In this document: piece by piece, positions 1-60,228 of the stretch
How positions within the stretch are numbered: the stretch's first letter is position 1
Layout of the letters: each line of letters opens with the position of its first letter
NCBI GenBank assembly: GCA_947258755.1
Contig: CAMYJO010000025.1
Span: 1-60,228 of the forward strand
Direction: 5' to 3'
DNA length: 60,228 nucleotides
Source: an uncultured Gammaproteobacteria bacterium
Lineage (GTDB): Bacteria; Pseudomonadota; Gammaproteobacteria; JAADHQ01
Made by a program: the position numbers and the translations under genes
The notes under the pieces: model-generated
Seen by the model: only the letters and a program-made list of their open reading frames with translations
What the model was told of the DNA's origin: nothing
Databases searched by the model: none

Positions 1-774
1 GATGGCCTGCGCGAACAGCTTGCTCAGATCGCCTTGTTGCATGATTGCCAGTGCCTGCTCGGTGGTACCACCTGGGGAGGTGACCTTCTGACGTAGGGTG
101 CTGGGCTCGTCCGGGCTTTCCAGGGCCATCTTGGCTGCGCCAAAGGCCGTTTGCAGAGTCAGCAATCGTGCCGTCTGTGCGGGCAGGCCGAGAGTGATAC
201 CGGCCTGTTCAATGGCCTCCATGACATAGAAAAAATAGGCCGGGCCACTGCCGGATAGGGCGGTGACGGCATCTATTTGTTGCTCACTATCGACCCATAA
301 AGTCAGGCCGACCGCGCGCATAATCGTTTCCGCAAGATCGCGACCGGCGGCATCGACAGACGGGTCAGCAAACAAAGCCGTAGCGCCGCTTTGCACCAAT
401 GCCGGTGTGTTCGGCATGCTGCGTACCAGGCCATTGTAGTCACCGCACCAGCGGCTCAGGTCAGATAGGTTGATGCCAGCCGCTATCGAGATTAACAGGG
501 TATTCTGCTGCTTAAAGCTTGCCGCCAGGGGCTTGACGGCGGCAGCCATCGATTGCGGCTTGACCGCTAACACAATGACATCGGTAGCTGCAGCGGTGCT
601 GTTATTGTCGGCATGGGTATGCACCGAGAAACGGCTGCTGAGAGAGGCGCGCCGATCTGCATCCGGGTCTGATACGTGAATATTAGCGGCCGGCCAGCCA
701 TCGGCTATCAGGCCGCCGATCAGGCTGGCGGCCATATTGCCGCCGCCGATAAAGCCAATCTGGGTTGTGTTCAT
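1..774 (-). CDS. proC: Pyrroline-5-carboxylate reductase ProC, 3' end cut off by window edge
   Basis: The enzyme reduces 1-pyrroline-5-carboxylate to proline with NAD(P)H in the cytoplasm, the last step of proline synthesis. The reading frame starts with ATG at 774 and stays open to the left edge, giving 258 codons; the family is about 270 residues, so only a short C-terminal piece is missing. Visible are the N-terminal Rossmann motif GFIGGGNMAASLIGGL (about residues 7–22), the mid-protein SGSGPAYFF and the C-terminal SPGGTTEQAL, all hallmarks of ProC. It lies 85 bp downstream of yggS on the same strand, the conserved yggS-proC pairing found beside pilT in Pseudomonas. Assignment is secure. 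Confidence 0.96.
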   Translation of the reverse strand, partial: MNTTQIGFIGGGNMAASLIGGLIADGWPAANIHVSDPDADRRASLSSRFSVHTHADNNSTAAATDVIVLAVKPQSMAAAVKPLAASFKQQNTLLISIAAGINLSDLSRWCGDYNGLVRSMPNTPALVQSGATALFADPSVDAAGRDLAETIMRAVGLTLWVDSEQQIDAVTALSGSGPAYFFYVMEAIEQAGITLGLPAQTARLLTLQTAFGAAKMALESPDEPSTLRQKVTSPGGTTEQALAIMQQGDLSKLFAQAI

Positions 775-859
775 GTGCTCTTCCTGGTTCCTGGTCACTG
801 CGGTCTATCTTACCCGCTGTAAAGTGCCGGGGAAAGGGCTCGTCGTGCTCAGCTGTGGA

Positions 860-1558
860 TCATGTGCGGGTGCTGCCTGTCCTTGCCCCGAATAGGGCGG
901 TGCCGACCCGGACCATGGTGGCGCCTTCGGCGATCGCTGCGCGAATATCGTTGCTCATGCCCATTGACAGCGTATCCAATGTATAGCCTTTGTCGTTCAG
1001 TTGTTGTAGCGCTTGCTGTAACTGGTGAAATGGCTGGCGTTGTTGTTCGAAATTGTCACTGCGTGCGGGGATCGTCATCAGGCCACGCAATTGCAGGCCG
1101 GGTAATTCCATCACAGCTGCGGCCAGTGACTCAAGTTCAGCTAAACGACAACCGGACTTACTCGCTTCCTGACTGCTGTTGACCTGAAGCAATACCTGCA
1201 AAGGCGGCTTGTCGGCGGGACGTTGGGCGCTCAGTCGTTGGGCAATTTTCAGACGTTCGATGCTGTGTACCCAGTCGAAATGTTCGGTGATGGCGGCGGT
1301 CTTATTCGACTGTATCGGGCCGATAAAATGCCACTCGATTGCCAGTGAAGATAATGTGGTCATTTTATCCAGGGCTTCCTGCAGATAGTTTTCGGCAAAC
1401 AGCCTCTGGCCTCCTTGCCAGGCCGCATGCAGGTCCTCAGCAGGGCGCGTTTTGCTGACCGCGAGCAGTTGGACAGAGCCCGCAGGTCGGCCAAGCTCTT
1501 GTTCATAAAGCGATATTTCGCTTAAAACCTGTTGCAGTCTATGGTTTATATCTGGCAT
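860..1558 (-). CDS. yggS: PLP homeostasis protein, YggS/PLPBP family
   Basis: This 232-residue protein belongs to the YggS/PROSC family, which binds pyridoxal 5'-phosphate through a lysine and helps keep vitamin B6 and amino acid pools balanced; it has no established catalytic activity. The PLP lysine is in LLAVSKTRPAEDL (about residues 31–43), followed by FAENYLQEA, WHFIGPIQSNK and the C-terminal SMGMSNDIRAAIAEGATMVR with the phosphate-binding region, and the length is normal. It is divergent from pilT (121 bp between starts) and upstream of proC. The C-terminus after FGART is slightly different from the usual FGAR(D/E)Y ending, which is not unusual. Confidence 0.95.
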   Translation of the reverse strand: MPDINHRLQQVLSEISLYEQELGRPAGSVQLLAVSKTRPAEDLHAAWQGGQRLFAENYLQEALDKMTTLSSLAIEWHFIGPIQSNKTAAITEHFDWVHSIERLKIAQRLSAQRPADKPPLQVLLQVNSSQEASKSGCRLAELESLAAAVMELPGLQLRGLMTIPARSDNFEQQRQPFHQLQQALQQLNDKGYTLDTLSMGMSNDIRAAIAEGATMVRVGTALFGARTGSTRT

Positions 1559-1679
1559 GGTACATAGTCGTTGATTGTGTTAAAAATATATTGCCTGGAT
1601 TTTCGCAGCTTTTGTTAAAGAAATTAAGCCGTAAATCCGATAGAGAGCCAGGGAAATAAAAAATTTTGGAGAATAAAGA

Positions 1680-2717
1680 ATGGATATAGCGGAACTGCTT
1701 GCCTTTTCAGTCAAAAATAATGCATCCGACTTGCATTTATCAGCAGGCTTGCCGCCGATGATTCGTGTCGATGGCGATATTCGCCGTATAAATGTTCCGG
1801 CGCTGGATCATAAAACCGTGCATGGGCTGATCTATGACATCATGAATGATAAGCAGCGCAAGGATTTTGAAGAATTCCTGGAAACCGATTTTTCGTTCGA
1901 AATACCTGGCCTTGCACGTTTTCGTGTCAATGTGTTTAACCAGAACCGTGGTGCTGGTGCCGTGTTTCGTACCATTCCATCGAATATCCTGAGTCTGGAA
2001 GACCTGGGTTGCCCGAAAAGCTTCGAGAAAATTTCCGATAATAATCGTGGCCTGGTACTGGTAACCGGCCCGACTGGTTCTGGTAAATCAACCACCTTGG
2101 CGGCGATGATCAATTACCTGAACGAAAATGATTTTGCCCATATCCTGACCATCGAGGACCCAATCGAGTTTGTTCATCAAAGCAAAAAATGTCTGATAAA
2201 CCAACGTGAGGTCCATCGCGACACACTGGGATTCAGTGAATCGCTGCGCTCGGCCTTGCGTGAAGACCCGGATATTATCCTGGTCGGCGAAATGCGTGAC
2301 CTTGAGACCATACGCCTGGCACTGACCGCGGCGGAAACCGGCCATCTCGTGTTCGGTACCTTGCATACCAGTTCGGCGGCAAAGACAGTTGACCGTATTA
2401 TTGATGTCTTCCCGGCAGGTGAAAAAGACATGGTACGTTCGATGCTGTCCGAGTCCTTGCGCGCGGTTATCTCGCAGACACTGATGAAAAAGATTGGTGG
2501 CGGCCGTACCGCGGCATGGGAGATCATGATCGGCAATCCGGCGATCCGAAACCTGATCCGTGAAGACAAAATCGCACAAATGTACTCAGCGATACAAACC
2601 GGGCAAGGCGCTGGCATGCAAACATTAGATCAGCATCTGCAGGACCTGGTCGCTAAAGGCATGGTCAGCAAACAGGATGCACAGGCCAAGGCCATGAATA
2701 AGGAAACCTTTTTCTAG
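1680..2717 (+). CDS. pilT: Type IV pilus retraction ATPase PilT
   Basis: PilT is the hexameric AAA+-like ATPase that depolymerises type IV pili and drives twitching motility, acting on the cytoplasmic face of the pilus base. The 345-residue product matches the family length. Walker A is GPTGSGKSTT (about residues 130–139), the Walker B region reads DIILVGEMRD, and the histidine boxes include TGHLVFGTLHTSSAAKT. The C-terminus carries AIRNLIREDKIAQMYSAIQT, including the AIRNLIRE motif typical of retraction ATPases. The start ATG has a GGAG-type ribosome site about 10 nt upstream. pilU follows 118 bp downstream. Twitching chemotaxis genes that control pilus motors lie further right at 12.5–24 kb. 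Confidence 0.98.
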   Translation: MDIAELLAFSVKNNASDLHLSAGLPPMIRVDGDIRRINVPALDHKTVHGLIYDIMNDKQRKDFEEFLETDFSFEIPGLARFRVNVFNQNRGAGAVFRTIPSNILSLEDLGCPKSFEKISDNNRGLVLVTGPTGSGKSTTLAAMINYLNENDFAHILTIEDPIEFVHQSKKCLINQREVHRDTLGFSESLRSALREDPDIILVGEMRDLETIRLALTAAETGHLVFGTLHTSSAAKTVDRIIDVFPAGEKDMVRSMLSESLRAVISQTLMKKIGGGRTAAWEIMIGNPAIRNLIREDKIAQMYSAIQTGQGAGMQTLDQHLQDLVAKGMVSKQDAQAKAMNKETFF

Positions 2718-2835
2718 ATCAGGCACGCCCGCTTATCCATGAAAACAACTTCGGCATGCCTGTTTTGATGAATGTGGCATGACGGTATAACGACGACTAT
2801 ATTGAAAGTAGTGATTAACGACACAGGAGAGTCCC

Positions 2836-3975
2836 TTGGCTGAACGAAAGCTTGATTTCACGGCATTGTTGAAACTGATGGTCAATAAAAAGGCCTCAGA
2901 CCTGTTTATTACGGCAGGTATGCCAGCCTCTATTAAAGTCAACGGGCGCATCACGCCGGTTTCGCAGGCGACCATGACCCCGGATCAGGCACGAGAGGTG
3001 GTCGAAAGTGTTATGACCCCGGTGCAACGCCAGGAGTTTGAAGAGACACACGAATGTAATTTCGCCATCAGCTCGACCGGCGTTGGACGTTTCCGTGTCA
3101 GTGCCTTTATCCAGCGAAATTTTGCCGGCATGGTGTTACGACGCATCGAAACGGTTATCCCGACGATAGATGAATTAAAGCTTCCTCCTATTATTAAAAA
3201 CCTGAGTATGGTCAAGCGCGGCCTGATTGTATTCGTCGGTGCAACCGGGACCGGTAAATCCTCATCGATGGCATCGATGATCAGTTACCGTAATCAGAAC
3301 AGTACCGGCCATATTATTACTGTAGAAGATCCAATTGAGTTCATTCATCAACACAGTGGTTGTATCGTGACCCAACGTGAGGTCGGCATCGATACGGATT
3401 CCTATGAAGTCGCATTGAAAAATACCCTGCGTCAGGCGCCGGATGTTATTCTGATCGGTGAGATCCGCACCCGTGAAACTATGGAGCACGCGATCGCCTT
3501 TGCTGAAACCGGGCATCTGGTTATCTCTACACTGCACGCCAATAATGCCAACCAGGCCCTGGATCGCATTATCAACTTCTTCCCTGAGGAACGTCGTGAT
3601 CAATTATTTATGGATCTGTCGCTGAATTTAAAAGCGCTGTTGGCCCAGCAACTGATTCCGACACCGGATGGCAAGGGCCGCCGTGTGGCCATGGAGGTGC
3701 TGATCAATACCCCGCTGGTATCGGATATGATCCGCAAGGGTGAGGTGCATAAAATCAAGGACATCATGAAGAAATCTGCACAGCATGGCATGAAAACCTT
3801 TGATCAGAACCTTTATGAATTATATACCGCTGGTGAGATCACCTACGAGGATGCCGTGCACTATGCCGATTCCGCCAATGAAGTCCGGTTGATGATCAAA
3901 CTGGGTAAGGGCGACCCTGAACGCTTCGCTGAGGCCATGGATGGTGTGTCGGTTGTAATAGAAGAAGAGAGATAA
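2836..3975 (+). CDS. pilU: Type IV pilus accessory retraction ATPase PilU
   Basis: PilU is the PilT paralogue that supports retraction, working together with PilT. The 379-residue product has Walker A GATGTGKSS, a Walker B region VILIGEIRTRETMEHA and TGHLVISTLHANNANQA. The initiation codon is TTG: AGGAGA at 2825–2830 sits 5 nt before TTG at 2836 and no nearby ATG gives the conserved N-terminus (AERKLDFTALLKLMVNKKAS). Compared with PilT the C-terminus is longer and ends in a charged tail (VVIEEER). It is followed by an intrinsic terminator, so pilTU form their own transcription unit. Confidence 0.96.
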   Translation: MAERKLDFTALLKLMVNKKASDLFITAGMPASIKVNGRITPVSQATMTPDQAREVVESVMTPVQRQEFEETHECNFAISSTGVGRFRVSAFIQRNFAGMVLRRIETVIPTIDELKLPPIIKNLSMVKRGLIVFVGATGTGKSSSMASMISYRNQNSTGHIITVEDPIEFIHQHSGCIVTQREVGIDTDSYEVALKNTLRQAPDVILIGEIRTRETMEHAIAFAETGHLVISTLHANNANQALDRIINFFPEERRDQLFMDLSLNLKALLAQQLIPTPDGKGRRVAMEVLINTPLVSDMIRKGEVHKIKDIMKKSAQHGMKTFDQNLYELYTAGEITYEDAVHYADSANEVRLMIKLGKGDPERFAEAMDGVSVVIEEER

Positions 3976-4250
3976 AAGCAGGTAAAAGGGTAAAGATAAA
4001 AGGGAAGGAAGCGGGCGTTGCCCGCTTTTATTTTTATTAAGTAGTCTAGTCCACAATGTAGGAGCGGCCCTTGGCCGCGAAAACGTAGTAGCTAGGGCAG
4101 AGTAGCTACTGGCTAGAAAAAGACAAGTCAGCTGATTCTCTTTACCTCGCTACCAGCTACTAGCCACTCGCAACTGATCTAATCGCGGCCAAGGGCCGCT
4201 CCTACCCTTTAATCTTGTATCTTTACCCTGATCTTTTACCTTTCCCCTGC
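3971..4250. repeat. Intergenic repeat cluster with a 22-bp inverted repeat
   Basis: The 277-bp space between pilU and pyrK contains no credible gene. It holds a perfect 22-bp inverted repeat: the arm beginning TAGGAGCGGCCC at 4059–4080 and its reverse complement at 4183–4204, about 100 bp apart. Inside lie copies of a second motif built from TAGCTACTGGCTAG and CTACTAGCCACTCGC (about 4087–4115 and 4147–4171). Outside, at 3976–4003 and 4207–4248, are purine- and pyrimidine-rich stretches such as GGTAAAGATAAAAGG and CTTGTATCTTTACC. The two latter motifs recur in other gaps of this window (8.5, 24.8, 26.2, 27.2 and 34.3 kb), so this is a composite of dispersed, non-coding repeats. No transposase is present. 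Confidence 0.75.
4009..4036 (+). terminator. Intrinsic terminator after pilU
   Basis: A GC-rich stem AAGCGGGC / GCCCGCTT with a 3-nt loop is followed by TTTTATTTTT, 33 bp after the pilU stop codon. It is a standard Rho-independent terminator for the pilTU transcripts. Confidence 0.85.
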
Positions 4251-4252
4251 GG

Positions 4253-5125
4253 TTAAAATACTGTGTTTGCATCAAACACAGGCCCATCAACACACACCCG
4301 TTTCATCGCCGGACCCTGCTCGGTATTGACTTCGACTACGCAGCCGGCACAACCGCCAACGGCGCAGGCCATATATTCCTCCAATGACACCTGACAGGGG
4401 AGTTCGAATTCCCTGGCCAGGGCGGCGACGGCCTCCAGCATCGGCATTGGGCCGCAGGCGAAGACCTCGACCTGTTGTCGTTGGTCATCACTCAGGCCTT
4501 GCAGCCAGTGGCGGGCCAGGTCGGTGACATAGCCTTGGTAGACGCCCGGGTAATCCTGCAGGCTCGCCAGGCGGTTGGCTATATTCCATTCATCCAGCAG
4601 CGGCATGCAGGCAATCACCCCTTCCGGGATACCGTCGACCATGATTTCAGATGGCCGTGCCTTGAACGGAAAAGGCACTTCGGAGCCCATCATGACAGTG
4701 GCTTGATAGGTATCCTGCAGTGCATGGATATGCTCGGCTAGAAAAATCATTGGCGGGATACCGACACCGCCACCGAGCAACAACGGCCGTGTGCGTTCAA
4801 TATTTAATGTAAAGGGGTTACCGATCGGCGCCAATATGTTGATTGTCTCGCCAACCGTACGTGCCGACAACAGGCGCGTGCCCTGACCTTCGATTTTATA
4901 CAGGAAGTCGACCCAGCCGGCATGCTTGGAGGTGCGCATGATCGAGATGGGTCGACGCATCAGTAAGTTCGGGTCGCATTGTATATGGGCAAAACTGCCT
5001 GGCAAGGCATGCTCGGCACACTCGGGTGCATGTACACGCATGATGTATTGATCGGCGGCGAAGCCCTGGTGCGACAGGATCTCGGCATTTTCCACGAAGA
5101 TGGTATTACGGTGTGTTTTTTTCAT
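4253..5125 (-). CDS. pyrK: Dihydroorotate dehydrogenase electron-transfer subunit, PyrK type
   Basis: PyrK-family proteins carry FAD and a [2Fe-2S] cluster and pass electrons between dihydroorotate dehydrogenase and NAD(H). The 290-residue product shows the FAD-binding motif RRPISIM, the nucleotide-binding loop LLLGGGVGIPPMIFLAEH and the C-terminal cluster motif with cysteines spaced as CAVGGCAGC plus a fourth Cys in RVCVDGP. It is the last gene of the pyrR-pyrB-pyrX-pyrK run, 72 bp after pyrX, fitting a pyrimidine role. The PyrD catalytic partner is not in the window. Related flavoprotein subunits (for example sulfhydrogenase gamma) share this fold, but the Cys pattern and operon favour PyrK. 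Confidence 0.88.
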   Translation of the reverse strand: MKKTHRNTIFVENAEILSHQGFAADQYIMRVHAPECAEHALPGSFAHIQCDPNLLMRRPISIMRTSKHAGWVDFLYKIEGQGTRLLSARTVGETINILAPIGNPFTLNIERTRPLLLGGGVGIPPMIFLAEHIHALQDTYQATVMMGSEVPFPFKARPSEIMVDGIPEGVIACMPLLDEWNIANRLASLQDYPGVYQGYVTDLARHWLQGLSDDQRQQVEVFACGPMPMLEAVAALAREFELPCQVSLEEYMACAVGGCAGCVVEVNTEQGPAMKRVCVDGPVFDANTVF

Positions 5126-5197
5126 TGCTCAACAGGACTTTGATTCGGGTTGGTGGATAGGCGCATGCATGCTGCGTTCGCCACTATTATCGCGCAT

Positions 5198-6472
5198 TTA
5201 GTCGAGAGTATAAACCAGCTTGCCGCGATGCAGCGTATGCGTGACTCGGGCCTTGAATTCCCAGCCCAGGAACGGGGTGTTTTTACCCTGGCTGCGGATA
5301 TTGTCTTCGTTCAATTGCCAGATGTGCTCTGGATCGATGATGCAAATATCGGCCTGGCGACCGATACTGAGGGTGCCCGCGTCGATACCCAGTATTTGTG
5401 CCGGGCCACTGGTCAGTCTGCGAATGGTCTCTGATAATGGCAATTTGTTTTCTTCATGTAGTCTCAGACTGAGAGGCAACAGTGTTTCCAGCGCGGAGAT
5501 GCCGGGCTGGGTGGAGCAGAACGGCGCCAGCTTGGCATCGGCTTCATGTGGCTGATGGTCAGAGCAGATCGCCTGGATAACATTTTGCTTGACGCCATCA
5601 CGCAGGCCCTCCTGGTCACGTTGAGTGCGTAATGGCGGCAGCACATGACAGTGGCTGTCATAGTCGCAGATATCCATTTCAGTCAGATGTAATTGATGCG
5701 CGCAAACATCAGCAGTGACCGGCAGGCCATCAAACTGGGCGCGCGCGACCATGCGTACGGCACGCAGCGTCGATAGCCGAGTGAAATGTGCCTTGACGCC
5801 GATCAGTTCGATCAGGGCCAGGTCTCTGGCAACGGCTGCTGTTTCCGCAGCCACCGGAATGCCGGGCAAGCCCAGACGCGTAGATACCTTGCCTTCATGC
5901 GCGCAACCATGGCGACCTAGCCAATGGTCTAGTGGCTGGATGAACACGGTGAGCTTATGCGTTTGCGCATATTCCATCGCCAGGCGCTGTACCTGGGTAT
6001 TGGCCAGTGGCCCAACATTGGCGACGGCCGGGCAACCCGCTTGCTTCAAGGCCGCCATCTCGCTGAGTTGTTCGCCCTGCAAACCCTGGGTTAATGCCGC
6101 CAGCGGCAGGACATTGGCAAAGCCGGCCTGTTCGGCCCGATTCTGGATCAGTTCAGCGACGGCCGGCGTATCAATGATCGGTTGCGTATCCGGCGGGCAG
6201 CACAGGGTTGTGATGCCGGCCGCAGCGGCGGCGCGGGTTTCTGAATGGATCGTGGCCTTGTGTTCCTGGCCGGGTTCGCGCAGACGGGCACTGAGATCAA
6301 CCAGACCGGGAATGACCCAGCGATCATGCGCATCGATTTCCTGGTCGGCATCGAAACCGTCGAGTTTGTCGGCGACAGCGATGATGTTGTCATCGGCAAT
6401 AAAGATATCCAGTTGCTGATCGATGCCATTGGCAGGGTCGATGATGCGGCCACCGTGAATGCGGATTTTCAT
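5198..6472 (-). CDS. pyrX: Non-catalytic dihydroorotase homologue PyrX (PyrC')
   Basis: This 424-residue protein has the type I dihydroorotase fold, with [20 protein letters not shown] and [16 protein letters not shown]. However, the metal-binding Asp-x-His-x-His that should precede LREPG is replaced: residues 59–63 read DLSAR, so both zinc-ligand histidines are lost (Ser61 and Arg63). Such inactive homologues are known in Pseudomonas, where PyrC' is structurally required by aspartate transcarbamoylase. Its start overlaps the pyrB stop by 4 bp (6469–6472, ATGA), the same translational coupling as in Pseudomonas pyrBC'. The likely role is therefore assembly of the PyrB dodecamer, and an active PyrC must be encoded elsewhere. 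Confidence 0.93.
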
Positions 6473-7440
6473 GACGGTTGGTCCCCCGCCTGTTGCGCAT
6501 TACTCATCGCCATCGTCATCACCGCCATGCGCACGGCGATGCCATAAGAGACTTGTTGCAGAATCACTGAGCGTGCACCATCGGCGACCTGTGAATCCAT
6601 TTCCACACCGCGATTGATGGGCCCGGGGTGCATGATAATGGCATCGGTTTTGGCAACCTGCAGGCGTTCCTCGGTCAGGCCGTAAAGCTGGAAGTACTCG
6701 TGGGCACTGGGTAGCAAGGCCCCTTGCATGCGCTCATTTTGCAGGCGTAGCATGATAATGACATCGGCGTCACGTATGCCTGACGCCAGGTGGTGGTGGA
6801 CCTGGACGCCGAGGGAATCTATTTCAGCCGGTATCAGCGTGCGTGGTGCGACCACACGTATCTCACCGGCACCGAGGGCATTCAGGGCCAGGATTTGTGA
6901 ACGTGCCACGCGTGAATGCAGGATATCACCGACAATCGCCACGCTTAATTCTTTGAAGTCCGGCTTGTGCCGGCGGATGGTAAACATATCCAGCATTGCC
7001 TGGGTTGGATGTGCATGGCGGCCATCGCCGGCATTGATGACGCTGATATGCGGCTGGCTGTGGGCGGCGATGAAGTGGGCGGCACCACTGTCATTGTGGC
7101 GAACAACGAACATATCGGTGTGCATGGCTTCAAGATTGCGTAGCGTATCGAGCAGGGTTTCACCCTTGGTTGTCGCCGAAGCATTGACATTGATGTTAAG
7201 AACATCGGCTGATAGACGCTTGGCGGCGAGCTCAAAGGTCGTACGGGTGCGGGTGCTGGGTTCGAAAAACAGATTTACGATGGTTTTCCCTCTGAGCAGT
7301 GGTACTTTCTTGATCGATTGCTCGGTGACACCGGCAAAGGATTCAGCAGTATCCAGAATGTCAGTAAGGATGTCCCGGTTGAGTCCGTCTATGGAGAGAA
7401 AGTGGCGTAAGCGTCCGTTTTCGTCTACCTGGAGGTTCAT
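6469..7440 (-). CDS. pyrB: Aspartate carbamoyltransferase catalytic subunit
   Basis: PyrB condenses carbamoyl phosphate and aspartate to carbamoyl aspartate, the first committed step of pyrimidine synthesis. The 323-residue sequence has the carbamoyl-phosphate loop [15 protein letters not shown] (about residues 57–71), the 80s-loop region with [24 protein letters not shown] and the C-terminal [10 protein letters not shown]. No pyrI regulatory gene follows; instead the inactive dihydroorotase pyrX overlaps by 4 bp, indicating the class A (dodecameric PyrB–PyrX) enzyme. pyrR lies upstream with a possible attenuator hairpin in the 84-bp gap. Confidence 0.97.
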
Positions 7441-7507
7441 GAGATCCCTGTTGTTTGGATTTTTGCTATTGTATGCGTTTTCGCTGTTGTTGTTTAGTGT
7501 TTTTTAT

Positions 7508-7540
7508 AAAAAAAGTGCAGAGCATCAGTTGCTGGTCTGC
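7508..7540 (-). terminator. Hairpin with U-run between pyrR and pyrB (possible attenuator)
   Basis: On the minus strand GCAGA and TCTGC (7517–7540), with an inner GCA/TGC pair, form a hairpin followed by ACTTTTTTT. It overlaps the last codons of pyrR and lies about 70 bp before the pyrB start. It could end part of the transcripts or be the target of control by PyrR; the stem is short, so its strength is uncertain. Confidence 0.45.
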
Positions 7541-8055
7541 GTTTGCCTGTTTTCACTCTTCTGGATGACCAGCTGCAGCGGTTCAGGGCCGCTTAGCTTG
7601 ACGTGCTCGGTGCCCGATAGGTCCAGCTGTTTGCCGACCACGCTGGCGGCGATGGGCAGTTCGCGTCCACTGCGTTCCACCAGCACGGCCAGGGATATCG
7701 ATGCCGGACGGCCGTAATCAAATAATTCATTCATGGCGGCACGGATGGTGCGCCCGGTGTGCAGGACATCATCGACCAGGATGATATGCTGGTCATCAAT
7801 ACTGAAGGGCAGCTTGGTCGGTTTGACCTGCGGGTTAATGCCGATACGAGTGAAGTCATCACGATAAAAAGAGATATCCAGGGTGCCCAGTTCCTGCTGG
7901 ATGCCCATCAATTCATGCAGTTTTGTCGCAATCCAGACGCCGCCGCTATGAATACCGATCATCAGTGGATCGGCAATATCACCTTGTGCCATTAAGTCTT
8001 TTAACTCCACGGCCATTTCCTGGACAAGAGAATCGATCTCAGTCTGATCGCTCAT
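7525..8055 (-). CDS. pyrR: PyrR: pyrimidine operon regulator / uracil phosphoribosyltransferase
   Basis: PyrR is a type I phosphoribosyltransferase that converts uracil to UMP and, in many bacteria, binds pyr mRNA to control attenuation. The 176-residue product shows the PRPP-binding motif HIILVDDVLHTGRTIRAA and the N-terminal region MIGIHSGGVWIATKLHE. It is directly upstream of pyrB-pyrX-pyrK and its start overlaps the ruvX end by 17 bp. Its gene position agrees with a regulator of this operon; whether RNA binding is retained cannot be read from the sequence. Confidence 0.93.
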   Translation of the reverse strand: MSDQTEIDSLVQEMAVELKDLMAQGDIADPLMIGIHSGGVWIATKLHELMGIQQELGTLDISFYRDDFTRIGINPQVKPTKLPFSIDDQHIILVDDVLHTGRTIRAAMNELFDYGRPASISLAVLVERSGRELPIAASVVGKQLDLSGTEHVKLSGPEPLQLVIQKSENRQTQTSN

Positions 8056-8488
8056 GCTTTGAATGCTCCTGTTGCTGTATCCAGCTTTGTAAAATTATTT
8101 GCGCGGCCATTTTATCGACATCGCCTTTGCGCGATTTCTTGCGCTGGCCAGCAGCACGTTGACGGCTGATCTCGGCCTCGGCCTCGCGCGAACTTAGGCG
8201 TTCATCCATTTCATATACTGGTAGTCGAAAACGTCCATGCAGTTGGCGGCCAAACTTTCTCGCCGCTACGGTCATATCCTGTTCTGTGCCGTCCAGATGA
8301 TACGGCACGCCAATGATCAGTGCATCCGGTTTCCATTCCTGAATAAGGCCCTCAATGCCAGCCCAGTCAGGTTTGTGCTGCTTATTATGCAAGGTCTTCA
8401 AGGCCTGTGCAGTACCGGTCAACTCCTGACCCACGGCCACACCGATACGACTGAGGCCGAAGTCAAAGCCAAGATAACAATGCGACAT
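8039..8488 (-). CDS. ruvX: RuvX/YqgF family putative pre-16S rRNA nuclease
   Basis: YqgF proteins have an RNase H-like fold and take part in 5' maturation of 16S rRNA. The 149-residue product begins with the catalytic strand YLGFDFGLSRIGVAVG (Asp at about residue 8), has DALIIGVPYHLDGTEQDMT and the second acidic motif VYEMDERLSSREAEAE. The neighbour yqgE upstream and pyrR downstream (17-bp overlap) form the order yqgE-yqgF-pyrR-pyrB known from Pseudomonas. The C-terminal QQQEHSKHERSD tail is variable in the family. Confidence 0.93.
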   Translation of the reverse strand: MSHCYLGFDFGLSRIGVAVGQELTGTAQALKTLHNKQHKPDWAGIEGLIQEWKPDALIIGVPYHLDGTEQDMTVAARKFGRQLHGRFRLPVYEMDERLSSREAEAEISRQRAAGQRKKSRKGDVDKMAAQIILQSWIQQQEHSKHERSD

Positions 8489-8541
8489 CGACCTTACCTA
8501 GCAGTGACTTGTATCTTTCACCTTGTATCTTGTACCTGCCT

Positions 8542-9105
8542 TTAAGCATGCCCGCTATCGCCGGATAACAGGGTTAGGTCGACGCCGATGATTGCCGCTG
8601 CCCTGGCCCAGCGGGACTCGGCCGGTTCGTCAAACAACACGGATAGATCGGCGGGGCAGGTGAGCCAGGCATTGGCGGCTAATTCCATTTCCAGCTGGCC
8701 AGGCCCCCAGCCGGCATAACCCAGGGTGACGAGATACTGGGCGGGGCCATTGCCCTTGCCGATTTCGACGAGGATATCTTTAGATGTCGTGATCGCCAGA
8801 TGTTCACTGACGACGACGCTGGATTCCCACAGCTTGGCCGGCCGATGCAGAACAAAACCGCGCTCCTCATGTACCGGGCCACCATCATAGACTTGAGTTG
8901 TGGCCAGTACTGGGTCCTCGGCCTCGATGTCCATTTCTTCGAGCACCTCTTTGATGTTCAGGTTCAGTGGTCTGTTGAAAACCAGGCCCATGGCGCCATC
9001 TTCATTGTGTTCGCAGATATAGGTGGTCGAATGCTGGAAATTGGGGTCGGCCAGCCGCGGCATAGCGATCAGGAAATGATTGGACAAGTGCGTGGCTTGG
9101 GTCAT
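8542..9105 (-). CDS. yqgE: YqgE/AlgH family protein
   Basis: This 187-residue protein matches the UPF0301/YqgE (AlgH) family, whose biochemical role remains unclear. Typical features are the N-terminal HFLIAMPRLADPNFQHSTTY, GAMGLVFNRP, VYDGGPVHEERGFVLH and the C-terminal GYAGWGPGQLEMELAANAWL. It is 9 bp downstream of tonB and 53 bp upstream of ruvX; the latter gap contains a copy of the dispersed TTGTATCTTTCACCTTG-type repeat (about 8509–8538). Part of the long gshB–pyrK minus-strand run. Confidence 0.93.
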   Translation of the reverse strand: MTQATHLSNHFLIAMPRLADPNFQHSTTYICEHNEDGAMGLVFNRPLNLNIKEVLEEMDIEAEDPVLATTQVYDGGPVHEERGFVLHRPAKLWESSVVVSEHLAITTSKDILVEIGKGNGPAQYLVTLGYAGWGPGQLEMELAANAWLTCPADLSVLFDEPAESRWARAAAIIGVDLTLLSGDSGHA

Positions 9106-9114
9106 GTCAGGATT

Positions 9115-9996
9115 CTAGCGGCTATACAGTTTGTTATCCACCGTAAACGACCAGGTCCTGAGGATACGCAGTATCTTGCGGTCTTCGAGTACCTCGGCAG
9201 GTACGCGCGCATAGGGTGCACCGAGTTTGACGATATCCATCGCCGCCTTGTCGAGTATCTTGTGTCCGGATGATTTCAGGATACGGACACTGACCAGGGA
9301 GCCATCGGGCTTTAGTGTTACCTCGATCAGCAGGACGCCGCTGAGTTTGTTACGGCGTGCCTGATACGGGAAATTCATTTCACCGATTTTTTCTATCTTG
9401 CGGGTCCAGGCCGCCAGATAGGCGGCATCGGCGGCGCGCTGGGTATTCGCCACCAGGCGTTTGGAATCGGGCAACTGTGTATAGGCCAGCCAGTCGGCAT
9501 CATTTTTGGCGGTAAGGCGGGCAATCTCGCGGCTACGTCGGACCAGTTCCTGTGTAGACACGGTCGCGGTGCGCACCTTGCTTGGGTCCTTGTTGCTGGC
9601 GTTGACCTTGCGATCCGCTTGCTGCTGGGTCAGGACCTGTACATCGCCTTTCTTTTGCGGTTTGAGTTTGCTGGCAGTGACATTCTGATCGGCCTGTCCC
9701 TGGCTCTTATCGGGGCTGGGTTTACTTTGTACGGCTCTGTGTCTGACTTTTTTTTGCGTGTTGCCGCCGCCTTTCTGGTTTTCCTGGGCCAGGTAATCGG
9801 CCTTGTCCGGGGCCTGTTCTGATTTTTGCTGTACCAGGGTGATATCCAGTGTTGGAATGAGTTTGGGTTTATCTGGATCTTCTGAACTAAAGCTGATGCC
9901 GAGCAGGATCAGCGCATGCAGCACTATGGCCAGGAACAGCGTCAGCCCGAGGCGATCATTGTGCGAGATGACAATTTTAGGGGCAGCGTGGCTCAT
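9115..9996 (-). CDS. tonB: TonB family energy transducer
   Basis: The 293-residue protein is a TonB-like envelope protein that would transmit proton-motive force from an ExbBD motor to outer-membrane receptors. It has one N-terminal membrane anchor (about residues 14–36, LTLFLAIVLHALILLGISFS), a polar and Lys/Gln-rich linker (about 60–190) and a C-terminal TonB domain with YPYQARRNKLSGVLLIEVTL-like character (the text reads NFPYQARRNKLSGVLLIEVT) and GSLVSVRILKSSGHKILDKA. The linker lacks the classic Pro-Glu/Pro-Lys repeats. In this syntenic position between gshB and yqgE a tonB gene is also found in Pseudomonas. exbBD are not in the window. Confidence 0.9.
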   Translation of the reverse strand: MSHAAPKIVISHNDRLGLTLFLAIVLHALILLGISFSSEDPDKPKLIPTLDITLVQQKSEQAPDKADYLAQENQKGGGNTQKKVRHRAVQSKPSPDKSQGQADQNVTASKLKPQKKGDVQVLTQQQADRKVNASNKDPSKVRTATVSTQELVRRSREIARLTAKNDADWLAYTQLPDSKRLVANTQRAADAAYLAAWTRKIEKIGEMNFPYQARRNKLSGVLLIEVTLKPDGSLVSVRILKSSGHKILDKAAMDIVKLGAPYARVPAEVLEDRKILRILRTWSFTVDNKLYSR

Positions 9997-9998
9997 GT

Positions 9999-11075
9999 TT
10001 ATTCATCGGGCCGCTGCGCCAACAGGGGCTTGCTGATCACTATCCTGGCCGCTTCATCGTTGATATGAACATGTTTTTTCATTTCCGGATTCATATGAAT
10101 TATACCGTCTTTATCCACCAGTAGGACATGGTTGATACCCATGGATCGGGCGATGCGTTGCCAATCTTTAGGCCCGGCGACAAATAATGCCGTGGCGGCG
10201 GCATCGGCCAGTGCGGCATCTTCATGCATGACGGTGACCGATTGGGTGCCGCTGGCCGGGTAGCCGCTACGTGGGTCGATAATATGATGGTAGCGTTTGC
10301 CCTCATAGTCAAAATGGCGTTCATAGTCGCCTGAAGAAAACACACTCTGGTGCCCGCTGACCTCAACATAGGCCAGCACCTGGTCTTGTTTGCGCGGGTG
10401 ACGGATGCCGATACGCCAGGGCCGTTGCCCACGTTGGCCGATGGCCTTGAGATCGCCGCCGGCATTGATAATAGCGTGTTCGATACCTTGCGCCTGCAGT
10501 GTTTCCATCGCGCGGTTGATACCGTAGCCCTTGGCAAAACCACCCAGATCGACAAATACATCCGGGTTATTGCTCCTGATCTGGATATCATTGAATTCAA
10601 TCGCATCCATGCGCGGCCTGGTCTGTAATAAAGCCTGTATTTCCTCATCGGCCGGGGGCAGGCCGGTGGCATGGGTGCCATCCTTGAAGCCCCATAGGCG
10701 AATCAATTTACCGATCGCCGGGTTGAACAGGTGCTCACTGCTGACGGCGAGTGCCTGCGCTTTGACCAGCAGTGGCCGTACCGCGGGGGCGTCGGAAAAC
10801 CATTCGGTCGTCGCAAACAGCTGATTATCCCTGCTCAGCGCGCTGCGTTGCCATGGGTGCCAGGTGCTATGCATGTAATGGAAGTCCGCCTCCAATTGCT
10901 CGAAGGCCTGTTCCGCAGCGGCCTCGTCGACACCGTAGATGCTGACATCGATAACGGTACCGAAGCTGAAAATGCTGTGGTGGTGGATGTTCTCTTCAGT
11001 GTCTACGGCACGCTGGCAGGCCGTTACAGACAACAGGAGGGTCAAGGTGAGGCAAGCGGATAGAAAACGTGACAT
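9999..11075 (-). CDS. apbE: FAD:protein FMN transferase, ApbE family lipoprotein
   Basis: ApbE covalently attaches FMN to threonine in target flavoproteins such as Nqr and Rnf subunits, in the periplasm. The 358-residue product starts with a lipoprotein signal (LTLLLSVTACQRA, lipobox Cys at about residue 20). It shows VDLGGFAKGYGINRAME, INAGGDLKAIGQRG, WRIGIRHPRKQ and the metal-binding end HHIIDPRSGYPASGTQSVTV with DAALADAAATALFV. It is 2 bp from tonB and 7 bp from gshB, so co-transcribed. No Nqr or Rnf genes are nearby, so the target is unknown. Confidence 0.94.
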   Translation of the reverse strand: MSRFLSACLTLTLLLSVTACQRAVDTEENIHHHSIFSFGTVIDVSIYGVDEAAAEQAFEQLEADFHYMHSTWHPWQRSALSRDNQLFATTEWFSDAPAVRPLLVKAQALAVSSEHLFNPAIGKLIRLWGFKDGTHATGLPPADEEIQALLQTRPRMDAIEFNDIQIRSNNPDVFVDLGGFAKGYGINRAMETLQAQGIEHAIINAGGDLKAIGQRGQRPWRIGIRHPRKQDQVLAYVEVSGHQSVFSSGDYERHFDYEGKRYHHIIDPRSGYPASGTQSVTVMHEDAALADAAATALFVAGPKDWQRIARSMGINHVLLVDKDGIIHMNPEMKKHVHINDEAARIVISKPLLAQRPDE

Positions 11076-11082
11076 AGGCTTA

Positions 11083-12030
11083 TTATTTAATATGTGTTTC
11101 GATGGCGTCCATTAACTGGCCGCCAATATTAAGGCTGAATTGTTTGTCCAGCTCGCGGATACAGGTCGGGCTGGTGACATTGATTTCTGTCAGATAGTCG
11201 CCGATGACATCGATGCCAACAAATAGCAGGCCCATCTCCCTGAGCGTCGGCGCCAGTTGTTCACATATCCAGTAATCGCGTTCCGATAAGGGGATGCCTT
11301 CACCGCGGCCACCGGCCGCGAGGTTGCCGCGGGTCTCACCTTTGGCAGGGATTCTGGCCAAGGCATAGGGTACCGGCTCGCCATCTATCAGCAAAATACG
11401 CTTGTCACCCTGGGTGATTTCTTCAATGAATTTCTGCGCCATGCAATATTCGTTGCCGTTACTGGTCAGGGTCTCAATGATGACATTGGTATTGGGGTCC
11501 CCCTTGCGCACACGGAAAATAGAGACACCGCCCATGCCGCCCAGTGGCTTCAGAATAATATCGCCCTGGTCTAGCAGAAACGCCTTGATCTGTTCGCTAT
11601 CGCGGCTGACCAGGGTTGGTGCGCAGCATTGTGGGAACCACGCGGTAAACAGTTTTTCATTGGCCTCGCGCAAGCTGTCCGGGCGGTTGACGACCAGCGT
11701 GCCCAGTTCATGGGCCCGTTGCAGTATATAGGTCGCATAGATATATTCCATATCAAAAGGAGGGTCTTTGCGCATCAGGATCACATCCATCGCCTGCATT
11801 GGCATGCAGCGGCGTTCGTCGAGCTCAAACCAGTCCTCGGCCTGGTCCTTGACGACCAATGTTTGTGACTGTATTTGTGGTATACCATCCACCATCGACA
11901 GGTCGGAGAGCTGCATATAATGGATCTCCCATTGGCGGGATTGCGCCTCCAATAACATGGCAAAGGTACTGTCCTTGGTGATATTGATTGACCCGATCGG
12001 GTCCATGACGACGCCCAGTTTAATACGCAT
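11083..12030 (-). CDS. gshB: Glutathione synthetase
   Basis: GshB is an ATP-grasp ligase that joins gamma-glutamylcysteine and glycine to give glutathione. The 315-residue protein matches family length. Features include the N-terminal KLGVVMDPIGSINITKDSTF, MRKDPPFDMEYIYATYILQ, the ATP-grasp segments IILKPLGGMGGVSIFRV and ILLIDGEPVPYALARIP, plus NLAAGGRGEGIPLSERD and the C-terminal GIDVIGDYLTEINVTSPTC. It is the first gene of the minus-strand run and divergent from pilG with a 468-bp space between them. Confidence 0.97.
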   Translation of the reverse strand: MRIKLGVVMDPIGSINITKDSTFAMLLEAQSRQWEIHYMQLSDLSMVDGIPQIQSQTLVVKDQAEDWFELDERRCMPMQAMDVILMRKDPPFDMEYIYATYILQRAHELGTLVVNRPDSLREANEKLFTAWFPQCCAPTLVSRDSEQIKAFLLDQGDIILKPLGGMGGVSIFRVRKGDPNTNVIIETLTSNGNEYCMAQKFIEEITQGDKRILLIDGEPVPYALARIPAKGETRGNLAAGGRGEGIPLSERDYWICEQLAPTLREMGLLFVGIDVIGDYLTEINVTSPTCIRELDKQFSLNIGGQLMDAIETHIK

Positions 12031-12498
12031 TACAGTCCAGCAGTTGAAAGTGACAATTTGTTGACGGCTACACCATTGTAGTCAGGTGTACAGCGTCGCA
12101 GCTCTACCCGTTTTTGGCAAGCCCGATTAATAGTCCCTGGGTCGATAGGCGCAACGTGAAATTAGCCGATTATAGCCAAAACAAGCAAAGCTAGACAAAG
12201 GCAAAAGAAATTAAACTATTTCTTAAAGTTTTTATAGCCTACGCCCGATACAGGAATGTACGGGTGGTAAGCCGCCCAAATTGGATTACAAAATTGTATT
12301 AAAATTATATTGTTGGGAAATTTGATTTTTCGGCAGAAGTGAAAAAACTAAATTGTTTTATAATCTTCGGCTATATTGTTTATGGATTATACCTATAGAT
12401 TGTGTTAAACAACTAATTGACTTACATTTTCTGTTAAATATCGTTAAGTAATATTTACAGTGAGGAACGCGCAAGTGTTGGATGGAATGGGAGGCGCA
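12031..12498. other. Divergent intergenic region gshB / pilG
   Basis: This 468-bp, AT-rich stretch separates the gshB run (minus) from the Pil-Chp operon (plus) and should hold both promoters. A TATAAT hexamer at 12359–12364 on the plus strand is followed by about 110 nt of leader, but no good -35 element lies at the right distance. A TTGACT at 12417–12422 has no convincing -10. No ORF with coding character, no long hairpin and no copy of the dispersed repeats was seen here. Confidence 0.4.
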
Positions 12499-12900
12499 GT
12501 GGCAAGTGAACAACAGTCTGAGGTCGATGGTATGAAAGTCATGGTGATTGACGATAGCAAGACTATTCGGCGAACAGCGGAGACACTGCTGAAAAAAGAA
12601 GGCTTTGCTGTAGTCACGGCAACAGACGGCTTTGAGGCATTGTCAAAAATTACAGATCAGGAACCCGACATCATCTTTGTAGATATCATGATGCCGCGAC
12701 TGGATGGTTACCAGACCTGTGCGCTGATAAAACATAACCAGGTTTTCAGAAATACGCCGGTGGTCATGCTGTCCAGCAAGGACGGTCTGTTTGACAAGGC
12801 GCGCGGACGCATCGTCGGTTCCGATCAATATCTGACCAAGCCTTTTACTAAAGAAGAATTACTGAGTGCCATCAAAAGGCACGTGAAAAAGGCAAGTTAA
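12499..12900 (+). CDS. pilG: Twitching motility response regulator PilG
   Basis: PilG is a single-domain CheY-like regulator that couples the Chp chemosensory system to pilus extension. The receiver motifs are complete: KVMVIDDSKTIRRTAETLLK, phospho-acceptor Asp in IIFVDIMMPRLDGYQTCALI, and SDQYLTKPFTKEEL. The start is chosen as GTG at 12499, because GGGAGG lies 4 nt upstream and the protein then begins ASEQQSEVDGMKV, matching the usual PilG N-terminus and length (133 residues). Upstream in-frame starts (GTG 12475 after GAGGAA, ATG 12487) are possible. First gene of the pilGHIJK-chpABC operon. Confidence 0.95.
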   Translation: MASEQQSEVDGMKVMVIDDSKTIRRTAETLLKKEGFAVVTATDGFEALSKITDQEPDIIFVDIMMPRLDGYQTCALIKHNQVFRNTPVVMLSSKDGLFDKARGRIVGSDQYLTKPFTKEELLSAIKRHVKKAS

Positions 12901-12980
12901 CTTTAATATAGCATGGGCATATTTGGATTCAGTAAGCAACATTAAACTGAACAGATTAAATCGCAAGAAGGTAAAATAGA

Positions 12981-13346
12981 ATGGCTAGTATTCTCATTGT
13001 AGATGATTCTCCAACAGAAATTCATGTATTGAAAACCATGCTGGAGAAAAATGGTTTTAGCGCTATGGCAGCATCCAGCGGCGAAGAAGGTATTGCCTCG
13101 GCCAAGTCTGAGAAGCCTGACTTGATTCTGATGGATGTGGTCATGCCTGGTATGAATGGTTTTCAGGCGACACGCGCTTTGTCTAAGGGTGAGGAAACCT
13201 CATCAATACCCGTCATTATTGTAACAACCAAGGATCAGGAAACAGATCGTGTTTGGGGTTTGCGTCAGGGTGCGGTGGATTATGTCACCAAGCCGGCGAA
13301 TGAGCAGGATCTGATCAGCAAGATTAATCAAGCCTTGGGGAATTAA
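12981..13346 (+). CDS. pilH: Twitching motility response regulator PilH
   Basis: PilH is the second CheY-like protein of the Pil-Chp system and in Pseudomonas acts mainly as a phosphate sink favouring pilus retraction. The 121-residue product is one receiver domain: SILIVDDSPTEIHVLKTML, phospho-acceptor in DLILMDVVMPGMNGFQATRA, the conserved Thr in IPVIIVTTKDQETD and Lys in VDYVTKPANEQDL. It is 80 bp after pilG and 16 bp before pilI. Confidence 0.95.
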   Translation: MASILIVDDSPTEIHVLKTMLEKNGFSAMAASSGEEGIASAKSEKPDLILMDVVMPGMNGFQATRALSKGEETSSIPVIIVTTKDQETDRVWGLRQGAVDYVTKPANEQDLISKINQALGN

Positions 13347-13362
13347 AAGGCCAATATAAAAA

Positions 13363-13911
13363 ATGGGAAGCAAAAGAAAATTTTCACATCCTATCCTGAT
13401 ATTGCAGGATATTGAAAACCGAAGCCGTGCAAATGCACGCGGCCTGCCGCAACAAAAAGTGGTTAAGGACGAGTGGAGCGGCATCGGTTTTAAAGTTCAA
13501 GGTCTGCAGATGGTGGCGCCTTTGGGGCACGTTGTCGAGATCCTGACTTATCCGGAACTCTCGCGAGTGCCGGGGGCCAAGTCCTGGGTATTGGGGATCG
13601 CCAATATTCGCGGTAATTTATTGCCGGTCATGGATTTGAAAAATTATCTGTTTGGTCAATCCACACCCAGGAATAAAAAATCAAGAGTGTTGGTTTTGAA
13701 TCATCAGGGTGTGTTTTCCGGCCTTCTGGTAGACGAAGTAATGGGAATGCGACGTTTCTTTGCAGAAACACGCAGACTGACACCGGCGGATACGGATGCA
13801 TCAGTCAAGCCCTATATAGAGCATATCTATAACCAGAATAACGAACAATGGTTGGTTTTCAGTATGCACAAGCTCGCTGAAAGTCCGCTGTTTTTACAAG
13901 TGGCCAGTTAA
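13363..13911 (+). CDS. pilI: CheW-like adaptor PilI
   Basis: PilI is the CheW-type scaffold linking the receptor PilJ to the kinase ChpA. The 182-residue product has the CheW core: FKVQGLQMVAPLGHVVEIL, ELSRVPGAKSWVLGIANIRG followed by NLLPVMDLKNYLFG, and VFSGLLVDEVMGMRRF. The start ATG at 13363 gives an N-terminal stretch (HPILILQDIENRSRANARGL) similar to known PilI. It follows pilH by 16 bp; no strong Shine-Dalgarno is seen, so coupling to pilH is likely. Confidence 0.93.
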   Translation: MGSKRKFSHPILILQDIENRSRANARGLPQQKVVKDEWSGIGFKVQGLQMVAPLGHVVEILTYPELSRVPGAKSWVLGIANIRGNLLPVMDLKNYLFGQSTPRNKKSRVLVLNHQGVFSGLLVDEVMGMRRFFAETRRLTPADTDASVKPYIEHIYNQNNEQWLVFSMHKLAESPLFLQVAS

Positions 13912-13985
13912 GGGCCATTTATTATTTTTTTATTTTATTTTTTTATCAACAATGTTGAGATTTCGGTCTTTGTCAGGAGACAAAA

Positions 13986-16007
13986 ATGAGTAACGTGAAA
14001 GCCAATAAAATGCTGGGTTTTGAGAAGCAATATCGGGGAATCCTGATAGCTCTCATACTCTCCATCGTCGTTATGGGTGTTATCTTCTACAAGGTGGGTG
14101 TGCAAACCCAGCATGATAAGGAGTACATTCGTCTAGCGGGTGAGCAGCGCGTATTATCACAGAGTATTGCAAAATACGGTCTTGAAGCGGCTGTCGGTAA
14201 AGGCGAAGCATCTGAAAGCTTAAAGCAGTCTCGCGATCAGTTTCAGGCGAATGTCGACCTGTTGAAGAACGGCTCTGACGAATTACCACCACTGTCCGAA
14301 GAACTAGTACCGCATATACAGAACGTGGAGCAGAACTGGTTAGCTTTCCGTGAAAATATCGATACGATTCTTGTTGGTAAATCCAGTATTGCCTCGGTAC
14401 GTGATAATGCGAATGCGATCAATGAAATGATGCCGAAGCTGCTAGCGGATTCAGACCAGATCGTGAGTATATTGGTTGAAAGTGGCGCCCCATCTTCGCA
14501 GATTTATAAAGGTAGTGTTCAGCTCATGTTGAATCAACGTATTGCCAACAATGTTACCAAGGTGTTGGTGGGCGGTGAAGGCACGGTAACCGCAGCCGAC
14601 CGACTGGGTCGTGACGCGACCATATTCAAGGGCGTTGTTCGCGGTATGCTTGAAGGTGATAGTGATCAAGGCATCGTCAAGGTAAGAGACCCTGATGCGA
14701 GAGCAATATTAGACGAGGTAGCAAAAACCTTTGGCGCCGTCAGTAACAGAGTGGGCGGAATACTGGATGAGTCATCGGCCTTGTTTGAGGTACAGGACGG
14801 TGCCAGTAATCTAACTGAGTTGTCTGATACGCTGGTTGATTCAAGTACAGCCTTGGGTCAGGCCAGTGTGGATGCGGCCGATAACAGACTGTTAAGCCCA
14901 ACCCTCGCATTTGCCTTTGGTGGACTGGCATTACTGCTGCTGATTTATCTGGGTATGCGCCTGGTTATGGACTCCGAAGTCCGTACTGCTGAGGCTGAGG
15001 AAACACAAATGCGCTCACAGGAAGCCATTCTGCGTCTGCTGGATGAAATCCAGGGACTGTCCGAAGGTGACCTGGCTTCTTACGCTGTGGTAACCGAAGA
15101 TATGACTGGTGCGATAGCGGATGCATTCAACAGTTCCATCGACGAATTACGTCAATTGGTAACCACGATTAACGAGACTTCGGTGCAGGTATCTTCTGCG
15201 GCACAGGAAACCCAGGCGACAGCGATGCACCTGGCCGAGGCCAGTGATCATCAGGCGCAGCAGATTACTGCAGCGAGTTCAGCGATTAATGAAATGGCGG
15301 TGTCTATCCAGGAAGTATCCAATAACTCGGAAGAAACGTCGAAAATGGCGCAACAGTCGGTTGAAATGGCCAATAAGGGTGGTGATGCGGTACGTCGTAC
15401 AATCCAGGGTATGGATGGTATTCGTGAGCAGATCCAGGAAACATCGAAACGAATCAAACGTCTTGGTGAGAGTTCTCAGGAGATCGGAGACATCGTTGAG
15501 CTGATCACCGACATTGCTGACCAGACCAATATACTATCGCTTAATGCTGCTATTCAGGCGGCCATGGCGGGTGAAGCCGGTCGTGGTTTCGCGGTGGTTG
15601 CGGACGAAGTTCAGCGACTGGCTGAGCGTTCCACTGATGCGACCAAACAGATCGAAGCGCTGGTAAAAACTATTCAGACGGATACCAACGAAGCTGTTAT
15701 CTCGATGGAACAAAGTACAGCGGGTGTTGTGAGTGGTGCGAAATTGTCCGAAGACGCGGGTAAGGCGCTGGTTGAAATTGAATCAGTTTCCAACAGACTT
15801 GCTGGACTTATTCATACGATTTCCGACAGTGCCGGTCAGCAGTCCAATGCGGCGGCCAATATTTCCGATACCATGAATGTTATCCAGGAAATTACCACGC
15901 AGACTTCAGCCGGTACTAACGAGACCGCGGCATCGATCGGTAATCTTGCCGAATTGGCCAATGATCTCAGACAGTCTGTATCCGGGTTTAAGTTGCCAGA
16001 GGCTTAA
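13986..16007 (+). CDS. pilJ: Methyl-accepting chemoreceptor PilJ
   Basis: PilJ is the membrane chemoreceptor of the twitching Pil-Chp pathway, reported to sense pilin or surface-related signals. The 673-residue product has an N-terminal membrane helix (about residues 18–38), a periplasmic part with PilJ-type helical repeats (about 40–305), a second membrane helix near 310–328 and a long cytoplasmic coiled coil. The signalling tip reads [20 protein letters not shown] and [15 protein letters not shown]; the Ser, Gln and Met in this tip differ from the usual NLLALNAAIEAARAGE of classic receptors and are characteristic of PilJ. AGGAGA lies a few bases before the ATG. Confidence 0.95.
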
Positions 16008-16025
16008 GATTTAAAGGATCCTGAC

Positions 16026-16925
16026 TTGAAGTCTGTGCAAAAAAAAGTGACAGAAACACGCTTACTTGAACCCTTGCCGGAAATGGATGAACAGCAGTTC
16101 AGCCAATGGATGGATTTGCTGGAGGAGCGCACGGGGACAGTTTTGCCACCAGAAAGAAAATCATTTCTGGTGACCAATCTCGGTTTGCGTATGCGCGAGA
16201 TCGGCTGCCGTTCCTATCAGGACTACTACAAAATGTTGTCCGGCGTGCAGGGCCTGAAAGAGTGGAATATCCTCGTTGATCGTATCACGGTGCATGAAAC
16301 ACGATTTTTCAGGCACCCGACCTCACTGGATCTGGTGCGTGAATATGTGGCCAAGAAACCAGCCGATCAAAATTCGGGTCATGTTTCTGTACAAGCCTGG
16401 AGTGTTGCCTGCTCAACGGGTGAAGAGGCTTACACGCTGGCCATGGTGATTGATCAAACGTTCAAGCAGCGAGGTGAGTCCAGTTATTTTGGTATCACCG
16501 CAACAGACATCAGTCCAGCGTCACTTATGACCGGCCGTAAAGGTTTATATCCGCAGCGACGCATGAAAGATCTGGAGCCTGATTTGCTGGAAGAATACTT
16601 TCATGTTGTGGAGAAAAAAGACTATCAGGTTAGCGATTATTTGCGCAAACGAATTTGTTTTGCACGCATGAATGTAATGGATATTGTTGATGAGCCAGTC
16701 GGGCAGATGGATATTATTTATTGCCAGAATCTGCTGATTTATTTTGACAGGCCTACACGTACCGACATAGTAAAAAATATGGCCAGGCACTTAATGCCGG
16801 GCGGCTTGTTGATTCTGGGATCGGGAGAGTTATTGAACATGGAGCATCCCGAGCTGGAGAAGATCAATCATCCGCGTGTGCTTGCCTATCGTCGATTGAA
16901 AGAAATCGATAAGGATTACGAATGA
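16026..16925 (+). CDS. pilK: Chemoreceptor methyltransferase PilK (CheR type)
   Basis: PilK is an S-adenosylmethionine-dependent glutamate methyltransferase expected to modify PilJ. The 299-residue product contains VTVHETRFFRHPTSLD-like text (ITVHETRFFRHPTSLDLV), the SAM-binding region VQAWSVACSTGEEAYTLAMV, GITATDISPASL and MDIIYCQNLLIYFDRPT. The initiation codon appears to be TTG at 16026 with AAAGGA a few bases upstream, because the next ATG (16083) would lose only the variable N-terminus; both are possible. The stop codon overlaps the chpA start by 4 bp. Confidence 0.92.
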   Translation: MKSVQKKVTETRLLEPLPEMDEQQFSQWMDLLEERTGTVLPPERKSFLVTNLGLRMREIGCRSYQDYYKMLSGVQGLKEWNILVDRITVHETRFFRHPTSLDLVREYVAKKPADQNSGHVSVQAWSVACSTGEEAYTLAMVIDQTFKQRGESSYFGITATDISPASLMTGRKGLYPQRRMKDLEPDLLEEYFHVVEKKDYQVSDYLRKRICFARMNVMDIVDEPVGQMDIIYCQNLLIYFDRPTRTDIVKNMARHLMPGGLLILGSGELLNMEHPELEKINHPRVLAYRRLKEIDKDYE

Positions 16926-19900
16926 TGACGACGAATACTACAATTGATTACAGTACTCTGAACTGGGTCAAGGAAGAAATTGACGAGACCATGAAGCAGG
17001 CTCGTCATGCCCTGGAGGAATATGTAGAAGACCAGGACGACGCGACCCAGCTGCGATTCTGCCTGACCTATATCCATCAGGTCTACGGTACGCTGCAAAT
17101 GGTCGAGCTCTACGGCGCTTCCTTGTTTGCTGAAGAAATGGAGCATCTGATTCAGGCGCTGTTGGCCAACGAAGTTACGCAGGAAAATGATGCTTTTGAA
17201 GTGCTGATGCGTGCAATATTACAATTGCCAGATTACCTGGAGCAGATTCATGGTGGCATGAGTGATAATCCATTGATCCTGATGCCGATCATGAATGACT
17301 TGCGTGCTGCCCGCGGTGCGACATTATTGTCTGAAAGCGCCTTGTTCTCGCCTGACCTCAGTGATGCCCGGCCAGTGGAGCTCGAAGAGACGGTCGATAG
17401 CTACGGACTTGACCCGAAGGCCCTGGCAAGAAAGTTACGTCCCTTATTCCAGACTGGCTTGTTGGGTTGGTATCGCGATAGATCAACAGCGGATAGCCTG
17501 AAAAAAATTATTAAAGTGCTGACCCAGCTTGAACAGGTGTGCAGTCGTGACGAAGTGGTTCGACTTTGGTGGGTGGCTAAAGGCATCGGGGAATCCTTAC
17601 TTAATGAAGGTGTCGATAGCAGTATCACGCTGAAATTATTGCTCGGTCAGGTAGATCGTGAAATCAAGCGTCTGATCGATCTGGGTGAACAGGAATTATC
17701 TGCCAGGCCTGCTGAAGAATTATTGAAAAACCTGCTTTACTATATAGCCCAGTCAAGGCCGGTAACAAATCGTATCAAGGATATTCAGGGTAGATATAAC
17801 CTGTCTGGTGTGCTGGTTTCCGGTGAAGATGTTGAATCGGCGAGGAAATCACTTGCCGGTCCAAATGCTGATTTAATGGAAACTGTGTCCGTCGCCATTT
17901 CTGAAGATTTGGCCCGGGTCAAGGATGCCTTGGATCTATTGTTGCGCAATGATGAGCGTGATCTTTCCACGCTGGAACCACAGATAGATGTAATGCGGAA
18001 AATGGCCGATACCCTTGGTATGTTGGGTATGGGTGTGCCACGCAAGGTCATTCAGGAACAAGCCGGCATTGTTGATGCGATCGTCAAGGGCGAGCTGGAT
18101 GCTGATGAGTCACGTTTGATGGAAATAGCAGGCTCGTTGTTATTTGTTGAATCCAGTCTGGTTGGTTTGGTGGAAAGCAGTCATGCACAGGAAGACCAGG
18201 CGGCTACATCTTCTGCAGGCGCTGATACGACGTTGGCAACGGGTGAGATGCGTCAGATTCAGGATGTTGTGCTTAAGGAAGTCGCGGTCGAGATTGCCAA
18301 ATCCAAAGATGCCATCGTCGCCTTCATCGATGCGCCAATGGACTATGAACAATTGAAGGTAGTGCCCGATCATTTTGAATCGGCCAAAGGCGGTATGCGC
18401 ATAATCGGTCTCGATCATGCCGCTGCATTGACTGAAAGTGCCGGTCAGTATGTCAGCAATAATTTACTCTCGCAGCATGAACCACCAACGCCACAGGATT
18501 TGGATAATATCGCCGATGCTATTTCCAGTGTTGAATATTATCTTGAAGCGGTACGTGAAAATCGGGCAAATACGGATGCGATCCTCGACTTGGCCGATCA
18601 AAGTCTGCAAAACCTGGGCTACCAGACCGAGAGAGTCCAGAGTGCCAGTACAAGCACTGCGGTTGAGCAAGCGGCCGATGAACAGGCTGCATCGGTAAAG
18701 ATTTCCATTGATGAAGAATTTCTACAGGAAGATAAGCGCTCGGATGAAGATACTAAAATCCTTGAGGCCGTGCCTTCGAGTGCCTTCGCAACTGTAGAAT
18801 CGGCTGCGGATGAAGAGATTGCCGAGGAAGAGCAAGCAGCACCGCCTGAGGCAGTTGCCGAGCCTGAGGCCAAACAAGCGCCGGCCGCACTGAGTCATAC
18901 GCTGGGAGATGATATTGATGAGGACATTGCCGAAATCTTTATCGAAGAGGTTGAAGAGGTACTGGAATCCATTCAGGAATATTTGCCACAATGGAAAGCC
19001 AACTATGATGACCATGATTCACTGTCAAATGTTCGCCGTTCCTTCCATACCCTGAAAGGAAGTGGACGCTTGGTGGGCGCTATGGCCATCGGTGAGCTGG
19101 CCTGGTCCGTTGAGAATATGCTTAACCGCATCCTTGATGGTACCGTGACAGTCAGTCCTGCTAAAGTGGAACTGCTTGATGATGTCGTCGAGGCGCTGCC
19201 AAAGTTAATCGCCGCTCTTCAGGGTGAGGATGCTTCTGCAGTCGATGTCCATGCATTGATCGGTCGCGCCGAACAAGAAATACAGAAGGTGCCGGTAGAG
19301 CAGCCGCAGCCTGAAGCGAAACCGGTTGAAGAGGTCAGTGTGACGGCTGAAACCGAGGCGCAGGCAGCTGATGTACATTTCGAGATGGACCCGGTTTTGT
19401 ATGAAATATTCAGCAAGGAATCTGTTGGCCATATCGGCACCATTAACGACTATCTGCAAATGATCGCAGGCCGTGAACCGGAACACAGGTTGGTGGATGA
19501 AGATCTGATCCGGGCATTACATACCCTGCATGGTAGTGCGCGCATGGCCGGAGCGAACAATATAGCGGAAGTTTCCGGCATTCTAGAGAAATACATCAAG
19601 GTTCAGCACGAAAATGCGACCTGTGTCAGTGATGACAGCGCAGCGCTGATAAAGGATAGTATTGCTGCTGTTGATGAAATGCTGGGGCTGATTAATAAGG
19701 CTGGAGAGCCAGAATCTGATGTTAAGGCCATTACAGATAAGATTTCAACGCTGTACGCAAAAGAGCTCGAAAAACAGGAAGAGCGAGTACGTCAGGAGCA
19801 GGAACTGGTATCACAGCCAGTGGCAGAAGAGTCTGTAGAAGAACATGTAGAAGAACATGTAGAAGAACATGTAGAAGAGCAGGCGGAAATTATCGAGGAA

Positions 19901-22405
19901 GAAGAGCTCGATCAGGAAGTGGTTGAAGTCTTCCTCGAAGAGGGCGAGGAAATCCTGGATTCCAGTCAGGCCATTCTGCAGCGTTTGGCTGAAAAGCCGG
20001 AAGATGCAGAGGCGATTGCAGAGCTGCAGCGAGAATTGCATACACTGAAAGGTGGTGCCAGGATGTCGGGCATTACCGCCATTGGTGACCTGAGTCATTC
20101 ATTTGAATCTGTTCTGACTGCTGTCGTCGAAGAAGACTTGCCGGTATCTGAACACATGGTCGATACCATGCAGCGTGCACTTGATCGCCTGGTCGGTATG
20201 TTGGAAATGGCGGCCAAGAATGAAACACTGGCACCGGAAAATGAATTAATAGCCGAATTCGATAGTATTCTTAAGGGTGAAGTCGCAGAAACAGAGCCAC
20301 AGACAGCAGGGGCTGAGGATTCTGCTGAAATTATTGATTTCCCATTGACCGAAGAGCTTGAGGCTGTTGAGGCTGAAGCCGCTGCCGAGGCTGAAGACAC
20401 TGTTGAGATTGTTGTGCCGGAAGAGCTTGTTGAGGAAGTCACAGCAGAGCCTGTCGTCACAGACAATGAACAGGCACAGGATGCACCTGAAGAAATCGTA
20501 CCGGTGGCACCTGCGGAAATACCCCCGCCAATACCGGCGCCGATACCGAAAGTTGTCGAGCAAACAGCAAAAGCCGCTTCAGGCGAGATGGTCAGGGTGC
20601 GCTCGGACTTACTCGATAACCTGGTCAACTATGCAGGCGAAGTCAGTATATTCAGATCGCGACTTGAGCAGCAGATTGGTGCATTCCGTTATAACCTGGT
20701 GGAAATGGACCAGACCGTAGATCGTTTGCGCGAGCAATTGCGTAAGCTTGAAATCGAAACCGATGCCCAGATCCTGTTCCGCTATGAGCAGGAAGGCGAC
20801 AATGACGAGAAGTTCGACCCACTAGAACTCGACCGTTACTCCACCATGCAGCAGCTGTCACGGGCATTGATGGAGACCACGGCTGATATCGACAGCATCC
20901 AGGGACTAATGGATGGTCTGGTCAGAGAGTCAGAAACTCTGATGGTACAGCAGGCGCGGGTCAATACTGATCTGCAGGAAGGTTTGATGCGCACACGCAT
21001 GGTGTCATTCTCCGGCATCATCCCACGATTGCAGCGTATCATGCGACAGACCAGTCAGGAGTTGCATAAGAAAACAAGATTGAATGTCAGCGGCGAAGCC
21101 GGTGAACTTGATCGAAATGTGCTCGAACGTATTACCGCGCCATTGGAGCATATGATCCGTAATGCGCTCTCGCATGGTCTGGAAACACCGAAGCAACGTA
21201 AGGCGGCCGGAAAACCTGAGGTTGGGGTGATCGATCTGGCGGTGACACGTGAAGGTTCTGAAATTCTATTGACGTTATCGGATGATGGCGCCGGCATGAA
21301 CCTGGATGCTATTCGTAAGAAGGCCGAAGAGCGTGGTTTAATGGAGGATGCCAGTCATCTTACCGACAATGACATCATGCAATTTATTCTGGAGTCCGGT
21401 TTAAGTACAGCCGACAAGGTTACGCAGATTTCCGGGCGTGGCGTTGGTATGGACGTGGTTAACAGCGAAATCAAACAATTGGGTGGTTCGCTCAACATCA
21501 CATCAGAGCAGGGCAAGGGTTCGCGCTTTGAAATCCGACTGCCACTGACACTGGCCATGAATCACGCCTTGTTGGTCAAGGTCAGCGATGAGAACTATGC
21601 GATCCCATTGACCAGTATAGAAGGTATCGTCCGTATGACGCGTGATGAGCTTGAAGCTTATCAGGCGGATCCGGATAAAATGTATCAGTATGCCGGCAGC
21701 GAATATCAGGTCCAGAGCCTGGGTAGCATATTGCATGCGCAGTACTCGGGTTTCGCCTCAGCCGAGAAGCTGTTACCTGTATTGTTGGTACGCTCAGGTG
21801 ATCACCAGACCGCATTGCAGGTGGACGAATTGATGGGTAGCCGTGAAATCGTGGTTAAATCCGTTGGTCCACAGCTCAGTACCTTGAGAGGGGTATCGGG
21901 CGCCACCATCCTGGGTGATGGACGTGTTGTTCTGATTCTCGATATGGGCTCTATTATCAGGCTCAGTGCTGCAATGCGTACTACACATGTAGAGGATGTT
22001 GCCGAGCTGGAGCAGGAAGAACGCAAGCTTAATGTTATGGTGGTCGATGATTCAATCACTGTCAGAAAAGTGACAACACGACTACTGGAACGAAACGACA
22101 TGCATGTGGTCACGGCGAAGGATGGTGTTGATGCTGTCGCCACACTACACGAACACATTCCGGATATTATGTTGCTTGATATCGAGATGCCGCGTATGGA
22201 CGGGTTTGAGTTGGCAACCTACATGCGTAACGAGCCACGTTTGCAAGGAATACCGATCATTATGATTACTTCGCGTACCGGTGATAAACATCGCCGCCGT
22301 GCGGAAGAAATAGGTGTGCAACGATACCTGGGCAAGCCCTATCAGGAGCACGATTTATTAGAGAATATCAATTCAGTTATAGAGGAAAAGCATGGGATTG
22401 CTTAA
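16922..22405 (+). CDS. chpA: Hybrid chemotaxis histidine kinase ChpA (PilL)
   Basis: ChpA is the very large CheA-type kinase of the twitching pathway, phosphorylating PilG and PilH. The 1827-residue product has degenerate phosphotransfer-like domains at the N-terminus (first 650 residues). It then has three good HPt motifs: SFHTLKGSGRLVGA near residue 705, LHTLHGSARMAGA near 866 and LHTLKGGARMSGI near 1039. A dimerisation helix pair and ATPase core follow (HMIRNALSHGLE near 1405, LSDDGAGMNL near 1455, ISGRGVGMDVV near 1505), then a CheW domain (about 1540–1690) and a C-terminal receiver with Asp in IMLLDIEMPRMDGF near 1752. Glu/Ala/Pro-rich linkers separate the HPt domains. It overlaps pilK by 4 bp and chpB by 14 bp. 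Confidence 0.96.
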   Translation: MMTTNTTIDYSTLNWVKEEIDETMKQARHALEEYVEDQDDATQLRFCLTYIHQVYGTLQMVELYGASLFAEEMEHLIQALLANEVTQENDAFEVLMRAILQLPDYLEQIHGGMSDNPLILMPIMNDLRAARGATLLSESALFSPDLSDARPVELEETVDSYGLDPKALARKLRPLFQTGLLGWYRDRSTADSLKKIIKVLTQLEQVCSRDEVVRLWWVAKGIGESLLNEGVDSSITLKLLLGQVDREIKRLIDLGEQELSARPAEELLKNLLYYIAQSRPVTNRIKDIQGRYNLSGVLVSGEDVESARKSLAGPNADLMETVSVAISEDLARVKDALDLLLRNDERDLSTLEPQIDVMRKMADTLGMLGMGVPRKVIQEQAGIVDAIVKGELDADESRLMEIAGSLLFVESSLVGLVESSHAQEDQAATSSAGADTTLATGEMRQIQDVVLKEVAVEIAKSKDAIVAFIDAPMDYEQLKVVPDHFESAKGGMRIIGLDHAAALTESAGQYVSNNLLSQHEPPTPQDLDNIADAISSVEYYLEAVRENRANTDAILDLADQSLQNLGYQTERVQSASTSTAVEQAADEQAASVKISIDEEFLQEDKRSDEDTKILEAVPSSAFATVESAADEEIAEEEQAAPPEAVAEPEAKQAPAALSHTLGDDIDEDIAEIFIEEVEEVLESIQEYLPQWKANYDDHDSLSNVRRSFHTLKGSGRLVGAMAIGELAWSVENMLNRILDGTVTVSPAKVELLDDVVEALPKLIAALQGEDASAVDVHALIGRAEQEIQKVPVEQPQPEAKPVEEVSVTAETEAQAADVHFEMDPVLYEIFSKESVGHIGTINDYLQMIAGREPEHRLVDEDLIRALHTLHGSARMAGANNIAEVSGILEKYIKVQHENATCVSDDSAALIKDSIAAVDEMLGLINKAGEPESDVKAITDKISTLYAKELEKQEERVRQEQELVSQPVAEESVEEHVEEHVEEHVEEQAEIIEEEELDQEVVEVFLEEGEEILDSSQAILQRLAEKPEDAEAIAELQRELHTLKGGARMSGITAIGDLSHSFESVLTAVVEEDLPVSEHMVDTMQRALDRLVGMLEMAAKNETLAPENELIAEFDSILKGEVAETEPQTAGAEDSAEIIDFPLTEELEAVEAEAAAEAEDTVEIVVPEELVEEVTAEPVVTDNEQAQDAPEEIVPVAPAEIPPPIPAPIPKVVEQTAKAASGEMVRVRSDLLDNLVNYAGEVSIFRSRLEQQIGAFRYNLVEMDQTVDRLREQLRKLEIETDAQILFRYEQEGDNDEKFDPLELDRYSTMQQLSRALMETTADIDSIQGLMDGLVRESETLMVQQARVNTDLQEGLMRTRMVSFSGIIPRLQRIMRQTSQELHKKTRLNVSGEAGELDRNVLERITAPLEHMIRNALSHGLETPKQRKAAGKPEVGVIDLAVTREGSEILLTLSDDGAGMNLDAIRKKAEERGLMEDASHLTDNDIMQFILESGLSTADKVTQISGRGVGMDVVNSEIKQLGGSLNITSEQGKGSRFEIRLPLTLAMNHALLVKVSDENYAIPLTSIEGIVRMTRDELEAYQADPDKMYQYAGSEYQVQSLGSILHAQYSGFASAEKLLPVLLVRSGDHQTALQVDELMGSREIVVKSVGPQLSTLRGVSGATILGDGRVVLILDMGSIIRLSAAMRTTHVEDVAELEQEERKLNVMVVDDSITVRKVTTRLLERNDMHVVTAKDGVDAVATLHEHIPDIMLLDIEMPRMDGFELATYMRNEPRLQGIPIIMITSRTGDKHRRRAEEIGVQRYLGKPYQEHDLLENINSVIEEKHGIA
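19835..19882 (+). repeat. In-frame 12-bp tandem repeat in chpA
   Basis: The unit GTAGAAGAACAT is present three times without change (19835–19870) and a fourth time with two substitutions. It encodes Val-Glu-Glu-His repeats in an acidic linker between the second and third HPt domains, near residues 972–987. Copy number could vary between strains without breaking the frame. Confidence 0.9.
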
Positions 22406-23516
22406 TCCTGTAAACAATAGTTTACGCGTCGCAATATTATCACGCTCGGTTCGCGAGCGTGATTGTCTGTGTGAGATTCTGGAAACGAATAGACTGCAGG
22501 TTATTGAAGATGACCTGTTCAAGCAAAGTCTGGTCGCAGGAAATGATAACAGTGTGGCAGATGTCATCCTGGTTAATCTGGATGAGAGCGATGATGCTGA
22601 GCTTGATATGTTGCTCGATCAGGCAGAATTGCCGATGCTTTTCAATGACAGCGCATCCATTCGTAAGCAGGTTACAGCCGGTGGTCGCGCATGGGGCCGA
22701 CGCCTCGCCGAAAAGTTGATCGAGGCTGCAGGCGAGAAATTTAATGCCGCATCTGGTGATACGATAGAGACAGAAGCTCCTGATCTTAGCCCGAACATCA
22801 TCGATGAAGCTGCGCCGGCGAGTCTTGATAACGATACATCGCAGTTTATAGAAGTAAAAGAAGTGCCGCCTGTTCCGTATAAGGATATGCCGACGGCTGA
22901 AATCGTCGCCATGAACAAGGATGGTAGCCTGGATGGTGCGGTAAACAGGGCAAAACGCATCTGGGTACTGGGCGCTTCTATTGGTGGTCCACAGGCGGTC
23001 AAGCAGTTTCTTGCGCGCTTGCCCAAGGACCTGCCGGTTTGTTTTATCCTGGCGCAACATATTGGTGTGGGTTTCGTTAACCTACTGGCAGAGCAGTTGA
23101 GCCGCATTACCAGTTTAAAAGTGACCGCGCCTGAAGACGGCATGGTCCTGGAAAAGGGTCATCTCGTCGTCGCGCCGGTAGATAAACGTATTAATTTCAG
23201 TGAGCGCGGCATTATTTCCCTGCAAACGATTAAGCAACGCAGCATTTATAGCCCCTCGATTGATGATGTGATGACGGTTGTTGCCAAACATTATGGTGTT
23301 GACGCTAATGCGATTATATTCAGTGGCATGGGCAATGATGGTACTGCAGGTTGTCACTTGATAGCGCAAAAAGGTGGAATGGTTTGGGCGCAGGAGCCGA
23401 AGAGTTGCGTCATAAGCAGCATGGCCGACTCAGTCCGTTATGCAGATATTGTCAGTCTCAGTGCGACCCCGGAAGAGCTGGCCGACAATCTGGTCGAATA
23501 TCTTGAAGGTGAATAG
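22392..23516 (+). CDS. chpB: CheB-type methylesterase ChpB
   Basis: ChpB removes methyl groups from the receptor PilJ, opposing PilK. The 374-residue protein has a CheB methylesterase domain in its second half, with the catalytic triad in WVLGASIGGPQAV (Ser), FILAQHIGVGF (His) and IFSGMGNDGTAGC (Asp). The N-terminal third looks like a receiver fold that has lost its phospho-acceptor motif, as is usual for ChpB, followed by a low-complexity linker. The start ATG at 22392 lies within the end of chpA with GAGGAA just upstream. Confidence 0.93.
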   Translation: MGLLNPVNNSLRVAILSRSVRERDCLCEILETNRLQVIEDDLFKQSLVAGNDNSVADVILVNLDESDDAELDMLLDQAELPMLFNDSASIRKQVTAGGRAWGRRLAEKLIEAAGEKFNAASGDTIETEAPDLSPNIIDEAAPASLDNDTSQFIEVKEVPPVPYKDMPTAEIVAMNKDGSLDGAVNRAKRIWVLGASIGGPQAVKQFLARLPKDLPVCFILAQHIGVGFVNLLAEQLSRITSLKVTAPEDGMVLEKGHLVVAPVDKRINFSERGIISLQTIKQRSIYSPSIDDVMTVVAKHYGVDANAIIFSGMGNDGTAGCHLIAQKGGMVWAQEPKSCVISSMADSVRYADIVSLSATPEELADNLVEYLEGE

Positions 23517-23521
23517 AACTC

Positions 23522-23989
23522 ATGAGTAATCTGAATATATCCGTCCGTAGTCTGTTGATTCCTATGGTTAAAGAGCAAATGCTATTACCCAATGCATCCT
23601 TGGCCGAAATCATTACCTATACACAACCGCGGGCATTGAAAAACAGCCCGGACTGGATGCTAGGCATGTTGCCATGGCGCGGTATGGATGTGCCACTGGT
23701 TTCATTTGAGTCGATTCAGGGAGGCAAAACCGAGATTGGGCAGGGTAGCCGTATTGCCATCATTAATGCCTTGGGTGGAGATTCAGATTTACCCTTTTTC
23801 GCTATGCTGGTGCAGGGGATCCCCCATCTGGTGTTAGCCAATCAGAGTGTCGTTACTGCTTTGGCGGACCAGAAGGCCAGCCAGGAAGGCGTGCTCTCAC
23901 ATGTGCTGATTGAAGCTGAGCCGGCTATCATCCCAGACCTTGATGGTATAGAGTCCACCCTTCTGAAGCAGAAGTCCTTGCTCAAGTAA
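23522..23989 (+). CDS. chpC: CheW-like protein ChpC
   Basis: ChpC is a CheW-domain adaptor that links additional signals to the Chp system. The 155-residue product contains LLLPNASLAEIITYTQPRA-like sequence (reads MLLPNASLAEIITYTQPRAL), WMLGMLPWRGMDVPLVSFE and SRIAIINALGG, which fit the CheW fold though weakly conserved. It starts 5 bp after the chpB stop and is the last gene of the operon, convergent with rsmE, whose stop codon is 32 bp away. Confidence 0.87.
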   Translation: MSNLNISVRSLLIPMVKEQMLLPNASLAEIITYTQPRALKNSPDWMLGMLPWRGMDVPLVSFESIQGGKTEIGQGSRIAIINALGGDSDLPFFAMLVQGIPHLVLANQSVVTALADQKASQEGVLSHVLIEAEPAIIPDLDGIESTLLKQKSLLK

Positions 23990-24021
23990 TGAGCGGCAGC
24001 GCTGGCCCAGTGGCTACGCGA

Positions 24022-24756
24022 TTAGCCGAGATCACCACTTATATTTTGAATAATACTCAGTGCTGTCAGTGCTGCCGTTTCGGTACGTAAGATGCGCGGT
24101 CCCAGACGGCCTCCGGTAAATCCGTTTTCATAGCAAATCTCTATCTCTGATTGACTTAGTCCACCCTCCGGACCGGCTAGTAACGCTATATCCCGGTGGC
24201 CTGGCAGTAAGCTGCCCAGGGATTCGTTCGCTTCCGGGTCAAGTACCAATTTTAAGTCCGGAAGATCTTGGCGGCCAATGAATTGCTCAAAATGAGTTGC
24301 CGCTTCGATCACGGGTACTCGATTACGGCCGCATTGTTCACAGGCGCTTTGGGTGACGGCCTGCCAGTGCCTGAGTTTTTTATCCAGTCGTTCGCCCTTG
24401 AGTTGTACTGCTCCCCGTTCCGTAAATATCGGGATGACAGCACCGACACCGAGCTCAACCGCCTTCTGAATGGTAAAGTCCATGCGCTCAGCCCTGGAGA
24501 TGCCCTGACACAGAATGATATTCAAAGGTGATTCACGATCGATGGCTTGCGCGTCGAGGATTGTAGCCCATGCCTGATGTCGGTGAACGCGAGTGAGTCT
24601 GGCAGTGTACTCACTACCATCACCATTGAACAACACCAGTTCAGCCCCTAGTTTGATGCGTAAAACACGGGTCAGGTGTGTTGCCGCTTGTGTTTCAAGC
24701 TCGATTTCTGTGCCGATGGCCAGTGCGCCAGATTGATAGATGCGGATGGTTCTCAT
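24022..24756 (-). CDS. rsmE: 16S rRNA m3U1498 methyltransferase RsmE
   Basis: RsmE methylates N3 of U1498 in 16S rRNA using S-adenosylmethionine. The 244-residue product has the SPOUT fold signatures: N-terminal PUA-like HLTRVLRIKLGAELVLFNGD, central ERMDFTIQKAVELGVGAVIP, and the knot LLAGPEGGLSQSEIEICYEN with LGPRILRTETAALTALSIIQ. It is convergent with chpC and follows bioA on the minus strand after a 94-bp gap that carries a dispersed AGATAAAAGATTAAAG-type repeat. Confidence 0.95.
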   Translation of the reverse strand: MRTIRIYQSGALAIGTEIELETQAATHLTRVLRIKLGAELVLFNGDGSEYTARLTRVHRHQAWATILDAQAIDRESPLNIILCQGISRAERMDFTIQKAVELGVGAVIPIFTERGAVQLKGERLDKKLRHWQAVTQSACEQCGRNRVPVIEAATHFEQFIGRQDLPDLKLVLDPEANESLGSLLPGHRDIALLAGPEGGLSQSEIEICYENGFTGGRLGPRILRTETAALTALSIIQNISGDLG

Positions 24757-24850
24757 GGTAGTGAAGATACTAGATATTAACGGCAGATAAAAGATTAAAG
24801 AGAAAAGATAAAAGGGGGTAGAGACGTAGTCAATATTACGGGTATGCAGA

Positions 24851-26200
24851 TTAATCAGATGTTGCTAAATGGATGCCTTCTATTGCTATCTTGGCCATCA
24901 GCGAGATTTGCTCTGGTGTGATGACATAGGGGGGCATGAAATAGACGACGTTGCCGAGGGGTCTGAGCAGAACGCCATTGGCAAGGCCATGTTGATAGAC
25001 CTTAAGACCACGGCGTTGTTGCCATGGGTAGGGCTTTCTGCTCTGTTTGTCCTGTACCATTTCAATCGCCAGGATCATGCCTGTTTGTCTGACTTCTGCT
25101 ACGTGCGGATGATCATGTAATGTCTGAACGGATTCAGAGAGCAGTTTTGCGAGTGTGCGGTTCTTGTTGATAGTGTCATCCTGCTTAAAGATATCGAGCG
25201 TGGCCAGTGCTGCACGACAGCCGAGGGCATTACCGGTGTAACTATGAGAATGCAGGAAGGCGGTCAGCTTTTCATAATCATCGTAGAAGGCCTGGTAGAT
25301 ATTGTCGTGAGTCAGGACGACGGAGAGTGGCAGGTAGCCCCCCGTCAATCCTTTGGACAGGCACATAAAGTCCGGTGTGATATCTGCTTGTTCGCAGGCA
25401 AACAGCGTGCCGGTTCGACCAAAGCCAACGGCTATTTCATCGGCAATCAAATGCACATTGTGCTTATCACATGCTTGACGTAGCAGCTTAAGATAAATGG
25501 GGTCATACATGCGCATATTACCGGCGCATTGCACCAGGGGTTCTACGATAACCGCGCAAGTCTCATCCGCATGTTTTTCCAGTGCCTGCTCCATGTGCTT
25601 GAACATGCGTATCGAGTAATCATGGCAGCTCTCGCCTTGCTCGCGCTGATAACAGTCGGGTGAGGGTACGGTAATAGGTTGCATCAGTAAGGGTGCATAG
25701 GTGTCTTTGTATAATTCGACATCACCGACTGCGAGCGCACCGAGTGTTTCACCGTGATAGCTGTTACCCAGGTTGATAAATCGCGTCTTGCTTTTTTGGC
25801 CGCTGTTTTGCCAGTAATGAAAGCTCATTTTCAAAGCGACTTCGATGGCAGATGAGCCGTTGTCGGCATAGAAACAGCGTGACAGATTGCCGGGGGTGAT
25901 CTTGACCAGTTTTTCAGAGAGCTCAACGATAGGTTCGTGAGTGAATCCAGCCAGGATAACATGCTCCAGTTCATCCAGCTGTTTTTTCAGGGCCTGATTG
26001 ATGCGCGGGTTAGCATGCCCGAACAAATTAACCCACCACGAGCTGATGGCATCCAGATAACGATTGCCTTCAAAGTCATGCAGCCACACACCTTCGCCAC
26101 GTTTGATCGGGATTATCGGTAACGTCTCGTGGTCCTTCATTTGCGTACAAGGATGCCACAGGACACCTAGATCACGTTCGATATATTTTTTGTTATTCAT
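24851..26200 (-). CDS. bioA: Adenosylmethionine-8-amino-7-oxononanoate aminotransferase
   Basis: BioA makes 7,8-diaminopelargonate in biotin synthesis with S-adenosylmethionine as amino donor and PLP as cofactor. The 449-residue product has LWHPCTQMKDHETLPIIPI at its N-terminus, SSWWVNLFGHANPRI, DNGSSAIEVALKMSFHYW, LIADEIAVGFGRTGTLFACE and the PLP lysine in MCLSKGLTGGYLPLSVVLT. The rest of the biotin pathway is not in the window. The gap to metF upstream (26201–26299) is filled with a palindromic repeat. Confidence 0.95.
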   Translation of the reverse strand: MNNKKYIERDLGVLWHPCTQMKDHETLPIIPIKRGEGVWLHDFEGNRYLDAISSWWVNLFGHANPRINQALKKQLDELEHVILAGFTHEPIVELSEKLVKITPGNLSRCFYADNGSSAIEVALKMSFHYWQNSGQKSKTRFINLGNSYHGETLGALAVGDVELYKDTYAPLLMQPITVPSPDCYQREQGESCHDYSIRMFKHMEQALEKHADETCAVIVEPLVQCAGNMRMYDPIYLKLLRQACDKHNVHLIADEIAVGFGRTGTLFACEQADITPDFMCLSKGLTGGYLPLSVVLTHDNIYQAFYDDYEKLTAFLHSHSYTGNALGCRAALATLDIFKQDDTINKNRTLAKLLSESVQTLHDHPHVAEVRQTGMILAIEMVQDKQSRKPYPWQQRRGLKVYQHGLANGVLLRPLGNVVYFMPPYVITPEQISLMAKIAIEGIHLATSD

Positions 26201-26226
26201 AAGTTATTCGTATGCGTTGGGGTGGT

Positions 26227-26309
26227 GGAAAGTAGCGAGTGGCGAGTAGCTAGGAAGAAATAAATGCTCTTGAATTTCCTAGTTTCTCGCCACTCGCTAC
26301 TAGCTACTG
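26227..26309. repeat. Palindromic dispersed repeat (TAGCGAGTGGCGAGTAGCTAG family)
   Basis: The left arm AGTAGCGAGTGGCGAGTAGC plus TAGGAA (about 26229–26254) is matched in inverse orientation by TTCCTAG (26275–26281) and CTCGCCACTCGCTACT (about 26286–26301), with a short AT-rich centre. The element overlaps the 3' end of metF. The same building blocks occur at 4087–4171 and 34303–34407. Confidence 0.75.
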
Positions 26310-27157
26310 GTATCAATCCCCAGATTTTCCCAGATCGCCTTACTGGGCCCAGCCTGATTCATTGTATAAAAATGTAACCCGGGCGCGCCGGCCTGCAATA
26401 GTTTTTCGCATAACTGGGTCACGACTTCTTCGCCAAAGGCGCGGATCGCAGCGCGGTCATCACCGAAGCCTTGCAAGCGTTTCTTTATCCAGCGCGGTAT
26501 TTCTGCACCGCACATATCCGAGAATCGTGCCAGCTGTGTGTAATTGGTGATCGGCATAATGCCCGCTATCACCGGCAGGTCAACACCGGTCTTTTCGCAG
26601 TCATCTATGAAGCGATAATAGGCGTCACAGTTATAAAAGTACTGGGTAATGGCTGAATCGGCACCTGAGCCTACCTTGCGTTTAAAGTTGGCCAGGTCGC
26701 TCTGGGCATCCTGTGCCTGTGGATGAATCTCCGGGTAGGCAGCGACTTCAATGTGAAAAAAATCTCCACTTTGTTCGCGAATAAATTCTACCAGTTCATT
26801 GGCATATCTGAATGCGCCCGCTTCCTGCATGCCGGACGGCATGTCGCCACGTAAGGCGACGATGCGATTGACGCCATTTTCCTTATAGGTCTCCAGCATC
26901 TGGCTAATGCTCTCTTTCGATGAGCCTACGCAGGAGAGATGGGGTGCAGCAGATAGCCCCGATTTCTGAATTTCGAGAACAGTGTCGATGGTTCCCTGCT
27001 GCGTACTACCGCCGGCACCGAAGGTGACGGAGAAATATTTTGGATTCAACTTGGCCAGCTCATCTCGAGTCGCGCGAAGTTTTTCAGCGCCCTCGGGGGT
27101 CTTCGGCGGGAAGAATTCAAAACTGAATTGAGGTGTGTATTTTTTTTGACTATCCAT
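26300..27157 (-). CDS. metF: Methylenetetrahydrofolate reductase
   Basis: MetF reduces 5,10-methylene- to 5-methyl-tetrahydrofolate with FAD, supplying the methyl group for methionine. Visible are FSFEFFPPKTPEGAEKL, VTFGAGGSTQQGT, HLSCVGSSKESISQML, NRIVALRGDMPSGM, KRKVGSGADSAITQYFYNCD and PVIAGIMPITNYTQL. The frame is open 21 codons further upstream, but that stretch is translated from a dispersed repeat, so the start is placed at ATG 27157 (285 residues, normal length). No clear Shine-Dalgarno precedes it. Together with ahcY and metK it makes an activated-methyl-cycle block. Confidence 0.93.
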   Translation of the reverse strand: MDSQKKYTPQFSFEFFPPKTPEGAEKLRATRDELAKLNPKYFSVTFGAGGSTQQGTIDTVLEIQKSGLSAAPHLSCVGSSKESISQMLETYKENGVNRIVALRGDMPSGMQEAGAFRYANELVEFIREQSGDFFHIEVAAYPEIHPQAQDAQSDLANFKRKVGSGADSAITQYFYNCDAYYRFIDDCEKTGVDLPVIAGIMPITNYTQLARFSDMCGAEIPRWIKKRLQGFGDDRAAIRAFGEEVVTQLCEKLLQAGAPGLHFYTMNQAGPSKAIWENLGIDTSS

Positions 27158-27161
27158 TTTA

Positions 27162-27352
27162 AATTCAGATAAAAGATGAAAGGGTAAAGATACAAGGGTT
27201 GGTGTATGACACCCTCGCAAGTGTTTGCCATCTTTAGTCTTTTATCTTTCCTCTCTTTTTAATTCAGATAACAAGGTGAAAGGGTAAAGATACAAGGGTT
27301 GGTCGAATTCCTTTCCCTTGTATCTTTTATCTTTCCCCTTTTCCCTGCTTTT
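27162..27352. repeat. Direct and inverted copies of an AGGTAAAGATACAAGGG-type repeat
   Basis: Between metF and ahcY two nearly identical stretches of about 40 bp, containing AATTCAGATAA, GAAAGGGTAAAGATACAAGG and GTTGGT, start near 27162 and 27262. Two pyrimidine-rich, inverted versions follow each of them (TCTTTTATCTTTCC near 27237 and CCCTTGTATCTTTTATC near 27321). Each pair can form a stem. Related copies are at 3976–4003, 4207–4248, 8509–8538 and 24786–24820. They are non-coding; their spread suggests a mobile or REP-like family. Confidence 0.75.
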
Positions 27353-27355
27353 AAG

Positions 27356-28783
27356 CTAATAACGATAATGGTCTGGCTTAAACGGCCCGTCAACAGGAAC
27401 GCTGATGTAATCGGCCTGTTGCTGAGATAGGGTGGTCAGATGAGCCCCTATTTTATTCAGATGCAGGCGTGCCACTTTTTCATCCAGAACTTTTGGAAGT
27501 ATATATACTTGATTCTTATACTTGTCGGCGTTCTGGAAGAATTCAATTTGTGCCATAACCTGGTTGGTGAACGAGGCGGACATAACAAAACTCGGATGGC
27601 CGGTAGCGCAACCCAGATTAACCAGGCGACCTCTTGCCAGGATGATAATGCGTTTACCATCAGGGAAAATAACATGATCAACCTGTGGTTTGATTTCTGA
27701 CCACTCGTATTTTTCCAGCGAGGCAATATCAATTTCAGAGTCGAAGTGACCAATATTGCAAACAATGGCTTCGTTTTTCATGGCAGCCATGTGGTCGTGA
27801 TTGATGACGTTGACATTACCAGTTGTGGTTACAAAGATGTCACCTGTTTTGCAGGCGTCATTCATATCGACGACACGGTAACCTTCCATGGCTGCTTGTA
27901 GTGCACAGATGGGGTCGATTTCTGTTACCCATACGGTCGCGCCCATACCACGGAATGCCTGTGCGCAGCCCTTGCCGACATCACCATAACCGAGTACAAC
28001 GCAGACTTTTCCGGCAATCATGACATCCGTCGCACGTTTTATGCTGTCGATCAATGATTCGCGACATCCATACAAATTATCGAACTTGGACTTGGTTGCT
28101 GAATCGTTTACATTCATTGCCGGGAATAATAATTCGCCTTTCTCCTGCATTTCGTACAGACGATGTACGCCAGTGGTCGTTTCTTCTGTGACACCTTTGA
28201 CGCTGTCGGCAATATTCGTCCAGGTGTTGGCGCCAGGTTTGATAGTGCGACGTAATACATCGAGAATGGCTTTATATTCTTCGTTGTCATCCGCCTTGGT
28301 TTCCGGAATGGCACCGGCTTTTTCAAACTCTACGCCCTTGTGAACCAGAAGCGTGGCATCACCGCCGTCATCCAGAATCATATTAGGTAATTTGCCATCC
28401 GGCCATAGCAGTGCTTGTTCAGTACACCACCAGTATTCTTCGATGGTCTCACCTTTCCAGGCAAAAACAGGAATGCCCTGGTCAGCAATCGCAGCTGCGG
28501 CATGATCTTGCGTCGAGAAAATATTGCAGGATACCCAACGCACTTCAGCACCGAGTGCGACCAGTGTTTCAATCAGCACGGCGGTTTGAATGGTCATGTG
28601 GATGCTACCCATGATACGGCAGCCTGCCAGCGGTTGTTGTTTGCCGAATTCTTCGCGCAGGGCCATTAAGCCCGGCATTTCCGTTTCAGCAATGCGGATT
28701 TCCTTGTGGCCCCACTCGGCCAGGGACATGTCTGCGACTTTATAGTCGGTGAATACTGAATCTGAAGCAGCGCTCATATTCAT
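27356..28783 (-). CDS. ahcY: S-adenosylhomocysteine hydrolase
   Basis: AhcY splits S-adenosylhomocysteine to adenosine and homocysteine using bound NAD+, removing the product inhibitor of methyltransferases. The 475-residue product has the family motifs [53 protein letters not shown] (in the insertion found in longer bacterial forms), [20 protein letters not shown], the NAD loop [16 protein letters not shown] and the C-terminal end [10 protein letters not shown]. It is preceded by its own promoter and an SAH riboswitch, so it should be induced when the substrate accumulates. Confidence 0.98.
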
Positions 28784-28803
28784 TCTCCTTAATTAAAAGT
28801 TGA

Positions 28804-28884
28804 ATGAGCGCCGTTTATCCAGTTTAAGGGATCTGCCCGGTCCCGAGCCTGACGGATTTAACCGCTGCAGCGCCCCTCAGGAGT
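28804..28884 (-). ncRNA. SAH riboswitch in the ahcY leader
   Basis: Read on the minus strand the leader contains CTGAGGGGCGCTGCAGCGG, then CAGGCTCGGGACC, and finally AAACGGCGCTCA about 20 bp before the ahcY start. These are the three conserved blocks of the SAH riboswitch: GAGGGGCGCUGC pairs with both AGGCUCGG-side sequences and the GGCGCUC of the pseudoknot. The family is known upstream of ahcY in beta- and gammaproteobacteria and turns expression on when SAH binds. The spacer hairpin between blocks two and three is visible (CGGGCAGATCCC). Confidence 0.93.
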
Positions 28885-28896
28885 GACAGTGTTGTA

Positions 28897-28924
28897 ATTG
28901 TAGTCGAAAAAAAATCTAACGCAA
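28897..28924 (-). promoter_or_regulatory. Candidate sigma-70 promoter of ahcY
   Basis: On the minus strand TTGCGT (28919–28924), a 16-nt spacer and TACAAT (28897–28902) lie immediately upstream of the SAH riboswitch, so transcription would start just before the aptamer. The -35 is one of moderate quality; position is the main support. Confidence 0.6.
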
Positions 28925-28936
28925 TAAAATAACCGC

Positions 28937-30057
28937 TTAGATACCGGCAGCCGCCCTGAGTGCATTGGCCTTGTCGGTTTTCTCCCAGGTAAACTCGTCT
29001 TCCTCGCGACCAAAGTGACCGTAGGCCGCTGTTTTCGCGTAGATCGGACGGAGCAGATCCAGCATCTTGACCAGACCACCTGCGCGCAAGTCAAAGTGTT
29101 CGTTGATCAGCTCGACGATGCGTGCGTCTTCAACTTTTCCGGTACCAAAGGTCTGTACGCTGATCGAAGTCGGTTTAGAAACACCGATGGCGTAGGAGAC
29201 CTGGATTTCGCAGCGATCGGCGAGGCCGGCGGCGACGATATTCTTGGCCACATAACGACCGGCATAGGCTGCGGACCGATCCACCTTGGAGGGATCTTTG
29301 CCGGAGAAGGCGCCGCCACCATGACGGGCCATGCCACCGTAGGTATCAACAATGATCTTGCGTCCAGTCAGTCCGCAGTCACCCACCGGGCCGCCGATAA
29401 CGAAACGACCTGTTGGGTTGATGAAGTATTTGGTGTTTTCATCGATCCATTCTTTGGGTAATACCGGTATCAGTATTTCGTCCATTACAGCTTCCTGCAG
29501 GGCTTTCAGTTCTCGATACCGACCGGTGTGTTGCCTTCATAGCGAAAAGTAACCTGGCTCTTGGCATCGGGTCGTAACCAGGGCAGGGTGCCGTTCTTGC
29601 GGACCTCGGCCTGACGCTTAACCAGTCGGTGGGCGTAGGTGATCGGGGCCGGCATCAGTACATCGGTTTCATTACAGGCATATCCGAACATCAGACCCTG
29701 GTCGCCGGCACCCTGTTCATGTTGTTCGTCTTCATCCACACCCATGGCGATATCGGCAGACTGTTTGTCGATCGATGTCAGGATGGCGCAGGATTCATAA
29801 TCAAAACCGATTTCAGAGCTGTTATAACCTATTTCCTTGATGCGGCCGCGTACAACATCATTCATATCGACCCAGGCCGAGGTGGTTATTTCACCGGACA
29901 GTACCACCATGCCGGTATTGACCATGGTTTCACAGGCTACACGCGCCTTTGGATCCTGTTCGAGAATGGCATCCAGCACGGAGTCAGAAATTTGATCGGC
30001 TACTTTGTCTGGATGACCTTCTGAAACAGATTCGGATGTAAATAGATATTCGCTCAT
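28937..30057 (-). pseudogene. metK: S-adenosylmethionine synthetase MetK, split by a ~37-nt deletion and frameshift
   Basis: MetK makes S-adenosylmethionine from methionine and ATP. The N-terminal half (29506–30057, 183 codons) has [36 protein letters not shown] and [16 protein letters not shown] and stops soon after PVGI. The C-terminal half (28937–29485) has [39 protein letters not shown] and [18 protein letters not shown]. Normal MetK has about 13 residues between them, including the conserved VVLSTQH segment. Here only 2 nt separate the codon for that Ile from the GAACTGAAAGCC of the next helix, so about 37 nt are missing and the frame changes. A fortuitous AGGAAG lies 6 nt before the ATG of the second half, so two separate polypeptides could be made. 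Real inactivation, a split gene or an assembly error are all possible. Confidence 0.88.
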
Positions 30058-30077
30058 TATATCGTTTCCCTTATAAA

Positions 30078-30116
30078 AACAAATAAAAAACCGCTTTGTC
30101 GTGGACTAAAGCGGTT
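30078..30116 (-). terminator. Intrinsic terminator in the metK leader
   Basis: On the minus strand AACCGCTTT (30108–30116) and AAAGCGGTT (30089–30097) form a 9-bp stem with a 10-nt loop followed by TTTTTTATTT. It lies between the SAM-II aptamer and metK. Its 5' arm can pair instead with the 3' end of the aptamer, giving an antiterminator. Confidence 0.9.
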
Positions 30117-30133
30117 CTTCAGGGTTCGGTTAT

Positions 30134-30190
30134 AACCTCGCTTTAGCCGTATTTATTAAGCGCCCGCAATCTGAATTCAAATCGGCGCTA
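30134..30190 (-). ncRNA. SAM-II riboswitch in the metK leader
   Basis: Read on the minus strand the segment contains AGCGCCGATTTGAATTC, then TTGCGGGCGCTTAATAAAT, then ACGGCTAAAGCGAGG. This matches the SAM-II pattern: P1 stem GCGCC/GGCGC, the GAUUU strand in loop 1, AAUAAAU on the minor-groove side and the GCUAAA that forms the pseudoknot. The sequence CTAAAGC-GA-GGTT at its 3' end is complementary to AACC-GCTTTAG, the 5' arm of the downstream terminator. SAM binding would hold GCUAAA in the pseudoknot, release the terminator arm and stop transcription; without SAM the antiterminator would form. SAM-II is best known from alphaproteobacteria. Confidence 0.92.
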
Positions 30191-30200
30191 TTGACGCATA

Positions 30201-30228
30201 ATTATACGTAAATGATTACATATGTCAA
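30201..30228 (-). promoter_or_regulatory. Consensus sigma-70 promoter of metK
   Basis: On the minus strand a perfect TTGACA (30223–30228), a 16-nt spacer and a perfect TATAAT (30201–30206) place the transcription start just upstream of the SAM-II aptamer. A strong constitutive promoter fits control by riboswitch-dependent termination. Confidence 0.88.
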
Positions 30229-30369
30229 AGGTTTAGGGTATTTACTGAAATCCGTGTACGGAGTTAATTGCTAAAACAGTGAGTGCTTTTTTTGACATTT
30301 AAGTTAAAATTGCACAAACCTTGGCAATATCAATTGTCTTCAAACCCATATAGATAACAAGGATAAATT

Positions 30370-30930
30370 ATGGTCAGTCTGGAAACCCCTGTTTGTGATT
30401 TTGGCGCACCTGCCATTGAATTTGCATTACCCGGTGTTGATGGCAGGCAATGGACCCTGCAGGATTGCCGTGGCGAAAAGGGTCTGCTGGTCATGTTTAT
30501 TTGTAATCACTGCCCTTACGTCAAAGCGATCCGTGAGCGCATCGTCAGAGATACGCGGGAATTGCGCGAGTTGGGTGTCAACAGTGTCGCCATCATGTCC
30601 AATGACCCGAGTCAGTACGAAGAGGATTCCTTCGAAAATATGCGCAAGGTGGCGCAGGAATTCGATTTTCCATTCCCATACCTACTCGATCCAACGCAGC
30701 AGGTGGCCAAGGCCTATGGCGCCGTTTGTACGCCGGATTTCTTTGGCTATAACGGTCAACTACTACTGCAGTACCGTGGCCGCCTGGATGCCAGCCGTAA
30801 GCAGAGCGCGCCGGCTGATGCGCACCGTGACCTGTTCGAGGCCATGGCGGCGGTGGCCAGGACCGGTCAGGGTCCGGCTGAGCAGATCCCCAGTATGGGC
30901 TGCTCGATTAAATGGATCGACGAGGATTAA
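30370..30930 (+). CDS. Thioredoxin-fold (AhpC/TSA-like) protein
   Basis: The 186-residue protein has the thioredoxin/peroxiredoxin fold: FGAPAIEFALPGVDGRQWTL, then KGLLVMFICNHCPYVKAIRE and a C-terminal part with FPYLLDPTQQVAKAYGAVCT and PDFFGYNGQLLLQYRGRLD. The active-site region is NHCPYV, with a single cysteine rather than CxxC, and a second cysteine near the end (MGCSIKW). Members of this group are widespread but their substrate is not known. No signal peptide is present. It stands alone, divergent from metK, followed by a 350-bp space. Confidence 0.85.
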   Translation: MVSLETPVCDFGAPAIEFALPGVDGRQWTLQDCRGEKGLLVMFICNHCPYVKAIRERIVRDTRELRELGVNSVAIMSNDPSQYEEDSFENMRKVAQEFDFPFPYLLDPTQQVAKAYGAVCTPDFFGYNGQLLLQYRGRLDASRKQSAPADAHRDLFEAMAAVARTGQGPAEQIPSMGCSIKWIDED

Positions 30931-31280
30931 ATAAAAACCAATATAAATAATGAGTTACAATAACATTATGTATTGTAGGTATAATAATCGAGCTTATCCC
31001 AAGTAAGTTTTATCCTTACATAACCAGTCTCACTATTGCCGAATGCCCTCAAGTAGGGGAGAATACCGCTTCTTCTGAATAGGGTAGCGCAAGCTGCCTT
31101 ATTCTTTTGCAGGCGGCACAAGCAACTGGTGCGCGCAACTGCCGGCAGGGCAGTCAAATTGGCCGCAAAAGCCGGAAAAAGAATTTTATTATCTCGGTAA
31201 ATGAATAAATTCAATGCCATCGTGCAATTACTGGGATCACACAGATTTCATTTAAAACTTTGGGAACAGAGGAGAGAACT
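30931..31280. other. Non-coding region with strong hairpins before tkt
   Basis: The 350 bp between the thioredoxin-fold gene and tkt have no convincing gene. At 31078–31103 AATAGGGTAGC and GCTGCCTTATT form an 11-bp stem (two G-U pairs) closed by a GCAA tetraloop and followed by CTTTTG. A second small stem CCCT/AGGG lies just upstream (about 31044–31058) and a GCCGGC/GGGCAGT-rich patch downstream (about 31140–31165). It may be a terminator plus a dispersed repeat, or a structured RNA. An 84-codon minus-strand frame here looks like the low-quality product of such a repeat and was not called. Confidence 0.4.
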
Positions 31281-33266
31281 ATGCCCTCACGTAGAGATTT
31301 AGCCAATGCCGTTCGTGCATTGAGTATGGACGCAGTACAACAGGCCAAGTCGGGTCATCCAGGCGCCCCTATGGGGATGGCGGATATCGCCGAGGTATTG
31401 TGGAATGACCATCTGAGCCACAACCCCGCCAACCCGCAGTGGGCCAACCGCGATCGCTTCGTCCTGTCCAATGGTCATGGTTCGATGCTGATTTATTCCC
31501 TGCTGCACCTGAGTGGTTACGATCTGGGTATGGATGATCTGAAGAATTTCCGTCAGTTGCATTCGAAGACACCGGGTCACCCGGAATACGGTTATGCTCC
31601 GGGTGTTGAAACCACGACCGGTCCTCTGGGCCAGGGCATCACTAATGGTGTTGGTATGGCCATTGCTGAAAAGGCACTGGCTGGCCAGTTTAACCAGAAA
31701 GATCACGATATTGTCGATCACCATACCTATGTATTCCTCGGTGATGGTTGTTTGATGGAAGGTATTTCACATGAGGCCTGTTCACTGGCCGGTACCCTGG
31801 GTCTGGGCAAGCTGATTGCTTTCTGGGACGACAATGGTATTTCTATCGATGGCCATGTTGAAGGCTGGTTCTCGGATGATACGCCGAAGCGTTTTGAGTC
31901 TTACGGCTGGCACGTGATCCCCGATGTCGATGGCCATGATCCGGATGCACTGCAGAAAGCTGTTGAACAAGCCAAGGCAATGACCGACAAGCCGACCATG
32001 ATTTGCTGCAAAACAACCATTGGTTTTGGTTCACCGAATAAAGCCGGTAGTCATGCCTGTCATGGTGCGCCATTGGGTGAAGAAGAAATCAATCTGACCA
32101 AGGCAGCGCTGGGTTGGGACCATGAGGCCTTCGTTGTTCCCGCCGATATCTATCACGGTTGGGATGCGAAAGAAAAAGGCGCGGCTGCAGAAAAGGCATG
32201 GAATGAAAAGTTTGCCGCCTATAAAGCGGCCTACCCGGAACTGGCGGCAGAATATGAGCGTCGAATGGCCGGTGACCTGCCCGCAGATTGGGCAGCCACT
32301 TCTGGCAAATATATCGCCGGTGTTGATGCCGAAGCGAAAAGCCCGGCGACGCGCCAGGCTTCGCTGGCTTCGATTGAAGCCTACTCACCCATGTTGCCTG
32401 AACTGTTTGGTGGTTCTGCCGACCTCGGTTGTTCCAACCTGACCGAGTGGTCTGGTTATAAGCCAATGATCAATCATGTTGAAGCCAACTACGTGAATTA
32501 CGGCGTACGTGAGTTTGGTATGTCGGCAATCATGAATGGTATTGCGCTACACGGTGGTCTGATCCCATTCGGCGCGACCTTCTTGATGTTCTCTGAATAT
32601 GCACGTAATGCAATCCGCATGGCGGCACTGATGAAGATTCGCAGCATTTTCGTATTCACGCATGATTCTATTGGTCTCGGTGAAGATGGTCCTACTCATC
32701 AGGCCGTTGAGCAGATTCCAACCTTGCGTATGATCCCGAACATGAATGTATGGCGTGCCTGTGATGCGGTTGAGTCAGCCGTGAGCTGGCAGCAAGCGGC
32801 GGAACGTAAGGACGGACCTTCATGTCTGATCTTCTCGCGTCAGGGTCTGGATCATCAGACACGTACGGCTGATCAGATCGAAGCGATCAAGAAGGGTGGT
32901 TACGTACTGAAAGATTGTGACGGCACACCGGATGCGATCATTATTGCCACTGGTTCGGAAGTTGCTTTGGCTATGGGCGCTGCAGAGAAGCTGACAGGCA
33001 AGAATATCCGTGTTGTATCCATGCCATCGACCAATGTCTTTGATGCGCAGGATGCAGCCTATAAGGAATCCGTTCTGCCGGCAGCTGTCACTGCCCGAGT
33101 CGCTGTAGAAGCTGCTGTTACTGATGCCTGGTACAAGTACGTTGGCCTGAATGGCAAGGTCGTCGGTATCGATCGCTTTGGTGAATCAGCGCCTGCACCG
33201 CAACTGTTTGAATACTTTGGCTTCACCGTTGAAAACGTAGTGAAAGCCGTTGAAGAAGTTTTGTAA
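31281..33266 (+). CDS. tkt: Transketolase
   Basis: Transketolase transfers two-carbon units between sugar phosphates with thiamine diphosphate, serving the pentose phosphate and Calvin cycles. The 661-residue product has [39 protein letters not shown], the ThDP motif from [20 protein letters not shown] to DDNGISIDG, and [23 protein letters not shown] at 31281 is preceded by GAGGAGAG at the right distance, so it is taken as the start. First gene of tkt-gap-pgk-pyk-fba. Confidence 0.97.
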
Positions 33267-33294
33267 TTTTAGCTATAAACGTTTGAGGAGATAA

Positions 33295-34302
<1,008 letters not shown>

Positions 34303-34410
34303 GTTGCTAGTAGCGAGTTGCTAGTAGTGAGGGGTTGGAGATCAGGAGGCAAATAGCCTCCTGACATTTTGAATCCTAGCTACTAGCCACTAGTTACTCG
34401 CTACTATTTC
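34303..34410. repeat. Palindromic dispersed repeat between gap and pgk
   Basis: Directly after the gap stop codon GTTGCTAGTAGCGAGTTGCT starts a repeat whose inverse partner (CTAGCTACTAGCCACTAG, then TTACTCGCTACT) ends near 34407. In the middle TCAGGAGGC and GCCTCCTGA form a clean 9-bp hairpin (about 34343–34365) followed by CATTTTG. It is the same family as at 4087–4171 and 26227–26309. Lying inside the tkt-fba run it may lower or process downstream transcripts. Confidence 0.75.
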
Positions 34411-34473
34411 AAAGAGGTATTCGCCAAACCTAAGGGTTTGCCAAATATCTTTATAGTTTTAGGAGAATTATTG

Positions 34474-35655
34474 ATGTCCTTTATAAAATTGACTGATCTT
34501 GATCTTGCTGGCAAGCGCGTATTGATTCGTGCTGACCTGAATGTGCCTGTCAAAAATGGCAAGGTGACTTCGGATGCACGTATTACGGCCTCAATGCCAA
34601 CCGTTGAGCATTGCATGAAAGCCGGTGCTGCCGTTATGGTGATGTCTCATCGTGGTCGCCCTGAAGAAGGTAAGGCAGATGAAGAGAACTCGATGCAGCC
34701 AATAGCGGAAAATATGTCTGCCAAGCTGGGGACGGATGTTCGTCTGGTCAAAGACTATTTGGATAATGCCCCCGAGGTCGCGGCTGGAGAAGTTGTGCTG
34801 CTGGAAAACGTACGTTTCAATGCCGGTGAAAAGAAAGACAACGAAGCATTGGCAAAAAAATATGCAGCGCTTTGTGATGTCTTCGTTATGGATGCCTTTG
34901 GTACGTCGCACCGTGCCCAGGCCTCTACGCATGGCGCCGGTAAATTTGCACCGACCGCCTGTGCTGGTCTGTTACTGGCCGATGAACTTGATAACCTGGC
35001 CAAGGCCCTGGCTGAACCCGCGCGTCCGATGGTGGCCATCGTCGGTGGTTCCAAGGTATCAACCAAGCTGACTGTGCTCGAAGCCCTGTCTGAGAAAGTG
35101 GACCAGCTGGTAGTCGGTGGTGGTATAGCCAATACCTTCCTGAAGGCCATGGGTCATAATGTTGGCAAGTCCCTATGTGAAGAAGATCTAGTCGATACCG
35201 CCAAGGCCCTGGTGGAAAAAATGAAAGCACGTGGTGCCAGTATCCCTATCGCGGTTGATGTTGTCTGTGGTAAGCAGTTCGATGAGAATGAGCCCGCTGT
35301 ACTGAAAAAGCCTGATGAAGTCGAAGATGACGATATGATCTTTGATATCGGCCCGGAATCAGCAAAAGAATTGGCCGATATTATTGCCAAAGCGGGTACC
35401 ATCGTCTGGAATGGACCGGTAGGTGTATTCGAGTTTGATCAATTTGGTGAAGGCACAAAGACTGTTTCGATGGCGATAGCCAATGCCGACGGTTTTAGTC
35501 TTGCCGGTGGTGGTGATACGATTGCCGCGATCCAGAAATATGATATCTATGACAAGGTATCTTATATCTCTACAGCCGGTGGCGCATTTCTAGAATACCT
35601 GGAAGGCAAAACATTGCCTGCCGTCGCAATGCTGGAAGAACGGGCCAAGAGCTAA
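34474..35655 (+). CDS. pgk: Phosphoglycerate kinase
   Basis: Pgk transfers phosphate between 1,3-bisphosphoglycerate and ADP. The 393-residue product has [80 protein letters not shown] and the C-terminal [15 protein letters not shown] with [12 protein letters not shown] and [20 protein letters not shown] at 34461–34466 is 7 nt before ATG 34474, which fixes the start. It follows gap after a repeat-filled space. Confidence 0.97.
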
Positions 35656-35695
35656 ATAATGCTGGCAACAGGAATGACATCAAGAAGTATTAACT

Positions 35696-37162
35696 ATGCT
35701 TAGAAGAACCAAAATACTGGCTACCCTGGGTCCGGCCACTGATCCGCGCAACGGTGATGATTCCGACTATGAAGTCCTGGATGAAATCATTCAGGCGGGT
35801 GTTGATGTCGTTCGTGTGAATTTCTCACATGGTACCCATGAAGAGCATTTGCAACGCGTTGAAGCAGTACGTAACCGCGCCCGCGCTCATGGTCGCCAGG
35901 TTGGTGTATTGTGTGATCTACAAGGTCCCAAAATCAGGATAGCCAAATTTAAGCTGGACAAGGTTGATCTGGTAGAAGGTGCTAAATTTGTGCTTGATGC
36001 CAGCCTGGATGCTGATGCGGGCACTCAGGAACGTGTTGGGCTGACCTATAAAGACCTGCCCAATGACCTCAGTCGAGGCGATACCTTGCTGCTCGATGAT
36101 GGCCGCATCGTGATGTGGGTAGAGGATGTTGACGGCAGTGAGATCCAATGCACGGTCAAGGTCGGTGGTATCCTTTCCAATAACAAGGGTATCAACCGTA
36201 AGGGTGGTGGTCTTTCCGCTGAAGCTCTGACTGACAAAGACAAGGAAGACATCAAGCTGGCGGCCAAAATGCAGGCGGACTATCTGGCTGTTTCATTTCC
36301 TCGGCATGCGAATGATATTCATCAGGCGCGTGAATTATTACGTGCCGCCGGAGGTAATGGTGCCATCGTCGCCAAGATTGAACGTGCTGAGGCCATCGAT
36401 GCCATTGATGAGATTATCGAGGCATCGGATTCGATTATGGTTGCTCGCGGTGATCTGGGCGTTGAAATCGGCGATGCTGAGTTACCGGCCATTCAGAAAA
36501 GACTGATCCGTCAGGCCCGCTATGCCAACCGCGTGGTGATCACGGCAACGCAAATGATGGAGTCGATGATTGAGAACCAGATACCGACGCGCGCCGAGGT
36601 GTTTGATGTTGCAAACGCCGTTCTCGATGGTACCGATGCGGTCATGCTGTCGGCGGAAACTGCGGCCGGCAAATACCCGGCCCTGGCGGTGGCAGCGATG
36701 GACCGAGTCTGTCGGCATGCCGAGAAGCAACGCGTGGCACGCATATCTGATCATAGAATCAATACAGAATTCAAAGAGATAGATGAAGCTGTAGCGATGT
36801 CCGCGATGTATGCGGCCAACCACCTGGGCGCCAAGGCAATCGCAGCCCTGACCGAGTCGGGTGCTACGGCTTTATGGATGTCGAGAATCAGTTCCGGTAT
36901 CCCCATTTATGCCTTGACGAGTCATGTTGAGACGCGTAGAAAGGTAACCCTTTACCGGGGGGTTTACCCGGTCAGTTTTGAGCCAATCAGTAGTAACCAT
37001 GCCGAGGTCAATCAGGAAGCCATTGATGAATTGGTTCGACGTGGTACAGTCAGGGATGGTGACCTGGTCGTATTGACCAAGGGTGATTTAATGGGCGTAC
37101 TGGGTGGTACCAACGCCATGAAAATTGTTCGCGTTGGAGAACTGGTCAATCCGGAATCCTGA
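35696..37162 (+). CDS. pyk: Pyruvate kinase
   Basis: Pyruvate kinase makes pyruvate and ATP from phosphoenolpyruvate. The 488-residue product has RRTKILATLGPATDPRN, VVRVNFSHGTHEEHLQRVEA, CDLQGPKIRIAKF, GDTLLLDDGRIVMWV, IVAKIERAEAIDAIDEII, the signature IMVARGDLGVEIG and VITATQMMESMIENQIPTRA. It lies 40 bp after pgk. Its presence between pgk and fba matches cbb-type clusters of autotrophic gammaproteobacteria (cbbT-cbbG-cbbK-pyk-cbbA). Confidence 0.97.
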   Translation: MLRRTKILATLGPATDPRNGDDSDYEVLDEIIQAGVDVVRVNFSHGTHEEHLQRVEAVRNRARAHGRQVGVLCDLQGPKIRIAKFKLDKVDLVEGAKFVLDASLDADAGTQERVGLTYKDLPNDLSRGDTLLLDDGRIVMWVEDVDGSEIQCTVKVGGILSNNKGINRKGGGLSAEALTDKDKEDIKLAAKMQADYLAVSFPRHANDIHQARELLRAAGGNGAIVAKIERAEAIDAIDEIIEASDSIMVARGDLGVEIGDAELPAIQKRLIRQARYANRVVITATQMMESMIENQIPTRAEVFDVANAVLDGTDAVMLSAETAAGKYPALAVAAMDRVCRHAEKQRVARISDHRINTEFKEIDEAVAMSAMYAANHLGAKAIAALTESGATALWMSRISSGIPIYALTSHVETRRKVTLYRGVYPVSFEPISSNHAEVNQEAIDELVRRGTVRDGDLVVLTKGDLMGVLGGTNAMKIVRVGELVNPES

Positions 37163-37246
37163 CAGCGGAACCAAAGAATTTGTAGTTATTGGGTTTTATA
37201 TTTTAATTTTTGATTTTTTAGAAACTATACGAGTGAGGAGAGAAAC

Positions 37247-38311
37247 ATGGCTCTAATATCCATGCGCCAGCTTCTGGATCATGCTGCCGAGAACGGTTAC
37301 GGCATGCCAGCATTCAACGTAAACAACATGGAGCAAGTGCACGCCATCATGCAGGCTGCCGATGCTACCAACAGTCCGGTTATCATGCAGGGTTCAGCCG
37401 GTGCACGATCTTATGCGGGCGAACCTTTCCTGCGTCACCTGATCAGCGCTGCAATCGAAATGTATCCACACATTCCGGTCGTTATGCATCAAGACCATGG
37501 CTCCGAGCCTGCAGTATGTCTGCGCTCTATCCAGTCCGGTTTCAGTTCGGTGATGATGGATGGCTCATTGATGGCCGACATGAAGACCCCTGCATCGTTT
37601 GAATACAATGTCGATGTGACCAAGGAAGTTGTAAAAATGGCACACTCAGGCGGTGTTTCCGTTGAAGGTGAGTTGGGCTGCCTGGGTTCACTGGAAACCG
37701 GTGAAATGGGTGAGGAAGACGGGCATGGTGCCGAAGGCAAGCTGGATATGGATATGCTGTTGACCAGCGTTGAAGAAGCCGCTGATTTCGTCAAGGCCAC
37801 TGGTGTTGATGCACTGGCCATCGCTATCGGTACTTCACACGGTGCGTATAAGTTCACCAAAGAGCCTACCGGTGAAATCCTGCGTATCGACCGCATCAAA
37901 GAAATTCACGAACGCATTCCGAACACGCATCTGGTTATGCACGGTTCTTCTTCTGTGCCTCAGGACTGGCTGGAAATCATCAATAACTATGGTGGTGATA
38001 TGGGTCAGACATACGGTGTGCCTGTTGAAGAAATTCAGGAAGGTATCAAGAATGGTGTACGTAAGGTTAATATCGATACTGACCTGCGTATGGCATCTAC
38101 CGGTTCTGTTCGCAAGCATCTTGCTGACAACCCATCAAACTTCGATCCACGTAAATTCCTGAAGGAATCTACTGCGGCGATGATGGAAATCTGTAAGGCG
38201 CGTTACGAGGCCTTTGGTTGTGCCGGCAATGCCGACAAGATCAACGTCATCAGCCTGGACGATATGGTTGCCCGTTACTCCAGCGGCGAGCTCGATCAGA
38301 AAGTCACTTGA
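37247..38311 (+). CDS. fba: Class II fructose-bisphosphate aldolase
   Basis: This zinc-dependent aldolase splits or forms fructose 1,6-bisphosphate. The 354-residue product has [20 protein letters not shown], the zinc and catalytic region [50 protein letters not shown] with a zinc His, [18 protein letters not shown] and [13 protein letters not shown]. It resembles the CbbA-type aldolase of Calvin-cycle clusters, including sedoheptulose-bisphosphate use. GAGGAGAG precedes the ATG. It is the last gene of the run, followed by an intrinsic terminator. Confidence 0.97.
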
Positions 38312-38330
38312 TTGATTGATCACTTAGAAT

Positions 38331-38359
38331 AAAAAGGCCGCGTTATAGCGGCCTTTTTT
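38331..38359. terminator. Bidirectional intrinsic terminator between fba and the MscS-type gene
   Basis: GGCCGC (38336–38341) and GCGGCC (38348–38353) form a stem with a 6-nt loop, flanked by AAAAA on the left and TTTTTTA on the right, so it can stop transcripts from both convergent genes. Confidence 0.9.
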
Positions 38360-38373
38360 ATGTGCTGGCAATA

Positions 38374-40746
38374 TTATGATTCTTTAGAATCGGGGTCGAT
38401 TTTCTTATCAGGTATATTTGATGCTCTAGGTTCGGTAGGCATATCACGTATATGCAGGTCTCGTTGAGGGAACGGGATTTGAACGCCGTGTTCGCGGAAT
38501 AACGCATCAATGGCAAAGTTGAGTTCACTGGTGGTTATAAATCGCGTGTCAATATTGTTGATATGGCAGCGTAGCTCAAAGTTCAGGGCGCTGTCGCCAA
38601 ATCCCAGGAAAAGTACTGCTGGAGCTGGTGCCAGCATCGGATTCTTGAGGACCTGCTCGTGTTCATTGGCTACCTGCAGCAACAGTTCTTTCACCAGTTC
38701 TGTATTCGACCCATAAGCAACTCCGACAGGGACACGAATCCTGCCGCGTTGATCATGAAGCATTAAATTGGTGACAGTGCCCGCTATCAGATCGGAATTA
38801 GGGACAATGACGTCCGATTTATCGAAAGTCTGTATCTGTGTAGAACGGATGCTGATCTTGCGCACATAGCCTTCCACGGTGCCAACCTGAATCCAGTCAC
38901 CGGTCTTGATCGGTCGTTCAAACAACAGGATCAGGCCGGAGACAAAATTATTGACGATATTCTGTAGGCCGAAACCAATACCCACAGACAAGGCCCCGGC
39001 GATCAAGGCCAGTTTGGAAAAATCCATACCAGCAACACTCAAACTGATGATGATAGCAACGCTAACCCCAATATAGCCGGTGATTTTCGCCATGGATTCG
39101 CGTGTACCACGTTCCATTTGTGTGCGTGTTAACCATCTATGCTCCAGGCCCTTGCGAAACCATGCATTGATGGTGAGTAAAACAGGGAGGATAACGATAG
39201 CCTGTAGAAAACGGATCGGCAGCACCTCAAAAGAGCCGATATTAAAGCCTGTGCTGATATAGCCCACCATTGTTTGTATGTAGGTATCCGGCACTTTCCA
39301 TATATACAGTAGGGCAGCGATCAGGCCTGTCCATAACAATAGGTTGAAAATGATGCGTACCCAGATAATGCCCGGCATCGTCTGCTCGGGTTTGAGACCC
39401 ATGGATAAGTGTAGCTTTTGTTGCCAACGGCCCTCGCCGGTCTCCAGGCGATCCAGCGACTCAGACAATAAGATGTCGAGTAGTTTGAATATATCGAAAG
39501 CGATGAGTGTGCCGAGCACGGTACGCAATATATACGCGCTGATGTTTCTATAGCCGTAGAGTTCTGCAATCAAGGCACAAAGTAGCAGCAGGATAATGCC
39601 AGCCCTGAATAGTTGATTGCTTCGAGCGCGATTGAAGCGACCCACCAGCCAGATGACCATGATCAGGTTAATGATAACGACGGCGCCATAAATCCCGCGA
39701 GTTAATAATAGCGCCGGCTCAGGCAGGCTCTGTGAAAGAATGGTTGAAAATATTAAATAGCCAAGGAATATGATCAGCACCAGCGTCATCAGGCGGTGGC
39801 TTAATTTTCTGGCAGTGCTTGCCTGTTCTGCTTTGATGACATTGAGCTGTAGTGATGAAGATAAAAAGAGCTGTATCAGTGACATGCACAGGATAACGAT
39901 CGGCAAACCATAGGCAAGAATGCTGATGAAAGGTACTGGTGTGATGTCCTTGGTGATGGTGTACAGGTATGCCGCAGCGGCCAGGCTGGGTAGTAAATAC
40001 TTTGCATAGCGAATGGATGTTTGCGCAAGCGCATTGCCAAGTAGCGCGGAGCGAGTATCACCTATAGGCTGAGTTTGTAACCAAGTGCTTAGACTTTTCC
40101 TGATAAACAGCGCAAGCAGGATAGTCAGCGCCAGCACCACCAGTAGTACTGTGAACTGATTGATGTTGATTTTGTCCAGACCGCTATTTTTGAGGATGAA
40201 ATCCCGGCTGGCAGTCAACCAAATGCCTGGATTGTTCCAGTTATCTTCGGCCAGTTTGACAAAGCTCGGCCCTTTGAAGAAATATTTTTCTGCCAGTTGG
40301 GATTGTTTGAACTTATTAATTTTATCGAGCGATTCACCACTTCTAAGCAAGATTAATTTGCAGGTGGCCAGTAGTTTTTCACTGCTGGCCTGATTGGCTT
40401 TGATCGAGTTACGCTTGTCGGTCACGTCTTTTGGTTCACCCTTGACCTGTTCACCAAGGGCCGTCAGGTTTTTCTGCAAGTCCTTGAGTGCTTCCTCTTG
40501 AGTTTGCTGGCACTGTGTGGCCCAGCTTTTATGCTTGGGTAGCGTTTTCAGGTGTCCTTCAAGTGTCTCGGTTTTGACTGCTTCCTTATTGAGATCGCGC
40601 TCTATCTGGTCAAGTGATTTCAGGATATCCTCAGGTGAGGAGGCATTTTTATTCTCGGCAGCCTGACTCATGCTGCTGGTCGAGAAAAACATCGCCAGTA
40701 AAACAATTAAGGCAATTTTTAAAAAATTATTAGAGATGGTGCTCAT
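38374..40746 (-). CDS. Large MscS-family mechanosensitive channel (KefA/MscK-like)
   Basis: The 790-residue protein begins with a signal peptide (about residues 1–29), followed by a periplasmic coiled-coil domain (about 30–190) and about eleven membrane helices, ending in an MscS domain. The pore helix region reads LALIAGALSVGIGFGLQNIV followed by NNFVSGLILLFERPIKTGDW, then the beta domain WIQVGTVEGYVRKISIRSTQ and the C-terminal VPFPQRDLH-type ending (IPFPQRDLHIRDMP). These channels open under membrane tension to release solutes. The protein is shorter than E. coli MscK and more like the mid-size YbiO/YjeP-like group. It stands alone. Confidence 0.92.
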   Translation of the reverse strand: MSTISNNFLKIALIVLLAMFFSTSSMSQAAENKNASSPEDILKSLDQIERDLNKEAVKTETLEGHLKTLPKHKSWATQCQQTQEEALKDLQKNLTALGEQVKGEPKDVTDKRNSIKANQASSEKLLATCKLILLRSGESLDKINKFKQSQLAEKYFFKGPSFVKLAEDNWNNPGIWLTASRDFILKNSGLDKININQFTVLLVVLALTILLALFIRKSLSTWLQTQPIGDTRSALLGNALAQTSIRYAKYLLPSLAAAAYLYTITKDITPVPFISILAYGLPIVILCMSLIQLFLSSSLQLNVIKAEQASTARKLSHRLMTLVLIIFLGYLIFSTILSQSLPEPALLLTRGIYGAVVIINLIMVIWLVGRFNRARSNQLFRAGIILLLLCALIAELYGYRNISAYILRTVLGTLIAFDIFKLLDILLSESLDRLETGEGRWQQKLHLSMGLKPEQTMPGIIWVRIIFNLLLWTGLIAALLYIWKVPDTYIQTMVGYISTGFNIGSFEVLPIRFLQAIVILPVLLTINAWFRKGLEHRWLTRTQMERGTRESMAKITGYIGVSVAIIISLSVAGMDFSKLALIAGALSVGIGFGLQNIVNNFVSGLILLFERPIKTGDWIQVGTVEGYVRKISIRSTQIQTFDKSDVIVPNSDLIAGTVTNLMLHDQRGRIRVPVGVAYGSNTELVKELLLQVANEHEQVLKNPMLAPAPAVLFLGFGDSALNFELRCHINNIDTRFITTSELNFAIDALFREHGVQIPFPQRDLHIRDMPTEPRASNIPDKKIDPDSKES

Positions 40747-41014
40747 GATGGACTATTCGCTCGTACGGAAAAAATGGGTATTCGAAAGGTGATGATCATG
40801 TTGCGCTACATATAAGCTTAGCCTCTGAAACGGGTGTTCACCCGTATAAGGCCTGTAGAATCATATCATGCATTAAAGGCATCATAGTTAATTCGCATCA
40901 CATTATACTGCAATTAATAACGTATGATGAAATACTGATTATACGACAGTGCTATTGAAATTTGCCTGTTTAGACGCTATTTATTAAGAATACCTTAAAT
41001 AAGAGAAATTTAGT

Positions 41015-41689
41015 ATGGACGGAGCTGGCAAGATCTATCGGGAATGGCGTTTTCTGATCGTACTATTGTTGTTGATGTCTGTTTTCCGCTCGGCAGTGGC
41101 CGATTGGTATACGGTTCCAACAGGCTCTATGAAACCGACCATTCTTGAAGGCGACAGAATATTCGTCAATAAAATGGCCTATGGTCTCAGGGTCCCGTTT
41201 ACCACTATCTCTATTACCCAGTGGTCAACCCCGCGGCTGGGTGATGTCGTGGTCTTTCAATCCAGTGCGGCCAACAAGCGCCTGGTAAAAAGAGTCCTGG
41301 GCGTGCCGGGTGATGTCATTCAGCTGGCAGCCAACCGTCTCTATGTTAATGGCGTCAAGGCCCGATACAGTGAAAGCGATCTGGCAGACAGACAAGTAAA
41401 TTGGGGGAATGGAAATACATCACCACTGTTATTGAATGAGCGCCTCGCAGACATTCAACATGAAGTAGCATGGAGTCATGCCGATTCGTTTTTTGGGCCG
41501 GTCCAGGTGCCGCCAGATCACCTGTTTGTACTGGGTGATAATCGGGATAACAGTGCCGATTCACGCTATATTGGTTTTGTGCCAATGAGCGAGGTACTGG
41601 GCAAGGCCAAGGGAGTGATTGTTTCGCTTGATCCTGATAGTTATTACCTGCCAAGGAAATCACGCTATTTCAGGACGTTTGATAATTAA
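41015..41689 (+). CDS. lepB: Signal peptidase I
   Basis: LepB removes signal peptides on the outer face of the inner membrane. The 224-residue protein has one N-terminal membrane helix (about residues 11–28), the catalytic serine in VPTGSMKPT (Ser38), the general-base lysine in NKRLVKRVLGVPGDVI (Lys92) and box E in VLGDNRDNSADSRYIGFVP. It is shorter than E. coli LepB (324) and lacks the second N-terminal membrane segment, as in many gammaproteobacterial paralogues. It may therefore be a second signal peptidase; the main lepB-rnc-era cluster is not in the window. Confidence 0.93.
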   Translation: MDGAGKIYREWRFLIVLLLLMSVFRSAVADWYTVPTGSMKPTILEGDRIFVNKMAYGLRVPFTTISITQWSTPRLGDVVVFQSSAANKRLVKRVLGVPGDVIQLAANRLYVNGVKARYSESDLADRQVNWGNGNTSPLLLNERLADIQHEVAWSHADSFFGPVQVPPDHLFVLGDNRDNSADSRYIGFVPMSEVLGKAKGVIVSLDPDSYYLPRKSRYFRTFDN

Positions 41690-41744
41690 CCGATGGGGTA
41701 TGAGCGACGTACATAGAACAGTTTTATTAAAGGTTCTGTTTTTA

Positions 41745-42635
41745 TTACTGTGTCAGCCGTTGTAGGGCTTCCTGGTATTTCTCCGCGGTCTTGTCGGCAA
41801 TCTCCTGTGGCAAGGAAGGGCCGGGGGCTTTTTTATCCCAGTCCAGTGATTCCAGGTAATCACGTACATACTGTTTGTCAAAACTGGGTGGGCTGATGCC
41901 AGGTTGATACTGGTCAGCAGGCCAGAACCGTGATGAATCGGGTGTCAATGCTTCATCGATCAGGGTCAGTTTGCCGTTGTCATCTACGCCAAATTCAAAT
42001 TTAGTGTCGGCGATGATAATACCGCGTTGCAGCGCATACTCGGCTGCCAGTGTATAGAGTTTGAGGCTGACGTCTTTAATCTGTTGCGCCAGTTCATCAC
42101 CGATGAGCTTGCGTGTATAGTCAAAATCCACATTTTCATCGTGATCGCCAACAGCGGCCTTGGTCGATGGGGTGTAGATGGCTTCAGGCAACTTGTCGGC
42201 CATCTGCAGATTTGCTGGTAAGGGGATACCACAGACACTACCGCTGTGCTGATAATCCTTCCAGCCGGAACCGATCAGATAACCACGTACGATGGCCTCA
42301 ACCGGCAATGCCTTTAGTTTCTTGACGACGATGGCGCGACCGTAGACCTGCGCGCGTTCCTGCTCATCCGGCAATGCCTGCTCAAGGCTGATATCGGCCA
42401 CCTGGTTGGGGACGATATCCTGCATATAGCTAAACCAGAAATTGGAGGTCTCAGTCAGGATAATGCCTTTACCGGGAATCGGGTCTGGTAAAACCACATC
42501 GAAGGCAGACAGGCGATCAGTGGTGACGACCAGTAGGTGCTCATCGCCTACAGCATAAATATCGCGAACCTTGCCGCGGTGAATCAGGGGCAGAGATTGA
42601 ATGTCTGACTGGTACAGCGTTTCAGGTGCTTTCAT
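41745..42635 (-). CDS. purC: SAICAR synthetase
   Basis: PurC joins aspartate to CAIR in purine synthesis. The 296-residue protein has [78 protein letters not shown] and [14 protein letters not shown]. It belongs to the longer PurC group rather than the 237-residue E. coli type. The frame is open further upstream, but ATG 42635 (MKAPETLYQ) is chosen because GGGA lies just before it and the conserved region starts soon after. The lepB gene is convergent; AGAAC/GTTCT with a T-run at 41715–41745 may terminate both. Confidence 0.94.
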
Positions 42636-42761
42636 CCGGATTCCCATAGAGAAGACGAGGAACAAGTCAGTAATTATACGGAGGTTTGAGCCATTGTGCA
42701 GCATTTACACGCTCGCTTGCTCTAGCGGGGTGATAATGTAGAGGGAGTAGATTGAAGGGCA

Positions 42762-42799
42762 TAAAAAGGTGCCTGTGACCAACGAGGATACACAGGCAC
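42762..42799 (-). terminator. Intrinsic terminator after nrtD
   Basis: On the minus strand GTGCCTGTG (42791–42799) and CACAGGCAC (42769–42777) form a 9-bp stem with a 13-nt loop followed by CTTTTTAT, about 30 bp after the nrtD stop codon. It ends the nrtABD transcript. Confidence 0.88.
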
Positions 42800-42831
42800 A
42801 AACCCATTGACGAACAAAAAATTTTCAGGTG

Positions 42832-43743
42832 TTAATCATTGACGGCATATAGAACAGGTGTATCCTCCTCATTTTCTTGCTTGTTCTGCGTTGCTGGTTT
42901 TTCTGCAGACGCTGTCGCTGTTTCTGAATTGGAGCCGGAGTCTGTCTCCTGTTCAGATTCAGGGTTCTTGTAGCGTTCATGCAGGAAGCGTACGACCTCT
43001 GCACGGTAATGATTGTATTCAGGGACCTCTGCCAGGGCCAATCGATCCCTGGGACGTTCCAGATCGACTTTGAGTATTTCACCGATGGTGGCCGCGGGGC
43101 CGTTGGTCATCATGACAATGCGATCAGACAATAACACGGCCTCATCAACATCATGGGTAATCATGATAACGGTGTTATTCAGCTCGGTCTGAATCTCCAT
43201 CAGTGAGTCCTGCATATGCGCGCGGGTCAATGCATCCAGAGCGCCGAAGGGCTCATCCATTAACATGACCTTGGGTTCCATGGATAATGCACGGGCAATA
43301 CCGACACGCTGTTTCATGCCGCCCGATAGTTCATCAGGTCGTTTATCCATGGCGTGTGACATATGTACCAGTTCAAGATTATGCTCGATCCATTCTTTCA
43401 TTTCTTCCTTTTTTTTCTTGCCCTTGAAGACCTGCTTGACGGCAAGTTCAACATTTTCGTAGGCCGTCATCCATGGCAGTAAGGAATGATTTTGAAAAAC
43501 AACGGCACGATCCGGTCCGGGTTCGCTGACCTCCTTGCCATTGAGGATAACGCCACCTTCGGTAGCCTGGTGCAGGCCGGCGATAATATTCAGCACGGTC
43601 GACTTACCACAACCGGAGTGCCCGATCAGGGAGATAAACTCGCCCTGGTCGATACTCAGTTTAATCTTGTCCAGCGCCCTGAAGGGGCCGTTAGGTGTCG
43701 GGAAGTCGATAGTGACATGTGAAAGTTCCAGATATGAATCCAT
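42832..43743 (-). CDS. nrtD: Nitrate ABC transporter ATP-binding protein
   Basis: This ATPase energises the nitrate importer. The 303-residue product has Walker A in SLIGHSGCGKSTVLNI, signature DELSGGMKQRVGIARAL, Walker B VMLMDEPFGALDALTRAH and the switch His in VIMITHDVDEAVLLSDRI. The C-terminal tail (about residues 245–303) is Glu/Ser/Thr/Gln-rich and not part of the ATPase; it does not carry the solute-binding domain that defines NrtC. So one ATPase, presumably as homodimer, serves the transporter. It is 17 bp after nrtB in the nitrate-controlled nrtABD operon. Confidence 0.93.
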   Translation of the reverse strand: MDSYLELSHVTIDFPTPNGPFRALDKIKLSIDQGEFISLIGHSGCGKSTVLNIIAGLHQATEGGVILNGKEVSEPGPDRAVVFQNHSLLPWMTAYENVELAVKQVFKGKKKKEEMKEWIEHNLELVHMSHAMDKRPDELSGGMKQRVGIARALSMEPKVMLMDEPFGALDALTRAHMQDSLMEIQTELNNTVIMITHDVDEAVLLSDRIVMMTNGPAATIGEILKVDLERPRDRLALAEVPEYNHYRAEVVRFLHERYKNPESEQETDSGSNSETATASAEKPATQNKQENEEDTPVLYAVND

Positions 43744-43760
43744 GTTAGTTTCTCCTCAAA

Positions 43761-44783
43761 TTAGCGAATCACGGCACTCTTGTCCCAACTGATAGACTTC
43801 TGCAACATCAGCATCAGCCTGTCCAGCAGGAAGCCGACAAGTCCTATGGTAAATACTGCGACCATGATTCTGGCCAGTGAGTTGGAACTGCCATTCTGGA
43901 ATTCATCCCAGACAAATTTTCCCAGTCCCGGGTTCTGAGCGAGCATTTCCGCTGCGATCAATACCATCCAGCCGATACCCAGGGATACACGCAGACCGGC
44001 AAACATCATCGGGATAGAGGATGGTATGACAATCTTGAATACCTTGGTCAGCCAGGTCAGTCTCAGTACCTTGCTGACATTGATCAGGTCCTTGTCTATT
44101 GAATTGACACCCACAGTGGTATTGATAATGGTGGGCCACAGACAACACAAGGTGACTGTAATGGCTGAATTCAGATAAGACTTGTCGAACATCGGGTCAT
44201 CACTGACATAAACGGCGCTGACAATCATCATGACGATAGGCAGCCATGCTAATGGAGATACAGGTTTGAATATCTGGATCAACGGATTCAAGGCGGTGTA
44301 TATCAATGGACTCAGGCCACACAAGATACCGACCGGGATAGCAATCAGGGATGCGATCAAAAATCCGGTCATGACGGTGTAAATGCTGGTCCATATCTGA
44401 TCGATATAGGTTGGCTTGCCTGTATAACTTCTGATTTTAACGGTTGCATCCGGGTTTGCGGCCAGTTTTTTGGCATTGCGTTTTTCCTGGCGTTCATAGA
44501 AGGCAGCTTCTTTCTGGCGCTCCTCCTTATGTTCATCCAGAAGATTGACCGCTTGTTCCCAGACCTGGCTTGGCCCCGGCACAGCGCCAAGTGATGTCTT
44601 GATCTGGCTGGCGCCCGCCGACCAGAGTAACAGGAAAATTCCGAGAGCCACCAAGGGGGTGACAATCGCTTTCATTAATTTGTTTATTTCTTCAGCCTTA
44701 TTGGGCCCGGTGAATATACGTAAAAAGGGCTCAATCAATATGTTATGCAGGCCAGAAAAATTTTTCAAAATTTGTGTCGTCAT
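43761..44783 (-). CDS. nrtB: Nitrate ABC transporter permease
   Basis: The 340-residue inner-membrane protein is a BPD-type permease of the NrtB/CmpB/SsuC class. It has an N-terminal helix (about residues 40–60), a charged loop of about 70 residues (rich in Lys and Glu), and five or six further helices. The ATPase-contact loop is in DLINVSKVLRLTWLTKVFKI and the following IPSSIPMMFAGLRVSLGIGW. It is placed between nrtA and nrtD; a strong hairpin separates it from nrtA. Confidence 0.93.
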   Translation of the reverse strand: MTTQILKNFSGLHNILIEPFLRIFTGPNKAEEINKLMKAIVTPLVALGIFLLLWSAGASQIKTSLGAVPGPSQVWEQAVNLLDEHKEERQKEAAFYERQEKRNAKKLAANPDATVKIRSYTGKPTYIDQIWTSIYTVMTGFLIASLIAIPVGILCGLSPLIYTALNPLIQIFKPVSPLAWLPIVMMIVSAVYVSDDPMFDKSYLNSAITVTLCCLWPTIINTTVGVNSIDKDLINVSKVLRLTWLTKVFKIVIPSSIPMMFAGLRVSLGIGWMVLIAAEMLAQNPGLGKFVWDEFQNGSSNSLARIMVAVFTIGLVGFLLDRLMLMLQKSISWDKSAVIR

Positions 44784-44821
44784 AACTAAATACCAATGGG
44801 TTAATTATCTAATTTATTGTT

Positions 44822-44845
44822 ACCTCCCCGTATAAACGGGGAGGT
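44822..44845 (-). other. Intercistronic hairpin between nrtA and nrtB
   Basis: ACCTCCCCG (44822–44830) and CGGGGAGGT (44837–44845) form a perfect 9-bp GC-rich stem with a 6-nt loop and no T-run. Such hairpins after a solute-binding-protein gene often protect the upstream message from 3' exonucleases, giving more NrtA than NrtB; here this is inference. Confidence 0.7.
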
Positions 44846-44856
44846 GTATTATCGTG

Positions 44857-46257
44857 TTAAATTTTCTCTTTGCCTTTCAGTCCAATATTGAACTTCTTCA
44901 GATAGTCGTTGGGTTTTTTACCATCATAAGTGATGTTATCGATGAAGTGCGTTTGCGGGTCACGGAAACCGTCTTCCTTGGCGAAGTCAGGGAATTCAGA
45001 AGCCTTCAGTTTACCTTCCGCAATCAACTCTTTCGCAGCCATGGCATAGATGTCTGGACGGTAAACCTTCTTGGCGATATCCATGTACCAGCTATCCGGT
45101 TTTTCATCAGAAATCTGGCCCCAACGACGCATTTGTGTCAGATACCAGATCGCATCACTGTAGTATGGGTAGGTTGCGAAATAGCGGAAGAACACATTGA
45201 AGTCGGGTACTTCGCGCTTGTCACCTTTTTCATATTCAAATGTGCCGGTCATGCTGTTGGCGATAACGTCATAGTCCGCACCCACATACTGAGATTTGGA
45301 CAGGATCTTGACCGCTTCAGGACGGTTGGCATTATTCTTTTCATCCAGCCATTTGGCCGCACGAATCATCGCCTTGACCACACGGATATGGGTATTCGGG
45401 TATTTGTCTGCCCATTTCTTACTGACACCGAATACCTTTTCCGGGTTGTTCTTCCAGATTTCATAATCTGTGATGACCGGGACGCCGATGCCTTTAAATA
45501 CCGCTTGCTGGTTCCAGGGCTCACCGACACAGTAGCCATAGATAGTACCCGCTTCCATGGTCGATGGCATTTGCGGTGGAGGTGTAACAGACAGCAGCAC
45601 GTCGGCTTTTATCTGTCCTTTTATGTCGCCTTTATGCGGTGCGTAAAAACCGGGGTTGATGCCGCCTGCAGCCAGCCAGTAGCGCAGCTCGTAGTTATGT
45701 GTCGATACCGGGAATACCATGCCCATTTTGAACGGTTTACCATCGGCCTTGAATTGCTCAACGACGGGTTTTAGATAGTCGGCTTTGATCGGGTGTACCG
45801 GTTTACCATTTTCATGTGGCACATGTTTTTTCATTTCTTTCCAGATCTTGTTAGAGACGGTGATGCCGTTACCATTAAGGTCCATGCTGAAGGCGGTAAT
45901 GATGTGGTCCTGAGTACCAAAACCGATTGTTGCTCCCAGCGGTTGCCCGGCAAGCATGTGTGCGCCATCCAGTTCACCATCGATAACGCGATCCAGGAGT
46001 ACTTTCCAGTTGGCCTGGGCCTCGAGCTTGACATACAGACCTTCATCTTCGAAATAGCCTTTCTCATAGGCGATCGCCAGCGGTGCCATGTCTGTTAGCT
46101 TAATGAAGCCAAATTTCAGGTCTTCCTTTTCGGGTTCACCCACGGCGGCATGGGCACTACCGGCCAGGAGGCCTAGCCCCAGGGCTGCGGTGATGGCGCT
46201 TTTTGCCAGGTTCTTGCTCAGCTTGTAGGGCTTCGTGCCCTGTGATTTAAACAACAT
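44857..46257 (-). CDS. nrtA: Periplasmic nitrate-binding protein
   Basis: NrtA binds nitrate (or nitrite) outside the inner membrane and delivers it to NrtB. The 466-residue precursor has an N-terminal signal peptide ending at GSAHA (about residue 38). The mature part shows the NrtA/CmpA/TauA-type fold: [59 protein letters not shown] and [20 protein letters not shown]. CmpA (bicarbonate) is closely related, but the nitrate-type leader RNA, the neighbouring nasT and the NtrC/sigma-54 control point to nitrate. First gene of nrtABD. Confidence 0.94.
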
Positions 46258-46294
46258 TTTTAATCCCCTCGTCTTTGGAGTCTATCGTTCAGGT

Positions 46295-46378
46295 AAAAAA
46301 ACGCCCAGCCACACACCCCCATAACAGGGTTGTATGATTGGACGTCGTTATCCTTATAGCGAGACCGCCGTTGGCCTC
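46295..46378 (-). promoter_or_regulatory. ANTAR-type antitermination leader of nrtABD
   Basis: Read on the minus strand, hairpin 1 is GAGGCC-AACGGC-GGTCTC (46361–46378) and hairpin 2 is GGAT-AACGAC-GTCC (46340–46353). Both have six-base loops with A at position 1 and G at position 4, the rule for RNA targets of ANTAR proteins such as NasR/NasT/EutV. Seven nucleotides separate them. The right arm of hairpin 2 is also the start of a long terminator stem (46302–46345, beginning ACGTCCA and ending TGGGCGT) followed by seven T. The two folds exclude each other. NasT binding should hold hairpin 2 and let transcription continue into nrtA. Confidence 0.9.
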
Positions 46379-46421
46379 TGCTGTGACTAACTGTTAGTAG
46401 TCAATTACTGATTGCTTATAT

Positions 46422-46437
46422 TGCAGTTATTGTGCCA
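46422..46437 (-). promoter_or_regulatory. Sigma-54 promoter of nrtABD
   Basis: The minus strand reads TGGCACAATAACTGCA. Compared with the RpoN consensus TGGCACGRNNNTTGCW, 14 of 16 positions agree, including the invariant GG and GC at the right spacing. Transcription would start near 46411, about 30 nt before ANTAR hairpin 1. Confidence 0.85.
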
Positions 46438-46523
46438 GATGATTGATAAAACTGTATGGCATTGTATTCGTTGCTAATAATGATAAGTGGCAGGAAAAAT
46501 TGGCAATTACAAAGTGAATTATT

Positions 46524-46540
46524 TGCACTATTCTGGTGCA
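46524..46540. promoter_or_regulatory. NtrC-type enhancer site upstream of nrtA
   Basis: TGCACTATTCTGGTGCA differs in one position from the NtrC palindrome TGCACCANNNTGGTGCA. It lies 87 bp upstream of the nrtA sigma-54 promoter, a typical enhancer distance, between nasT and nrtA. Confidence 0.85.
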
Positions 46541-46569
46541 ATATGGGCGTCTATGCTATCAGTATGGGC

Positions 46570-47154
46570 TCAGGCGAGCAGGTCGAACGCGGCGATGATA
46601 CCCTCAGAAATTTCGCTGATCCGTTTGTTCCTGTCCATGGCCATTTTTCGTAGCGCCTGGTAGGCCTCGTCTTCCGAATATTGCTTGTGTTGCATAAGCA
46701 GGCCTTTGGCCTTATCGATCAGCTTGCGCTCCTCCAGTTGTGCGCGGGTGTTGAGCAGGTCCTGCTTAAGCTTGTGGATTTCAGCATAACGGGTCATGGC
46801 GACCTGTAGTATGGACTGTATACGGTGGGCCTCGAGTGAGCCGACGATGTAGGTAGCAACGCCATTCTTGATGGCCTTCTCGATGATCAGGTCTTCATTG
46901 GATCCGGTGAACAGTATGACCGGGATTGAGAACCCCTGGTTGATGCTCTTGATTTGTTGCAACAGGGTTTCATCCAGTTGCTCGACCTCGATAATAATCG
47001 CATCTGGAAGACTGGTGCAGATCCTGGCATGGATATCCTGTTCGCTCGTCATGGTCTCAATTTTGTCGATCCCCAGATCGGATAAGGTCAGTTTGAGTTC
47101 ATCCGCCGGGTCGATTTTCTGTAAGACGAGCAGTATATGTTTAATTTCAATCAT
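46570..47154 (-). CDS. nasT: NasT-like ANTAR antitermination regulator
   Basis: NasT-type proteins combine a receiver-like domain with a C-terminal ANTAR RNA-binding domain and stop premature termination in nitrate-assimilation leaders. The 194-residue product has a receiver fold (about residues 1–125, PVILFTGSNEDLIIEKAIKN with GVATYIVGSLEAHRIQSIL) and an ANTAR domain at about 135–194 (LEERKLIDKAKGLLMQHKQY, then SEDEAYQALRKMAMDRNKRI). The phospho-acceptor Asp at the end of strand 3 is Glu56 (IIIEVEQ) and the usual acidic pair after strand 1 is absent, as expected for control by a NasS-like sensor rather than phosphorylation. No nasS is in the window. ATG 47154 is chosen as start; an upstream in-frame extension would run past the sigma-54 promoter. 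Confidence 0.92.
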   Translation of the reverse strand: MIEIKHILLVLQKIDPADELKLTLSDLGIDKIETMTSEQDIHARICTSLPDAIIIEVEQLDETLLQQIKSINQGFSIPVILFTGSNEDLIIEKAIKNGVATYIVGSLEAHRIQSILQVAMTRYAEIHKLKQDLLNTRAQLEERKLIDKAKGLLMQHKQYSEDEAYQALRKMAMDRNKRISEISEGIIAAFDLLA

Positions 47155-47192
47155 CAGATAGCAAGCTATGGTTTTGTATACCCTAAGAGTAG

Positions 47193-47208
47193 AGCAACTT
47201 TTATGCCA
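47193..47208 (-). promoter_or_regulatory. Sigma-54 promoter of nasT
   Basis: The minus strand reads TGGCATAAAAGTTGCT, 14 of 16 matches to the RpoN consensus with GG and GC intact. The start of transcription would be near 47182, giving a leader of about 28 nt before nasT. Confidence 0.8.
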
Positions 47209-47311
47209 GCATGTTGGAACCGGCAAATAGCTAAGTCACAGCAAAAAATAACTGTAAAATCGAGGTGATCGTTGTGACCTGTATAAGATCAGTCCATTCG
47301 CCGGATATGTT

Positions 47312-47384
47312 TGCACCAACGATGTGCAAGAAAAAGTCAGTGAGCTTGCTCGCGATCAATAGTGGTGCATGTGTATCTGGTGCA
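47312..47384. promoter_or_regulatory. NtrC-type sites between divergent nasT and glgC
   Basis: TGCACCA-ACG-ATGTGCA (47312–47328) matches 15 of 17 positions of the NtrC palindrome. Two further TGGTGCA half-sites in direct orientation lie at 47363–47369 and 47378–47384. The palindrome is about 104 bp from the nasT and 95 bp from the glgC sigma-54 promoters, so one enhancer could serve both. The rest of this 322-bp gap (47155–47476) holds only those promoters; a 73-codon frame on the minus strand looks spurious. Confidence 0.78.
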
Positions 47385-47422
47385 TCGGCCTGTATAAGCG
47401 TCCAGTCCCCATTTATTGTCTC

Positions 47423-47438
47423 AGGCAAGCTTATTGCA
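47423..47438 (+). promoter_or_regulatory. Candidate sigma-54 promoter of glgC
   Basis: AGGCAAGCTTATTGCA matches the RpoN consensus in 13 of 16 positions with the invariant GG and GC in place. The predicted start near 47449 lies 28 nt before the glgC ATG, the same geometry as at nasT on the other strand. Confidence 0.65.
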
Positions 47439-47476
47439 TTGAAGGGATACACAACTTAATTTTTGGAAACCTGTTC

Positions 47477-48697
47477 ATGCTCGAAGATACCCTGACATTT
47501 ATCCTGGCCGGAGGTGCCGGTTCACGACTGCATTCATTAACGTCGGACCGTGCCAAGCCCGCCGTGCCCTTTGGTGGCAAATATCGCATCATCGATTTTA
47601 CCCTGGCCAACTGCCTGCATTCAGAGCTGCGGCGAATACTAGTGCTGACCCAATACAAGTCTCATTCTCTACAGAAACATTTACGCGATGGCTGGTCTAT
47701 ATTCAATCCTGAGTTGGGGGAGTATATTACAACGATACCGGCGCAAATGCGTAGAGGACATGGTTGGTACGATGGCACGGCCGATGCGATATACCAGAAT
47801 CTGTATTTGATAGAACGCAGTGGTGCCAAGTATGTCCTGATACTGTCCGGGGATCACATCTATCGTATGGACTACGCGCCATTGATCAATGCACATGTGG
47901 AGTCTGGTGCGGCAGCTACAATTTCATGCATCGATGTTGAGCTGGAGATAGCGAAGTCATTCGGTGTCTTGTCGATAGATAGTAATAATCGAATCACCGA
48001 TTTTGACGAAAAACCGGAGAAGCCGGTTGCGTTGACGGATCAGCCTGATCGTGCGCTGGTATCAATGGGTATCTATGTATTTAGCATAGATCGACTCAAG
48101 GAGATCCTCGAACAAGATGCCAACAACGAGCAATCCGGGCATGACTTCGGGAATGATATCCTGCCGGGAATGATTCAGGACTATCCGGTCTTTGCTTATT
48201 GTTTCGGCGGTGCTGAAGGCCGTGTTTCCCAGGATAATTACTGGAAGGACGTGGGAACGGTCGATTCTTATTATCAAGCCAATATGGACCTGCTCAAGGC
48301 GGTGCCTCCATTGAACCTGTATCAGGATGACTGGCGTATCCGCACCTATCAGTCACAGACACCACCGGCAAGGACAGTGCCTGGTGAATCGGGTACCGAG
48401 GGAATTTTTATCAATTCGATCGTTGCCGGCGGCACCATCATTGCGGGTGGCAATATTTCGCACTCTATTCTGTTCAAGAACGTCTATGTAGACGATGATG
48501 CCTTTGTCGAAAATTCGTTGCTATTTGATGGCGTGTATATTGGTAAAAATTCCAGGATAAATAACTGCATCATCGAAAAGCATGTGCAGGTACCAGATGG
48601 GACTGTTATCGGCTATGACCAGGAGCAGGACAGGCAACAATTTACAGTAACCGAGAATGGCATCACGGTGATTCCGAAAGGGCACCTATTCAAATAG
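47477..48697 (+). CDS. glgC: Glucose-1-phosphate adenylyltransferase
   Basis: GlgC makes ADP-glucose, the committed step of glycogen synthesis. The 406-residue product has TLTFILAGGAGSRLHSLTSD, RAKPAVPFGGKYRIIDFTLA, WYDGTADAIYQNLYLIERSG, VLILSGDHIYRMDY, FDEKPEKP and a left-handed beta-helix C-terminus (SIVAGGTIIAGGNISHSILF). The start is ATG 47477 with GGAAAC upstream. It sits between nasT and the flavocytochrome operon with a sigma-54-like promoter of its own, which suggests carbon storage is raised under nitrogen limitation. No other glg gene is in the window. Confidence 0.96.
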   Translation: MLEDTLTFILAGGAGSRLHSLTSDRAKPAVPFGGKYRIIDFTLANCLHSELRRILVLTQYKSHSLQKHLRDGWSIFNPELGEYITTIPAQMRRGHGWYDGTADAIYQNLYLIERSGAKYVLILSGDHIYRMDYAPLINAHVESGAAATISCIDVELEIAKSFGVLSIDSNNRITDFDEKPEKPVALTDQPDRALVSMGIYVFSIDRLKEILEQDANNEQSGHDFGNDILPGMIQDYPVFAYCFGGAEGRVSQDNYWKDVGTVDSYYQANMDLLKAVPPLNLYQDDWRIRTYQSQTPPARTVPGESGTEGIFINSIVAGGTIIAGGNISHSILFKNVYVDDDAFVENSLLFDGVYIGKNSRINNCIIEKHVQVPDGTVIGYDQEQDRQQFTVTENGITVIPKGHLFK

Positions 48698-48757
48698 GGG
48701 CATGATTATCATCGACGATAAATTTCAGTGCAAAATTTGTCAGCAAGTGAAACAGCC

Positions 48758-48774
48758 GCACCATGCACGTGCAG
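48758..48774. promoter_or_regulatory. NtrC-like site upstream of the flavocytochrome operon
   Basis: CGCACCATGCACGTGCA matches 14 of 17 positions of the NtrC palindrome and lies 51 bp upstream of the sigma-54 promoter at 48826. The right half (ACGTGCA) is weaker than the left. Confidence 0.6.
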
Positions 48775-48825
48775 CATCAGGACAAAAAGCGACACATAAC
48801 GGGTTAAGGTATTGAAATATAGCTA

Positions 48826-48841
48826 TGGCATGATATCTGCA
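48826..48841 (+). promoter_or_regulatory. Sigma-54 promoter of the flavocytochrome operon
   Basis: TGGCATGATATCTGCA matches the RpoN consensus in 14 of 16 positions with GG and GC at correct spacing. Transcription would start near 48852, directly before the first ANTAR hairpin. Confidence 0.85.
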
Positions 48842-48853
48842 ATGAATAACCCG

Positions 48854-48967
48854 ATGACCAATGGAGGTCATTGGAGTTTCTAAATAATGGGATACGTGCA
48901 TCCCATGCATAGGCAATGGCGCCCCTGCTGAGTGAACTGATTCGCTCCTGCATCGGGCGCCTTTTTT
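48854..48967 (+). promoter_or_regulatory. ANTAR-type antitermination leader of the flavocytochrome operon
   Basis: Hairpin 1 is ATGACC-AATGGA-GGTCAT (48854–48871) and hairpin 2 is ATGGGAT-ACGTGC-ATCCCAT (48887–48906); both six-base loops have A at position 1 and G at position 4. An intrinsic terminator follows: GGCGCCC (48918–48924), GGGCGCC (48955–48961) and TTTTTT, ending 12 nt before the start codon. Inside its loop lies a third hexaloop hairpin, GAGTGA-ACTGAT-TCGCTC (48930–48947), again with A1 and G4. CCCAT of hairpin 2 can also pair with ATGGG just after the T-run, so hairpin 2 may compete with an extended terminator. This predicts control by NasT, as for nrtA. Confidence 0.9.
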
Positions 48968-48979
48968 ATGGGTTTTTAA

Positions 48980-50962
48980 ATGACTGCTGAACAATTAAAG
49001 CAGGAACAGACATTTTTACGCCAGTCCTTCGATATTATCGTTGTCGGTATGGGGCCTGTCGGCCTGCATTTCATCCAGAAAATGGTTGCACTGAATCCGG
49101 AGTTGAGTATTGCCGTGTTTGGTGATGAGCCCTGGGCGCCTTATAACCGGGTCAAGCTGTCATCACTGATATCCGGGCAAATCAAGGAAGACTCCCTGTA
49201 CGAGGCCAGCCCTATCGCCGAACATGATTCGGTAACCCCGTTTTATAACGACCGTATTGTCACTATCGATCGATACGCTCATGAAGTCACAGATAGCCAG
49301 GGCAGAAATTTTGGCTATAGCAAGCTGGTGCTTGCGACAGGTTCTCGCGCCCATATACCGGTCATTGATGGTGTTGATCTGAGGAACGTATTTCGGTTCA
49401 GGGATTTACATGATGCGATGTCACTAATGGGGCGGAGTGTGATGACACGTCGCACTGTGGTCATTGGCGGTGGCTTGCTGGGACTCGAGGCCGCCAGATC
49501 CATGCAACGCTTCAAGACCGAAGTGCATGTTGTTGAGCATGACTTATGGCTGATGTTTAAACAGCTGGACGAGGCGGCGGGCAGCTATCTGCAGAAACAT
49601 ATTGAAGGCCTCGGTATCATTGTGCACACCGGTCAGCATGTGACGAAAATTTCAGGAGAACACCAGGTAGAAGGCGTACATTTGTCCAACAAAGAGGTCA
49701 TCGCAGCAGATACGGTGATATTGGCGACAGGGATACTTCCCAATGTGCAATTGGCGCTGGATTCGGGACTGCACATCGGCAGGGGTATTCGGGTCAATGA
49801 CGCATTGCAGACCAATGATAACGATATTTATGCGATTGGTGAATGCGCCGAACATGAGGGCAAGGTCTATGGCCTGGTCGGCCCGGGATATGAGCAGGCT
49901 GCAGTCCTGGCGCATTATATTGAGGGTAAGAAAAGCCAGTATAAAGGGTCTATTTCGGCGGCTAAGTTAAAAGTAGTGGGTATGCCCGTATTGAGTGCAG
50001 GAGATGTCGTTCAACTGCAGGGGCATGTCGATCAGTATGTGTATGAGGACAAGGAAAAAAGCATCTACCGCAAGTTGATGCTCAGAAACGGTCGTCTTTG
50101 TGGGATGGTTGGGATGGGTGAATGGCCAGGTATCCAGCGCTTTCAGGAGGCGATCAACAAGCGGCGTCGAATCTGGCCATGGCAGACGCGAAAATTCGTT
50201 GACGATGGCGTGATCTGGAACCACGTGCAGTCGGAGAATGTCATCGACTGGCCGGCATCGGCAACGGTATGTAATTGCACAGGCGTCACCCGTGGTCAAC
50301 TGGATCATGCACAGAGCAAGGGGGCAGTGACGTTACCGCAGATATGCGCCATGACCGGGGCTTCATCGGTATGTGGTTCATGCAAAAGCCTGATCGGTGA
50401 CTATCTGGGCAGCAGCGCTCCCGCTGAACCGGTCAAGGGTTTTCGAACTTTATTGACGACTTCGATGATTGCCACGCTGGCCGCATTACTGTTCCTTGTT
50501 GTCCCGGCAGTTAACTATGCGACATCCGTACAGACCGATTGGTCTCTCGATAGACTGTGGCGTGACGGCTTCCTGAAACAGGTGAGTGGTTTTTCTATTC
50601 TGGCTGTCGCGCTTCTTATTTCATTGATTTCAATGCGTAAACGCGTAAAAAAACTGATCAAATTATGGGACTTTTCATCCTGGCGAATAGTCCATGTGGT
50701 GCTTGGGCTGCTGGTGATCGCTTTGATGTTTGCACACACGGGTTTCCGACTCGGGAATAACCTGAATTTCATACTCATGCTGACATTCAGTGCATTGCTA
50801 CTGGTCGGCGCTGTTGCCGGTTTAGCGATTGGCTATGAACATAATTTACCGAAAAGACTGGCAAAAAATATACGCTCGTTCGCCATGTGGTCACATATTA
50901 TTCTGCTGTGGCCAATACCCGCGTTGCTGGGCTTTCATATTTTGAAGACCTATTACTTTTAA
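48980..50962 (+). CDS. NasB-like NAD(P)H flavoprotein with [2Fe-2S] and membrane cytochrome b domain
   Basis: The 660-residue protein joins three parts. Residues 1–410 are a two-dinucleotide flavoprotein of the NirB/NasB type: DIIVVGMGPVGLHFI (FAD), VLATGSRAHIPVI, RTVVIGGGLLGLEAARSM (NAD(P)H) and NDIYAIGECAEHEGKVYGL. Residues 431–475 are a BFD-like [2Fe-2S] domain with CNCTGVTRGQ and SVCGSCKSLIG. Residues about 490–660 have five membrane helices with two His-x13-His pairs (VHVVLGLL to FAHTGF; WSHIILL to GFHILK), as needed for two b haems. It should pass electrons from cytoplasmic NAD(P)H into the membrane. First gene of the operon behind the ANTAR leader; its stop overlaps the next ATG by one base. 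I know no named protein with this exact architecture. Confidence 0.8.
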   Translation: MTAEQLKQEQTFLRQSFDIIVVGMGPVGLHFIQKMVALNPELSIAVFGDEPWAPYNRVKLSSLISGQIKEDSLYEASPIAEHDSVTPFYNDRIVTIDRYAHEVTDSQGRNFGYSKLVLATGSRAHIPVIDGVDLRNVFRFRDLHDAMSLMGRSVMTRRTVVIGGGLLGLEAARSMQRFKTEVHVVEHDLWLMFKQLDEAAGSYLQKHIEGLGIIVHTGQHVTKISGEHQVEGVHLSNKEVIAADTVILATGILPNVQLALDSGLHIGRGIRVNDALQTNDNDIYAIGECAEHEGKVYGLVGPGYEQAAVLAHYIEGKKSQYKGSISAAKLKVVGMPVLSAGDVVQLQGHVDQYVYEDKEKSIYRKLMLRNGRLCGMVGMGEWPGIQRFQEAINKRRRIWPWQTRKFVDDGVIWNHVQSENVIDWPASATVCNCTGVTRGQLDHAQSKGAVTLPQICAMTGASSVCGSCKSLIGDYLGSSAPAEPVKGFRTLLTTSMIATLAALLFLVVPAVNYATSVQTDWSLDRLWRDGFLKQVSGFSILAVALLISLISMRKRVKKLIKLWDFSSWRIVHVVLGLLVIALMFAHTGFRLGNNLNFILMLTFSALLLVGAVAGLAIGYEHNLPKRLAKNIRSFAMWSHIILLWPIPALLGFHILKTYYF

Positions 50963-52353
50963 TGAAGCATTCGAAACTATGGCTGTTATGGCTGACCATG
51001 ATCATAATATCAATCACAACTCTAAGCTATCTGATTCTCGAAGGTGAGGACAAGTCCGTGTTTACGCCAGGCGCCATGACGGGCGGTCATCATCAGATAG
51101 GTGTTGCTTGCGATGCCTGCCATACCAGTTCATTTACAGATGAGGATGAAATGCAGAAGGCCTGTGAGTCCTGTCATGGTGATCAGCGACAAAAACCGTT
51201 TGATTCACATCCACAAAGCAAGTTTACCGACCCCCGTAATGCTGATCGCCTGGAAAAGATCAACGCGCTGTATTGTGTGACCTGTCATGTCGAGCACAAA
51301 CCCGAAATTACGCAAAAAACCGGGCTGACACAGCCGCTTGATTTCTGTGTGCATTGCCATCAGGACATCGCGGAAGATAGGCCCAGTCATGCCGGCATGG
51401 GATTTGAGACCTGTGCCAGTGCCGGTTGTCATAACTACCACAACAACCGGGCGCTGTATACCGACTTTCTGGTCAAGCATATGCATGAGCCTGAGACATT
51501 GGACAAGCAGGTAGTACCCGCCAGAGAGTTCGCCAGTGTGCTGGAAGAAATAGCCACATACCCCCACGATCGTTATCCGGTATCAACATTGACAGCAAAA
51601 GACATGGATGCGCCTGCCGGGATGTCGGTCGAGAAAGAGCTGATGCATGACTGGGAGTCGACCGCGCATGCCCGTTCGGGGGTGAATTGTTCCGCCTGTC
51701 ATTTACAGGGGCAGGAGGGTGAAGACAAAGTCTGGGTCGACCATCCAGACCATCGTTCATGTCAGACCTGTCATGATGTTGAAGTAACCCAGTTCCAGCA
51801 AGGAAAACATGGCATGCGCCTGAAGTCAGGTTTATCCGCGATGACACCGGCGCAAGCAAGGTTACCGATGAAGGAAGATGCGCACGCTAAACAACTGAAC
51901 TGCAATACCTGTCATCAGGGGCATGCGTATAAACTCGAAACCGCCGCTGTCGAGGCTTGCCTCGGCTGTCATGATGACCAGCACTCTCTCGCTTATAAAG
52001 ATTCCCCGCACTATACCCTGTGGGAAAAAGAGATGCAGGGTGACCTACCTGCAGGTAGTGGGGTCTCCTGTGCAAGCTGTCATATGCCGAGGACATCGAT
52101 TGATGTCAGCGACTGGTTGCGCAGGGTGGTCGTGCAGCATAACCAGAACGCCACCCTGGTGCCGAACGAGAAAATGATTCGCCCTGTGTGTATGAGCTGT
52201 CATGGTTTGCCCTTTGCGATTGATGCAATGGCGGATACAGATCTGGTGCAACGTAATTTTAAGGGTAAGCCAAGCGTGCATATCAACAGCGTCGATATGG
52301 CCGAACAGGATAACAACAGACATCTGCAAGAAACGGGAGGTGACGCATTCTAG
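50962..52353 (+). CDS. Membrane-anchored multihaem cytochrome c with eleven haem-binding motifs
   Basis: Starting at ATG 50962 (one-base overlap with the flavoprotein stop), the 463-residue product has an N-terminal membrane anchor (about residues 4–24) and a periplasmic part with ten CxxCH motifs: CDACH, CESCH, CVTCH, CVHCH, CSACH, CQTCH, CNTCH, CLGCH, CASCH and CMSCH. An eleventh possible site with wider spacing is CASAGCH, between the fourth and fifth. No CxxCK as in NrfA is seen. The text looks like the cytochrome c3/NapC-type superfamily at the level of motifs only. Position suggests it takes electrons from the haem b domain of the flavoprotein, as relay or as terminal reductase; the substrate is unknown. 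Confidence 0.8.
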   Translation: MKHSKLWLLWLTMIIISITTLSYLILEGEDKSVFTPGAMTGGHHQIGVACDACHTSSFTDEDEMQKACESCHGDQRQKPFDSHPQSKFTDPRNADRLEKINALYCVTCHVEHKPEITQKTGLTQPLDFCVHCHQDIAEDRPSHAGMGFETCASAGCHNYHNNRALYTDFLVKHMHEPETLDKQVVPAREFASVLEEIATYPHDRYPVSTLTAKDMDAPAGMSVEKELMHDWESTAHARSGVNCSACHLQGQEGEDKVWVDHPDHRSCQTCHDVEVTQFQQGKHGMRLKSGLSAMTPAQARLPMKEDAHAKQLNCNTCHQGHAYKLETAAVEACLGCHDDQHSLAYKDSPHYTLWEKEMQGDLPAGSGVSCASCHMPRTSIDVSDWLRRVVVQHNQNATLVPNEKMIRPVCMSCHGLPFAIDAMADTDLVQRNFKGKPSVHINSVDMAEQDNNRHLQETGGDAF

Positions 52354-52418
52354 GAAAGATCAGACGTTAATACCGTAACAGAAATACATTACACATTTTA
52401 CTAAACAGGAGATTTAAC

Positions 52419-53009
52419 ATGAAGAAGACTAAATTAGCAATCGGTATGGGTGTGGCAATCGCTACGACATCGGTAGCAACCACATTAAGTGCAGCGGGAG
52501 ATATGGTTCCTGTCAAGGCAATGGCGGATGCCCTGCATCTGGTCATGGATTCAGACCGTACAATCTATACACGTAAAATTGTCAACCGCCTGGTCAAGAA
52601 AGAAAAGGTGATCAAGGCTAGTGAGCATTTTGAAGACGACAAGGCACTGGTATTGCCGGCACAGATGTTCCGTTTTGGCGCAGAGCTGGTCAAGAAGAGA
52701 ATGGAGAAAAAACCGGATGTTGACTTCAGCTATTCATTGCAGTCACTGTGGCCAATCAATAAACAGAATGCACCAAAGACCAAGGCAGAGAAAGAGGGTC
52801 TGAAGTTCGTCGCTGAAAACAAGGGTAAAAACTATTACACCGAGGAAACACTGGGCGGTAAAAAATATTTTACAGCCGTCTATGCGGATACCGGGGTAGC
52901 ACCGGTTTGTGTGTCCTGTCATAACAAACACAAGGATACGCCCAAGAAAGACTTCAAGATCGGTGATGTCATGGGCGGTGTCGTCATTCGAATCCCGATT
53001 GGGGGCTAA
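52419..53009 (+). CDS. DUF3365 (Tll0287-like) periplasmic c-type haem protein
   Basis: The 196-residue precursor has a signal peptide (about residues 1–26, ending TLSAAG) and a DUF3365-like domain. The single haem site CVSCHNKHKDTPKKDFKIGD near residue 165 is followed by VMGGVVIRIPI at the end, both typical of this family. Members bind one haem c in a PAS-like or Tll0287 fold; functions proposed are electron transfer or redox sensing. GAG-rich spacing and AGGAGA precede the ATG. It is 65 bp after the multihaem cytochrome and 14 bp before the small cytochrome c. Confidence 0.82.
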   Translation: MKKTKLAIGMGVAIATTSVATTLSAAGDMVPVKAMADALHLVMDSDRTIYTRKIVNRLVKKEKVIKASEHFEDDKALVLPAQMFRFGAELVKKRMEKKPDVDFSYSLQSLWPINKQNAPKTKAEKEGLKFVAENKGKNYYTEETLGGKKYFTAVYADTGVAPVCVSCHNKHKDTPKKDFKIGDVMGGVVIRIPIGG

Positions 53010-53023
53010 AAGAGTAAGCTGCC

Positions 53024-53413
53024 ATGAAACCGACTGGACTATTTTTGTTGCCGTTGTTATTTAGCAGTACGATGTTGTTCGCAGATGACAATGCAGCGTT
53101 TATCCGTTTTGATGATGCCGCATTACAATCTGGACGCACATTATGGCTGCAGAACTGCAAGGGTTGTCATGCTTATGGTACAGCAGGGGCTCCAGTGCCG
53201 ATGGAGATGGAGCAATGGAAGGCGAGAGTCATAAAGGACAGGGAGGTCCTGTATGATCATGCCATTAATGGCTTCTTCGGTCCTGACGATACGATGATGC
53301 CAGAGAGGGGTGGCAACCCCGAGCTCAGCGATGCGCAGGTCAAGCTGGCAGTGGACTACATGGTGGAATTGGCAGGCTATTATATCAGGCAAGTATTAAA
53401 TCAATCCAAATGA
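53024..53413 (+). CDS. Small periplasmic cytochrome c
   Basis: The 129-residue precursor has a signal peptide (about residues 1–20, ending MLFA) and one haem site QNCKGCHAYGTAGAP near residue 45, with MMPERGGNPELSDAQVKLAV supplying a likely axial Met. The arrangement is like cytochrome c5/c555. It is probably the soluble electron carrier of this operon, either bringing electrons to or taking them from the multihaem protein. It starts 14 bp after the DUF3365 gene. Confidence 0.85.
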   Translation: MKPTGLFLLPLLFSSTMLFADDNAAFIRFDDAALQSGRTLWLQNCKGCHAYGTAGAPVPMEMEQWKARVIKDREVLYDHAINGFFGPDDTMMPERGGNPELSDAQVKLAVDYMVELAGYYIRQVLNQSK

Positions 53414-53445
53414 AAGACTATTAGATCAATAGAGAGGAAAATATT

Positions 53446-53859
53446 ATGACACCGGAAGAAATAAAACTGGTTAAAGATTCCTGGGCAAAAGTATCGCCGA
53501 TAGCAGAAACGGCGGCAGAGTTGTTTTATGGTAAGTTGTTCGAACTGGACCCGTCGGTCAGGTCGATGTTCAAGGGTGATATGGTCGATCAGGGCAGGAA
53601 ATTGATGACCATGCTGAATACCGCCGTCAATTCACTGGACAACGTCGAGGCGATAGTACCGGCTGTCCAGGCCCTGGGTAAACGTCATGTGGGATATGGC
53701 GTCAAGGATGAGCATTATGACACGGTAGGTGAGGCCCTGATCTGGACCCTGGGTGCAGGCCTCAAGGATGACTTTACAGAAGATACCAAGAATGCCTGGG
53801 TGGCTGTGTATACGCTGGTCGCTACAACGATGAAGGATGCGGCAGCAGAAGCAGCCTGA
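53446..53859 (+). CDS. Single-domain bacterial globin
   Basis: The 137-residue protein is a Vitreoscilla haemoglobin-type globin without reductase domain: PIAETAAELFYGKLFELDPS, VRSMFKGDMVDQGRKLMTML and ALGKRHVGYGVKDEHYDTVG with the proximal His. Such globins in nitrate-assimilation operons (for example Bradyrhizobium Bjgb) protect against nitric oxide made during nitrate and nitrite reduction. GAGAGGAAAA precedes the ATG. As last gene of the operon before a terminator it supports a nitrogen-oxide role for the whole cluster. Confidence 0.92.
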   Translation: MTPEEIKLVKDSWAKVSPIAETAAELFYGKLFELDPSVRSMFKGDMVDQGRKLMTMLNTAVNSLDNVEAIVPAVQALGKRHVGYGVKDEHYDTVGEALIWTLGAGLKDDFTEDTKNAWVAVYTLVATTMKDAAAEAA

Positions 53860-53884
53860 TCAGATATTATAGTTGATATCGCAG

Positions 53885-53912
53885 AAAAACAGCCGGGAGA
53901 CCGGCTGTTTTG
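53885..53912 (+). terminator. Intrinsic terminator after the globin gene
   Basis: AACAGCCGG (53888–53896) and CCGGCTGTT (53901–53909) with a GAGA loop, followed by TTG, flanked by AAAA on the left. It ends the flavocytochrome operon 26 bp after the globin stop codon. Confidence 0.85.
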
Positions 53913-53956
53913 TTATGCTCATTGCAGCCAGGTCATGGACGCAGTACAGTGATGCG

Positions 53957-54880
53957 ATGGATGTTTTCGACACTGTCAACGCACCGATTCAAATGCTCAC
54001 TGACGAGGTGACTGAGCAGTATTCGGTGTCACTAGCTATGAAGAGAGAGGACCTGTTGCATGCCGAGATCATGGGCAACAAGTTCAGAAAGCTTAAATAC
54101 AATATCAAGGCGGCATTACAGTCGGGCGGGGAGCCGCTACTGAGTTTTGGCGGCGCCTATTCCAACCACATCCTGGCCCTGTCTGCGGCTGGCAGATTGT
54201 TTGGCCTACCGACTATCGGAGTCATCCGTGGGGACGAGTTGCAACACTCTGCATTGAATCCCATCCTCGAAAGGGCCTGCAAGAATGGTATGCGCTTGTC
54301 TTTTGTCTCCAGGGCGGACTATCGAAGGAAAAGCGATGTCGATTTTCTGCAGCAGCTGCAGGCCGAATTCGGCCCATTTACTGTTATACCCGAAGGTGGG
54401 ACTAATTTGGCGGCGATTAAAGGTGCGGCTGAAATAATGCAAGACATCAGTAATGAGTATGATGTCATCACCTGTGCATGCGGTACTGGTGGCACGCTGG
54501 CAGGAATGATCAAAGGCGCATACCAGCATGAATTAAGTGATGTGTTACTGCTTGGCTTTCCGGTATTGAAGGGTGGCGAGTTTATACGCGACGAAATTCT
54601 GAAGTGGGTACCTGAAGAAATAACAAGCCAGGTACGCTGGGATATTAACACGGAGTATCATTTCGGTGGTTATGCCAAAACGTCAGCTGAGCTGGTCAGG
54701 TTTATTCAGTGGTTTCAAGAGCGGCATGGAATAGCCCTCGACTATATCTATACAGGTAAGATGATGTATGGCCTCTATGCACTGATTGAGTCCGGGGTTA
54801 TTGCGGCCGGCAGTAAGGTGTTGGCGATCCATACCGGTGGCACGCAAACGGCAAGCCTTCGGCATTTAAATAGTGGTTAG
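53957..54880 (+). CDS. PLP enzyme of the ACC deaminase / D-cysteine desulfhydrase family
   Basis: These fold type II PLP enzymes release ammonia from 1-aminocyclopropane-1-carboxylate or sulfide and ammonia from D-cysteine. The product has the PLP lysine region IMGNKFRKLKYNIKAAL, SFGGAYSNHILALSAAGRLF, VIPEGGTNLAAIKGAAEIM, CACGTGGTLAGMIKGAYQH and TGKMMYGLYALIESGVI. The frame is open upstream through the terminator hairpin, so a start at ATG 53957 (307 residues) is preferred; ATG 53915 is the alternative. Substrate choice is not decided by what I can see. It follows the terminator of the nitrogen operon and precedes the integron array. Confidence 0.88.
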   Translation: MDVFDTVNAPIQMLTDEVTEQYSVSLAMKREDLLHAEIMGNKFRKLKYNIKAALQSGGEPLLSFGGAYSNHILALSAAGRLFGLPTIGVIRGDELQHSALNPILERACKNGMRLSFVSRADYRRKSDVDFLQQLQAEFGPFTVIPEGGTNLAAIKGAAEIMQDISNEYDVITCACGTGGTLAGMIKGAYQHELSDVLLLGFPVLKGGEFIRDEILKWVPEEITSQVRWDINTEYHFGGYAKTSAELVRFIQWFQERHGIALDYIYTGKMMYGLYALIESGVIAAGSKVLAIHTGGTQTASLRHLNSG

Positions 54881-54929
54881 CAAAATCATTTGTTCAAGAC
54901 TGAGATGATGACTTTTTAGTGCTTAAGCG

Positions 54930-55409
54930 CTATTCCTTTTCAGCCCACTCGCGAATCTTGCGCTTTAGTTTTTTCTCGGCTTTGTCGCAAACTTCGTCCC
55001 AGTCCTCACTGCTATCTATATTCTCTTCGTCGTCTGCCCATTTTTTTAATTTAAACATCACCTTTTTTTCAACTTTATCGCCGATCTCCTCCCATTCTTT
55101 ATCGCGTTTCTTATCGGTAGATGATTTGCAGCTCATGTGAGAGCCGCCACCCCAAATGCAGATCACTCCTAGTAAGAAACCAAAATCATACCAGCCCCCT
55201 GTATTGTCTATTTCATATACAAGGATATTGTCATTAAATATATGAATGATCAGGCTTATGAGTGAAATAATACCGTGCCAGAGGCCATACCAGAAACCTG
55301 CAGGCTGTTCGGGGGTGAATTGGACGTTACCTGCTGTACAGGATGACAAAATAAGTAAAAGGGGAATTAATAAAAGCGGTTTGAGTGGTGGAAAATTATG
55401 AGAATTCAT
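54930..55409 (-). CDS. Putative lipoprotein of unknown function (cassette)
   Basis: I do not recognise a function. From ATG 55409 (GGAG 7 nt upstream) the product has 159 residues. It has a lipoprotein signal with lipobox LILSSC, two hydrophobic stretches (GFWYGLWHGIISLISLIIHI and YDFGFLLGVICIWGGG) and a charged helical tail rich in Lys, Glu and Trp (about residues 100–159). The segment FWYGLWHGIISLIS belongs to a common small envelope protein family in proteobacteria without known role. The charged tail appears duplicated (EEIGDKVEKKV and DEVCDKAEKKL). It is the leftmost cassette of the array; no clear attC follows it on the minus strand. Confidence 0.75.
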   Translation of the reverse strand: MNSHNFPPLKPLLLIPLLLILSSCTAGNVQFTPEQPAGFWYGLWHGIISLISLIIHIFNDNILVYEIDNTGGWYDFGFLLGVICIWGGGSHMSCKSSTDKKRDKEWEEIGDKVEKKVMFKLKKWADDEENIDSSEDWDEVCDKAEKKLKRKIREWAEKE

Positions 55410-55419
55410 AGCAGACTCC

Positions 55420-55474
55420 ATCTAGCGTTGTCATAAGGGGCAGCGAAGCGAACGGCTTGGTGGCCTTGTGTGGT
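55420..55474 (-). repeat. Degenerate attC site
   Basis: On the minus strand the segment begins ACCACACAAGGCCACCAAGC and ends CCCCTTATG then ACAACGCTAGAT, with the GCCGTTCGCTTCGC centre usual in attC loops. Both core sites deviate (ACCACAC for RYYYAAC, GCTAGAT for GTTAGAT), so it is probably inactive. Confidence 0.55.
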
Positions 55475-55488
55475 TCAATTTCCCTGCA

Positions 55489-55827
55489 CTATTTTTCTTT
55501 TCTATTTATTCTCACTAGCGTGAAGCCAAGTACTGCAGTAAGAAAGAATAAGAACAGTAGTAGTAACCCATCATCATCTGACTTGAATGACCCACCCACT
55601 GTTGCCGCTAAAAGACCAAATAAGACAGCGAAAATTGAAATAACGCTAATCAGTGCTGCAACAATGGTACCAAACCCCTGAGTTATTTGAAAAAACTGAC
55701 TGATAGCTACAATAATACCACTAGCGAGAATAATCCAGAACCACATTCCAACACCCAATAGGCTTCCGGATATCCAGGATGTCGAGAAACAAGTAACAGC
55801 AAAGAATATGCCTACAGCTCTGTTCAA
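55489..55827 (-). CDS. Small membrane protein of unknown function (cassette)
   Basis: The 112-residue product has four predicted membrane helices (about residues 5–22, 24–44, 50–76 and 86–106) with a short Ser-Asp-Asp-Asp loop before the last one and a basic C-terminus (RINRKEK). I do not recognise the family. The gene lies between a degenerate attC (55420–55474) and the attC at 55849–55917, so it fits a single-gene cassette. Confidence 0.65.
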   Translation of the reverse strand: MNRAVGIFFAVTCFSTSWISGSLLGVGMWFWIILASGIIVAISQFFQITQGFGTIVAALISVISIFAVLFGLLAATVGGSFKSDDDGLLLLFLFFLTAVLGFTLVRINRKEK

Positions 55828-55848
55828 TATTGTCAGTCCTATGTTAAC

Positions 55849-55917
55849 GCATAACGGTTAGCTGTGGGCAGCATGCCGCAACGCGGCGCAGCGTCCCATG
55901 CGAGCGCATTGTTAGCT
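55849..55917 (-). repeat. attC site downstream of the SOR cassette gene
   Basis: On the minus strand it starts AGCTAACAATGCGCTCGCAT and ends GCCCACAGCTAACCGTTATGC, with a CGCCGCGTTGCGGCA centre. The stop codon TAA of the SOR-like gene lies inside the first core site. The arms CATGGG and GCCCAC pair imperfectly as in other attC sites. Confidence 0.8.
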
Positions 55918-56859
55918 TTTTATCCCGTTCAATATCTCACGATTGGTTTGCTCTCTAAACATTGAATCCGATATGCGCACGTTTGGCATGTGCAGGCAAT
56001 TGTCCAATACCTTTTTTCCATGCACATGCAAAAGTTCGGGCTTTACGTTTACATGCGGCATATTGCCCTGTGCGTATCGCAGGCTTTCCCACTCGACCAT
56101 TACAAGATACTCAGCAGGTATGGCATAGCCTTCCCACACCTCGGCGGTGCGCTTTAGCTTGCTGCCTGAGCTGTCTTTTAGATCCTCTAACATCGACTCG
56201 ACTGTGGCGTGACCACTTCCAAGTGTGGACAATCCTATGCGTTTGAGTATTTGAAAGCCGACCATGCCGGGCGACTCCATCAGTAGATTCATGGTTTCAA
56301 TCTCACCCTCTTCAAACTCCTGCTCCTTACCTGGTCGAATTCGGTGAGTGGCCATCACGGTGACCGTTTCACCACTATCTATAGCGTAGCTACTGGTGTC
56401 ACCAGCAGTACTTTTCTTTAGCCACTGATTACTCGAGACCAGCTTCGGTAAGCTACTGTGCACAATTCTAAATACAGGTTCTTCCGGCCCTTCCAGTAAA
56501 ACTTCTCCACACCGGGCACATGTATCGACGACTACATCTTCGAATGTTTCATGAAAAAGCTCATGTGCCTCTACCGAGTCCCAGTACGTCATTTGATCAA
56601 TCCAGATATGAGACAAGCCCGTTCCCATGTCCGTGCTTGCACCCCAGCGCATTCCCATAGGGCATGCGCCAAGCTGCTTCATGAGATCGAAACCCTTGAA
56701 ACCGGGTGTTAATGCCGTTGTCAGGCACATCTTAGAGCTGGCCTGCTTCATCATAGACATTAGATTAGGATCATTCTTGACCAGAACGCGGTTTATGGCG
56801 ACATATAGAGGTGAGTCAGGTTCCGCATCATATAATTTTTTGACAATATCACTTTTCAC
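55912..56859 (-). CDS. sor: Sulfur oxygenase/reductase homologue (integron cassette)
   Basis: Sulfur oxygenase reductase disproportionates and oxidises elemental sulfur to sulfite, thiosulfate and sulfide in the cytoplasm without external cofactors. The 315-residue product aligns over its length with remembered archaeal SOR (about 308 residues): LYVAINRVLVKNDPNLMSMM, KMCLTTALTPGFKGFDLM, VTVMATHRIRPGKEQEFEEG and YLVMVEWESLRYAQGNMP. The active-site Cys is Cys45, the iron ligands correspond to His99, His103 (AHELFHE) and Glu127 (GPEEPVF), and the other two cysteines to Cys114 and Cys117 (CARC). The start is GTG 56859 with GGAGGG 8 nt upstream. It lies in the cassette array with an attC overlapping its stop and a candidate promoter of its own. 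Confidence 0.88.
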   Translation of the reverse strand: MKSDIVKKLYDAEPDSPLYVAINRVLVKNDPNLMSMMKQASSKMCLTTALTPGFKGFDLMKQLGACPMGMRWGASTDMGTGLSHIWIDQMTYWDSVEAHELFHETFEDVVVDTCARCGEVLLEGPEEPVFRIVHSSLPKLVSSNQWLKKSTAGDTSSYAIDSGETVTVMATHRIRPGKEQEFEEGEIETMNLLMESPGMVGFQILKRIGLSTLGSGHATVESMLEDLKDSSGSKLKRTAEVWEGYAIPAEYLVMVEWESLRYAQGNMPHVNVKPELLHVHGKKVLDNCLHMPNVRISDSMFREQTNREILNGIKS

Positions 56860-56898
56860 TGTAAATGCCCTCCAGGCGTAGATGAATGATTTATTTTT

Positions 56899-56926
56899 AG
56901 TTTAATCAAAACTAAATGGCAGTCAA
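56899..56926 (-). promoter_or_regulatory. Candidate promoter of the SOR cassette gene
   Basis: On the minus strand TTGACT (56921–56926), a 16-nt spacer and TAAACT (56899–56904) lie about 40 nt before the GTG start. A private promoter would allow expression far from the integron Pc promoter. Confidence 0.5.
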
Positions 56927-56944
56927 TTAGCATATGTATGAAAA

Positions 56945-56987
56945 AGCTAACAGTATGATAACCGAGACCCCGGGGTCTCGTTATCAT
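56945..56987 (-). repeat. Compact palindrome with ACTGTTAGCT tail
   Basis: On the minus strand ATGATAACGAGACCCC and GGGGTCTCGGTTATCAT form a nearly perfect hairpin with one extra G on the right arm, followed by ACTGTTAGCT. A related element is at 57304–57344. The single unpaired base and the terminal GTTAGC recall attC sites, but the element is shorter than normal ones; it could also be a terminator. Confidence 0.55.
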
Positions 56988-56990
56988 GTT

Positions 56991-57296
56991 TTATCGCTTT
57001 GTTTCGTTCGATTTCTTTCGCCATCTTGATGCCAATTTAGTGCAGCTATATATGACAAGCATAATTAGTAGAAATAGTGACATTAATGTTATACCACCTA
57101 CATTGCGATTTACATATTCTTGACCAATAAAGCAAGTAGGTTCATATATTCTACATTGAGTTAAATCACGGCCACCTGGGATGATGTCATCGATAGGACT
57201 ATAGCAAGCAGTACTTGTAGCTAGTGAAATTATTATTATCATTCCGATTGCTATCAGCAATGATTTAGCTAGCTTACTATGCGATGAAATTTTCAT
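56991..57296 (-). CDS. Small membrane protein of unknown function (cassette)
   Basis: The 101-residue product has an N-terminal hydrophobic helix (about residues 10–30, with Cys31 after a short Ala/Thr stretch), an extracytoplasmic part with two further cysteines (LTQCRIYEPTCFIG), a second helix (about 66–86) and a basic end (RWRKKSNETKR). I do not recognise the family. It lies between the two compact palindromes and so forms one unit of the array. Confidence 0.6.
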   Translation of the reverse strand: MKISSHSKLAKSLLIAIGMIIIISLATSTACYSPIDDIIPGGRDLTQCRIYEPTCFIGQEYVNRNVGGITLMSLFLLIMLVIYSCTKLASRWRKKSNETKR

Positions 57297-57303
57297 ATTT
57301 TGT

Positions 57304-57344
57304 AGCTAACAGTTATATTAACGAGACCCTGTGTCTCGTTATAC
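57304..57344 (-). repeat. Compact palindrome with ACTGTTAGCT tail, second copy
   Basis: On the minus strand TAACGAGAC and GTCTCGTTA form a 9-bp stem with a short loop, followed by ATATA and ACTGTTAGCT. It follows the toxin gene and shares stem core and tail with the element at 56945–56987, indicating a common origin. Confidence 0.55.
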
Positions 57345-57348
57345 ATTT

Positions 57349-57636
57349 TTATAAATTCTTTTCATTTTCCTTGTTGTGCCAGACTCTAAGTATATAAATA
57401 ATATCGTCGGTAATGAGGTAGCGCACTGTATAATTTGTTATATAAAGGTCACGGATAAGTTCTGGCTCAGGAGCTTTTAAAATGGGAAGACCAATTTTTG
57501 GAAATTGCTTCAGTTTTTCTACGCCCTCTTGAAGATCAATCGCGGTTCGGCGGGCAGCAAATGGGTTTTTTATTTCAACAAATTCAACAACCCGTTGAAG
57601 ATCTTCGATAGCCTCGAACGAATACCTTATTTTCAT
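57349..57636 (-). CDS. RelE/ParE family toxin
   Basis: The 95-residue product has the RelE/ParE fold pattern: MKIRYSFEAIEDLQRVVEFV, NPFAARRTAIDLQEGVEKLK, FPKIGLPI and the C-terminal NYTVRYLITDDIIYILRVWH ending. The usual ending Arg-x-x-His-x-x-x is present (RVWHNKENEK). Such toxins cut mRNA at the ribosome or poison gyrase; which applies cannot be told. It overlaps the antitoxin gene by 4 bp (ATGA), so translation is coupled. Both form one cassette. Confidence 0.9.
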   Translation of the reverse strand: MKIRYSFEAIEDLQRVVEFVEIKNPFAARRTAIDLQEGVEKLKQFPKIGLPILKAPEPELIRDLYITNYTVRYLITDDIIYILRVWHNKENEKNL

Positions 57637-57899
57637 GATTTTGGTGGTGATTTTCGTTCATCGGTACCCCAACTATTCAGCCATACATTAACACTATCTT
57701 CGCTAATAGATTTACCCTGTTTTATGGATTCAAGCGCATTAAGCGTATCTTGCCACCTTGAATCTTCAAGCGATTGCCTAGCAATGAACTCTTTAATCGC
57801 TTGATTAATTAGATAATTCTTGCTTCTCTCGAGTTTCTTAGACAGCGCTTCAAGTGGTTTATCAATATCATCTGAAATACGAATGCTAGTAATACTCAT
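57633..57899 (-). CDS. CopG/RHH family antitoxin
   Basis: The 88-residue product starts MSITSIRISDDIDKPLEALS followed by KKLERSKNYLINQAIKEFIA, a ribbon-helix-helix DNA-binding domain, and has a C-terminal tail that would wrap the toxin (DSVNVWLNSWGTDERKSP). ATG 57899 is chosen because the RHH strand begins there; an upstream in-frame ATG adds 11 unconserved residues. It overlaps the toxin start by 4 bp. Autoregulation of the upstream region (57900–57978) is expected. Confidence 0.9.
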   Translation of the reverse strand: MSITSIRISDDIDKPLEALSKKLERSKNYLINQAIKEFIARQSLEDSRWQDTLNALESIKQGKSISEDSVNVWLNSWGTDERKSPPKS

Positions 57900-57978
57900 T
57901 GTAATATCTCTATGTAGTTGTTTGTAATACATGTTAGTACAAATAGACCGTAATCGCCAGAAGAATTTATCACGTTTA

Positions 57979-58053
57979 GCTTAACAGGCTGGTGTAGACA
58001 TCGCTCCTTTCGTCGCTATGTTCACACCAGCCTGGTTTAAGCGCTTGTTAGAT
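57979..58053 (-). repeat. attC site
   Basis: On the minus strand it starts ATCTAACAAGCGCTTAAACC and ends ACACCAGCCTGTTAAGC, with arms AGGCTGGTGT and ACACCAGCCT pairing perfectly around a 23-nt centre. It closely resembles the site at 59562–59635, as expected for sites of one host-specific family. Confidence 0.88.
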
Positions 58054-58089
58054 TGCAAGACTCTGCCCATGATAGCCTCATGACTAAGC

Positions 58090-58539
58090 CTACTTCCTAG
58101 AGAAAGGCAGGTGAAATAAATAGATGATCGGCGCGAAGAGGAGTGATGATAGGATAATGATAAGTACAAGGAGTTTCGTTCGAAGGTAAATCTGCGGTTT
58201 GATGATTCCTGCTCGGGCACCTGCTAGCATTAGTTGCGCACGTGCCTCCAGCGTTTTGCAAGTGAGGGCCTGCTCTCCGTTCCTATACAAATTGAGCTCT
58301 TCTCGGGTCTTGGCATCTCTCCAAATCACAACCTTAAATAAAAATCGTGGGTCTATCTTATAAATTAATGCCTCAAGCCTAGGCATTGGGTGGAGCAGCA
58401 ACTGCGGGCATGGCTCAGAAGCAGTCACAGTAAATGAAGGCGGTTTTGCTAGCAATTTTATAGTAAATCCCACGATGGCTCCCCCCCAAATAACAGAAAT
58501 AACAATCCAAGTGCGTACCCAGTGCGAATTTGTTTTCAC
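58090..58539 (-). CDS. Two-helix membrane protein of unknown function (cassette)
   Basis: The 149-residue product has an N-terminal helix (about residues 9–30, WIVISVIWGGAIVGFTIKLL), a soluble middle domain with two cysteines, and a C-terminal helix (about 121–143, LLVLIIILSSLLFAPIIYLF). The fold is not recognised. An attC (57979–58053) follows about 35 bp after the stop codon and another (58544–58633) precedes the start, so it is one complete cassette. Confidence 0.7.
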   Translation of the reverse strand: MKTNSHWVRTWIVISVIWGGAIVGFTIKLLAKPPSFTVTASEPCPQLLLHPMPRLEALIYKIDPRFLFKVVIWRDAKTREELNLYRNGEQALTCKTLEARAQLMLAGARAGIIKPQIYLRTKLLVLIIILSSLLFAPIIYLFHLPFSRK

Positions 58540-58543
58540 TGCA

Positions 58544-58633
58544 ATCTAACGCCTACATAACCGGCAAAAAGGTGCGCGGCCTGCTTTATTAGGCCGTGCG
58601 TCCTTTTTGTCGGCGTTGAAGTGATTGTTAGGC
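58544..58633 (-). repeat. attC site
   Basis: On the minus strand it starts GCCTAACAATCACTTCAACG, has complementary arms GCCGACAAAAAGGACGC and GCGCACCTTTTTGCCGG and ends TAGGCGTTAGAT. Both cores agree fully with RYYYAAC and GTTRRRY. This is the clearest attC of the array. Confidence 0.92.
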
Positions 58634-58641
58634 CCATATGT

Positions 58642-59058
58642 TTACAATGCATTTATAAACAGCCGCACCCACAATGTAATAAGCACAATGTCACTTATCA
58701 TATGTATTGTGGCTCGATGTGGAACATAGTTATACGTCACATGAACTAAGGTATGAATATATCGTATCGTAACATAAGTCCACGACATCCAAATATATGG
58801 CTGGTCAACACTATTTGTGGCAATGATGATGCATGCTGCCACATAAAAAAGAACAGGGAATTCGAATAAATTACTAAGATTGTGCGTTAATTTTACGATT
58901 AATGCCGGTGCGTTCTCTGCACCCGTTTCCTCTAGATAGTTTGCCTTCAGCAACCCTTCTTTTATCGCCACCAACCTGTGGTATGTGAGCAACAAGAGAA
59001 TCGTACCTGGAAGGATCGCCATAGCAAATAGGGGGTATATTAATAGATTGTTGCTCAC
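58642..59058 (-). CDS. MAPEG-family membrane protein (cassette)
   Basis: The 138-residue product has four membrane helices and MAPEG family features: ALIVKLTHNLSNLFEFPVLF, WMSWTYVTIRYIHTLVHVTY and a final helix LITLWVRLFINAL. The family includes glutathione S-transferase-like enzymes and bacterial members without known role; the conserved N-x-x-E-x-P motif (NLFEFPV) is present. It is bounded by attC sites at 58544–58633 and 59084–59152. Confidence 0.82.
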   Translation of the reverse strand: MSNNLLIYPLFAMAILPGTILLLLTYHRLVAIKEGLLKANYLEETGAENAPALIVKLTHNLSNLFEFPVLFYVAACIIIATNSVDQPYIWMSWTYVTIRYIHTLVHVTYNYVPHRATIHMISDIVLITLWVRLFINAL

Positions 59059-59083
59059 TGTGATTCTCCCATGATTATTCTTG

Positions 59084-59152
59084 GCTTAGCGACTAGCTAG
59101 GGCTTTGAGGCGCGTAGCGTCCTCAAAGACACGCTTGAGTGCCTTGTTAGGT
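59084..59152 (-). repeat. attC site with altered 3' core
   Basis: On the minus strand it starts ACCTAACAAGGCACTCAAGC, with arms CTTTGAGG and CCTCAAAG, and ends GCTAAGC where GTTAAGC would be expected. The stop codon of the upstream cassette gene lies within the first core. The altered core may make it a poor recombination site. Confidence 0.78.
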
Positions 59153-59530
59153 GGCACTTGATAAGAACACCAATGCAGCAACCGCTAGCAGACCTAGCCA
59201 TCCCGGGTGTCTACCCTTTGTGCCTATGAGAACTAAAAGCGATCCACCAAGAAATGCAAATATTGTGGCATTCAATGCGGCAATGTGGACTGGGCCGCTG
59301 TCCTGCGCCAATGTAAATAGTATTCCTGCAAAGGCCCAGCCAAATACACTGGCCAAATGCCACGTAGCCCAAAGGATTCTGACGTTTCGCGCCTGAAGCG
59401 GAGGTGCGGGCTCGGTCGGAACCACCCCCGAGGTACGAAGTTTCTTGAAGATAAGTATTTCGCCGAGCGTAGAGTGTACTATTCCCACAATGACGGCAAC
59501 GATGGCAGCTACGAATAAATAAGTTTGCAT
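59147..59530 (-). CDS. Four-helix membrane protein of unknown function (cassette)
   Basis: From ATG 59530 (GGGGAT upstream) the product has 127 residues and four membrane helices (about residues 3–22, 48–68, 77–98, 105–122). Features are IVHSTLGEILIFKKLR, WATWHLASVFGWAFAGILF and IGTKGRHPGWLGLLAVAAL. I do not recognise the family with certainty. It is a complete cassette between attC sites 59084–59152 and 59562–59635. Confidence 0.7.
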   Translation of the reverse strand: MQTYLFVAAIVAVIVGIVHSTLGEILIFKKLRTSGVVPTEPAPPLQARNVRILWATWHLASVFGWAFAGILFTLAQDSGPVHIAALNATIFAFLGGSLLVLIGTKGRHPGWLGLLAVAALVFLSSAT

Positions 59531-59561
59531 GCAATCCCCTTTATGTGCCACCTAACGTTAA

Positions 59562-59635
59562 GCTTAACAGGCAATATTCTCAATGGGCGATTTTTGTCCA
59601 TTGAGATATTGTCCTGGTTTAAGCACTTGTTATGT
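59562..59635 (-). repeat. attC site
   Basis: On the minus strand it starts ACATAACAAGTGCTTAAACC and ends CAATATTGCCTGTTAAGC-like (reads GAATATTGCCTGTTAAGC), with arms CTCAATGGAC and GCCCATTGAG. A further GTTAGGT core follows 6 nt later at 59550–59556. It is the close relative of the site at 57979–58053. Confidence 0.87.
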
Positions 59636-59652
59636 GATTGTATGAGTAGGCG

Positions 59653-60090
59653 CTATTGCTTTTTAATAGGCATTGCATCGAGAGGGGCCACAAAGCCTAT
59701 ATATAAAACACAGTCATCACCTTTATGGCAATATGCTGAATGAGGTAATTTTGCTGGCCCAAATGCATAGTTGCCAGTTTTTATTGTGGCTTTTTTATGG
59801 TTGTCATAAGTAACATCAAGTGTACCCGAAACTAAAACCATGCGTTCTTGTGAAGTATGATTATGATATGGGATATGAAAATCGCCAGGAACTTTAAAGA
59901 ATATATCAAGATTGTTTTTACTAGGATTGCCTTTTAATACAGCGATTTCACAGCCTTTGGGTATAAAGGCAGGACATGGTCCCCATTCAATAGAATTATT
60001 TTTATGGGATATTACTAGAGCGTTATTCTCAGCATATAAATTTGAAGATGTAAGAAGAAATAAAGATAAGAAAAATATAAATTTACTCAT
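59653..60090 (-). CDS. Secreted cupin-domain protein (cassette)
   Basis: The 145-residue precursor has a signal peptide (about residues 1–20, ending NLYA) and one cupin domain: FHIPYHNHTSQERMVLVSGT with metal-ligand histidines, then GNYAFGPAKLPHSAYCHKGD with a third His. Two further cysteines near the N-terminus (WGPCPAFIPKGCEIAVL) may form a disulfide. Cupins of this kind occur as metal-dependent enzymes or sugar-binding proteins; the substrate is unknown. It is bounded by attC sites at 59562–59635 and 60130–60204. Confidence 0.82.
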   Translation of the reverse strand: MSKFIFFLSLFLLTSSNLYAENNALVISHKNNSIEWGPCPAFIPKGCEIAVLKGNPSKNNLDIFFKVPGDFHIPYHNHTSQERMVLVSGTLDVTYDNHKKATIKTGNYAFGPAKLPHSAYCHKGDDCVLYIGFVAPLDAMPIKKQ

Positions 60091-60129
60091 AAAATGTACT
60101 CCTTTTATTATTTGATATTAATTTTTTAT

Positions 60130-60204
60130 ACATAACGACAAGGGTAACTGGCTGGCCATGCAGCGCAGCGTAATGGGTAGTCCATGTTTACCCGCTTGTT
60201 AGCA
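60130..60204 (-). repeat. attC site of the next cassette
   Basis: On the minus strand it starts TGCTAACAAGCGGGTAAACA and ends AGTTACCCTTGTCGTTATGT, with arms GGGTAA and TTACCC. Its cassette gene lies beyond the right edge of the window. Confidence 0.85.
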
Positions 60205-60228
60205 CTGTTAACGAAACCAATCATGATC

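Follow-up and report, generated by a model that had tools for sequence, protein, structure and literature searches.

The operon and its control signals

The DNA analysed here, which we call the window, is a stretch of 60,228 nucleotides from an uncultured gammaproteobacterium. Five genes, FCB, MHC, TLL, CYC and GLB, lie in it between positions 48980 and 53859 (Table 1), and the ATG of MHC overlaps the stop codon of FCB. A previous reading of the sequence alone had proposed that the five genes form an operon controlled by a sigma-54 promoter and an ANTAR antitermination leader, and the genes, a promoter-like site and a leader could all be located. The same reading had taken the operon to be possibly undescribed, and this holds for the open-access literature that could be searched, in which we found no description of the conserved FCB-MHC-TLL operon and no function reported for it. 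No match to MHC was found in a collection of plasmids.

Table 1. Genes and control features of the FCB operon and the neighbouring nitrate-uptake genes, in window coordinates
Feature	Coordinates	Strand	Description
nrtABD nitrate/nitrite ABC transporter	42832..46257	-	divergent neighbour of the FCB operon, same regulon
nrtA leader	46258..46450	-	TGGCACAATAACTGCAA site; hexaloop hairpins ACTAAC and AACGGC; terminator with T7
NasT-like response-regulator/ANTAR protein	46570..47226	-	Pfam ANTAR, E 9e-20
Sigma-54-type promoter-like site	48834..48850	+	TGGCATGATATCTGCAA (GG-N10-GC); enriched upstream of homologous operons
FCB ANTAR-type antitermination leader	48845..48972	+	hairpins 1 and 2, then a G+C-rich terminator, then T6
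FCB	48980..50962	+	660 aa; assigned from Pfam, conserved residues and AlphaFold2
MHC	50962..52353	+	463 aa; membrane-anchored 11-haem cytochrome c; HAO/ONR-like C-terminal half
TLL	52419..53009	+	196 aa, exported; stand-alone Tll0287/DUF3365 (sCache_heme) c-type haem protein without axial Cys
CYC	53024..53413	+	129 aa; exported mono-haem cytochrome c
GLB	53446..53859	+	137 aa; cytoplasmic single-domain globin

The FCB operon and the divergent nrtABD genes have a control architecture in common, in which a sigma-54-type site is accompanied by hexaloop hairpins and a terminator. The predicted FCB leader (-55.5 kcal/mol, z -5.3) folds into two hexaloop hairpins, with the loops AATGGA and ACGTGC, and a terminator; the second loop has A at position 1 and a nucleotide other than G at position 4. 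Of the 65 upstream regions of homologous operons, 27 contain a sigma-54-type site, compared with 4/65 coding controls and 0-4 for shuffled sequences; the hexaloop pair with terminator, in a relaxed version, is present in 27/65 homologous operons, compared with 0/65 coding controls and 0-1 for shuffled sequences. Searches of Rfam gave nothing above gathering and one weak narK match (22.7 bits) within the nrtA leader. A member of the NasT-like/ANTAR family is present in 31 loci, and in the window such a gene lies near a predicted two-hairpin hexaloop leader with terminator, the combination expected of an operon under NasT/ANTAR control; on these sequence grounds the NasT-like protein is the likely regulator of both the FCB and the nrtA leaders. 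The proposal that the operon is under nitrate or nitrogen control is supported by the enrichment of promoter and leader and by the architecture that they share with nrtA.

Distribution and genomic company

Of 84 loci examined, 81-84 have the core genes FCB, MHC and TLL, and approximately 8% of the sampled gammaproteobacterial genomes carry this core; its hosts are Gamma-, Beta- and Alphaproteobacteria and metagenome-assembled genomes labelled Poribacteria, Verrucomicrobia, Bryobacterales and Myxococcales. In a set of 281 gammaproteobacterial genomes, 21 encode both TLL and MHC and 258 encode neither, while each of the two is found alone in 1 (Fisher p 2e-29). Pairwise divergence is correlated between MHC and TLL (r 0.66) and between FCB and MHC (0.59), the globin reaching just 0.04-0.23. 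The last two genes are accessory: CYC (Pfam Cytochrome_CBB3) is present in 39/84 loci and GLB (Pfam Globin) in 65/84, a truncated-haemoglobin-type protein takes the place of GLB in two loci, and a globin is missing from about 14 loci whose flanks are long enough to show one, which counts against the model that we prefer below.

The co-occurrence with nitrate uptake that the sequence-only reading had suggested looking for is pronounced: nrtA-type transporters are encoded in 20/22 genomes with MHC as compared to 64/259 others (p 7.5e-10). The link to nitrate is not absolute, since one genome (G158) carries two copies of the operon and gave no match to nrtA, NirB, NasA or NapA.

NasA was found in 14/22 and NirB in 18/22 of the MHC genomes, and in one further case (G140) a NasC/NarB-like enzyme scored below the threshold used. 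The statement that NasA, NirBD, NapA and NrfA are absent is correct for the window; it fails for the genome, where a full NirB and a NasA are encoded on another contig (C35); searches of this genome for NapA and for HAO/ONR-type proteins gave no match. We therefore rejected a role for the operon as a replacement of NasA/NirBD: NasA and NirB usually co-occur with it elsewhere, and in other genomes it adjoins nirB-nirD-nasA, Nap or NarG clusters.

The flavoprotein-cytochrome b

FCB matches the Pfam families Pyr_redox_2, Rubredoxin_C and Fer2_BFD, and consists of a FAD-NAD(P)H domain of the NirB-N/NasB/Flp type, Rubredoxin_C and a BFD [2Fe-2S] domain, to which a membrane domain of five helices is fused. 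Its initial description as a NirB/NasB-type flavoprotein with a BFD domain, joined to a membrane domain with two His-x13-His pairs, is confirmed by Pfam and by 72 homologues in which both pairs (H572/H586 and H639/H653) are invariant. The pairs lie in predicted helices 3 and 5 (565-587 and 625-659; AlphaFold2 model, pLDDT 89.2), and with two His pairs in two helices FCB is, by sequence and model, a di-haem transmembrane cytochrome b with predicted haems. Cysteines C431, C433, C465 and C468 are invariant, as befits a Pyr_redox_2 and BFD protein of the NasB/Flp type. So are the nucleotide-binding residues G163, G165, G168 and E170, and these, together with the acidic residue that ends the second strand in 41/49 sequences, favour NADH. 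Electron wiring from NADH to the periplasm is well supported: the nucleotide site and the invariant His pairs both agree with the proposed passage of NAD(P)H electrons by way of haem b, for which we infer an outward direction of flow.

Residues 19-478 align to positions 1-467 of the NirB model TIGR02374 (E 4e-120), that is, to 467 of 794 positions, with 402.5 bits against a cut-off of 578, and the remainder of FCB is the membrane domain. We rejected FCB as the large subunit of assimilatory nitrite reductase because the sirohaem half is absent and the score falls below the cut-off, and as a soluble cytoplasmic NasB/Flp protein because the five-helix membrane domain is fused in 72 homologues. 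That domain has a weak match to Ferric_reduct (PF01794; E 0.0052, 17.3 bits, cut-off 28) and no sequence match among solved structures; Foldseek matches to FCB came mostly from the flavin domain (BphA4 type).

The 11-haem cytochrome and the haem-Cache protein

MHC, which matches Cytochrom_c3_2 and Cytochrome_C7 in Pfam, is membrane-anchored with eleven haem motifs, as first read; ten are CXXCH and one is CX4CH, and their number is kept in 78/79 homologues. Residues 220-435 align pairwise with haems 2, 3, 5, 6, 7 and 8 of HAO-like proteins (hhalign probability 96-99%, E 1e-10 to 1e-17), the profile matches TvNiR (E 5e-9), and VIA comparison with HAO gave Z up to 6.8 over 189 residues (rmsd 3.9). 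Global TM-scores from Foldseek were weak (0.27), so the fold assignment is based on profile alignment and VIA. Judged by these alignments, the C-terminal half appears to be a module of the hydroxylamine-oxidoreductase-like kind that has diverged. The position of the catalytic haem 4 of HAO is missing from it, none of the 71 aligned sequences having a Cys between haems 7 and 8, and we therefore rejected MHC as an octahaem HAO/ONR member with that haem; because of this loss MHC is probably an electron wire. The five N-terminal haems gave no convincing alignment with NapC, NrfB or HAO profiles. A role for MHC as electron donor to NapA was also rejected, as NapA occurs in just 4/23 MHC genomes, and the Nap cluster that adjoins the operon in one genome (G047) has its own NapC, NapG and NapH.

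TLL belongs to the Tll0287-like family (PF11845, formerly DUF3365; 70.7 bits against a gathering threshold of 24.1) and has a single CXXCH, whose haem-binding pair provides the sole Cys after residue 40 in 68 sequences. The axial Cys is thus missing, and TLL was not accepted as an ordinary stand-alone cytochrome of the Tll0287 type; its paralogues L121, L124 and L125 have this ligand. Neither TLL nor its profile had a sequence match among solved structures. TLL is the most conserved member of the core, with a mean pairwise identity of 61.6% as compared to 49.6% for MHC and 43.0% for FCB. A tested Tll0287-type protein without the axial Cys binds NO and releases it slowly, stand-alone Tll0287 proteins have been assigned redox rather than NO roles, and a C59A variant still releases NO quickly (PMC12889525), so that loss of the Cys is by itself insufficient to make an NO binder. 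Since TLL lacks the axial Cys, as does the tested NO binder, and is the most highly conserved, its apparently open haem is a likelier reactive site of the system than MHC.

Proposed function and alternatives

The explanation that we favour, tentatively and at somewhat under an even chance, is that FCB, MHC and TLL form an NADH-driven transmembrane wire, ending in TLL, that defends the cell against reactive nitrogen during the use of nitrate or nitrite. On its cytoplasmic side FCB would oxidise NAD(P)H (probably as NADH) and pass electrons from FAD through the BFD-type [2Fe-2S] cluster to two stacked b haems, and from there they would travel through the 11 c haems of the periplasmic MHC to TLL. 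As a periplasmic or lipoprotein c-haem protein, TLL may trap or reduce NO (or nitrite) outside, while GLB would remove NO inside; the FCB flavin possibly restores GLB to its reduced state, a service that Flp has been proposed to render to Bjgb. Transcription would belong to the nitrate-assimilation regulon, through sigma-54 and NasT-type antitermination.

The sequence-only reading had a nitrogen oxide as substrate and suggested that MHC itself may be the reductase. NO or nitrite would still be the most likely substrate; for the site of reaction TLL fits better. That MHC receives electrons from FCB and itself reduces nitrite, hydroxylamine or NO in the periplasm seems unlikely to us, although its C-terminal half can be placed in the HAO/ONR/NrfA superfamily, of which the relative OcwA uses unconventional open-site haems to reduce nitrite and hydroxylamine (PMC6703420). 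These haems are open although the OcwA sequence has enough histidines, so counting histidines is no proof that MHC is non-catalytic, and since MHC has 11 haems and 12 conserved His outside the haem motifs, one of these His might serve in an active site. Against catalysis by MHC stand the empty haem-4 position, the lack of CXXCK (Cytochrom_C552, the NrfA family, scored 17.9 bits, under its cut-off), the invariant His that is available to each C-terminal haem as a candidate partner and matches a His of HAO-like proteins, and the NasA and NirB elsewhere in the genome. A protective role against reactive nitrogen, in which the chain ends at TLL, agrees better with the findings than either this reductase or a substitute for NasA/NirBD.

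Two further explanations retain the wire and change its purpose. Electrons might flow inward, from periplasmic cytochromes through MHC to FCB, whose flavin and [2Fe-2S] centre would feed NasA or NirB and spare NADH. This would suit sulfur oxidisers, to whose lineages many hosts belong (Thiogranum, Sedimenticola, Chromatiaceae); FCB is of the NasB/Flp type, a donor to NasA, and one locus (L044) joins the operon to nirB-nirD-nasA. We give it a slim chance, given that the NAD(P)H site is fully conserved, that NasA was found in just 14/22 MHC genomes by the query used, that the role needs neither the haem-Cache protein nor the globin, and that the heterotrophs Alcanivorax and Marinobacter also carry the operon. 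A nitrate-regulated general outlet for reductant, such as a ferric or periplasmic redox-balance reductase for which nitrogen oxides are irrelevant to catalysis, could account for the weak resemblance to Ferric_reduct (E 0.005, below cut-off), for the core in G158, where the nitrate genes searched for gave no match, and for the kinship with the HAO-related OcwA, an extracellular terminal reductase (PMC6703420). It appears decidedly improbable in view of the strong regulatory and genomic tie to nitrate uptake, the globin in most operons and the lack of an outer-membrane porin-cytochrome conduit in the operon.

The core occurs in several phyla, mostly in genomes with a nitrate-uptake system, and supplies concrete, testable genes for the handling of NO and nitrite in assimilating cells. 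Should the wire ending in TLL be correct, an NADH-powered line of electron export would commonly accompany nitrate assimilation, one group of stand-alone DUF3365 proteins would have a role, and a hydroxylamine-oxidoreductase scaffold that lost its catalytic haem would have been turned into a wire. The broader claim, that a haem-Cache enzyme provides an NADH-powered extracytoplasmic defence against NO or nitrite that crosses phyla and is independent of the quinone pool, is more doubtful.

Comparison with known systems

In flavocytochromes b of the ferric reductase/NOX type, an NAD(P)H flavoprotein likewise passes electrons to two b haems held by paired His in two helices; the flavin domain of FCB differs in being of the NirB/BphA4 type with [2Fe-2S] and N-terminal, and its acceptor would be a multihaem cytochrome. 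Compared with NirB/NasB, FCB has the FAD-NAD(P)H and BFD half, and the sirohaem/[4Fe-4S] half is replaced by the haem-b membrane domain. MHC has five extra N-terminal haems and a membrane anchor relative to octahaem HAO, ONR (TvNiR), NrfA and OcwA, and its short C-terminus lacks the long helices of the HAO/ONR/NrfA superfamily. TLL resembles Tll0287/DUF3365 proteins (PMC12889525) in being exported and stand-alone with a single CXXCH, and departs from the canonical stand-alone form in the absent axial Cys, as a separate sub-family that accompanies MHC. A close parallel is narK-bjgb-flp-nasC of Bradyrhizobium japonicum, a NasT-controlled nitrate operon in which a globin and a FAD-NAD(P)H-type flavoprotein jointly protect against NO (PMC4724949). 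Both systems combine a NasT-controlled nitrate regulon, a link to an ABC nitrate transporter and a single-domain haemoglobin beside an NAD(P)H flavoprotein. Whereas Flp is proposed to serve cytoplasmic NasC and Bjgb (PMC4724949), FCB joins its flavoprotein to a di-haem-b membrane domain, and the genes that come next, in an operon without a nitrate reductase, encode an 11-haem cytochrome and a haem-Cache protein.

Operon structure and the conserved core

Translation and family searches bear out the five operon genes and the domains that the sequence-only reading had given them. FCB (660 residues) joins a NirB-N/NasB-type flavoprotein and a BFD [2Fe-2S] domain to a membrane domain, and its reading frame overlaps that of MHC at TAATG, which makes translational coupling of the two likely. 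MHC (463 residues), with one membrane anchor, ten CXXCH motifs and one CX4CH, is followed in order by TLL (Tll0287/DUF3365), CYC (a mono-haem cytochrome c) and GLB (a single-domain globin). When 84,980 species genomes were scanned for MHC relatives, 435 candidate stretches were confirmed; the best 80 of these, together with four more, form a set of 84 loci that includes a few near-duplicates. Within this set, drawn mainly from the best 80 of 435, FCB is found in 83 loci and TLL in 81 (two of the three exceptions are contig ends and the third has an unassigned 178-residue frame), GLB in 65 and CYC in 39; on the nitrate side, 33 loci have nrtA and 31 a nasT-like gene. The place of GLB is taken in two operons by a protein that we take, from sequence features, to be of the truncated-haemoglobin type. 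Divergences of the core proteins correlate with one another, and globin divergence does not correlate with them. The gene counts, the substitutions of GLB and these correlations together identify FCB-MHC-TLL as the conserved unit and the globin as a frequent, exchangeable accessory.

Regulation and genomic setting

The sigma-54 promoter and ANTAR leader read earlier hold up: a sigma-54-like site, hexaloop hairpins and a terminator lie 5' of FCB, and homologous operons have such sites and hexaloop/terminator leaders in their upstream regions far more often than controls do. The pattern is repeated on the divergent nasT-nrtABD side, before nrtA, where the sole Rfam match is a weak one to narK; nirB on contig C35, another contig of the same genome, is likewise preceded by a sigma-54-like site. 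The ANTAR mechanism is established for nas genes in other bacteria (PMC3795266), and we infer that the window's NasT-like protein controls these leaders.

Of 281 gammaproteobacterial genomes, 22 carry MHC and 22 carry TLL of the MHC-linked sub-family; 21 genomes have both. G239, the only MHC genome without TLL, has a divergent relative next to a rhodanese-like gene, which hints at a second setting, linked to sulfur, for the MHC cytochrome family. In G248, the only TLL genome without MHC, the TLL gene is followed, at a distance of some kilobases, by genes for a decahaem cytochrome and a porin-like protein, a pair that resembles an MtrAB-type conduit. Association with MHC genomes, in tests that ignore shared ancestry and with positives spanning 18 genera, is strong for nrtA-type proteins and moderate for NirB and NasA. 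The nitrate claim is limited by G158, a 1.7 Mb genome with two core copies (L144 and L145), none of the nitrate genes searched for, and dsrA, a dissimilatory-type sulfite reductase. The G121 cluster shows that the core is able to travel with a NarG-type nitrate reductase. By eye, the 315-residue protein of the window may resemble sulfur oxygenase reductase, which, if true, would fit a sulfur-metabolising host.

Coordinates of the nrtA leader and of further features in the window and in other loci
Feature	Source	Positions	Strand	Content
nrtA leader	window	46258-46450	minus	sigma-54-like site TGGCACAATAACTGCAA, ANTAR-type hairpins with hexaloops ACTAAC and AACGGC, terminator
315-residue protein	window	55912-56859	minus	
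MHC relative	L172 (G239)	7693-9559		11 CXXCH; directly 3' of rhodanese-like gene; no FCB or TLL
TLL-type gene region	L171 (G248)	8529-15663		upstream of decahaem cytochrome and large porin-like gene
Core cluster	L140 (G121)	566-15983	single strand	FCB, MHC, TLL, porin-like gene, nirB, nirD, narG, narH-like gene
Tll0287-domain protein	L132 (window's genome, C35)	12394-14155		between nirB and nasA; PF11845 search

Proposed electron path and rival readings

The flavin domain of FCB gives a confident model (pLDDT 89) and matches BphA4-type ferredoxin reductases; in 41 of 49 sequences its strand 2 ends in an acid (E or D), by analogy with BphA4 the NADH-type residue. The paired histidines noticed earlier in the membrane domain, H572/H586 and H639/H653, are invariant and fall in two predicted helices at the 14-residue spacing that is classic for two stacked b haems, so that electron transfer across the membrane via putative b haems is a reasonable reading. 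Electrons would then pass from NADH through FAD, [2Fe-2S] and the b haems to MHC and TLL, with NO or nitrite the likely final oxidant. Rival readings are MHC as the reductase, inward electron flow to NasA, and a core serving as a general reductive outlet.

That MHC might itself be the reductase, as had been proposed, is now less likely. In a profile alignment with octahaem hydroxylamine-oxidoreductase-like (HAO-like) proteins from other genomes, MHC haems 6-11 correspond to haems 2, 3, 5, 6, 7 and 8; opposite haem 4, the catalytic P460 position, MHC has a gap or Cys-free residues, and its segment between haems 7 and 8 lacks Cys in 71 of 71 sequences. Structure comparison relates MHC to HAO/ONR/NrfA with modest scores. 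The missing haem-4 counterpart and a supply of eleven to twelve conserved non-motif His for eleven haems point to a bis-His wire; catalysis is made less likely at most, because OcwA has open-site haems despite sufficient His and slowly reduces nitrite and hydroxylamine (PMC6703420).

TLL, exported or a lipoprotein, shows the highest conservation of all the components, with a mean pairwise identity of 61.6%, and has only the Cys of its haem pair; canonical stand-alone paralogues of related genomes keep the axial Cys. In the single study of the Tll0287 family, a Cys-less member binds NO and releases it slowly, a stand-alone Cys-ligated member shows no such binding, and Cys removal alone is insufficient for it (PMC12889525), for which reason NO binding by TLL is offered as a prediction. 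The Tll0287-domain protein on C35, with transmembrane helices, a HAMP-like segment and a cyclase-like gene after it, is a candidate membrane NO sensor within the nitrate-assimilation region.

Comparison with known systems

The globin would work in the cytoplasm, as Bjgb does with Flp in a NasT-controlled Bradyrhizobium operon (PMC4724949). No description of the FCB fusion or of the three-gene combination was found in the searched open-access literature, and each module has known relatives; we would place the core among transmembrane electron-export systems, and there is a genuine possibility that it is more than that.
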